Positions 1 to 32,760 of a stretch of DNA of 32,760 bases are shown one piece after another. Numbering within the stretch: position 1 is the first letter of the stretch; every line of letters starts with the position of its first letter. This DNA comes from Candidatus Methanomethylophilaceae archaeon (GTDB lineage: Archaea > Thermoplasmatota > Thermoplasmata > Methanomassiliicoccales > Methanomethylophilaceae). Under the pieces are notes generated by a model. That model was not told the DNA's origin and did not search any database. It was given only the letters and a program-made list of their open reading frames with translations. The translations under genes and the position numbers were made by a program. Location: contig JAFVZY010000012.1 of the NCBI GenBank assembly GCA_017507885.1, positions 1 through 32,760 of the forward strand, read 5' to 3'.

Positions 1-8
1 GAGCTCTG

Positions 9-84
9 ATCGAGTAGGAGGCCAGTAATTAGTTCACTGGCCGACCCCTCCAACCACCGTGCATACCGTTCGGTACACGGCGGT
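9..84 (-). ncRNA. Group II intron domains V and VI
   Basis: On the minus strand, 84-53 forms a 32-base hairpin: arms ACCGCCGTG and CACGGTGGT pair with one G-T wobble, then TACC-GAAC-GGTA caps it, the shape expected for catalytic domain V. Bases 42-20 form a second hairpin with perfect 7-bp arms GGCCAGT and ACTGGCC, in the domain VI position, with adenines in the loop region that could hold the branch point. The intron then ends CTACTCGAT. Directly seen; the domain assignment follows family knowledge. Confidence 0.75.
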
Positions 85-728
85 CCGAGCATCTCTCCTG
101 TACCTTGACCCAACGTTTCAGGAGGGTCCTGTCCTTGACGGTCTCGCGGACCACGTTCATGAGGATGTCCTGGTTCAGCGTGTCGAAAAACCTGGACAGG
201 TCCAAATCGACCGCGTAGACATAGCCCTCGTCCATGAGTGCCCTGGCGTGGAGAATCGTCATGGGCGCTCCTGTTCGGTCTGAATCCGAAACTCGACTCG
301 GAGAACAACGGTTCGTATATCGGTGTGAGGACCTGCGCGACCGCCTGTTGAAGCAGGCGGTCCACGGCCGCTGGGACACCGAGTTTCCTGGTCCCGCCGT
401 CGGGTTTCGGAATCTCCACCCTCCTGACGGGCATGGGTTTGTACTTCCCCGCCCTGACCTTCTCCTTGAGGTCGCCGATGTTGGCGGGCAACCATTCCTC
501 GAGTTCCGTCACGGTCATATCATCTATGCCCGCCGAACCCCTGTTGCCGACGACGCGTTCGAGGGCCTGTCGGATGTTGTCATCGTCGAGGACCTTATCG
601 ATCAGGTCGTCGTAAGGGACCAAATCGACGTCTTCCACCCCGCACATGCTATGCGCTTCTTGATGTACTTCCGATTCCGTCATACCTCCATCGAGGAAGC
701 TGTCCAGTGTTTTCTGCTTTCCATGCAT
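85..728 (-). pseudogene. ltrA: Intron-encoded reverse transcriptase, frameshifted and internally deleted
   Basis: A reading frame starts at ATG 728 behind GGAGGA and encodes the N-terminal part of a group II intron reverse transcriptase: VGNRGSAGIDDMTV, then VEIPKPDGGTRKLGVP (RT1 region), then FSESSFGFRPNRSAH. After about base 262 the family sequence continues only in another frame, as ARALMDEGYVYAVDLDLSRF (RT2, with the first catalytic Asp region), so one base has been lost or gained. Homology stops near base 120 (KDRTLLK), where the frame meets domain V. The YADD active-site motif, maturase (X) domain and any endonuclease domain are absent. The protein cannot be functional. Normal length would be about 400-600 residues. 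Without the frameshift it would still lack catalysis. Confidence 0.85.
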
Positions 729-1176
729 GTCGTTGTTTCCTCCGTCTATTGATTCCGATGCTCGTCCGCCCCTTCGCCAGAACCCCCATCGGTGGGCACT
801 CTCGGCTACTATGAGCGGAAGCTGACTCCTCACGGTTCAGCCCTCCCGTCGCCGGAAGGGGTTGTCCGTCCGATGGGCGGACCTATCCGTGAGGCCTCCC
901 CCGGTAAGGTGGCGAATCTTTCCTCCCATGTAACCACCGCATCTACGCTGAAAGGGTCCGTGTAGTGTGGGACTTCGGTTTTCGTATCAACCTCGTCCGC
1001 CCTTTCGCGCATGCACATGCGGTTCCTATTCGTTGGTTCGGGATTTTGCCTGGGACTTCCTTCAGATTCCTCCTCGCGGGGGACACCCTTGTCTTCGGCT
1101 AGCGGTTCCCACTACCAAGCCCGCAGGGGACTTTCACCCCCTAGATTCGCCCCATGCAGGGCACACCACACGTGGC

Positions 1177-1192
1177 CCTCGCTTAAGCGAGG
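1177..1192. repeat. 16-bp perfect palindrome in the intron 5' exon
   Basis: CCTCGCTTAAGCGAGG lies 11 bases outside the intron 5' boundary (1166). Some group II introns (class C) choose targets next to terminator-like hairpins, so it may be the target landmark; no T-run is seen beside it. Confidence 0.55.
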
Positions 1193-1405
1193 AACACGAC
1201 CGTTGTGGCCCCGACATCGCGTTTGGGTTATCGAACAGTGTAGTGTCGATCGTAATCTATTCTTTCAGATATCCACGTCATGGAGGGATGCACAATGTTC
1301 ATCGGATTGGATCACATTGAAATCATGTATCATAATCCATAAAATTATTGGATTGAAATCCATGAATATGAAACATTTAAATCCAGACATCCCATCCTTG
1401 GATAC
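1193..1405 (+). promoter_or_regulatory. Upstream region, TATA box and operator-like inverted repeats for the ATPase gene
   Basis: No gene is seen between 1193 and 1405. TTTAAAT at 1376-1382 sits 24-30 bases before ATG 1406, the archaeal TATA-to-start distance, so the mRNA is probably leaderless. Just upstream, AATCCA (1334-1339) and TGGATT (1349-1354) form an inverted repeat, and GGATTGAAATCC (1350-1361) is a second palindrome sharing the GGATT half-site. Three alternating half-sites directly upstream of the TATA box look like a binding site for a dimeric regulator. Confidence 0.5.
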
Positions 1406-2605
1406 ATGTCCGAGAGGATGGTCCCACGTACGGAGTACATCAGACAACTCGATTCGTTCAGGAAGGATGTCGGATTGATCAAGGTCATCACAGGTGTCCG
1501 CAGATGCGGCAAGTCCGAGCTGATGAGGCAGTTCAGGCAGCACCTCATGGACGATGGGGTGCCGGAAGGTGACATCATCTATGTGGATCTGGAGAGGAAG
1601 AGGTACGTCATAGATTCAGAGAGGATGCTCTACGAGACCATCAGGAACTCCATCCGTTCGGAAGAATGCTACATACTCCTGGACGAGGTCCAGTTGGTGA
1701 AGGGTTGGGAACGTGTCGTCACCACCGCCAGGAACGAGTTCGGTGCCAACGTCTACATCACGGGCTCCAATTCCAAGATGCTCTCGGATGAACTGGGGAC
1801 GCACATCACCGGACGTTTCGTACAGATACACGTGATGCCGTTCTCCTTCCGCGAGTTCCTCCAAAGGTATCCGATCGATCCTGACAACGGCCACACCCAG
1901 AGGTTCGTCCAGTACATGCACTGGGGTGGTATGCCCATCATCGACCTCGATGACGGTAACACGAAGAACAGGGCGATCCTCAGGGGGGTGTACGACTCCA
2001 TCGTCAACCACGACATCCGTCCGAGGGTCGATCTGGACCAGTCGATACTGGAGAACGTCACGTCGTTCATGCTGTCGAACACGGGGAACCTGACGTCCGC
2101 AGGCAGGATAACAGAGGGTGCGCTGATAGGGGACCCACGCACCACGGAGAAGTACCTCTACGAACTCTGCAAATGCTACATATTCTACAAGTCCGAACGT
2201 TACGACATCATCGGTGCCAAGCACATGCAATCGAACGCGAAGTACTATCCGGTGGATACGGGGATGATGAACACCATCCTGTACGGTCACGAACTGAACG
2301 AGGCGGCGATGCTCGAATGCATAGTGTTCCTGGAACTTGTAAGACATGGTTACAGGGTCTCTGTCGGATCCTACAGGAGCAGGGAGATCGATTTCACCGC
2401 CTGGATGGAGGAGTGTCCCCCGGAGTTCTACCAGGTCGCATTGAGATTGGATGACCGGAGGACGTTGGACAGGGAACTGGACTCGTTCAGGAGGATGGGG
2501 GTCGGATGCAGGAAGGTACTGGTAACATTGGACCGCGACCAATACGATGTACCGGATGATGTGGAGCTGGTCAACGTAGTGGACTGGCTGCTGGACCCCA
2601 TATGA
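1406..2605 (+). CDS. AAA-family ATPase with DUF4143 (AAA_14 type)
   Basis: The 399-residue protein has a P-loop GVRRCGKS at residues 30-37, a Walker B stretch CYILLDEVQ near residues 88-96, and the sensor-like ITGSNSKMLSDELG. It also carries the conserved HITGRF and MPFSFREF that define the AAA_14 ATPase family. The C-terminal half (from about residue 200) fits the DUF4143 nuclease-like domain, including KSERYDIIGAKHMQSNAKYY and the REIDFT segment (an ExD-type acidic motif). These cytoplasmic ATPases are abundant in gut and rumen archaea and bacteria, often in many copies; their role is unknown and a link to mobile elements or defence is only suspected. ATG 1406 was chosen because the TATA box fits leaderless initiation there; ATG 1418 is an alternative. 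It stands alone, not in an operon. Confidence 0.9.
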   Translation: MSERMVPRTEYIRQLDSFRKDVGLIKVITGVRRCGKSELMRQFRQHLMDDGVPEGDIIYVDLERKRYVIDSERMLYETIRNSIRSEECYILLDEVQLVKGWERVVTTARNEFGANVYITGSNSKMLSDELGTHITGRFVQIHVMPFSFREFLQRYPIDPDNGHTQRFVQYMHWGGMPIIDLDDGNTKNRAILRGVYDSIVNHDIRPRVDLDQSILENVTSFMLSNTGNLTSAGRITEGALIGDPRTTEKYLYELCKCYIFYKSERYDIIGAKHMQSNAKYYPVDTGMMNTILYGHELNEAAMLECIVFLELVRHGYRVSVGSYRSREIDFTAWMEECPPEFYQVALRLDDRRTLDRELDSFRRMGVGCRKVLVTLDRDQYDVPDDVELVNVVDWLLDPI

Positions 2606-2608
2606 TCC

Positions 2609-2785
2609 ATGTCACCTCGGAACGGGAGCCGTCCAGATCTTACGCAGAAGTTGTTGTCCGAATCCACGGGCATCCCGGTCGGTCCCGTCAGGAGGATACC
2701 GACAGGGTTGAGGGAAGATGGCATCATCACCCACAGGGGAAGCGACAGGAAGGGCGAATGGATAGTGAAACGCGGCCCCGGATGA
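2609..2785 (+). CDS. 58-residue winged-helix fragment
   Basis: A short frame opens with ATG 2609, four bases after the ATPase stop codon. It encodes LTQKLLSESTGIPVGPVRRI followed by PTGLREDGIITHRGSDRKGE and WIVKRGPG. This matches the pattern of the C-terminal winged helix of AlbA_2/HATPase_c_4-type putative transcriptional regulators (L-x-E-x-T-G-I, L-x-x-x-G-I-I, GSDRKGxW). Those proteins are usually 400-500 residues, so this is most likely the surviving 3' end of such a gene or a small stand-alone DNA-binding protein. Because it abuts the ATPase it could be translated from the same mRNA. No ribosome binding site is evident. Confidence 0.45.
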   Translation: MSPRNGSRPDLTQKLLSESTGIPVGPVRRIPTGLREDGIITHRGSDRKGEWIVKRGPG

Positions 2786-2969
2786 ACCGGTCGACGTCGC
2801 TACCGTTCCAACTCGCTTCCGGCTCACTGCTGGCTCACATCTAGCTCATGATCCAGATGCAAGCCGGAAACACATCTGATGATGCATACGGTGTCCGAAC
2901 ACGGAACCATCACCGATCTCCGACCCGTATTCCCGTTGGACCGTGCATGGTCCCTCCGATGTGGTCCGA

Positions 2970-2976
2970 TTATATA
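2970..2976 (+). promoter_or_regulatory. TATA box for the small zinc-ribbon gene
   Basis: TTATATA is centred 25 bases before ATG 2998 and fixes the start of the short gene. The stretch 2786-2969 shows no coding or structural signal that I can support. Confidence 0.55.
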
Positions 2977-2997
2977 CCGCGCCACATTCCCGAACCC

Positions 2998-3147
2998 ATG
3001 ATCTGTTCCCACTGCGGATTCGATGACGAGGGTCTGAACCCCTTCTCCAAATGCCTCGGATGCGGTCTGCCGTTCGGCACCACCGTCACGGATGATCTTT
3101 CAACCCTTTCGGTGGACGCGGGCGTTGGATCCCGCAATCACGAGTGA
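2998..3147 (+). CDS. Small zinc-ribbon protein (49 residues)
   Basis: From ATG 2998 the frame encodes MICSHCGFDDEG, then NPFSKCLGCGLPFG, giving two CxxC knuckles (CSHC and CLGC) 17 residues apart, a minimal zinc ribbon. The frame is open further upstream to 2848, but the TATA box at 2970-2976 is placed for leaderless initiation at 2998 and the extra N-terminus shows no family features, so the shorter form is preferred. Archaeal genomes carry many such proteins of unknown role, possibly in nucleic-acid or protein contacts. I do not recognise a named family. It converges on the next gene, with a shared hairpin terminator between them. Confidence 0.55.
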   Translation: MICSHCGFDDEGLNPFSKCLGCGLPFGTTVTDDLSTLSVDAGVGSRNHE

Positions 3148-3176
3148 ACACATCCCTCGTTCGGTCCTTTTGTCAA

Positions 3177-3197
3177 GGGGGAGGGTGCCTCTCCCCC
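3177..3197. terminator. Hairpin between convergent genes
   Basis: GGGGGAG (3177-3183) and CTCCCCC (3191-3197) pair around a 7-base loop, between the stop codons of two convergent genes. Confidence 0.5.
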
Positions 3198-3208
3198 ATC
3201 CGTGTGCC

Positions 3209-4003
3209 TCAGTGCATGAGTCCCATCCCCCTCAGGATCCCCTCGATCTCATCCCTGCCCCCGAACCCCGACAGCATGTCGTGGTACGCTGTGGTTCCGT
3301 CGGTACCGGGGTCGAACCCCCTCTCGATATTCGCCAGCTGCATGTACAGGACGTAGTCCACGATCTCGTCCGAGATGCCCGCCGAGTCTAACGCGTCGCT
3401 GACGATCGCCGACCTCATGAGGACGCTGGACCTCCCGGCCCCGTACCCGTCCCCGTGGTACCACCTCAGGTCCACGTCGTCCATGTCGCCGATCAGTCCC
3501 GACTCCCTCAGCCTGTCGTAGGAGTCCCTCGGGTCGCGCTCCTCCCCCGCGGTCCCGGGTTCCGTCCTCCCAACCCTTCCCAGGAACACGTCCCTCTTGG
3601 TCTCCGGAAACGAGGGGTCTGTCAACCAGTCCCTTACGACCTCCGGATAACCACTCTCACCGTCCCTGCCGGTGATCCTCCCGAACAGCGTCCCCGCGAT
3701 CCCCTCCAACACCTCGTCGGGTGCGTCCGAGGGGCAGTCGCTCACCTGGAAGTCGATCCATCCCGTCGAGCGCTGCCACCTGGCCTTGAAGTCGGTGAAC
3801 CCGTCGTAGGATGCCCTCACGTCCCCGTATCCGTATCCCTTGCCGACACTCCTGAAGACCGTCTCCAGGTTCGGGTTCGCATCCCGTGCACGGTTCCGTG
3901 TACGTTCCCGTCCCTGGTCCCGTCCCTGTTCCCGTCCCTGTTCTCGTTTCCGTTTCCATTCTCCCTGTACTTTCCATACATTCTCTTTCTCTCCCGGGCA
4001 CAA
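3209..4003 (-). CDS. YgjP/SprT-like metallopeptidase homologue without its zinc motif
   Basis: The 264-residue frame resembles an archaeal DUF45/SprT-like family recognised by RWQRSTGWIDFQVSDC, DAPDEVLEGIAGTLF, DSYDRLRESGLI and DEIVDYVLYMQLANIERGFD. In family members, as I know them, the last segment reads VLYHELxH and holds the HExxH zinc site; here it is YMQLAN, so both histidines and the glutamate are gone. The start is also weak: the only usable codon is TTG 4003, inside an inverted repeat, with a TAA ten codons further up and no TATA box or ribosome binding site. The N-terminus is a low-complexity REQG/RDQG run made by a 12-base tandem repeat. It may be a decaying gene or a non-catalytic homologue. 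Confidence 0.55.
   Translation of the reverse strand: MCPGEKENVWKVQGEWKRKREQGREQGRDQGRERTRNRARDANPNLETVFRSVGKGYGYGDVRASYDGFTDFKARWQRSTGWIDFQVSDCPSDAPDEVLEGIAGTLFGRITGRDGESGYPEVVRDWLTDPSFPETKRDVFLGRVGRTEPGTAGEERDPRDSYDRLRESGLIGDMDDVDLRWYHGDGYGAGRSSVLMRSAIVSDALDSAGISDEIVDYVLYMQLANIERGFDPGTDGTTAYHDMLSGFGGRDEIEGILRGMGLMH
3903..3957 (-). repeat. Imperfect 12-base tandem repeat
   Basis: GTTCCCGTCCCT-like units repeat about four times and encode REQGREQGRDQGRER on the minus strand at the N-terminus of the metallopeptidase-like gene. A slippage-prone repeat, probably not part of the ancestral protein. Confidence 0.7.
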
Positions 4004-4010
4004 GTGCCCG
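3995..4010. repeat. Perfect inverted repeat over the TTG start
   Basis: CGGGCAC-AA-GTGCCCG overlaps the putative TTG start (4003-4001) of the minus-strand gene. It could act as an operator or hairpin, or mark a non-functional 5' end. The rest of 4011-4155 holds nothing I can support. Confidence 0.5.
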
Positions 4011-4155
4011 AGAACGGGTCCGGCGGAGACGCCTTACGTGACCGTCGCGTGCGGAGAACAAAGAAACAGCAGAGCACCGACGGGCCGATATGCGCGTCGA
4101 AGCGTACCCGTGAAGGGCACGGTGGACAGAGAGGAGATTATGTTTCATTGAAGCC

Positions 4156-4161
4156 TTTATA
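4156..4161 (+). promoter_or_regulatory. TATA box of the HsdR-like chimera
   Basis: TTTATA is centred about 32 bases before ATG 4191 and only 20 before GTG 4179, which favours the ATG as the start. Confidence 0.5.
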
Positions 4162-4190
4162 CACATCAATCGAATACCGTGACGACAACC

Positions 4191-4913
4191 ATGGTATCCC
4201 TTTCATCGAACCTCACCGAAGAGGAGGTTAAGCTCCGTTACATCACACCTGCTATAGAGAAGGCAGGGTGGGGGAAAAACAGGATTCGTATGGAACCTTT
4301 GATTGAGGGCAGAATCCTCATCGATGGTGGGGAATCTTACCGTTCCAGAAACACCAGTCATCTGAAACCCGATTATTTGCTGATGACCAGTGGCGGCAAG
4401 TACCTGGCTGTTGTGGAAGCCAAAAACATGGATCACTCAATAAGCGAGGGGATACAGCAATCCAAGAACTATGCTTCCATCCTGGACGTGCCATTCGCCT
4501 TTTCATCAAATGGAGTTGGGTTCTACGAGTTCGATTTTAACACGGGTCTGACTCGCGAGTTATCTATGGGGGACTTCCCCTCCGAAGATGAGCTGTTGGC
4601 ACGGCTGGAATCGGGATGCGGTATCGACAAGGATAGTGCGGTCCTGTATCCGATGCACTATGATGGGGTTGCGTCCCATAGTAAATATTTAGCAAGAGAT
4701 GTGGCAAAGAATGATCTGTGTTCTAGATTGGGCGTAAAAATAATAAGAATCAGGGAAGAAGGATGTCCTGAGATTTCAAGAATAATTTATTCAGTAAAAC
4801 CCAGCATCATGGGGACAGAGTATTTTGAAAGTTTATCTAATGTTATAAGCCTGGTAATTAAGGACATTTTAGATGTTGATATGAATGTAGATGGCATCGC
4901 CCCAACATCGTAG
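4191..4913 (+). CDS. Chimera: type I restriction HsdR N-terminal nuclease domain joined to a Vsr/DUF559-like C-terminus
   Basis: Residues 1 to about 150 match the HsdR_N domain of type I restriction enzymes: TEEEVKLRYITPAIEKAGWG, then KPDYLL and AVVEAK, the D and ExK of a PD-(D/E)xK nuclease (near residues 60 and 74-79), then FSSNGVGFYEFD. A full HsdR has about 800-1100 residues including a DEAD helicase; all of that is absent. From about residue 157 (MHYDGVASH) the protein switches to KYLARDVAKNDLCSRLGVKI, IRIREEGCPEI, the C-terminal half of the nuclease domain found intact at 6040-6300. Base composition also drops from GC-rich to AT-rich here. The octamer TATGATGG is shared by both partners at the joint (4659-4666 and 6167-6174). 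The chimera is in frame, but half of each nuclease is missing or partnerless. Confidence 0.75.
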   Translation: MVSLSSNLTEEEVKLRYITPAIEKAGWGKNRIRMEPLIEGRILIDGGESYRSRNTSHLKPDYLLMTSGGKYLAVVEAKNMDHSISEGIQQSKNYASILDVPFAFSSNGVGFYEFDFNTGLTRELSMGDFPSEDELLARLESGCGIDKDSAVLYPMHYDGVASHSKYLARDVAKNDLCSRLGVKIIRIREEGCPEISRIIYSVKPSIMGTEYFESLSNVISLVIKDILDVDMNVDGIAPTS

Positions 4914-5193
4914 TAAAGATAAAACTCGGTGCCCTTATTGCACCAACCGTTCATTACTGATTGGATACAATGATCTACAAACTATTGCTCCCCAGCTTAT
5001 TTCAGAACTTCATCCCGTGAAAAATGAGGTTCTAGATCCTTCTTTAGTGAAAGCATATTCAAACAAGAAATACTGGTGGATTTGCAAAGAGGGGCACGAG
5101 TGGCAGGCCACTATGAATAATCGTGTTAAGCATAAGTCTGGGTGCCCGATTTGTTATAAACAAAAGGAGGCGGTTAAATACGGCTCCAAATAA
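4891..5193 (+). pseudogene. DUF4379 zinc-ribbon fragment, out of frame with its neighbours
   Basis: The 100-residue frame contains TRCPYCTNRSLLIGYNDL, then NKKYWWICKEGHEWQAT and KSGCPICYKQ: the CPxC, GYND and WWxCxxGHEW hallmarks of one to two DUF4379 (probable zinc-ribbon) units. It overlaps the preceding chimera by 23 bases in another frame. The unit sequence resumes in a third frame after a frameshift near 5180-5195 and an in-frame TGA at 5207-5209 (NTAPNNNLKD-stop-CEKNNPILLEEW). There is no ribosome binding site. It is therefore best read as a broken piece of one larger repeat protein, not a gene of its own. Confidence 0.6.
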
Positions 5194-5230
5194 TAATCTT
5201 AAAGATTGATGTGAGAAAAATAACCCCATT

Positions 5231-7228
5231 TTGCTTGAGGAATGGAATACATTAAAAAATGAAAAGCAGCCAGACCAATTCGCATATCAGAGTAATAAAA
5301 AAGTGTGGTGGATTTGCAAAGAAGGTCATGAATGGCAAGCAGTAATATCCACAAGAACTGTCAGAAGATATGGGTGCCCTTTTTGTTCAAGTCATTCTGT
5401 TTTAAAAGGGTATAATGACATATTTACTCTTAAACCAGACCTTAAAGATCAATGGCATCCATCAAAAAACGATATCGACCCATTTACAACTAGTGCAAAT
5501 TCATCTAAGAAAGTATGGTGGATTTGCAAAGAAGGTCATGAATGGCAAGCAGCCATTAGAGATCGCAATCAAGGTGACGGATGCCCGTATTGTTCTGGCC
5601 ATAGAGTGATGAAGGGTTTCAATGATTTAGAAACAAAAAAACCTGATTTGTCCAATCAATGGCATCCTACAAAGAATGGGTTGTTAAAGCCCAGTGATGT
5701 GACAATAGGTTCACATAAGAAAGTATGGTGGATTGATGAATTAGGTCATGAATGGAATGCAGAGATTAAAAGCAGAGCTCTGGGAGGAAACGGCTGTCCA
5801 TATTGTGCCGGAAGAAAGGTTCTTCAAGGATTCAACGATTTGTTTTCACAAAATCCATCATTGGCTTCAGAATGGAATCAAATAAAGAACGGATCTTTGA
5901 CTCCAGAGGAAGTTACAAGCAACAGTAATAAGATTGTGTGGTGGAAGTGTAATTTATGTGGATATGAGTGGAAAGCCGCTATCAATTATCGTAACGAAGG
6001 GCCAGGATGCCCATATTGTGCGCGTTACACTATGATTTCTTTTGAAGAGAAAGCTATTTCCTACTATCTATCATATATTTTCGAAATTGAAGAGAATTAT
6101 CATAGTAAAGAATTAGGAAAATTTGAGATCGATTGTTACATCCCATCACTAAAAATGGGTATCGAGTATGATGGTGAAAAATGGCATAGAGACGTAGCAA
6201 GAGATATCAGAAAAAACGAATTATGTAAAAGAATTGGAATCGAATTGATAAGGATTCGTGAATCTGGATGCCCCCCTATGAATCAGGGAGTAGTAATCCC
6301 AATAACAAGGAAAGATCGTGGATCTTTAGACAATGCAATAAAAGAATTACTAGCAATCATATCAGATAAAACCAATAAACAATTGTCAATTGATGTAGAC
6401 ACTATAAGAGATGGTGTCAATATTTCAGAGAAAAAATATGTGTCGAAAAGAGAAAAATCATTATTATCGTTAGAGCCAAAACTTGCAACTGAGTGGCATC
6501 CAACAAAGAACGGATTTCTTCTACCATCGAATATTCCATTACACTATAACGGGAAAGTATGGTGGCTAGGTAAATGCGGACATGAATGGCAAGCAACTGT
6601 TAATTCAAGAAGTGCTGGAAATGGGTGTCCGATATGTAATGCAAAGCAAATAAAGATTGGTTTTAATGATCTAGCTACGACCCATCCAGAAATAGCTAAA
6701 CAGTGGCATCCAACAAAGAATGGATCATTAACACCTTTAGATGTTTCTTACGGCACAGATAAGAAAGTGTATTGGATATGTGAAAAGGGACATGAGTGGT
6801 CTGCACTTATTTATTCAAGAGTAAAATCTGGATGCCCCGTTTGTAATCGTAAAAAATTGCTAATTGGATTCAATGATTTAGAAACAGAATATCCAGAAAT
6901 AGCTGAAGAATGGCACTCTGGAAACTCTATTCTTCCTTCACAAGTAATCTCAAAAACTGAAAAGAAATACTGGTGGCTAGGTAAATGCGGACATGAATGG
7001 CAAGCTTCTCCCGGGGAGAGGATCAGAGGCAGAGGTTGTCCGTATTGTGTTTCAAAACGTGTTCTTAAAGGATTCAATGATTTTGGTACAAGTTATCCGG
7101 AATGTTCAAAATATTGGGATTATGAGCATAACGAAAAAAGCCCTTTTGAAATCTCTCCAAAAAGCAATAAAAAGTATTGGTGGAAGTGTGAATTAGGACA
7201 TTCGTGGCAATCTACAGCTGCATCATAG
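5231..7228 (+). CDS. DUF4379 zinc-ribbon repeat protein with an internal Vsr/DUF559-like nuclease domain
   Basis: The 665-residue frame consists of units of about 70 residues with the pattern WW-C-GHEW-R-GCPYC-GFNDL-P-WHPTKNG, i.e. DUF4379 (PF14311), a putative treble-clef zinc ribbon where Cys, His and the CPxC pair bind metal. Four units precede and about four follow a different domain at residues 268-360: GKFEIDCYIPSLKMGIEYDG, then EKWHRDVARDIRKNELCKRI and ELIRIRESGCP. Its ExD and IEYDG acidic residues and the trailing RIRE fit Vsr/DUF559-type PD-(D/E)xK nucleases. The opening TTG 5231 has no ribosome binding site and the family sequence continues upstream beyond a TGA, so the 5' end is damaged. 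The closing stop is TAG, followed by more unit sequence in the same frame. A DNA-binding, cleaving role in defence or mobility is plausible but unproven. Confidence 0.75.
   Translation: MLEEWNTLKNEKQPDQFAYQSNKKVWWICKEGHEWQAVISTRTVRRYGCPFCSSHSVLKGYNDIFTLKPDLKDQWHPSKNDIDPFTTSANSSKKVWWICKEGHEWQAAIRDRNQGDGCPYCSGHRVMKGFNDLETKKPDLSNQWHPTKNGLLKPSDVTIGSHKKVWWIDELGHEWNAEIKSRALGGNGCPYCAGRKVLQGFNDLFSQNPSLASEWNQIKNGSLTPEEVTSNSNKIVWWKCNLCGYEWKAAINYRNEGPGCPYCARYTMISFEEKAISYYLSYIFEIEENYHSKELGKFEIDCYIPSLKMGIEYDGEKWHRDVARDIRKNELCKRIGIELIRIRESGCPPMNQGVVIPITRKDRGSLDNAIKELLAIISDKTNKQLSIDVDTIRDGVNISEKKYVSKREKSLLSLEPKLATEWHPTKNGFLLPSNIPLHYNGKVWWLGKCGHEWQATVNSRSAGNGCPICNAKQIKIGFNDLATTHPEIAKQWHPTKNGSLTPLDVSYGTDKKVYWICEKGHEWSALIYSRVKSGCPVCNRKKLLIGFNDLETEYPEIAEEWHSGNSILPSQVISKTEKKYWWLGKCGHEWQASPGERIRGRGCPYCVSKRVLKGFNDFGTSYPECSKYWDYEHNEKSPFEISPKSNKKYWWKCELGHSWQSTAAS
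5306..5552 (+). repeat. 37-bp exact direct repeat, one unit apart
   Basis: Bases 5306-5342 and 5516-5552 are identical over 37 bp and lie exactly 210 bp (70 codons) apart, within the WWICKEGHEWQA part of adjacent DUF4379 units. This indicates recent unit duplication or gene conversion. Confidence 0.85.
6560..7005 (+). repeat. 35-bp exact direct repeat, two units apart
   Basis: Bases 6560-6594 and 6971-7005 are identical over 35 bp, coding WWLGKCGHEWQA in two units 411 bp (137 codons) apart. Confidence 0.85.
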
Positions 7229-7474
7229 TTTGGTATGAAGGGATGTCCTTATTGCACAGGGCAAAGAATACTGCCTGGCTTCAATGATCTAGAGACAAAG
7301 AAACCAGAATTAGCTAAACAATGGCATCCTACAAGAAATGGTAGTTTGAAACCTTCGGAAGTATTTCCACAAAGCAATAACAAATTCTGGTGGATGTGTC
7401 CAAAAGGGCATGAATGGTATAATTCTCCGGTAATGATGAAAAACGACAATTGTCCGATATGTCGGAAAAGATGA
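7229..7474 (+). CDS. DUF4379 C-terminal segment after an in-frame TAG
   Basis: After TAG 7226-7228 the same frame continues FGMKGCPYCTGQRILPGFND, then AKQWHPTRNGSLKP, FWWMCPKGHEW and finishes CPICRKR with TGA at 7472-7474. Units elsewhere read HEWQ...R..GCPYC, so the TAG replaces one residue of a conserved spacer and nothing else is lost. An independent start at ATG 7235 is possible but has no ribosome binding site. Hence this is either the true C-terminus of the protein from 5231 reached by reading TAG as an amino acid (pyrrolysine in this group), or a remnant cut off by a nonsense mutation. Confidence 0.6.
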   Translation, partial: FGMKGCPYCTGQRILPGFNDLETKKPELAKQWHPTRNGSLKPSEVFPQSNNKFWWMCPKGHEWYNSPVMMKNDNCPICRKR

Positions 7475-7497
7475 ATATAAGTTTAGGAGGGGGTAAG

Positions 7498-7881
7498 ATG
7501 GCAGGTAAGAAGTTCAATATTAGTTTGTACGAATGGTGTTTGCAAAACAACTCGTCGTTGATAGAAGAATGGGATTATTCAAAAAATGTTGATCTAAATC
7601 CGAAAGAGATACCTCCTAAGTATAACGGAAAAGCCTATTGGCTTTGTTCCAAATATAAACATAGTTGGAAATCAGTGGTATCCAAACGTGCTGAAGGGAC
7701 AGGGTGCCCATATTGTTCAAATCGTAAGGTATTGGCTGGTTTTAATGATCTGGCAACCATTGATGAGGAATTGGCTAAACAATGGCATCCAACAATGAAC
7801 GGTGACCTAAAACCAACGGATGTAACAGCGGGATCACATCAAAAGGTTGTATGGAAATGCTCATTGGACCATATTTGGTAG
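7498..7881 (+). CDS. Second DUF4379 repeat gene, 5' part
   Basis: ATG 7498 follows a strong ribosome binding site, AGGAGGGGG at 7485-7493, four bases upstream. The 127 residues begin MAGKKFNISLYEWCLQNN, then a unit NGKAYWLCSKYKHSWKSVVS, CPYCSNRKVLAGFNDLA, then AKQWHPTMNGDLKP and KVVWKCSLDHIW. TAG at 7879-7881 stands where every other unit has Gln (HEWQA), a single CAG to TAG change. The same frame goes on AVVYSRLESGCPYCASRKL, meets a second TAG at 7939-7941, then KGFN, and is broken by the IS at 7953. It resumes beyond the IS at 9797. As it stands only the first 127 residues are made unless TAG is decoded. Confidence 0.65.
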   Translation: MAGKKFNISLYEWCLQNNSSLIEEWDYSKNVDLNPKEIPPKYNGKAYWLCSKYKHSWKSVVSKRAEGTGCPYCSNRKVLAGFNDLATIDEELAKQWHPTMNGDLKPTDVTAGSHQKVVWKCSLDHIW

Positions 7882-7952
7882 GCAGTTGTTTATTCCAGAT
7901 TAGAAAGCGGTTGTCCATATTGTGCAAGTCGGAAATTATAGAAAGGTTTCAA
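7882..7952 (+). pseudogene. Middle piece of the second DUF4379 gene, up to the IS
   Basis: In-frame continuation of the gene from 7498: AVVYSRLESGCPYCASRKL, TAG (7939-7941), KGFN. The final seven bases, 7946-7952, are the left copy of the IS target duplication. Confidence 0.7.
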
Positions 7953-7965
7953 CCTAAATCTGCGG
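7946..7965 (+). repeat. Left target duplication and IS left inverted repeat
   Basis: GTTTCAA (7946-7952) is the target copy; CCTAAATCTGCGG (7953-7965) is the left terminal repeat, matching the right one at 12 of 13 positions. Confidence 0.85.
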
Positions 7966-8047
7966 AACGTATGACTACACAGTTGCAGTACTACATTTTC
8001 CTGATCTTTTGTTTATATACCCTATATAAAGAATATTTAAATCAAAG

Positions 8048-8079
8048 GTATTAAATATGTAACCTTACATATAGGTTAC
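8048..8079 (+). promoter_or_regulatory. Transposase promoter and hairpin
   Basis: A TATA-like GTATTAAATA begins at 8048, about 30 bases before ATG 8082. Between them GTAACC (8059-8064) and GGTTAC (8074-8079) form an inverted repeat. The same GTAACC/GGTTA motif recurs around the stop codon at 9754-9770, so it may be a transposase binding site or a device limiting expression. Confidence 0.5.
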
Positions 8080-8081
8080 CA

Positions 8082-9761
8082 ATGGGTAGCATATTCTACA
8101 TGGAAAGGAATGGCCAGAAGTACGCATACGAGAGCACATCGGTCAGAGTGCCCGGTAGAAAAAACCCAAAAACCATCAAGATCTACCTGGGAAAGGTCGA
8201 CCCTGAAACCGGCAAGATCATTCCCAAGGAGACGAGAAACGCTCCGAAGGAGGAGTATGCCAAATTCTACGGATCGGTCAAATTCCTGGACGGAGTACAG
8301 AAGGAATTGGGGATCTTCGATGACCTCGACTCCGTATTCACCACCATGGCACCCAACATCATGGGTGCAGCGATGGCATTGACCATCAATCCCACTTCAT
8401 TCGACTCCTTACATTACACGGTCGAAGGCTCCGTGATCAAGGAGACGATGAGGTTGAGAGGAACGTCATCTCCATCGACCATCGGCGATCTGTCCGAGAA
8501 AGTAGGTTCCATGATGGTCACCATGGACAGATTCTTTTCCAAAAGGATAGAAAGGACGTCCAGCGGGTTCTTCTCATTGGATTTGACATCGATCTCCTCC
8601 TATTCCGACATGGAAGGTTGGTCCCACTTCGGTCACAACCGTGATGGGGAGAACATGAAACAGACGAACATCGCGATGGTCACCGATGGGAATGGGATCC
8701 CGGTGATGTTCCATATGCTTCCAGGCTCGATAGCTGACATCAGTATCATGAGGTCCACGATCGAGGACATGAGAAACCTGGGTTGTCAGGGCAGGATGAT
8801 CATGGATCGTGGCTTCGAGAGTGCGAGGAACGTCTCCGCATTGTTGGATCTGGACGTCGATTTCACCATGCCCTCCAATGTGAAGTCTGAGCCTATCAAG
8901 AAACTGATGACCAAGGCGATCAAGGAATTGAATCTGTCTTCATCGTTCGCATATCATAACGGTTCAGCATACAAGTATGCGGAATACGAGGTCGGAATCA
9001 TTGACTCGGATGATGGAACGAGCGAATACATCGTCCATGTACCACAGAACCATAAGGATTCCGCAAAGAACAACGAGCTCTTCTCCGGATCCAAGAAACT
9101 GAAAGCGTTCGTAGTGTACGACCCGAGGAAGGCGTCCGATGACATCAACTCCGTGATGTCGATGGTGAACGACGTCGAGTTGAAACTGGAGAACACGAAA
9201 CACGACGACCCTGCGATGACCTATGCGAAACTTCCGTCCTTCGTACGCAGATTCCTGGATTATGAGGTAGACGAGAACGGAACGATGCACATGATCCGCA
9301 AGCAGAACGCGTTCACGTTCGCCGATAACCGTGCAGGAATGTTCGTCATGTTATCTTCGATGGATACGACATGGGAACAGATGATGACTTCCTATGACGT
9401 TCGTGATTGGGTGGAGAAGGCGTTCGATGTCTACAAGAACGATCTTGACGGAAAACGCAACGGGACAGGGAACGTCGAACGTGCAAGAGGCCGTTTCTTC
9501 ATCAAGTTCATAGCATTGATGATGAGAATCCATATCCAGAATGTCCTGAGGGAACACGATCGGAACACCTTGTCCACGAGAGCGGAGAAGGACTCCGTCA
9601 ACGGAATGACGGTTGATGAGTTGCTCCTCTCGCTCAACACGGTGTTCGCCATAGGTAACACCGGCAACTGGAGACTCACGGCCATATCCAAGAACGTACG
9701 TGAAATATTCTCCACATTCGGACTTGAACCGCCTCAATCCGGACAGATCATCTTAGGTTAA
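8082..9761 (+). CDS. IS1634-family (IS4-like) DDE transposase
   Basis: The 559-residue protein cuts and pastes its own element. It shows the IS4/IS1634 pattern: an N-terminal segment reading YESTSVRVPGRKNPKTIKIY LGKVDPETG; first catalytic Asp in FFSLDLTSISSYSD (about residue 168) followed by GHNRDGENMKQTNIAMV and PVMFHMLPGSIAD; second Asp in MIMDRGFES (about 242); and Glu in SYDVRDWVEKAFDVYKNDLD (about 444), the YREK-like signature. Length is normal for the family. ATG 8082 fits the TATA box spacing; the frame closes with TAA inside a palindrome. Its base composition is GC-richer than the surrounding DUF4379 array, closer to the host chromosome, suggesting long residence in this or a related genome. 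Confidence 0.93.
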   Translation: MGSIFYMERNGQKYAYESTSVRVPGRKNPKTIKIYLGKVDPETGKIIPKETRNAPKEEYAKFYGSVKFLDGVQKELGIFDDLDSVFTTMAPNIMGAAMALTINPTSFDSLHYTVEGSVIKETMRLRGTSSPSTIGDLSEKVGSMMVTMDRFFSKRIERTSSGFFSLDLTSISSYSDMEGWSHFGHNRDGENMKQTNIAMVTDGNGIPVMFHMLPGSIADISIMRSTIEDMRNLGCQGRMIMDRGFESARNVSALLDLDVDFTMPSNVKSEPIKKLMTKAIKELNLSSSFAYHNGSAYKYAEYEVGIIDSDDGTSEYIVHVPQNHKDSAKNNELFSGSKKLKAFVVYDPRKASDDINSVMSMVNDVELKLENTKHDDPAMTYAKLPSFVRRFLDYEVDENGTMHMIRKQNAFTFADNRAGMFVMLSSMDTTWEQMMTSYDVRDWVEKAFDVYKNDLDGKRNGTGNVERARGRFFIKFIALMMRIHIQNVLREHDRNTLSTRAEKDSVNGMTVDELLLSLNTVFAIGNTGNWRLTAISKNVREIFSTFGLEPPQSGQIILG

Positions 9762-9770
9762 TGTAACCTA
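9754..9770. repeat. Palindrome across the transposase stop codon
   Basis: TAGGTTA-ATG-TAACCTA has perfect 7-bp arms and contains the TAA stop. It echoes the GTAACC/GGTTAC pair near the start of the gene. Confidence 0.7.
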
Positions 9771-9776
9771 TACAAC

Positions 9777-9796
9777 CCGCAGATTCAGGGTTTCAA
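9777..9796 (+). repeat. IS right inverted repeat and right target duplication
   Basis: CCGCAGATTCAGG (9777-9789) is the right terminal repeat and GTTTCAA (9790-9796) the second target copy. Confidence 0.85.
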
Positions 9797-10013
9797 TGAT
9801 TTATTGACAAAGAATCCAGATCTTTGTAAGGAATGGAATGATAGTAGGAGTCCAGAAGATTTTATGGAATTCTCTAATGAGAAAGTATCATGGAAGTGCA
9901 GTCATTGTGAACATAAGTGGTCTGCATCAATAGCTCATAGATCAAATGGAGAAGGCTGCCCTCGTTGTAAAAAACATCATCAAACATCAGTTAATGAAGT
10001 AGCAATACCTTAT
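9797..10013 (+). pseudogene. DUF4379 continuation downstream of the IS
   Basis: Directly after the right target copy the frame of the gene from 7498 resumes: DLLTKNPDLCKEWNDSRSPE, then VSWKCSHCEHKWSASIAHRS and GEGCPRCKKHH, followed by TSVNEVAIPYR. The segment SVNEVAIPY resembles the start of a nuclease domain (compare SFEEKAISYY in the intact one), but it is cut off at about 10013 where the GC-rich recombinase sequence begins. So this second gene also probably once carried a nuclease domain. Confidence 0.65.
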
Positions 10014-10027
10014 AGGCGTCCTCGGAC

Positions 10028-10753
10028 ATGGTCCACGAGATCAACTCGCTCCGTCAGCTCCTCCTGTACGCGGGTAACAGCTCCCTGGACGTGTGTCTCG
10101 CGCACAATCCGCAGCTGAAACCCGTGAACAGGCCTCAGAGGAAGCCCTCGATGGACGAGTCCGTCTATCGCAGGATAATGGACCGTTCCGCGCAGATCGA
10201 CCCGCGCGACTTCGAACGCCTCAGGGCGTACGCGCTGGTCGTTCTGTGCATCAACACCGGCACCCGCAACAAGGAGATAAGGTTCGCCAACGTGGACGAC
10301 CTGGACACCAACAACTGGATCCTGGACATCGTCCACGTCAAGGGCGAGGCCAGCTACGGTCAGCCCCGCAGGGTCCCCGTGCCCCCGGAGGCCCGTCCTG
10401 TCGTCACCAATTACCTCCTTGCTAGGTCCGCATGGCTGCACCGCCGTGGCGTGTCGTCCCCCGCCCTGTTCCCCTCCAGGAGTCCGGGTTCCCCCTACCT
10501 GTGCGGAAACAGCATCAGGAAGATGAAGGACCTGGTCGAGAGGGAGATAGGCGTCGACTTCGACCTCCGTCAGTGCCGCAGGACCTTCGGTCAGAGGTAC
10601 CTCGACAGGGACCTCGACATCGAGTCCGTGAGCGTGCTGATGGGCCATTCGACCACCCGCATGACCGAGACCTTCTACAGCAGGCGCAAGCTTGACACCG
10701 CTGTAAACAGGGCCGCGGCCGTTTGGGACGGGACGGAGGCCTCCGAGGAGTGA
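10028..10753 (+). CDS. Tyrosine recombinase/integrase, 5'-truncated
   Basis: The 241-residue frame contains the catalytic domain of a phage-integrase-type recombinase: first Arg in NTGTRNKEIRFANVDDLD, the beta-hairpin Lys in VHVKGEASYGQPRRVPVP, box II LRQCRRTFGQRYL (Arg present, but the usual leading His of HxxR is Arg), His in LMGHSTTRMTETFYSRR and the nucleophile Tyr in the same segment. The DNA-binding N-terminal SAM-like domain is mostly missing: only EINSLRQLLLYAGNSS of its end remains, then an in-frame TAG at 10014 and AT-rich foreign DNA. Full-length relatives have about 300-400 residues. ATG 10028 lacks a visible ribosome binding site and TATA box. Probably inactive. Such recombinases often sit in type I restriction loci, fitting the HsdR remnant 5 kb upstream. 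Confidence 0.75.
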   Translation: MVHEINSLRQLLLYAGNSSLDVCLAHNPQLKPVNRPQRKPSMDESVYRRIMDRSAQIDPRDFERLRAYALVVLCINTGTRNKEIRFANVDDLDTNNWILDIVHVKGEASYGQPRRVPVPPEARPVVTNYLLARSAWLHRRGVSSPALFPSRSPGSPYLCGNSIRKMKDLVEREIGVDFDLRQCRRTFGQRYLDRDLDIESVSVLMGHSTTRMTETFYSRRKLDTAVNRAAAVWDGTEASEE

Positions 10754-11101
10754 TACCATGGTTTCGTCGGACGTGTTCAGAGGACCCGTGAACGCACATC
10801 AGATGTGTGCATTCCACGCGAAAACCCCATCCGGATTTTTTCCAAGTCCGGGTGTGGACAATTTTTGCGATTCACCACTGTGGAGATGCCCCCTCCCTGT
10901 GCGTGAGGGACACCTTGAATGTACGTCCGTTGAAGCCCTCGGGACGCTCCGCGGGGCATGGCCAGACATCGAGGATGACGGTTCCCGCGGGACCACCGCA
11001 GGGACCGGTAGGTACATCGATTTCCCCAGGGAGACTTACAATTTCGAATGGTGGACAACGTTTTCGAGCCCGAAAAAAACAATCTGGACAGGTGAAAATG
11101 G
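10754..11101. other. Non-coding stretch between recombinase and tRNA
   Basis: I see no gene in these 348 bases; open frames here run into the tRNA and lack family features. AATGGTGGACAA occurs at 11047-11058 and again at 11097-11108, the second copy covering the tRNA 3' end. Confidence 0.5.
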
Positions 11102-11175
11102 TGGACAAGGCGAGATTCGAACTCGCGACTTCTGCCTTGCGAAGGCAGCGATCTACCGGGCTGATCTACTTGCCC
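11102..11175 (-). tRNA. tRNA-Ala (anticodon CGC)
   Basis: On the minus strand a 74-base cloverleaf folds: acceptor GGGCAAG with CTTGTCC, D stem GATC/GATC, anticodon arm CTGCC-TTCGCAA-GGCAG with anticodon CGC, variable AAGTC, T arm GCGAG-TTCGAAT-CTCGC, discriminator A73. The G3-U70 wobble in the acceptor is the alanine identity element. CCA is not encoded in full (CC follows A73). No intron. It reads GCG alanine codons, frequent in this GC-rich genome. Confidence 0.95.
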
Positions 11176-11277
11176 ATGATAAACTCCGGTAAGACACCGT
11201 AGTTACAACCCCGATATAAATCTTTTTGAAATCCGGAAAACACCCGGACGAATGCCGACACCGTCCGCCCTTGCAGG

Positions 11278-11285
11278 TTAATAAA
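11278..11285 (+). promoter_or_regulatory. TATA box of the rubredoxin-ferredoxin operon
   Basis: TTAATAAA is centred about 26 bases before ATG 11308, consistent with a leaderless transcript. Confidence 0.5.
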
Positions 11286-11307
11286 CAACCTTGCGGATTC
11301 CGTCCAC

Positions 11308-11958
11308 ATGAAATACAAATGCGGAGTGTGCGGGTACATCTACGACGACGATGTGGAACCCGTACCGTTCAATGAACTACCGGATGACTGGGTCTGTCCG
11401 GTCTGTGGGGAGGGGAAGGAGGGTTTCGAGCCCATGGACGAGGAATCCGCCCCGACCGTCGCCGATGCCGCACCCGTCCCCGAAATCGAATGGGAGGAGG
11501 ACGAGGGCCTCCGCGAACTCTCTGCAGGTCAGCTCAGCGCCATATGCTCCAATCTCGCCAGGGGATGCTCCAAACAGCACCTCGACAAGGAGAGCGCACT
11601 GTTCACGGAGATCGCGGAATACTACGAGAGACACAGCGTCAAGGCCCAGTACGAGGGGATCGACGGAATCCTGACGCTTCTGAACCAGGACCTCGGAGCC
11701 ATGAACATCGGGAAGATGCAGGCCGCCGAGATGTCCGACCGCGGGTCCCTCCGCGTGTTGACGTGGAGCGAGAAGGTCACCCTCATCGCCAAATCCATCA
11801 TCGAAAGGTACAAGGTGGACCCCTCGTTCATCGAGAAGACCAACGTGTACGTCTGCGACATATGCGGATTCATCTACATCGGGGACGAGCCCCCGGAGAT
11901 CTGCCCCGTGTGCAAGGTCCCGGGATTCCTGATTCTCAAGATCGCAAGGAGGGTGTGA
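11308..11958 (+). CDS. Double-rubredoxin-domain protein
   Basis: The 216-residue cytoplasmic protein has rubredoxin knuckles at both ends. The N-terminal one has C5/C8 ([13 protein letters not shown]) and C30/C33 (DDWVCPVCG), with a shorter spacing than classic rubredoxin. The C-terminal one has C183/C186 ([10 protein letters not shown]) and C199/C202 ([10 protein letters not shown]). The helical middle ([40 protein letters not shown]) contains no obvious ExxH di-iron motifs, so it is not a rubrerythrin by sight. Rubredoxin sites carry one electron on iron, typically toward oxygen- or peroxide-reducing enzymes; two peroxiredoxin genes lie just downstream, which makes them candidate partners. 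The next gene starts one base after the stop, so the two are translationally coupled. Confidence 0.85.
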
Positions 11959-11959
11959 A

Positions 11960-12451
11960 ATGTTCGCTTCCAGAAACCTCAGACTCTGCACCAAGGACTG
12001 CATGTGCCTCTACGTGTGCCCCACCGGTGCCACCGACACCGAGACCGGACAGATCGATTTCGCAAAATGCATCGCATGCGGCGAATGCGTCAAATCCTGT
12101 CCGTCCGGGGCCATCTCCATGGTGCCCGACAAGTATCCCGTACAACAGAAGAAGACGAAGACCATGTGCAACACGCTCAACCTGATATCGGCGAACAAGG
12201 CGCAGTCCGAGGTCATCGCCAAAAGGATCCGCGACGGGACCGACGACCCCGTCCTGGAGCAACTGGCGTCCGCACTGGTGCGTTGCAACCGCCTCATGGC
12301 GGAGGACATCTGCCGCGAATCCGGATACATGCTGCCTCAGAGCGGTAATGTGAGGAAACTTCTCGAGGACCTGCTGGCCATGGACCATCCCGACGACTTC
12401 CCCCGCGATGCGGTGGAGAGGCTCCTGTCGATGATGGAATTCAACGAGTGA
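11960..12451 (+). CDS. 2[4Fe-4S] ferredoxin with helical C-terminal domain
   Basis: The 163-residue protein carries two cluster motifs: C10, C14, C16, C20 (LCTKDCMCLYVCPTGA, an atypical CxxxCxC spacing) and the classical C37, C40, C43, C47 (CIACGECVKSCPSGA). The remaining 110 residues are helical without metal motifs (VLEQLASALVRCNRLMAEDI). It should carry low-potential electrons in the cytoplasm. ATG 11960 follows the rubredoxin stop by one base and a GGAGGG ribosome binding site lies inside the upstream gene, so both proteins are probably made from one mRNA and exchange electrons or serve the same acceptor. The first cluster with its C-x3-C-x-C-x3-C spacing could be a modified or labile [4Fe-4S] site. 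Confidence 0.85.
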   Translation: MFASRNLRLCTKDCMCLYVCPTGATDTETGQIDFAKCIACGECVKSCPSGAISMVPDKYPVQQKKTKTMCNTLNLISANKAQSEVIAKRIRDGTDDPVLEQLASALVRCNRLMAEDICRESGYMLPQSGNVRKLLEDLLAMDHPDDFPRDAVERLLSMMEFNE

Positions 12452-12461
12452 AACCATAATG

Positions 12462-12482
12462 CCGCCCCTGAGACGGGGGCGG
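12462..12482 (+). terminator. Hairpin after the ferredoxin gene
   Basis: CCGCCCC (12462-12468) pairs with GGGGCGG (12476-12482) eleven bases after the stop codon. No T-run follows, so activity is uncertain. Confidence 0.4.
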
Positions 12483-12574
12483 TGAAACCCCTTCCGTGAA
12501 AAACCCCGCACGGATCGTGAAGGGGACCGGGGAATGGATGAAAAGGGATGGGATGGATGACCCATTCCCCGGAA

Positions 12575-12592
12575 CGGGGGCCGTGGCCCCCG
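12575..12592. terminator. Perfect hairpin downstream of peroxiredoxin
   Basis: CGGGGGCC-GT-GGCCCCCG has 8-bp perfect arms, twelve bases beyond the minus-strand peroxiredoxin stop. It lies between convergent genes and may stop transcription from either side. Confidence 0.5.
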
Positions 12593-12603
12593 AAGGTGTT
12601 TCG

Positions 12604-13281
12604 TCACTGCTTCTTCTCGCGACGGAAGCACATGAACCAGTCGAGACAGTACATGTCGGGGTCGTTGGACTCGACACGCTCCTTCGCCACTCCGCATGAT
12701 CCCGCGGTCGGGACGATGACGTCGTCGCCGGGTCTCCAGTTTGCGGGGGTGGCGCAGTTGTCCGCATCGGCCTTCTGAAGGGCGATGATTACCCTCTTGA
12801 TCTCATCGAAGTTCCTTCCGAGGGACAGGGGGTAGTAGATGATCGCCCTGATCTTTCCCTTGGGGTCGATGAAGAACACGGACCTGACGGCCTGGGTGGT
12901 GGATGCGCCGGGCTGGATCATGCCGTACTTCGCGGCGACCTCCATCTTGATGTCCTCGATGAGGGGGAAGGTGACCTCGACGTTCTTCAGACCGTTCCAC
13001 TCGATCTCCTGGATCTTCCTGAGCCATGCGATGTGGGCGTACAGGGAGTCGACGGACAACCCGATCAACTCGGTGTTCAGCTCCTTGAACTCCTCGAGCA
13101 TGGATGCGAAGGTCATGAACTCCGTGGTGCAGACCGGTGTGAAGTCCGCGGGATGGGAGAACAGGATGACCCACTTGCCCTTGTAGTCCTCGGGGAAGCT
13201 GATTTCACCCTGGGTGGTGACGGCCTTGAAGGCGGGTGCGTCATCATTGATGAGCGGCATCTTGTAGTCCTGGTTTTCCAT
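12604..13281 (-). CDS. Peroxiredoxin (AhpC/TSA, Prx6-like), copy 1
   Basis: The 225-residue enzyme reduces hydrogen peroxide and organic peroxides. The peroxidatic Cys51 lies in the signature HPADFTPVCTTEF; the catalytic Arg context is VRSVFFIDPKGKIRA. C-terminal cysteines in TAGSCG and YCLDWFMCFR fit the archaeal decameric Prx6-type enzymes in which they serve as resolving cysteines. ATG 13281 was chosen: the frame stays open upstream, but only as a shadow of copy 2. A GAGGT ribosome binding site (minus strand, 13293-13288) and a TATA box at 13319-13324 precede it, so this copy has its own promoter. It is very similar to the next gene, with differences mainly at the N-terminus, in scattered positions and in a shorter C-terminus. 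Confidence 0.93.
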   Translation of the reverse strand: MENQDYKMPLINDDAPAFKAVTTQGEISFPEDYKGKWVILFSHPADFTPVCTTEFMTFASMLEEFKELNTELIGLSVDSLYAHIAWLRKIQEIEWNGLKNVEVTFPLIEDIKMEVAAKYGMIQPGASTTQAVRSVFFIDPKGKIRAIIYYPLSLGRNFDEIKRVIIALQKADADNCATPANWRPGDDVIVPTAGSCGVAKERVESNDPDMYCLDWFMCFRREKKQ

Positions 13282-13318
13282 TTTCTTAACCTCGTTAAAG
13301 AATATCTTAACGATAGGA

Positions 13319-13324
13319 TATATA
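13319..13324 (-). promoter_or_regulatory. TATA box of peroxiredoxin copy 1
   Basis: TATATA, centred 40 bases before ATG 13281, would give a leader of about 14 bases containing the GAGGT ribosome binding site. Confidence 0.5.
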
Positions 13325-13337
13325 GATTTTGGAAACC

Positions 13338-14060
13338 TCAGTCTATGATGTCCTTCAACTCCTCGATGAGTCCCTTCTTGACGGAGTTGGCCCTCCTGAA
13401 GCACATGAACCAGTCGAGGCAGTAGATGTTGGGATCCTTGGATTCCATGCGCTCCTTGGCGGTTCCGCATGATCCCGCGGTGGGCACGATGACGTCGTCC
13501 CCGGGTCTCCAGTCGGCGGGTGTCGCACAGTTCTCGGCATCCGCCTTCTGGAGTGCGAGCACGACCCTCTTGATCTCGTGGAAGTTCCTTCCGAGGGACA
13601 GGGGATAGTAGATGATGGCCCTGATCTTCCCCTTGGGATCGATGAAGAACACCGACCTGACGGCCTGGGTGGTGGATGCCCCGGGCTGGATCATTCCGTA
13701 CTTCGCGGAGATCTCCATCTTGATGTCCTCGATCAGGGGGAAGTTGATCTCGACATCCTTCATCCCGTTCCACTCCAGCTCCTTGATCCTCCTGAGCCAT
13801 GCGATGTGCGCATAGAGGGAATCAACGGAGAGCCCGACGAGTTCGGTGTTGATCTTCTTGAAATCCTCCGCCATGGAGCCGAAGGTCATGAACTCCGTGG
13901 TACAGACGGGTGTGAAGTCCGCCGGATGGGAGAAGAAGACCACCCATTTCCCTTTGTAGTCCTCGGGGAAGCTGATCTCCCCCTGTGTGGTCACCGCCTT
14001 GAACGGAGGGGCGTCCTCGTTGATGGTGGGCATGCGGTTGAACTGTTCGAATTGATTCAT
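13338..14060 (-). CDS. Peroxiredoxin (AhpC/TSA, Prx6-like), copy 2
   Basis: The 240-residue tandem paralogue of the gene downstream has the same signature (HPADFTPVCTTEF, Cys53), the same GASTTQAVRSVFFIDPKGK core and the same C-terminal YCLDWFMCFR cysteines. It differs by an N-terminal MNQFEQFNR and a C-terminal extension ending VKKGLIEELKDIID. ATG 14060 is preceded by GAGGTG. The stop lies 57 bases before the start of copy 1, so the pair may be partly co-transcribed although copy 1 has its own TATA box. Tandem duplication gives extra dosage and could allow different induction. Function follows securely from the family; the electron donor is not known, but the rubredoxin/ferredoxin pair nearby is a candidate. 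Confidence 0.93.
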   Translation of the reverse strand: MNQFEQFNRMPTINEDAPPFKAVTTQGEISFPEDYKGKWVVFFSHPADFTPVCTTEFMTFGSMAEDFKKINTELVGLSVDSLYAHIAWLRRIKELEWNGMKDVEINFPLIEDIKMEISAKYGMIQPGASTTQAVRSVFFIDPKGKIRAIIYYPLSLGRNFHEIKRVVLALQKADAENCATPADWRPGDDVIVPTAGSCGTAKERMESKDPNIYCLDWFMCFRRANSVKKGLIEELKDIID

Positions 14061-14129
14061 GAGTTTTTACACCTCGGATGGGATTACCACTCCGAGGAAG
14101 ATAAGGGGAACACGGTCCGTCATCGTGAA

Positions 14130-15320
14130 TCATGCGACATCATTGCCGTTGGAACCGCCGTGACGGGCACCGTGGATCAACCAGTACATGACCAGACTCA
14201 CCACCGCGATGCAGGCGCACATGAGATACATGTCCCTGAAACCGAGCAGCGGGAGAACGATGCCCATGACCGTTGGGCCGAAACCGGTACCGAGGTCCAC
14301 TATCGCCGAGAACGTGGACGTGGTCACACCGTACCTGTGCGGGGGACTGCGTGTGACGACGATCGCCTGACACACTGCGAAGATGATGGAGATCCCATAC
14401 CCCATTACGAATCCGGACAGCAGGAACATCCATGCATCTGATGTGCGGGAGAACGCGATCATCCCGAGTATGAATGCGATGTAACCGGGGATCATGATGA
14501 TGTTGGGCCCGTGCCTGTCGTATATCCTCCCGGTGGACAATCTGGATATGAGCGTACCCAGGGACACCGCGATGTAGAAGTACGATGCGGCCTCCACCAT
14601 GTCTATGGATTCCGCATACGAGGATATGAACGACAACACTCCGGAATACGCGAGATAGAACACCATGCAGGTGGCCGCCAGAGGGACCGCCGACAGCTGG
14701 AACAGGTTGCCCAGGTTGAATCTCCTGGCCTCCCTCTTCTGATCCTCGTCGAGAACCTCCTCCGGGACCCTGAGGAAGAACGCCAGCACCAGGGATGCCG
14801 CATACATCAGGACGCCCACCATGAACACGTAGTCGTAATCGCCCATGGCGCCCAGGTGCAATCCCAGGAACGGACCGATGGCCGTGGAGGCCGTGATGCT
14901 CAGATAGAAATATCCCAGTCCCTCGCCCCTGCGGGATGCGGGTATGATCTTCGCCACGATGTCGGAGGTGGCGGTGCTGCAGAGACCGTATGTGACACCG
15001 TGCAGAAGACGGACCAGATACAGCATCGCGAGCGAATCTATCAGAAAATACGTTCCCGACATCACCAGAGCCAGGAAAAGGCCCAGAAGCAGCATCCTTC
15101 TCCTTCCCACCAGTTCTATGTACTTCCCGAGGAGGAGTCTGGAGACGAGTCCGCCCAGGACATAGATTCCGGCGGCCATTCCGGATTCCGCCGAGCTCGC
15201 ACCGAACTCGCTGGACGCGAAATCCACCATGTTGATCAGAAGGACGAAATAGTTCAACGAACAGCAGAGCGAGATGAACATGTCCAACATGAAATCCCTT
15301 GTGAATAGCCGTTCGTTCAT
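14130..15320 (-). CDS. MFS transporter
   Basis: The protein of about 396 residues has roughly twelve hydrophobic segments and Major Facilitator marks: GKYIELVGRRRMLLLG after the second helix (motif A type, GxxxDxxGRRxxL) and GRIYDRHGPNIIMIPG at the same place in the second half. It exports or imports a small solute across the cell membrane; substrate is unknown, and the drug-efflux-like subfamily is only a guess. ATG 15320 (MNERLFTRD) is preferred to upstream starts because the TATA sequence at 15343-15348 is 25 bases away, as in leaderless archaeal genes. It is transcribed toward the peroxiredoxins but has its own promoter. Confidence 0.85.
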   Translation of the reverse strand: MNERLFTRDFMLDMFISLCCSLNYFVLLINMVDFASSEFGASSAESGMAAGIYVLGGLVSRLLLGKYIELVGRRRMLLLGLFLALVMSGTYFLIDSLAMLYLVRLLHGVTYGLCSTATSDIVAKIIPASRRGEGLGYFYLSITASTAIGPFLGLHLGAMGDYDYVFMVGVLMYAASLVLAFFLRVPEEVLDEDQKREARRFNLGNLFQLSAVPLAATCMVFYLAYSGVLSFISSYAESIDMVEAASYFYIAVSLGTLISRLSTGRIYDRHGPNIIMIPGYIAFILGMIAFSRTSDAWMFLLSGFVMGYGISIIFAVCQAIVVTRSPPHRYGVTTSTFSAIVDLGTGFGPTVMGIVLPLLGFRDMYLMCACIAVVSLVMYWLIHGARHGGSNGNDVA

Positions 15321-15340
15321 AGCCCGTCGCATCATTGACC

Positions 15341-15350
15341 CGTATATACG
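15341..15350. promoter_or_regulatory. Palindromic TATA box of the MFS gene
   Basis: CCCGTATATACGGG surrounds the TATA box centred 25 bases before ATG 15320. The symmetry could also serve as an operator. Confidence 0.5.
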
Positions 15351-15387
15351 GGTTGCGGAACCCTGCGTCCCCGGGCGAACGACCATG

Positions 15388-15393
15388 TTATAT
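15388..15393 (+). promoter_or_regulatory. TATA box of the flavoprotein gene
   Basis: TTATAT is centred 26 bases before ATG 15417 but only 11 before ATG 15402, so the second ATG is the likely start. Confidence 0.5.
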
Positions 15394-15416
15394 CCCTGCT
15401 CATGGATTCACATCCC

Positions 15417-15821
15417 ATGTCCGGAATAACACCCGAAATCGCAGAGAACATGAAGAAACAGGGCATCTTCGCCTTCGCCACCGCATCCAAGGCCGGGGTA
15501 CCCAACGTCGTCCCCGTCGGAATGCTCTTCCTCGCCGAGGACGGCAAGGTCTGGCTCGTGGACAACTTCCTCAAGAAGACCCTCGCGAACCTCCAGGAGA
15601 ACCCCGTGGCATCCTTCTACGTCTGGAACCCCGAGTGCACCGACTCCTATCAGGTCAAGGGAACCTGTGTCATCGAGAACTCTGGCGAGGACTATGAGAA
15701 GGCCGTCGCATTCGCACACGCCAAGAAGGAGACCCTCCCCGCCAAGAACCTGGTGAAGATGACCGTCACCGAGGTCTACTATACCAGCCCCGGACCCAAG
15801 GCCGGAAACCCCGTCGAATGA
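15417..15821 (+). CDS. Pyridoxamine 5'-phosphate oxidase-like flavin-binding protein
   Basis: The 134-residue protein fits the small split-barrel PNPOx-like family: GIFAFATASKAGVPNVVPVG, then VWLVDNFLKKTLANLQENP and ASFYVWNPECTDSYQVKG. These proteins bind FMN or a related flavin (F420 in some lineages) at a dimer interface and reduce small substrates; the exact reaction cannot be named. The barrel is complete for a family of about 130-150 residues. Start ATG 15417 was chosen from the TATA box; ATG 15402 would add MDSHP. It diverges from the MFS gene across about 96 bases that hold both promoters. The neighbourhood (peroxiredoxins, rubredoxin) suggests a redox role. Confidence 0.8.
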   Translation: MSGITPEIAENMKKQGIFAFATASKAGVPNVVPVGMLFLAEDGKVWLVDNFLKKTLANLQENPVASFYVWNPECTDSYQVKGTCVIENSGEDYEKAVAFAHAKKETLPAKNLVKMTVTEVYYTSPGPKAGNPVE

Positions 15822-15827
15822 TCACGA

Positions 15828-15845
15828 GGGGGTCGGAGGACCCCC
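15828..15845 (+). terminator. Hairpin terminator after the flavoprotein gene
   Basis: GGGGGTC (15828-15834) and GACCCCC (15839-15845) pair around GGAG, a few bases past the stop. Confidence 0.55.
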
Positions 15846-15897
15846 AAAACACCTTCCGGTCGACACACGGGGCCGTTCCGCTCCGTGTTGTTTGATG

Positions 15898-15915
15898 TTT
15901 TTATAATTATAAAAA
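15898..15915. repeat. 18-bp perfect A/T palindrome
   Basis: TTTTTATAATTATAAAAA lies 27 bases beyond the stop of the minus-strand 57-residue gene. Its T-run on the minus strand may end the purB transcript. Confidence 0.6.
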
Positions 15916-15941
15916 TAAGAAACGGTTTCGGAGGAGGGGAT

Positions 15942-16115
15942 TCAGTCCTCCTCCCTGGTCTGCAGCATCTGGGGTGCGAGGCCCATGACGGCGGTGACCG
16001 GGATGAGCAGGAAGCAACCCGGATGACCGGTGAGACCGTATGTTCCGATGGCAAGGACGATTCCCGCGATTATCCCGAAGAACAATCCCTGCTTCATCCT
16101 GTGGTTGAACTCCAT
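15942..16115 (-). CDS. 57-residue membrane protein directly after purB
   Basis: ATG 16115 follows the purB stop codon without a gap (TGA-ATG) and has an AAGGTGG ribosome binding site inside the end of purB. The product is MEFNHRMKQGLFFGIIAGIV, LAIGTYGLTGHPGCFLLIPV, then TAVMGLAPQMLQTREED: a basic N-terminus, two hydrophobic segments (about residues 10-27 and 33-48) joined by a GHPGC turn, and an acidic tail. It looks like a small hairpin membrane protein with both ends in the cytoplasm. I do not recognise a family and infer no function; tight coupling to purB indicates co-expression only. Confidence 0.6.
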   Translation of the reverse strand: MEFNHRMKQGLFFGIIAGIVLAIGTYGLTGHPGCFLLIPVTAVMGLAPQMLQTREED

Positions 16116-17483
16116 TCACTCCACCTTTCTTCCGAGGACCCTTTCCGCCTCCGCGACCATGTTGTCCACGATCTCCCTCGCACCACCGACGTAATTGGAT
16201 GCGTCCATGGTGGCGACGATCTCCTCGGGGGTGAGGACACCCTTCAGGTCCTCCCTCTCCATGAGGACGTCCCTCAGGTGCATTCCGGAATTGACGGCGA
16301 CCATGGACGACTCGCGTATGATCTCATGGGCGTCCTGCCTTCCGATGCCCTTCTCGGTGAGCTTCATCATCAGGGGTTCGGCCATGACCAGACCCTGGGA
16401 GGACTCGATGTTCTGGAGCATCCTGTCCCTGCAGACCTCCAATCCGTCAAAGATCCATGCCATCTTCTTGAGGATCTCGTCCATCAGGATGAAGACGTGG
16501 GGCAGGGTGAACCTCTCGGTGGATGAATTGGAGAGGTCCCTCTCGTGCCAGAGCACCTGACTCTCGAAGGTGGGGGTGACGAAACTCCTGACGACCCTGG
16601 CGAGACCGCATGCGTTCTCGGAGTTCATAGGGTTCCTCTTCTGCGCCATGGTGGAGCTTCCCACCTGCTTCTTGACGTCGAAATACTCCATGGCCTCGCC
16701 GATCTCGGACCTCTGGAGGTTCCTGACCTCCGTTCCGTACCTCTCGACGGAGGTGGCGATGTTGGCCATGAGGCAGATGGCCTCGGTGTACCTGTCACGA
16801 CCGACGACCTGTGTGGCGGCGGGCTCGTATGAGATGCCGAGGTCCTCCATGACCAGCTCCTGGATTCTGAAGAAGTTCTTTCCGAGTGCGGCCCCGGTTC
16901 CGACGGCGCCGGCCATCTTCCCCGCACAGACCCTGGGCATCGCCTGTACGATCCTCTCCCTGTGCCTGAGCATCTCCGCGACGTATCCGGCGATCTTGAA
17001 TCCGAATGTGATGGGGATTGCGAACTGGGCATGGGTCCTTCCTATCTCGAGGGTGTCCCTCTCCCTCTTGGCGAGGCGTGCGAACGTGTAGATGAGGTTG
17101 TCGACATCCTCGAGGATAATTCCCATGGCGGCCTTGAGCTGGAGTGCGGTGGCGGTGTCCACGATGTCGTTGGAGGTCGCTCCAAGATGCACGTACTTGC
17201 CGGCATCCCCCTCGCACTTCTCGGTCATGGCCTTGACCATGGCCATCAGGTCGTGACGGGTGTCCTTCTCGATCTCGTTTATCCTGTCCACGGAGACGAT
17301 GTCCAATGTGGCGATGCGGGAGATCTCGTCCGCATCCGCCTGGGAGATGGTTCCCAGTTTGGCGTGGGCACGGGCCAGTGCGGCCTCTACGTTCATCTGA
17401 TACTGAATGCGGCTCTCCTCGCTGAAGACGGCCTTCATCTCGGGACGTCCGTACCTGTAGTCAAGGGGACAGGAATTGCTCAT
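16116..17483 (-). CDS. purB: Adenylosuccinate lyase
   Basis: The 455-residue enzyme releases fumarate from SAICAR and from adenylosuccinate, steps of purine and AMP synthesis. It has the superfamily signature GSSTMAQKRNPMNSENA (catalytic loop, about residues 275-291), the conserved EIGRTHAQFAIPITFG with the catalytic-region His (about 147), and HLGATSNDIVDTA near the substrate phosphate site. Length is normal. ATG 17483 (MSNSCPLDYRYG) was preferred over the longer open frame because a TATA-like sequence at 17513-17519 sits about 33 bases upstream on the minus strand. The enzyme is a cytosolic homotetramer in the family. A tiny membrane protein gene is attached to its 3' end. Confidence 0.95.
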   Translation of the reverse strand: MSNSCPLDYRYGRPEMKAVFSEESRIQYQMNVEAALARAHAKLGTISQADADEISRIATLDIVSVDRINEIEKDTRHDLMAMVKAMTEKCEGDAGKYVHLGATSNDIVDTATALQLKAAMGIILEDVDNLIYTFARLAKRERDTLEIGRTHAQFAIPITFGFKIAGYVAEMLRHRERIVQAMPRVCAGKMAGAVGTGAALGKNFFRIQELVMEDLGISYEPAATQVVGRDRYTEAICLMANIATSVERYGTEVRNLQRSEIGEAMEYFDVKKQVGSSTMAQKRNPMNSENACGLARVVRSFVTPTFESQVLWHERDLSNSSTERFTLPHVFILMDEILKKMAWIFDGLEVCRDRMLQNIESSQGLVMAEPLMMKLTEKGIGRQDAHEIIRESSMVAVNSGMHLRDVLMEREDLKGVLTPEEIVATMDASNYVGGAREIVDNMVAEAERVLGRKVE

Positions 17484-17512
17484 GGTAATCGCGCGCCCAT
17501 ACCCGAGACACG

Positions 17513-17519
17513 TTAAATA
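17513..17519 (-). promoter_or_regulatory. TATA box of purB
   Basis: TATTTAA on the minus strand, about 33 bases before ATG 17483. Confidence 0.45.
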
Positions 17520-17620
17520 CGTTGTCGTCCGTGACGGGAATGTCCCGAGGGGGTACAATTTCCCCTAGAATCTGTCGGAATACAGACATTGATGTCGGAA
17601 TGAAGCCGTACCGCCGGCGG

Positions 17621-17643
17621 TTATAAAAGAAATCTTTATATTA
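17621..17643 (+). promoter_or_regulatory. Double TATA region of the coiled-coil gene
   Basis: TTATAAAA (17621-17628) and TTTATATTA (17635-17643) lie 75-95 bases before ATG 17717. Either would give a leader of about 50-65 bases, unusual here, where most mRNAs appear leaderless. Confidence 0.5.
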
Positions 17644-17716
17644 TAGACCCACGTTGCGTCGAATCGAAGTGGGTCATGCTTGTCTCATGGCCAATTCGAA
17701 TATTGAGTGATGATTT

Positions 17717-18724
17717 ATGGAAGATTTTGTGGAGGAAATTCAGCAGCAGGATTCTCAAGAGGAGCAGGTTATCGTGGCGACCGAGGAAAAGACGGAAGAC
17801 GCCCCCTGCGAGACCGGAGAGTCTGCAGTCGAGACGGTTGCCGTCGACGAGGCACCCGTGGAGACCGAAGAGAAGCGCGGCATCGTCAACGAGGATGCTG
17901 AGAAGCACAGGAAGCTCAGGGACGAGCTCAACAACCAGACCAAGGAGTGGAAGTCCAAGAGGGATGCACTCAACGGACAGGTCAGGGAGCTTGTCGACGA
18001 GGCAGGAAAGTGCAGAGAGGAGCGCGACTCGCTCAACCAGAAGGTTAGGGAGACCAAAGAGCTCAGGGACGAGTGGAACCAGAAGGTCACCGCTCTGAAG
18101 GAGCAGCTCGCACCCTTCAGGAACAACGAGAAGAACGAGGAGAAGAACGAAGTCTCCATCAAGCAGCTGAAGAAGCAGCTCCAGGATCTCGAGTACACCC
18201 AGCAGACCAAGCCCCTCGGCAAGGACAAGGAGAACGAGATCATTAAGCAGATCTCCCTTCTCGCAAAGGAGATCGCTGACAGGGAGAAGACCTTCGAGCA
18301 GAACGACGAGGTCAAGGAACTCGTCGGACAGCTCAGGGAGGCCAAGGCCCAGGCAGAGACCTACCACCACCAGGTCTCCGAGTACGCCGAGAAGGCCCAG
18401 GCGGCTCACGACAAGATGATCGGCTACTACGAGCAGGCCGACAAGCTCCGCAAAGAGGCCGATGCAGCTCAGGCAAAGTTCGTCGAGTGCAAGACCGCAG
18501 CCGACGAGGAGCACAAGAAGCACATCGAGCAGATCAAGTCCGTCCACCAGATGGACCGTGACGAGTCCAGGGGCGGAAGGAAGGGAACCTCCGCACGTGG
18601 AGGCAAGAAGAGATCCGACTCCGAGGGCAAGAAGGAGGCCAAGGAGATCTTCGAGCGCTTCAAGGCGGGAGACAAACTCTCCACCGAGGACCTCATGGCT
18701 CTTCAGAAGTCCGGATACCTCTGA
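17717..18724 (+). CDS. Archaeal coiled-coil protein (COG1340-like)
   Basis: The 335-residue protein is almost entirely charged coiled coil: an acidic N-terminal 60 residues (EEQVIVATEEKTEDAPCETG), then heptad-rich helices from about 60 to 285 (RKLRDELNNQTKEWKSKRDA, LNQKVRETKELRDEWNQKV), a basic Gly/Arg/Lys linker (ESRGGRKGTSARGGKKR), and a short end KAGDKLSTEDLMALQKSGYL. This layout matches COG1340, an uncharacterised archaeal coiled-coil family. The repeated RDxxNxxVRE motifs are typical. Codon use is strikingly uniform (GAG, AAG, CTC), indicating high expression, supported by a strong AT-rich promoter and a clear terminator. The basic linker suggests nucleic-acid or membrane contact. The function is unknown. 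Confidence 0.8.
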   Translation: MEDFVEEIQQQDSQEEQVIVATEEKTEDAPCETGESAVETVAVDEAPVETEEKRGIVNEDAEKHRKLRDELNNQTKEWKSKRDALNGQVRELVDEAGKCREERDSLNQKVRETKELRDEWNQKVTALKEQLAPFRNNEKNEEKNEVSIKQLKKQLQDLEYTQQTKPLGKDKENEIIKQISLLAKEIADREKTFEQNDEVKELVGQLREAKAQAETYHHQVSEYAEKAQAAHDKMIGYYEQADKLRKEADAAQAKFVECKTAADEEHKKHIEQIKSVHQMDRDESRGGRKGTSARGGKKRSDSEGKKEAKEIFERFKAGDKLSTEDLMALQKSGYL

Positions 18725-18733
18725 TTATCCACG

Positions 18734-18765
18734 GAGGGGGTACGCCCCCTCTTCAAACCTTTTTT
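18734..18765 (+). terminator. Strong terminator of the coiled-coil gene
   Basis: GAGGGGG-TACG-CCCCCTC (18734-18751) is followed by a six-T run (18760-18765), a complete hairpin-plus-T signal. Confidence 0.75.
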
Positions 18766-18804
18766 CTATGTTTTTATCCAGTATTTTTAAAGACTTGTGA
18801 CAAA

Positions 18805-18816
18805 TTATAAATATAA
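18805..18816 (+). promoter_or_regulatory. TATA box of the candidate small RNA
   Basis: TTATAAATATAA predicts a transcript start near 18835, upstream of a hairpin and far from any start codon. Confidence 0.45.
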
Positions 18817-18834
18817 TTGAGTCCAATCACACTG

Positions 18835-18912
18835 TCACAGGATATCAGCCAGGCTGTAGAGTGCATCCCATCCCTTCTTTATACTGGCTGATACCCACTT
18901 TTCCCTTGTTTT
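18835..18912 (+). ncRNA. Candidate small RNA or srp54 leader hairpin
   Basis: TATCAGCCAG (18843-18852) and CTGGCTGATA (18884-18893) form a perfect 10-bp stem, extended by GG/CC beyond one mismatch, enclosing a 31-base loop. A TATA box lies about 26 bases before it and T-rich DNA (CTTTTCCCTTGTTTTT) follows at 18898-18913. No reading frame is present. The order promoter, stem-loop, T-tracts suggests an independent small RNA; alternatively it is a regulatory leader of srp54 from a distal promoter, or a protein-binding inverted repeat. I do not match it to a known RNA family. Confidence 0.35.
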
Positions 18913-18923
18913 TCCCGTCTATA

Positions 18924-18933
18924 ATTATAAAAT
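18924..18933 (+). promoter_or_regulatory. TATA box of the srp54 operon
   Basis: ATTATAAAAT gives a start near 18954 and a short leader of about 10 bases with GGAGT before ATG 18964. Confidence 0.55.
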
Positions 18934-18963
18934 ACAACCCCGTCGTTACGGAGTGTCGATCAC

Positions 18964-20328
18964 ATGGTCTTGGAAGGATTGGGAAAATCCCTTAGAAACG
19001 TTCTCGGTCGCATAGGCAGCGCATCGTCCATCGATGACGATCTAATCAAAGACATCTGCAAGGACCTTCAGCGTGCGCTGTTGGAGGCGGACGTCAACGT
19101 CAAACTCGTTCTGGAACTGACCAACAGGGTCAAGGACAGGGCGACCAACGAGCCCCCCGCCGCCGGTAGGAGCATGAAGGACCATGTCTCACAGATCATC
19201 TACCAGGAACTGGTCAACCTGGTGGACAACGGGGATGGAATCCCGCTGAAACCACAGACCATCATGATGGTCGGTCTCTACGGACAGGGAAAGACCACCT
19301 CCACCGGAAAACTCGCCCTCTACTACTCCAAGAAGGGATTCTCCGTCGGACTCATCGGGGCGGACGTCTACAGGCCCGCGGCACTGGACCAGCTGAAACA
19401 GCTCGGAGAGAAGGTGGGCGTAGAGGTCTACGGGGAACCGGGCGAATCGGATGCGGCGGGAATCGTCAAGAGGGGTCTCGAGAAGTTCAAGGACAGGAAG
19501 AAGATCGTGATCATCGATACCTCCGGACGTCATGCCCTGGAGGACGACCTCATCGACGAGATCAAGAGGATCGCCGATGTGGCCAAACCCGAGGAGAGGG
19601 TGCTGGTGCTGGATTCCCAGGTCGGACAGCAGGCCGGACCCCAGGCGGAGGCCTTCCACAACGCGGTCGGCGTCACCGGTGTGATCCTCACCAAAATGGA
19701 CGGTACCGCGAAGGGAGGAGGTGCCATCTCGGCCACCGCCAAGACCAACGCCCGCATCGTCTTCATAGGAACCGGGGAGCACATACGCGACCTGGAGGCC
19801 TTCGATGCCAACAAGTTCATCTCCAGACTCCTGGGAATGGGCGACCTCTCATCCCTGATAGAACTGGCCAAAGAGGAGATCGACGACACCGATGCCATGC
19901 AGAAGGTGGCACAGGCCATGATGAGCGGTCGTTTCAACCTCAACGACATGTATTATCAGATGGCGGCCGTCGGAAAGATGGGACCTCTGCAGAAGGTCAT
20001 GAGCATGATCCCCGGTCTGAGCGGAATGGAAGACAAGATAGACTACGAGGCCTCCCAGAAGAAGCTGCAGGTCTTCCGCACCATCATGGACTCCATGACC
20101 AACGAGGAGAAGGAGGACCCCTCGATCGTCAAGATCAAACGCATAGAGAGGATCGCGGACGGAGCGGGGGTCACACCCCACGATGTAAGGGAGCTCCTGA
20201 AACAGTACAACCAGACCAAGAAGACCATGACCGGCATGACCAAGAACCGCAAGATGCGCAAACAGATGATGAAGCAGCTGGGCGGTGTGGATCTGGACGC
20301 ATTCAAGGACCTGCAGGGATCCGAATGA
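18964..20328 (+). CDS. srp54: Signal recognition particle 54 kDa GTPase
   Basis: The 454-residue protein binds signal sequences and 7S RNA and, with its receptor FtsY, delivers ribosomes to the membrane. Seen in order: helical N domain (1-90); G domain with G1 GLYGQGKTTSTGKLA (about 102-116), the SRP insertion segment GADVYRPAALDQLK, G3 IIDTSGRH (Ser where DTAGRH is usual), G4 TKMDGTAKGGGA; then the Met-rich M domain (PLQKVMSMIPGLSGM, TMTGMTKNRKMRKQMMKQLGG) that binds RNA and signal peptides. Length is typical. It heads a run of co-directional genes; its last four bases (ATGA) contain the start of trmY. An essential housekeeping gene with chromosomal codon use. Confidence 0.97.
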   Translation: MVLEGLGKSLRNVLGRIGSASSIDDDLIKDICKDLQRALLEADVNVKLVLELTNRVKDRATNEPPAAGRSMKDHVSQIIYQELVNLVDNGDGIPLKPQTIMMVGLYGQGKTTSTGKLALYYSKKGFSVGLIGADVYRPAALDQLKQLGEKVGVEVYGEPGESDAAGIVKRGLEKFKDRKKIVIIDTSGRHALEDDLIDEIKRIADVAKPEERVLVLDSQVGQQAGPQAEAFHNAVGVTGVILTKMDGTAKGGGAISATAKTNARIVFIGTGEHIRDLEAFDANKFISRLLGMGDLSSLIELAKEEIDDTDAMQKVAQAMMSGRFNLNDMYYQMAAVGKMGPLQKVMSMIPGLSGMEDKIDYEASQKKLQVFRTIMDSMTNEEKEDPSIVKIKRIERIADGAGVTPHDVRELLKQYNQTKKTMTGMTKNRKMRKQMMKQLGGVDLDAFKDLQGSE

Positions 20329-20918
20329 AGTACTTCGTCATCACCGGACACAGGGCCGCGACCACCGGTCACTTCAAACTCGACGACATAGCGGGAGGCG
20401 CCGGCAGACTGGACATCCTCGTCAGATGCGTCAACTCGGCATTCTTCCTGAGCCACAACCTCCGCAAGGACGTGGAGGCGTATCTGGTGTGCATGGGTGG
20501 CGAGGACGCCCCCAAGACCGTGATATTCAAGGGCGAGGAGCTCAGATACCTCAATCCGGACGAGAGGAGCACCGCATCCCTGATCAGGAACGCCCTGATG
20601 AAACCCGTGGAACCGGGGGAGGAGGTCAAATCCTCGCCGGGCGTCTACGTGTCCAGGATGTCCTTCGATGACGTCATGGACGATCTTTCCGAAAAGGGGG
20701 AGTTCGTGTATCTGAAGGAGGACGGGGTGGACTGCAGGGAATTCGAATTCCCGGAGAACCCGATATTCGTACTCGGAGACAACAGGGACCTCACCGAGGA
20801 GGAGGAGGCCAAACTGCTCTCGTTCTCATCGGAGAAGATCAACATCGGTCCCGTGAGTCTGCATGCGGACCACTGCATGATAATAGTCCACAACGAGGTC
20901 GACAGGAGATCGGCCTGA
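20325..20918 (+). CDS. trmY: tRNA (pseudouridine-54 N1)-methyltransferase
   Basis: The 197-residue protein fits TrmY (COG1901), a SPOUT-class enzyme that methylates pseudouridine 54 in the T loop of archaeal tRNAs with S-adenosylmethionine. Recognised by ITGHRAATTGHFKLDDIAGG, GRLDILVRCVNSAFFLSHNL, RKDVEAYLVCMGG and the knot segment FVLGDNRDLTEEEE, followed by VSLHADHCMIIVHNEVD. Its length matches the family of about 200 residues. The start overlaps the srp54 stop in ATGA, so translation is coupled. The pairing of a tRNA-modification gene with srp54 reflects a housekeeping operon rather than a shared pathway. Confidence 0.93.
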   Translation: MKYFVITGHRAATTGHFKLDDIAGGAGRLDILVRCVNSAFFLSHNLRKDVEAYLVCMGGEDAPKTVIFKGEELRYLNPDERSTASLIRNALMKPVEPGEEVKSSPGVYVSRMSFDDVMDDLSEKGEFVYLKEDGVDCREFEFPENPIFVLGDNRDLTEEEEAKLLSFSSEKINIGPVSLHADHCMIIVHNEVDRRSA

Positions 20919-20929
20919 GGTGATTTTCA

Positions 20930-21130
20930 ATGGAACCCACAGAGAGGATACCACAGCACAGACACTGCGTCAACTGCGGAAAGGCGTTCACCGGCACCGG
21001 AAACTTCTGTTCCGATCAGTGCAAGGAGACTTCTGGAGACGAAGTCAAAGGGAAACTGCGCAAACTCGCCCTCATCTGGGTGGGGATCGTGGTCGTGACC
21101 GTGGTACTGGTCATGGCCATCGGGATATGA
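20930..21130 (+). CDS. Zinc-ribbon membrane protein, DUF2116 (COG4068)
   Basis: The 66-residue protein has a four-cysteine zinc knuckle (HCVNCGKAF and NFCSDQCKE) in its first half and one hydrophobic helix (LALIWVGIVVVTVVLVMAIG) at the C-terminus, the layout of archaeal DUF2116. The zinc ribbon probably faces the cytoplasm, tail-anchored by the helix. GAGGTG lies 8 bases before the ATG. Its stop overlaps the next ATG (ATGA). The molecular role of the family is not known; conservation of such ribbons near translation and targeting genes suggests, but does not show, a link to those processes. Confidence 0.85.
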   Translation: MEPTERIPQHRHCVNCGKAFTGTGNFCSDQCKETSGDEVKGKLRKLALIWVGIVVVTVVLVMAIGI

Positions 21131-22077
21131 CACGCACCGTAGCTGTTGCAGGCACGTTCAACGTGCTCCACGACGGACACAGGGAGCTTCTGCGCCGTGC
21201 GTTCTCCGAAGGGGACGAGGTTCTGATAGGCATGACCTCGGATTCGATGGCTCGCGGTTCCCGTTCCACCGTGTTGTCGATGGCCCTCCGTCGCAGGGAG
21301 CTGGAGGCCTTCGTCGGAGGCCTCGGGAGATACGAGGTCTTCGAGATAGACGACGTGTACGGCCCCCGCGACGTCATGGACCGTGCCGATGCACTCATCG
21401 TATCCGAAGAGACGCTCGGGAACGGCATGGAGGTCAGCCGTGAGAGGACCGCCAGGGGGCTCCCCCCGTTGGACATAGTCACCGTACCGTTGGTCAGAGC
21501 GCACGACGGGACCAAGATCTCCGCATCCGCGATCCTCCGCGGCGATTACGGGAGACACGGCCGTGCCGATGTCCCCAGGATCGCCGTGGGTTCGGCCAAC
21601 CAGGTCAAGGTCTCCGCCGTGAGGACCGTCATGGAGAGGATCTACGGGGAGGTCAGGATATATGCCAGGGACGTGGACAGTGGAGTCCCCCCGCAACCCT
21701 TCGGGGAGCAGACCCGCCGCGGTTCGTACAACAGGGCCATGGCCGCCCTCGGCGACTGCGACCTGTCGGTCGGCATAGAGGCGGGCGTCTTCGAAATGGA
21801 GGGCGGACTGTACGACATCCAACACTGCACCGTGGTCTCCGACGACGGCGTCGCGACCCACGGACAGGGCTCCGGATTCAGGTATCCGGACAGGGTCGCG
21901 GAACTCGTCAGGAACGGCATGACCGTCGGTGATGCCATGCACGCCGTGTACGGGGACACCGACATAGGGAAGAAACAGGGGGCGATCGGCCTCCTTTCCA
22001 AAGGGCTTCTGGACCGCAAGGGTTTGACCGAGCAGTCCGTCACCGCGGCGATGATTCCGCGCATATGGGATGAATGA
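21127..22077 (+). CDS. Fusion: phosphopantetheine adenylyltransferase-like (CoaD) and DUF84 NTPase
   Basis: Residues 1 to about 150 are a nucleotidyltransferase of the archaeal CoaD type: VAVAGTFNVLHDGHRELLRR with the HxGH motif at 15-18 and the ISASAILRGDYG end that matches ISSTRIRRG. Such enzymes make dephospho-CoA from phosphopantetheine and ATP. From about residue 153 (RIAVGSANQVKVSAVRTVME) a second domain follows: VDSGVPPQPFGEQTRRGSYN, CDLSVGIEAGVF and TDIGKKQGAIGLLSKG, the DUF84 (YjjX-like) inosine/xanthosine triphosphatase family that removes damaged purine nucleotides. Together 316 residues, about the sum of the two families. ATG 21127 overlaps the previous stop; the frame open further upstream is only a shadow. 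One polypeptide would join CoA synthesis and nucleotide-pool cleaning. Confidence 0.85.
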   Translation: MTRTVAVAGTFNVLHDGHRELLRRAFSEGDEVLIGMTSDSMARGSRSTVLSMALRRRELEAFVGGLGRYEVFEIDDVYGPRDVMDRADALIVSEETLGNGMEVSRERTARGLPPLDIVTVPLVRAHDGTKISASAILRGDYGRHGRADVPRIAVGSANQVKVSAVRTVMERIYGEVRIYARDVDSGVPPQPFGEQTRRGSYNRAMAALGDCDLSVGIEAGVFEMEGGLYDIQHCTVVSDDGVATHGQGSGFRYPDRVAELVRNGMTVGDAMHAVYGDTDIGKKQGAIGLLSKGLLDRKGLTEQSVTAAMIPRIWDE

Positions 22078-23629
22078 CATGTTCCAGAGAAACAAGATCC
22101 AACCCGGATCGGGTTATCTCAACGACGAATCGAAGATGACGGGTAGGGGCATGAACGTGATGTCCCCGTACGACGTCTCAGAACTCCAGGAGGTCCTGAG
22201 GGTCTACAACTCCAAAGGCAACCCCGTGACCGTCTCGGGGATGAGGACGGGACTCTGCGGAGGCGCCGTACCACTGGGTAACGACGTCCTTTCGACGGAG
22301 AACCTCCACGGGATCACGGGAATCGGAAGAGACGACAGGGGGTTCTACCTGAGGGTGCTCCCCTGCACCACCCTGAACGAGATCGACGGGTTCCTGCGCA
22401 AAGGTGACTTCTCTGGATTGGAGGAGCTGTCCGAGGATGCGGCATCCGACGCGTCCGCCGTGGAGAACGGATTGATGTACCCCGTGGACCCCACGGAACT
22501 GGACGGTTCCATCGGGGGCAACGTGGCGACCAACGCATCCGGACCGAGGACGTACTCCATGGGTCCCACCAGGGACTGGATCAGGGGGATGAGGGTCGCG
22601 ATGGCGGACGGATCCGTTTTCAGGATGCACCGCGGACTGTACATGGCCGAGGGCAGAAGGATGTCCTTCCCCTCCGGCAGGAACTACTTCTCGTTCGACC
22701 TCCCCGACATGGACAACAGGGTGGATGTGAAGAACGCGATGGGACCGATGATACACCCGGACATGGATCTCATGGACCTGTTCATAGGATCCGAAGGTAT
22801 TTTCGGGGTGATCGTGGAGGTGGATGTGTATCTCAGGGAGAGGACCCCCACCGTATCCCTCATGGCATTCCTGCCGGACGACGCATCCGCACTGTCCACG
22901 GTTAAGGCCGTCAGGGCATCCGAGGGGTTGGATCCGGAATTCATCGAATACATGGATGTGAAATCCGTGGACCTCGTCAGGAAGGCGATGAACGACGACC
23001 CGTCCTTCATCAGGATACCCACCCTGCCGGAGGGGCCCTGCTCCGCCGTGTTCCTGGATGTGCCCCTGGAATCCATCGGGACGAGATGCTCGATCCTCGA
23101 TTCTATCCTCAGGGACAACGGTTCCTCCATCGAAAGGACCTGGTGCGGTGTGGACCACTCGGACAAATCGAGGCTCAGGTCCATGAGGCACGCGGTCCCC
23201 CGCTCCGTGTTCGAATACGTGGCATCCCTCAAGGGGGAGATGCCCTCGATCCACAAGATGGGCACGGACATGTCCGTACCTGATGCATCCGCGGACGAGA
23301 TGATGGCGTACTATCACGATAAACTGGATGAGACGGGACTGGAATACTGCATGTTCGGACACATCGGGGACAACCACCCCCATGTGGAGATAATACTGCA
23401 CTCCATGGAGGATTTCGAAAAAGCCAGAGAGGTCTACCGCGACCTTGCCGCCAAGGCCATAGAACTGGGAGGTTCGCCCAGTGCGGAGCATGGAATCGGA
23501 AAGATAAAGAGGGAGTATGTCGGAATGATGTACGGCACCGAGGGTGTGGAGGCCATAAGGAGGTTGAAATCCATCCTGGACCCCAAGTGGATCCTCTGCC
23601 CCGACAACATCGTGGAGCGTGTGAAATGA
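22070..23629 (+). CDS. glcD: FAD-linked 2-hydroxyacid (D-lactate/glycolate-type) dehydrogenase
   Basis: The 519-residue flavoprotein belongs to the GlcD/LldE-type FAD_binding_4 plus FAD-oxidase_C family. The FAD domain shows VTVSGMRTGLCGGAVPLG (about 53-70) and DGSIGGNVATNASGPRTYSM (about 143-162). The cap domain ends with the conserved EYCMFGHIGDNHPHVEI and SPSAEHGIGKIKREY active-site histidine regions. It should oxidise a 2-hydroxyacid, with lactate or glycolate most likely, in the cytoplasm or at the membrane surface. EtfB and EtfA follow with ATGA overlaps, so electrons most probably go to the Etf, as in bacterial Etf-linked lactate dehydrogenase complexes. In related archaea such proteins are also paired with HdrD. 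ATG 22070 overlaps the upstream stop; ATG 22079 is possible. Confidence 0.88.
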   Translation: MNDMFQRNKIQPGSGYLNDESKMTGRGMNVMSPYDVSELQEVLRVYNSKGNPVTVSGMRTGLCGGAVPLGNDVLSTENLHGITGIGRDDRGFYLRVLPCTTLNEIDGFLRKGDFSGLEELSEDAASDASAVENGLMYPVDPTELDGSIGGNVATNASGPRTYSMGPTRDWIRGMRVAMADGSVFRMHRGLYMAEGRRMSFPSGRNYFSFDLPDMDNRVDVKNAMGPMIHPDMDLMDLFIGSEGIFGVIVEVDVYLRERTPTVSLMAFLPDDASALSTVKAVRASEGLDPEFIEYMDVKSVDLVRKAMNDDPSFIRIPTLPEGPCSAVFLDVPLESIGTRCSILDSILRDNGSSIERTWCGVDHSDKSRLRSMRHAVPRSVFEYVASLKGEMPSIHKMGTDMSVPDASADEMMAYYHDKLDETGLEYCMFGHIGDNHPHVEIILHSMEDFEKAREVYRDLAAKAIELGGSPSAEHGIGKIKREYVGMMYGTEGVEAIRRLKSILDPKWILCPDNIVERVK

Positions 23630-24402
23630 GATTCGTTGTTGCGATCAAACAGGTCCCGGACACGGAGAACATGGCGATGAACGACGACGGCACGGTGGAC
23701 CGCACCGGTGTACGCCCCGTCATGGATCCCTATTCGGAATACGCCCTCCGCAGGATCCTGGAATCGAAGAGGGACGGTGACACGGTCTCCGTGGTCACCA
23801 TGGGGCCTCCGCAGGCGGAATCGGTCCTGAGGAGGTGCGTCGCACTGGGTGCGGACTCCGCATGCCTCCTTTCCGATCCGGCCTTCGCCGGAGCCGACGT
23901 GTGGGCCACCGCAAGGGTCCTCGCGTCCTATATGCAAAAGTTCGAATGCGGATACGACTGCATGGTGTTCGGAAGGATGTCCTCCGACGGCGAGACGGGT
24001 CAACTCCCGTTCGAAGTGGCGGGACTCCTGGATGTGGAACAGCATGCGTATGTGACCGATCTCCGCAGGGACGGCGATTCCATGATCTCCGTACAGGATT
24101 ACGGGGACGTCGTCAGGGAATGCAGTGTCGGCGCGGGCGCGGTGATCGCATTCGCCGGCGTGGATCCCAACGGCACGTTCATGGACGTCCCGGGATTCCT
24201 CGCATCCCTGGAATCGAACATCGTGACAAAGAACAGGGTGGACCTCGGACTCGGATTGTATTCCGTGGGTTCCAAGGGCTCCCCGACATCCATCAGGAGG
24301 ATCGGGACGGTGGGTTCCACCAGAAGGAACAGGAAGGTCCTGATCAAGGACCCGCGCAGGGCCGCGGACCTGGTTTTGGGAGAACTGGAGGCGATGGAAT
24401 GA
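23626..24402 (+). CDS. etfB: Electron transfer flavoprotein beta subunit
   Basis: The 258-residue protein starts MRFVVAIKQVPDTENMAMND and has RPVMDPYSEYALRRILE and the nucleotide-binding loop MVFGRMSSDGETGQLPFEVA, which aligns with the GxxxxDxDTGQ loop of EtfB; length is normal for the family. With EtfA it forms the heterodimer carrying flavin that receives electrons from the dehydrogenase encoded just upstream. ATG 23626 sits in the ATGA of the dehydrogenase stop. If the complex bifurcates, EtfB would bind the bifurcating FAD and NAD or ferredoxin would be co-acceptors, but that cannot be decided by eye. Confidence 0.9.
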   Translation: MRFVVAIKQVPDTENMAMNDDGTVDRTGVRPVMDPYSEYALRRILESKRDGDTVSVVTMGPPQAESVLRRCVALGADSACLLSDPAFAGADVWATARVLASYMQKFECGYDCMVFGRMSSDGETGQLPFEVAGLLDVEQHAYVTDLRRDGDSMISVQDYGDVVRECSVGAGAVIAFAGVDPNGTFMDVPGFLASLESNIVTKNRVDLGLGLYSVGSKGSPTSIRRIGTVGSTRRNRKVLIKDPRRAADLVLGELEAME

Positions 24403-25439
24403 GCGGTTGTTCCGGGGGGTCATGCTCCACATGCTCCGACGGGGACCCCGACAGGCTTCCCCCAGGCATGTTGAGGGAATACGACCTCAACCAATCCACA
24501 TCGGAGGGCATACTCGTGTGGATCGAGATGTCCGACGGGATCGAGGAGGCGTCGGCCGAACTGATCGCGGAATCGAAGCGTGAGGGTGACGGAAGGGTCT
24601 TCGGAGTCGTCTTCGGCGGACCCGAACTCAAATCGTACTATCCGGAGATATTCGGTTACGGAGTGGACACACTGTACCACGTCCGCGGACTCCCCGTGTA
24701 CTCCCCCGAGGAGTATGCCGAGGCCCTGGCTGAAGTCGTGGAAAGGGTGAATCCCGCAACCGTCCTGATGGGCGCCACACCCAGGGGCCGTGAACTGGCA
24801 CCCCGTCTCGCCGCCATCCTGCAGACCGGACTCACGGCGGATTGCACCTCGCTGTCTTTCGAGGGGAGGGACGTCACCATGACCCGCCCCGCACTCACGG
24901 GCAACGTGATGGCGGACATCACATGCGACCGCTATCCGCAGATGGCCACGGTCCGCAGGGGCACGTTCGAAAAACCGGAACCCTCCGAAGGGACGGGTAC
25001 GGCGATCTACTGGCAGTACACGAAACCGGTGAAAAGGGAGATCCTGTCGGAGACGAAGTCCGTGGAGACGGACACCGACATCAGGGACGCCAAGGTCCTC
25101 ATCGCATTGGGCGGTGGAATCAGAGACGTGTCTCTGATCGAGATCGCCGAGAAGGTCGCATCGGAACACGGAGGAATGGTGTGCTGCTCCAGGGCGATCG
25201 TGGACAGGGGATGGATGCCAAGAAGCCGCCAGGTGGGGATGTCCGGGATCACCGTGAAACCCGACATATACATCGCATTCGGCATATCGGGTTCCGTACA
25301 GCACAGGGCGGGGATGGCGGACGCCAAAAGGGTCGTGGCCGTGAACACGGATCCGGATGCACCCATCCACAGATTCGCGGACCTGAGCATACTCTGCGAT
25401 GTGGGCGCGGTCCTGAAGGCGATGTTGAAGAACGGGTGA
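24399..25439 (+). CDS. etfA: Electron transfer flavoprotein alpha subunit with Cys-rich N-terminus
   Basis: The 346-residue protein ends in the canonical EtfA FAD domain: SRAIVDRGWMPRSRQVGMSG, VKPDIYIAFGISGSVQHRAG and VVAVNTDPDAPIHRFADLSI. The N-terminal domain has VLMGATPRGRELAPRLAAIL and ADITCDRYPQMATVRRG. It forms the Etf dimer with EtfB. An odd extension opens the protein, MSGCSGGSCSTCSDGDPDRL, with three cysteines (C4, C9, C12). EtfA of some bifurcating systems has an N-terminal ferredoxin domain; this stretch is far too short for one, but could bind a metal or cluster with a partner. The ATG overlaps the EtfB stop. Confidence 0.9.
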   Translation: MSGCSGGSCSTCSDGDPDRLPPGMLREYDLNQSTSEGILVWIEMSDGIEEASAELIAESKREGDGRVFGVVFGGPELKSYYPEIFGYGVDTLYHVRGLPVYSPEEYAEALAEVVERVNPATVLMGATPRGRELAPRLAAILQTGLTADCTSLSFEGRDVTMTRPALTGNVMADITCDRYPQMATVRRGTFEKPEPSEGTGTAIYWQYTKPVKREILSETKSVETDTDIRDAKVLIALGGGIRDVSLIEIAEKVASEHGGMVCCSRAIVDRGWMPRSRQVGMSGITVKPDIYIAFGISGSVQHRAGMADAKRVVAVNTDPDAPIHRFADLSILCDVGAVLKAMLKNG

Positions 25440-25446
25440 CACCCCC

Positions 25447-26778
25447 ATGAACCATGGAAAGGGACCGTTCGGGAATGGTTTCAAAGGCATCATCTTCGAC
25501 ATGGACGGGGTGATCTTCGATTCCGAATCCGTCTGGAGGGATGCGACATTCGAGGTCAACCCCCAGTTCGGAATCGAATTCGACGATGCATACAGGCAGA
25601 GCCTTTGCGGAATGGATGAGAGGAGCATACGTTCAAGGATCTCATCGGATTTCCCACACGCCGATGTGGACGAATACCGCGATGCCGTGATATCCGAGGT
25701 GAACGGGAGATTGCTCTCCGGAATCCCTCCCAGACCCGGATTCCTGGAATTCCTGGAGGTTTGCAGGGCGGAGGGCATGAGGATCGGATTGGCCACATCC
25801 AGCGACCCGGGACGCGCCATGACCATGTTCGAAGCCGACGGCCTGGATCCGGACATCCTGTTCGATGCCACCGCCTTCGGAACCGAGGTCTCCGAATCGA
25901 AACCCGATCCCGAGATATTCCTGTTGGCATCGTCAAGAATGGGGTTGGACCCCGAGTCCTGCCTCGTTCTCGAGGATTCGCTCAACGGTCTGAAGGGGGC
26001 ATTCGACGGAGGATTCCACCCGATGATGCTGGTGGACCTCGTGGAACCGGACGGATGGGTGGCATCCAAGGGGATACCGGTATTCCACGACTTCGAAGGT
26101 CTTTTGAGACTCGGAAGGTTCGTGCATCGTCCGAAAGAATACGATGTCGGCAAAAGGGGTCCGTCCCATTCCGTCTTCATGGGTTATTCCGATCCGACCT
26201 TCTCGATCACGGCCAGATTGGATGTCACCGACCTGTACGACCGGTGCAAATCCGAACACCGCTCGTTCTTCATCGAATTCCTCCACATGGTGTCCGTCGC
26301 ATCCAACGGGGTGGAGAACTTCAGACTCCGCCTGATGGATGGGAAACTCGTGATCTTCGATGTGATCGACCCCAGCTACGTCGTCATCAGGGACGATGAC
26401 ACCATCTGCACCAGCAGCGTCACGTTCACCCCGGATCGCGACGGGTTCTTCGAAAGGGTCAGGGCGGACGTGGACGCCTGCAAATCCCCCGACCACGAAC
26501 CCTCGTTCAGCGGAAACCGTAGATTGGACCTGCTGTACGTGTCCTGTCTGCCATGGATTGACTTCGTATCGGTCAAGAATCCCTACGATCTGAAATCCAT
26601 CGACGAATGCAGCATCCCCCGCATCACATGGGGAAGGGTCGTGGACGACGGTGGCCGTCGCAGACTGACGGTCGACGTATCGGCCCATCACGCCCTGATG
26701 GACGGATATCACATCGCATCCTTCTTCAACGGTTTGCAGGACCTTCTCGACGGATTCATCGGCGATCCATCCGATTGA
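25447..26778 (+). CDS. Fusion: HAD phosphatase/mutase-like domain and chloramphenicol acetyltransferase-like domain
   Basis: Residues 1 to about 220 form a HAD hydrolase of the beta-phosphoglucomutase type: GIIFDMDGVIFDSESVW (D18, D20), LATSSDPGRAM, SESKPDPEIFL and LVLEDSLNGLKGA supply the four HAD motifs. Residues from about 228 (KEYDVGKRGPSHSVFMGYSD) to 443 match the chloramphenicol acetyltransferase fold: FSITARLDVTDLY, VASNGVENFRLRL, SCLPWIDFVSVKNP, CSIPRITWGRV and the catalytic HHALMDGYH (about 413-421), i.e. HHxxxDGxH. Both active sites look intact. The HAD part should dephosphorylate or isomerise a small phosphate, the CAT-like part acetylate a small hydroxyl compound from acetyl-CoA. 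Substrates are unknown and resistance is not implied. It lies 7 bases after etfA and its end overlaps the next gene tail-to-tail. Confidence 0.85.
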   Translation: MNHGKGPFGNGFKGIIFDMDGVIFDSESVWRDATFEVNPQFGIEFDDAYRQSLCGMDERSIRSRISSDFPHADVDEYRDAVISEVNGRLLSGIPPRPGFLEFLEVCRAEGMRIGLATSSDPGRAMTMFEADGLDPDILFDATAFGTEVSESKPDPEIFLLASSRMGLDPESCLVLEDSLNGLKGAFDGGFHPMMLVDLVEPDGWVASKGIPVFHDFEGLLRLGRFVHRPKEYDVGKRGPSHSVFMGYSDPTFSITARLDVTDLYDRCKSEHRSFFIEFLHMVSVASNGVENFRLRLMDGKLVIFDVIDPSYVVIRDDDTICTSSVTFTPDRDGFFERVRADVDACKSPDHEPSFSGNRRLDLLYVSCLPWIDFVSVKNPYDLKSIDECSIPRITWGRVVDDGGRRRLTVDVSAHHALMDGYHIASFFNGLQDLLDGFIGDPSD

Positions 26779-29700
26779 ACAGTTCCGATGGGAAACAGAG
26801 CAGTTCCGAACCGTTGTTGTGTGACACCAGCACCTTGGGGTGACGACCTTCGACGACACCGTTTATGCAATCGACGAGGAATGCGATATCGGGGATGTCC
26901 GCATACCCCGGATCATACCTTCCCAGGATATCGTGGAGGCACTCCGGACCCGACCCCCTCCTCACGGCGATGCACAACTCCACGAACAGGGAATCCGGGC
27001 CGTTCGCGAAGGAACAACCCTCCAGGATACCAAAAGCCTCCTCGTAGTACGAAACCCCCCTCTCCGCATCCGGAACCAGGGAACCGAGGCAGATGTAGGT
27101 GTTGGCACAGTAGGGATGCCCGGGCCCGTTCCTGTCGTTCTTGTATCCGGCTATGCGGAGGAACTCCCCCTCGTCGAAGGAACCTTTCAGGGAATCTATG
27201 AGCGCCCTGTTGTTGTAGGAGGTCAAGGAATAGGAATGGGGACGTTGCTCCTCCGGAAGGACCGAATCGTTCAGTTCGATCGATCTGCTCTGGATCGTGC
27301 GGGCCTCGTCGTACGATTCCTCGAAGGTGAGGCTGTTGGCATGGTTCACAAGACTCCATGCGCATTCCACGCTGTTCTCACCGTATGTTCTGCTGTAGAC
27401 GTCCACCGCCTTCCATGAGACGTCCTTCGCCTTCGAGATCTGTCCGATCTTGGCCAGATACGTCCAATAATAGCAGTACTCCCAGGCGACCTCCGGGGAT
27501 TTCTCACCGTAGAGGCGTCTGCGGACGTCCAATGCGTATTCGTACATGGGACGGGAGTCATCCAACCTTCCGACGGCGAGATAGCAGCTGGCGAGGTTTC
27601 CGGAGACCCAGGACGAATGATAGTTGTCGATGCCCCTGGCCCGATACAGACCGTTCAGGTACTCGTACGAACGTATGGCCTCGTCCACCCTCCCGCAGGA
27701 ATCCGCCGATATTGCGTACTTCAGGATGTAATCGGCGGGACCCAGTTCATCATCGGGGAACTCGGACCTGTATTCGTCTATGATCCCCCTGTAGGTATCG
27801 CATGCGCGCACGAATCCGTCCAATCCCAGCTTGTATTCGGACCTGGCCACGGCGTTGAGGACCGCATACTTCGATGACCCCAGAACGGAAAGGTCCTCGG
27901 GGACGATCTCCATGCAGGTCCTGAAACAACCGCTCTCGACCAGGATGGGACACAACGTCGGGAGGTCCGTGATCTCGAGATCCCTCTTCAGACCCCGCAC
28001 CAGGAGGTCGTTGTCGCTTCTGAGATGGTTGAACGAACGTATCAGCAGGTTGTGGTCCTCGGAATCAAGAGCCCGGTAGACCTCCCTCCTGGTGACGAGA
28101 TCGGCCAACCCCTCGAAATCACGGACCGCCCCGTACTGGTATGCCAATTCCACATGGGAATCGACATCGTCCGACCCCGCATGGTATCCGATCATCCTCG
28201 AACGCACCGCCCCCTCACGGGGACGCCCCCTCCCGACCATGCAGTCCAGCATCAGGTCGTGGTCGACCCTGAGATGTCCATCGACGTTGGTGATGAAGGA
28301 TTCGAACGCCTGCAGGACCATCACCCTGGTTATTGCGTTGACACCCAGCATCCCTCCGATGTCGCGCTCCCTCACACCCCTGTACGAGAACGCGACCAGA
28401 TCCAGGATGTCGGTGATGGCTCCGGGGTCCATGTTGATGCCTGTCAACGCCCCCTCGAGATTCTCCACGATGGCATCCAGAAGCTCCGACAGGTCCGATA
28501 TCGAGACGATCCTGTCGATGTAGGAGTTGAAGGTGTCGTAATCGCCGTACACCCTCAACAGGTCGCATACGGCGATGAGGTTCAACGGGGAATCGATGAA
28601 TGCGTTGGAGACGAGTTTCGTCATATTGGCCGGGGACAGGGTCTTCCCGTACCTCCCGAGATAGGACTCCAACAGGACGGTCTTGTCACGGGACCCCAGG
28701 GATGTCAGATGGTATTCCGATGCGGACGGCTCCCTGTCGGTCACCGATGCCGTGCTGGAGCATACCACGTGCAACGAGGGGTTGTTGCAGGCCAGCTCAT
28801 AGAGTTCCAGATCCAGGTTGTGACTGGTATGGACCTTCTCCGTGGCATCCAGGAACAGGTACAGCTCCCTGTCATGGGGCCACATCCCGATCAATTCCTT
28901 CAACATGCTGTCCGGACTGTCGGAGGTGATGTCCACCGGACCCAGATGGAACTCCATGAACCTCCTGAGACGGTCGCAGATCGTATCCATGATCATGCTG
29001 TCCTCCCCGATTCCGGAGAAGTGGAAGAATACGGTGCGGTCCCTGCCGACACCGATCTCCCCTATGAGATGGGCCATGAGGGAGGTCTTTCCGGAACCCT
29101 TGTCACCCCTGATGTGGACGTAACCGTTCCCCTCGATCAGGTCCGCGAGACCGTCGTGGGACGACAGGCGTATGTATCTGGCGGTGCGCTCGTTCAGGAT
29201 GGCCAGATGGGAGGGGTACCCCGGATCCCCGTAGGGCAGTTCCATCCGGGGGCATTCCCCGTCGATCTGCGCATGCAGCATGGAATAGGCCTGCTCCTCG
29301 AAATCATGGATGTCACGGTAATACGTGCCGCCCATTGCCTCCAACTCCGTCTTCAGATCGAACAACCGCTTCTCGTCGTCCTCCTTGTCCTTCATATGGA
29401 ACGAATAGAGCGTCCTCCCGAATCTCGGATTGAGGCCTGTGCGGATCTCCATCTCGGTTATGCTCATCCCCTCGACATCGTCACGGTCCAGATAGTTCTC
29501 CAGACCTCCGCCGACCCTTCCGATCTCGTATTCGTTGGGGACGTAACCGTGACGTTTCCCGAGGATGCCCATGAAGAACGGCCTGCACCTCAGAACCTCC
29601 CCGAGACAGATCTCTATGACCTTCCCCGTCTCCGAAAGATCCTCCGGCAGACCCCATCTGAGGTCCACATCGATGATTTCCACCGAACGGTCGGCGAAAT

Positions 29701-29824
29701 CGCGTCTCAATCTGGGGAAGACGGACCTCACCAGGACCTCCCTCTCCCTCTGCAGATCGCTGAATGTCGACGATATGAAGATACGAATTGTCTTGTGACC
29801 GCTGTCTCCGAAATTAGGGATCAT
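26756..29824 (-). CDS. DUF4062 - STAND NTPase - TPR protein
   Basis: The 1022-residue protein starts with DUF4062 (about 10-170): KTIRIFISSTFSDLQREREV, then IIDVDLRWGL and RPFFMGILGKRHGYVP, as in animal TEP1/NPHP3-type proteins. A P-loop NTPase of the STAND/NACHT kind follows: Walker A IRGDKGSGKTSLMAHLIGE (about 237-255), Walker B ELYLFLDATEKV (about 320-331), and a winged-helix-like segment. From about 640 to 980 TPR-type repeats follow, e.g. DEAIRSYEYLNGLYRARG and LDDSRPMYEYALDVRRRLYG. This is the plan of immune-type switches: effector/adaptor, switch, ligand-sensing repeats. The predicted role is sensing of an intruder or stress; the ligand and effector activity are unknown. ATG 29824 is 26 bases from a TATA box, so leaderless. 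It is divergent to the SLOG-SLATT gene. Confidence 0.85.
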   Translation of the reverse strand: MIPNFGDSGHKTIRIFISSTFSDLQREREVLVRSVFPRLRRDFADRSVEIIDVDLRWGLPEDLSETGKVIEICLGEVLRCRPFFMGILGKRHGYVPNEYEIGRVGGGLENYLDRDDVEGMSITEMEIRTGLNPRFGRTLYSFHMKDKEDDEKRLFDLKTELEAMGGTYYRDIHDFEEQAYSMLHAQIDGECPRMELPYGDPGYPSHLAILNERTARYIRLSSHDGLADLIEGNGYVHIRGDKGSGKTSLMAHLIGEIGVGRDRTVFFHFSGIGEDSMIMDTICDRLRRFMEFHLGPVDITSDSPDSMLKELIGMWPHDRELYLFLDATEKVHTSHNLDLELYELACNNPSLHVVCSSTASVTDREPSASEYHLTSLGSRDKTVLLESYLGRYGKTLSPANMTKLVSNAFIDSPLNLIAVCDLLRVYGDYDTFNSYIDRIVSISDLSELLDAIVENLEGALTGINMDPGAITDILDLVAFSYRGVRERDIGGMLGVNAITRVMVLQAFESFITNVDGHLRVDHDLMLDCMVGRGRPREGAVRSRMIGYHAGSDDVDSHVELAYQYGAVRDFEGLADLVTRREVYRALDSEDHNLLIRSFNHLRSDNDLLVRGLKRDLEITDLPTLCPILVESGCFRTCMEIVPEDLSVLGSSKYAVLNAVARSEYKLGLDGFVRACDTYRGIIDEYRSEFPDDELGPADYILKYAISADSCGRVDEAIRSYEYLNGLYRARGIDNYHSSWVSGNLASCYLAVGRLDDSRPMYEYALDVRRRLYGEKSPEVAWEYCYYWTYLAKIGQISKAKDVSWKAVDVYSRTYGENSVECAWSLVNHANSLTFEESYDEARTIQSRSIELNDSVLPEEQRPHSYSLTSYNNRALIDSLKGSFDEGEFLRIAGYKNDRNGPGHPYCANTYICLGSLVPDAERGVSYYEEAFGILEGCSFANGPDSLFVELCIAVRRGSGPECLHDILGRYDPGYADIPDIAFLVDCINGVVEGRHPKVLVSHNNGSELLCFPSELFNRMDRR

Positions 29825-29846
29825 CCACGCTCCATCCCCATGAGCG

Positions 29847-29892
29847 AATATAATGGATTCGAACCGCCCGCGAACGATATCTGCTTTTATAT
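29847..29892. promoter_or_regulatory. Divergent promoter pair of the putative conflict system
   Basis: Two TATA boxes lie back to back: ATTATATT on the minus strand (29854-29847), 26 bases from ATG 29824, and TTTATAT on the plus strand (29886-29892), 28 bases from ATG 29917. Only 92 bases separate the two ATGs, so a regulator bound between the boxes could control both genes. Confidence 0.6.
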
Positions 29893-29916
29893 CGGTTGAA
29901 TCACATGCCCCCGCGT

Positions 29917-32403
29917 ATGCTTCCTGAGCCGATGATAGACAACATCCTCAAAATGGCCAAGATGATCCATGAGGATTACAACAGGAACAGACTGAGGGAG
30001 TACCCCGACAAACCGTTGGAATACCCCGCATGGGACGATCTCCCGTCCGATTTGAAATACTCCAACATCAGACAGGCTCAGAAGATTCCGGAGAAACTCG
30101 CACTCATAGACTGCTACATAGGCGGAGACGACGCGGATGCCGTGACCTCCTTCACCGAGGAGGAGGTCGAGATCATGTCCATCAAGGAACACGACCTCTG
30201 GGTGGAGGAGAGGGAATCCAACGGTTGGGTCTATGCGCCGGTCAAGAACGTCGAAAGGAAGGAATCCCCCTACATCGCACCCTGGGAGCAGATTCCCGAA
30301 AGAATAAAGGAATACGACAGGGAACCCACCAGGAACATCATCCGCCTGGTCAACGCCGTCGGCCTCAATGTGTGCAGGCATCCCAGAAAGGACGAGGCCA
30401 TCCCGGAATTCAGATTCCACAAGGGCCGTGACGCCCCGCTCATCATATCCGTCTCCGGACACATCGACATCCGTCCGGAGGATGCGGAACGCGCAGGGGA
30501 ATCGTTCGGGAGACTCGTGGGGATGCTGAAGGAATCCTACCCGAACACGGGGATCATCGTCATGACCGCCCTGGCCGAGGGTTCCGACCGCATCATCGCA
30601 AGGAAGGCCATGGAACTCGGATTGAACATCGCCCCCGTGTTCCCGTTCGAACGGGAGGCGTACATCAGGACGTTCAAAGGGATCGGATATGCGGACGTGG
30701 CCGAATCCGTCGCGGATTTCGATTCGATACTGTCCGATAAACGCACATACACCCCTTGCGTCCTGATCAAAAGGAGGATCAACGAGGTCCTGGGATTCCG
30801 TGCGTTGGCGGCATATCTGATTTCCAACTCCCACATCGTGGTCTCCCTGTGGAACGGCAGGAGGTCGCAATACCGCGGAGGCACCTATGACACCATCCGC
30901 ATGGCGTTCGAGGGTATAGACGACGACGTCTCGAGATACACGTCACCCCGTACGTCGTTATCGGACAACGTGGAGAACGATTCCACCCACTACCTGGACT
31001 CCCTCAACGACGCCCTCATCGCGTGGATAGGTGTCGACAGGACCTCCGATGATTCCACTGCGGACATCCCGGTCACATCCTGCATCACCGATGACGGGGG
31101 GTTGCCGGACCTGTGTTTCATCACGGAGTCGGATGAGGGGGGACAGGGGATAAGGGATCGTCTCAGGACACGTTCCGATGGGTCGGTCGACAGGCGCATC
31201 CAGATCACCGATGAGACCAGTACCCTGATCACCGAGAGGATTCCGGAGGGGTTCGACAGGTCGTTCCGCATCCTCGACAACATGAACTCCGACATCGACG
31301 GGTTCGGAACGTCCATGGACGGGATCCGCGACATCGAGCACCTGGAATACGAATCGGCCTCCGATGGGAGACGCAAGGTGCTCACCGAGATGACGGAGAG
31401 GCTCAGGGTGATGGACGGCCTGTCCCAGTCGTACAGGAGAAGGAGCAGGAAGGCCGTGGACACCATGAACGTCCTGACCGCCCTCTACACCATGCTGTTC
31501 AGCCTGTTGATCCTGTTCAACGGTTCCGCATCGGTCTCCATAGCATACACGCTCATATACGGGATCACCACCGGTCTCCTGATACTCCACAAGAAGACGG
31601 AGGAGCACGACAGGTTCGTGAACTATCGTGCCGTGGCCGAGAACATCAGGGTGGAGTACTATTGGAGCATCGTCGGGATATGCGACACGTCCTATGACAA
31701 CATCACGAACTACGTCAGCGGGGGACAGGCGTGGATGCGCACGGTGATGAAGAGCTACAGCTCCTATTTCGTCAACGATTACGCCTCGTGTTTCAACATC
31801 GACATGAGGGATCGCATGGAGTATGTCAAGAACTCCTGGATAAGGGAGCGTAAGGAGGTCAGCGAGTCCATCATCGAGAAGGAATCCCGGAAATCCAAAT
31901 TGTATGACAATGGCAACAAGATACTGTCCGTCGTGATCACGGTGATGAGCGTCATCAGCACCGTGATCGTGGTCCTGTTGCTCAACGACTTCAGCGACAC
32001 CATCCTGACCTATGAGGATTCCATCAATTCCATGGAGATCCTGATCAGTGAATTCACGATACTGAAGATATTCATGATCATACTGATCAACGCATCGTCC
32101 CTTCTGATGATGAGGAAGAATCAGCTCAATTTCGTGGAGGATGGAAGCATGAGCGCGGCGAGCATGATCTTCTCCAAATCGTTGATGAAGATGGACAAGA
32201 CGCAGAACACGTCCGATTCGGTCATCATGCAACGCAACCTCAACATCATACATGAACTGGGATTGTTCGCGATAGGCGAGAACAACAACTGGGTGCGTGA
32301 ATCCGAGAGGAAGGACTATCGGAAGGGTGCGAAACTTGTGGATGTGGTGAACAGAAGATCCAAAAACTCCGATGCGGGAAATCATCTCCATGATTCGGAT
32401 TGA
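29917..32403 (+). CDS. RyR - SLOG - SLATT membrane protein
   Basis: Three parts are visible in about 828 residues. Residues 1-155 hold two RyR-like segments: MIHEDYNRNRL with AWDDLPSDLKYSNIRQAQKI, and IKEHDLWVEERESNGWVYAP with YIAPWEQIPERIKEYDR. Residues about 172-345 resemble a SLOG nucleotide-binding Rossmann fold: PLIISVSGHIDI, then IIVMTALAEGSDRIIARKAM and NIAPVFPFEREAYI, and later NSHIVVSLWNG. From about 490 a SLATT-type effector follows: a helix RRRSRKAVDTMN, hydrophobic pair TALYTMLFSLLILF and TLIYGITTGLLIL, the motif YRAVAENIRVEYYW, then more hydrophobic segments near 668-690 and 715-735. SLOG proteins bind nucleotide-derived signals and SLATT is a predicted membrane-pore effector. 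Start ATG 29917 fits the TATA box; 29905 is possible. Confidence 0.8.
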   Translation: MLPEPMIDNILKMAKMIHEDYNRNRLREYPDKPLEYPAWDDLPSDLKYSNIRQAQKIPEKLALIDCYIGGDDADAVTSFTEEEVEIMSIKEHDLWVEERESNGWVYAPVKNVERKESPYIAPWEQIPERIKEYDREPTRNIIRLVNAVGLNVCRHPRKDEAIPEFRFHKGRDAPLIISVSGHIDIRPEDAERAGESFGRLVGMLKESYPNTGIIVMTALAEGSDRIIARKAMELGLNIAPVFPFEREAYIRTFKGIGYADVAESVADFDSILSDKRTYTPCVLIKRRINEVLGFRALAAYLISNSHIVVSLWNGRRSQYRGGTYDTIRMAFEGIDDDVSRYTSPRTSLSDNVENDSTHYLDSLNDALIAWIGVDRTSDDSTADIPVTSCITDDGGLPDLCFITESDEGGQGIRDRLRTRSDGSVDRRIQITDETSTLITERIPEGFDRSFRILDNMNSDIDGFGTSMDGIRDIEHLEYESASDGRRKVLTEMTERLRVMDGLSQSYRRRSRKAVDTMNVLTALYTMLFSLLILFNGSASVSIAYTLIYGITTGLLILHKKTEEHDRFVNYRAVAENIRVEYYWSIVGICDTSYDNITNYVSGGQAWMRTVMKSYSSYFVNDYASCFNIDMRDRMEYVKNSWIRERKEVSESIIEKESRKSKLYDNGNKILSVVITVMSVISTVIVVLLLNDFSDTILTYEDSINSMEILISEFTILKIFMIILINASSLLMMRKNQLNFVEDGSMSAASMIFSKSLMKMDKTQNTSDSVIMQRNLNIIHELGLFAIGENNNWVRESERKDYRKGAKLVDVVNRRSKNSDAGNHLHDSD

Positions 32404-32546
32404 AGGGATCGATCAGGCGACGGAGTCGATTGCTCTTTGGATAAACACTCCTGACATCATACAACCAATTTTTACTAAAGATATATAAACATGTACTTTT
32501 ATAATATAGAAAACGAATTTCACATCAATGATGGGGAGGTCGGCAT
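32404..32546 (+). promoter_or_regulatory. AT-rich gap with promoter and strong ribosome binding site
   Basis: The gap turns AT-rich after about 32460. AGATATATAAAC (32478-32490) is a TATA candidate and GGGGAGGT (32533-32540) is a strong ribosome binding site seven bases before ATG 32547. No other structure is seen. Confidence 0.45.
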
Positions 32547-32652
32547 ATGCATGAAACAGAATGGGGATTGTATAGACACCTTATGCCTGACGATTCCAAA
32601 GAATCAAAACATGAATTCTACTTAAGTTTCCCTGAAAATGCACTATACCCGC
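32547..32652 (+). pseudogene. 5' fragment of an AT-rich gene
   Basis: ATG 32547 follows a strong ribosome binding site and opens MHETEWGLYRHLMPDDSKES, KHEFYLSFPENALYPL. After about 32652 the sequence becomes GC-rich and the frame only mirrors the minus-strand gene that begins there, so the true reading probably ended or was cut at that joint. I do not recognise the protein. Signals for expression are intact, which suggests a once-active gene interrupted by the neighbouring element. Confidence 0.4.
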
Positions 32653-32760
32653 TCAATTCCCAGGAACCTTCGGGACACCCTTGTCGGACCGGGTCTTGCG
32701 GGGTTTCGTATCCTTGCTGCCTTTGGGTCTACCCCTCTTCTTGACCTCCACGGGGACGAC
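32653..32760 (-). CDS. C-terminal tail of a gene running off the window, Lys/Arg-rich
   Basis: The minus-strand frame is open from the window edge to TGA 32655-32653 and encodes VVPVEVKKRGRPKGSKDTKP followed by RKTRSDKGVPKVPGN. KRGRPKGSKD is an AT-hook-like basic motif often found at the ends of transposases and DNA-binding proteins of mobile elements. Only 35 residues are visible; composition matches the GC-rich chromosome. The family cannot be named from this piece. Confidence 0.5.
   Translation of the reverse strand, partial: VVPVEVKKRGRPKGSKDTKPRKTRSDKGVPKVPGN

Follow-up and report, generated by a model that had tools for sequence, protein, structure and literature searches.

The stretch of DNA analysed here (the window; 32,760 nucleotides, namely bases 1-32760 of contig C88 in an archaeal draft genome of 1.64 Mb) carries a cluster of DUF4379 zinc units and Vsr-like nuclease domains, and on balance we lean towards reading this cluster as the remains of three free-standing, homing-type (selfish) site-specific endonuclease genes in which the DUF4379 units serve as modular DNA binders. 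In the proposed mechanism, treble-clef zinc units on either side of a central nuclease of the Vsr/EDxHD fold would bind a long DNA site, each unit giving local contacts through its own variable residues; the nuclease would cut, and the gene would be copied or carried into the cut site or a neighbouring one by recombination. Gain, loss and conversion of units would then alter the length and the specificity of the target. The architecture, the catalytic residues, the predicted fold and the change in unit number are shown in this analysis, as are the constancy of variable residues between the closest orthologs, the patchy presence of the gene, its insertion relative to sister species and the homing settings of its phage relatives. 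We infer, in addition, that the substrate is DNA, that the units read sequence and that the genes spread by homing.

A profile search with DUF4379 (PF14311) finds 13 units in the genome, each above the family cut-off of 24.5 bits, and all of them lie within 4996-9977 of the window. The original prediction, made from the letters of this DNA, was of at least eleven units strung together within 4659-10013. The count agrees with the search, but the reading frames resolve three tandem, partly broken genes (genes 0, 1 and 2) instead of a single array, and the part of that stretch at 8082-9761 is the transposase of an IS element and contains no array units. The GC content is low across the cluster, namely 36-39% at 5001-8000 versus 53-63% over most of the remaining window. 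The three genes, the repeats, the IS element and the integrase described below all lie on the + strand.

Gene 0 is a chimera in which an HsdR remnant is joined to half a nuclease; the frame then shifts, a segment is missing, and one last unit follows. The remnant, an HsdR N-terminal domain of the type I restriction family (4179-4652; PF04313, E 1.8e-7), is fused to gene 0 in frame, as judged from the reading frame. It is followed at 4653-4889 by a Vsr-like nuclease that is truncated at its start and retains its second half; a half nuclease had been predicted at 4659-4913, and our own nuclease HMM supports 4659-4889 (E 3e-15). This half domain is 49% identical to gene 1 over 43 residues. In a shifted frame, 4891-5193 encodes the end of one unit and then a full DUF4379 unit at 4996-5160 (PF14311, E 5.8e-20).

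Gene 1 (5180-7474) is the most complete copy in the window. It contains four units, then the nuclease with a linker, and after these five further units, as seen from the nine PF14311 matches, an ORF at 5231-7228 and a translation with TAG read-through. The nuclease and its linker are placed at 6029-6451 by our HMM (E 2e-40), in keeping with the intact domain previously marked at 6040-6300, and S, E, D, E, H and K are all present. The lesions of the gene are an ACG at the expected start (5180), a TGA replacing a Trp codon (5207) and, towards the end, a TAG (7226). The model of the 665-residue ORF has a pLDDT of 91, but its pTM is 0.49, so that the relative placement of the domains, and with it the geometry of the array, is uncertain.

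An exact 37-bp repeat is found at 5306-5342 and 5516-5552, and an exact 35-bp repeat at 6560-6594 and 6971-7005; both had been noticed earlier, and both are real and above expectation when the codons of the same ORF are shuffled among synonymous positions. In 2000 such shuffles, a repeat of the length of the first was reached in 0.4%, and a second repeat of at least 35 bp never occurred (0/2000). Since the repeats go beyond codon bias, they support recent conversion or duplication between units.

Gene 2 is split by the IS element. Its first part (7498-7952) begins with ATG and contains units at 7558-7725 and 7771-7929 and TAG codons at 7879 and 7939. The second part (9789-10013) contains a third unit at 9822-9977 (PF14311, E 3.2e-15) and, by translation, the first residues of a nuclease, ending at about 10013. 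These residues (TSVNEVAI, just before 10013) keep the invariant S and E, and correspond to the third nuclease that was suspected to begin at 9985. The IS element occupies about 7953-9788, its ends being placed by reading the sequence, and includes a DDE transposase (PF01609) at 8082-9761. It sits exactly between two units of gene 2, is flanked by the 8-bp repeat GGTTTCAA, and has partial copies at other places in the genome.

Decay of the cluster is evident from the TGA and the lost start of gene 1, the IS element that splits gene 2 and the truncated state of gene 0, and the window copies are probably inactive for the most part. The TAG codons at 7226, 7879 and 7939 may be translated as pyrrolysine, because pyrrolysyl-tRNA synthetase is present in the genus: most of the sampled genomes are positive, and the genome of the window gives two partial matches on separate contigs. 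Pyrrolysine as a rescue of gene 1 was rejected, since TAG read-through explains neither the TGA at 5207 nor the missing start.

The cluster borders on a tyrosine integrase gene (10028-10753; PF00589, E 7.7e-16), and a tRNA-Ala lies downstream of it at 11099-11175. No attachment-site duplication of the tRNA-Ala of at least 13 bp was found within the window. When the window's own island is compared with the sister species, similarity is absent upstream of 11278. A gene of the DUF4062/STAND/TPR type is also present within the window.

Relatives were collected in a sample of 90 loci, 80 of them from bacterial or archaeal genomes and 10 from viral contigs. Two archaea of the same genus as the window each have a complete gene, one encoding 853 and the other 589 residues. 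The intact homologues include archaeal L024 (5729-8290) and L025 (2998-4767) and bacterial L106 (8022-10121). According to our own unit and nuclease profiles, the usual order is units, nuclease, a linker that bears a D-D-RD motif, and further units, and units flank an intact Vsr-like nuclease on both sides in about 70 other loci. Among 71 aligned nuclease sequences, S, E, D, E and H are invariant and K is found in at least 90%. An AlphaFold2 model of a unit-nuclease-unit segment has a mean pLDDT of 93, and Foldseek matches the nuclease model to E. coli Vsr (1vsr) with a probability of 1.00, an rmsd of 2.6 over 97 columns and an E-value of 0.027. The central domain belongs with the EDxHD/Vsr-type nucleases in its predicted fold and in its conserved acidic and histidine residues. 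The Vsr-like predicted fold and the acidic residues conserved in intact homologues bear out the nuclease assignment of the original prediction. Its idea that the array guides one nuclease agrees with the layout of the intact proteins; the copies in the window itself are mostly decayed.

An alignment of 635 distinct units reveals a strongly conserved framework and about 16 columns (15 or more) that vary freely; the unit surfaces are variable, not invariant. Neither of the two outcomes that would have refuted the original prediction, invariant unit surfaces and a central domain lacking nuclease fold and acidic residues, was thus observed. Between units of one protein, the variable columns are 19% identical. 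Such columns might be an unconstrained surface, with zinc units that bind nucleic acid or act as spacers without reading sequence and a nuclease whose substrates, like those of Vsr, are structures or repair intermediates. A compact two-residue code is indeed absent, as 15 or more columns vary, and in a clostridial clade the variable columns fall to 25-47% identity with the nuclease still at 61-74%. If these columns were a free surface, however, orthologs would be expected to drift fast there. In L094/L106, the closest ortholog pair that is informative (with a synonymous difference of about 0.4), the variable columns are 91% identical, and selection on them equals that on the framework (dN/dS 0.06 versus 0.07); in L033/L054 and L078/L083, their identity is 61-67%, far over the within-protein background. 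We therefore consider the explanation by a non-reading tether unlikely.

The remaining ortholog pairs change faster (dN/dS 0.28-0.82), and no positive selection (dN/dS >1) on the variable columns was found among the ortholog pairs compared, the maximum being 0.82 in L043/L049. Members of the clostridial clade have 5, 4, 4, 3 and 2 units before the nuclease; that is, their length differs by whole units. Because the two closest orthologs strongly conserve the variable columns position by position, the variable residues of the units probably hold positional information, mainly on the evidence of that one well-resolved pair. Conservation between orthologs together with divergence within the clade would look like the picture expected from position-specific recognition with episodic retargeting. 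A TALE-like code, in which near-invariant repeats differ at one or two specificity positions, is not seen here, as 15 or more columns vary in each unit; failing to belong to that class does not exclude a modular reading. The earlier suggestion that units change by exchange is supported, as gain, loss and conversion, by the differences in unit number and by the repeats. As to modular recognition of DNA or RNA, the phage relatives described below favour DNA, and no recognition code was found.

The genes are rare and patchily distributed. Units above the family cut-off occur in 4 of 121 genomes (the genome of the window and 120 relatives), and in two bacterial groups the gene is present, at the set threshold, in 4/397 and 6/398 genomes; three of these ten carriers have an internal stop. 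At one locus (L025), the junction of a GGGtGRT gene and a thiolase gene, the flanking genes are separated by 20-68 bp in three sister species versus 3.4 kb, including a second ORF, in the carrier. The genes at L042 and L051 are 99-100% identical and are followed by a serine recombinase, with a left flank that is mostly 60-80% identical; large serine recombinases also adjoin the arrays at L033, L034 and L039. No conserved partner gene recurs among 110 adjacent proteins. The lack of a recurrent partner, the patchy presence, the L025 insertion and the homing settings of phage relatives would speak for homing. On the other side, no introns were found at the sampled cellular array loci, which are free-standing in varied settings, and cellular copies were not found at one recurrent site among the loci sampled. 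Carriage of some copies as cargo beside serine recombinases and the second ORF in the L025 insertion likewise count against homing.

The cargo position within recombinase-bearing elements and the patchy presence would also suit a defence nuclease of the host or of a mobile element, in which tandem genes with different arrays recognise the sequence of invading phages or plasmids in an innate, modular way and cut it. Tandem clusters point in the same direction: at least two array ORFs are found at 12 of the 90 loci, besides the window, and the clusters compared consist mostly of diverged members, which is atypical of homing genes. Recent whole-gene tandem duplication was rejected as the origin of most of the compared clusters, in which neighbours show only 31-51% nuclease identity; L109, with 67%, is the exception. 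The DUF4062/STAND/TPR gene of the window can be added to this side. However, PADLOC models give no significant match (best E 0.012), matches to defence models are few among the 110 neighbours, none of which is a recurrent partner able to protect self DNA, and homologues are found in phages at homing-type positions. A defence function is thus, in our estimation, rather improbable.

The phage relatives bear most directly on the homing-type reading. Their PHROG matches are endonuclease and homing endonuclease, and among viral predicted structures, relatives in phages and giant viruses are named endonuclease or homing endonuclease. One phage relative sits within a split RNA-polymerase gene. A Hef-like gene of Campylobacter phage Los1, found by tblastn with gene 1, adjoins recA and lies near nrdB, and on a viral contig two relatives, one with a Mom-family match, follow a ribonucleotide-reductase-like gene. 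A gene that adjoins nrdD in the T5-like phage S124 joins DUF4379/CapR units to a T5orf172/MUG113 domain, which we take to be a GIY-YIG-type nuclease. A clean empty site in T5-like phages was sought and discarded, since the relatives carry decayed remnants. Both nrdB and nrdD have been described as targets of homing (PMC2988022). That the same units occur in homing settings together with either of two nucleases unrelated to each other argues that the units are DNA-addressing modules.

This can be extended, tentatively, to a wider possibility: DUF4379 arrays might be a general modular DNA-addressing platform that mobile genes of cells and viruses alike combine with interchangeable effectors (a Vsr-type nuclease, a GIY-YIG-type nuclease or a Mom-like domain). 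The variable residues of each unit would read a short sub-site; arrays would therefore be retargeted as units are gained, lost or converted, and decoding them would be possible in principle.

Among solved structures, the unit is closest to mitoribosome proteins or assembly factors of trypanosomatids that are annotated as DUF4379 (phmmer E 7.5e-6, Foldseek E 8e-6). This RNA setting counts against homing, and it suggests that the array might recognise RNA, the protein being an RNA-directed nuclease or an RNA-processing factor. We judge this very doubtful: the nuclease has the fold of a Vsr-like DNA endonuclease with conserved catalytic residues, and the phage relatives lie in DNA-homing settings, one of them having a GIY-YIG-type domain and one matching the Mom DNA-modification family.

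The family is thus a candidate for a modular system of DNA recognition. Should its units read DNA, it would be a large natural family of single-chain nucleases with long targets, whose recognition surface is assembled from zinc modules of 70 residues and reshaped as units are gained and lost, and it would add a class of free-standing homing-type genes to those of archaeal and bacterial chromosomes. With hundreds of unit sequences that show position-specific conservation, a recognition code would be directly testable.

Several known systems share parts of this architecture. E. coli Vsr, which acts in very short patch repair, has the same nuclease fold (1vsr) without an array of zinc units. The trypanosomatid proteins mt-SAF33 and mS66 share the fold and the sequence of the unit; they are ribosome or assembly proteins, and their records name no nuclease domain. 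The Hef-like homing endonuclease of phage Los1 shares both the zinc units and a match to the MTES_1575-type nuclease, and differs in its extra C-terminal Mom-family match, its few units and its phage-borne location. I-Bth0305I (PMC3943268) is described as an EDxHD homing endonuclease with a Vsr-like nuclease, DNA-binding modules and a very long target; the likeness is by description, and the portions of PMC3943268 available report no DUF4379 arrays for it. The closest architecture is that of proteins encoded in four phage group II introns, in which 3-5 CapR/DUF4379-like zinc domains are combined with a C-terminal EDxHD/Vsr nuclease (PMC12350094, 2025); that independent study regarded these intron homing endonucleases as a large outgroup that had gone unrecognised and has hits in the thousands. 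As such a related architecture has already been described, the present family belongs to a known kind. It differs in having usually 5-14 units, a central nuclease and free-standing, sometimes tandem genes in chromosomes; it therefore extends that kind by long arrays, a nuclease in the centre, and chromosomal and tandem genes.

In the decayed array genes of the window, three in-frame TAG codons are present (at 7226, 7879 and 7939), and the genus to which this genome belongs has pyrrolysyl-tRNA synthetase. Another genome of the genus contains one relic unit with a TAG codon, flanked by housekeeping genes (L026:7496-7657). In an archaeon of the same genus that has an intact array gene, a RES-domain gene (L024:8265-9164) overlaps the 3' end of the array gene, a pairing that was not seen elsewhere.

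Outside the array genes, the window start contains a match to group II intron domains D1-D4 (909-1083, reverse strand), accompanied by a reverse-transcriptase-like ORF that continues beyond the window start; together they occupy 3-1083 on this strand. Two adjoining and very similar peroxiredoxin-like genes (12604-14060, reverse strand) lie next to a rubredoxin/rubrerythrin-like gene. At the right end (26756-32403), a reverse-strand gene with a DUF4062-STAND-like-TPR layout adjoins a forward-strand gene that matches RyR and, weakly, DUF4231 (SLATT-like); these two genes possibly form a conflict or defence pair.

Array genes also occur in viruses. A viral contig carries two tandem array-nuclease genes (L110:8019-11699) after a ribonucleotide-reductase-like gene; at its C-terminus, the second array-nuclease gene product matches the Mom DNA-modification family. 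In a T5-like phage, a single gene adjoining the ribonucleotide-reductase gene nrdD combines DUF4379/CapR units with a T5orf172/MUG113 domain (L126:3926-4789), and relatives of this phage contain decayed remnants of the same gene.
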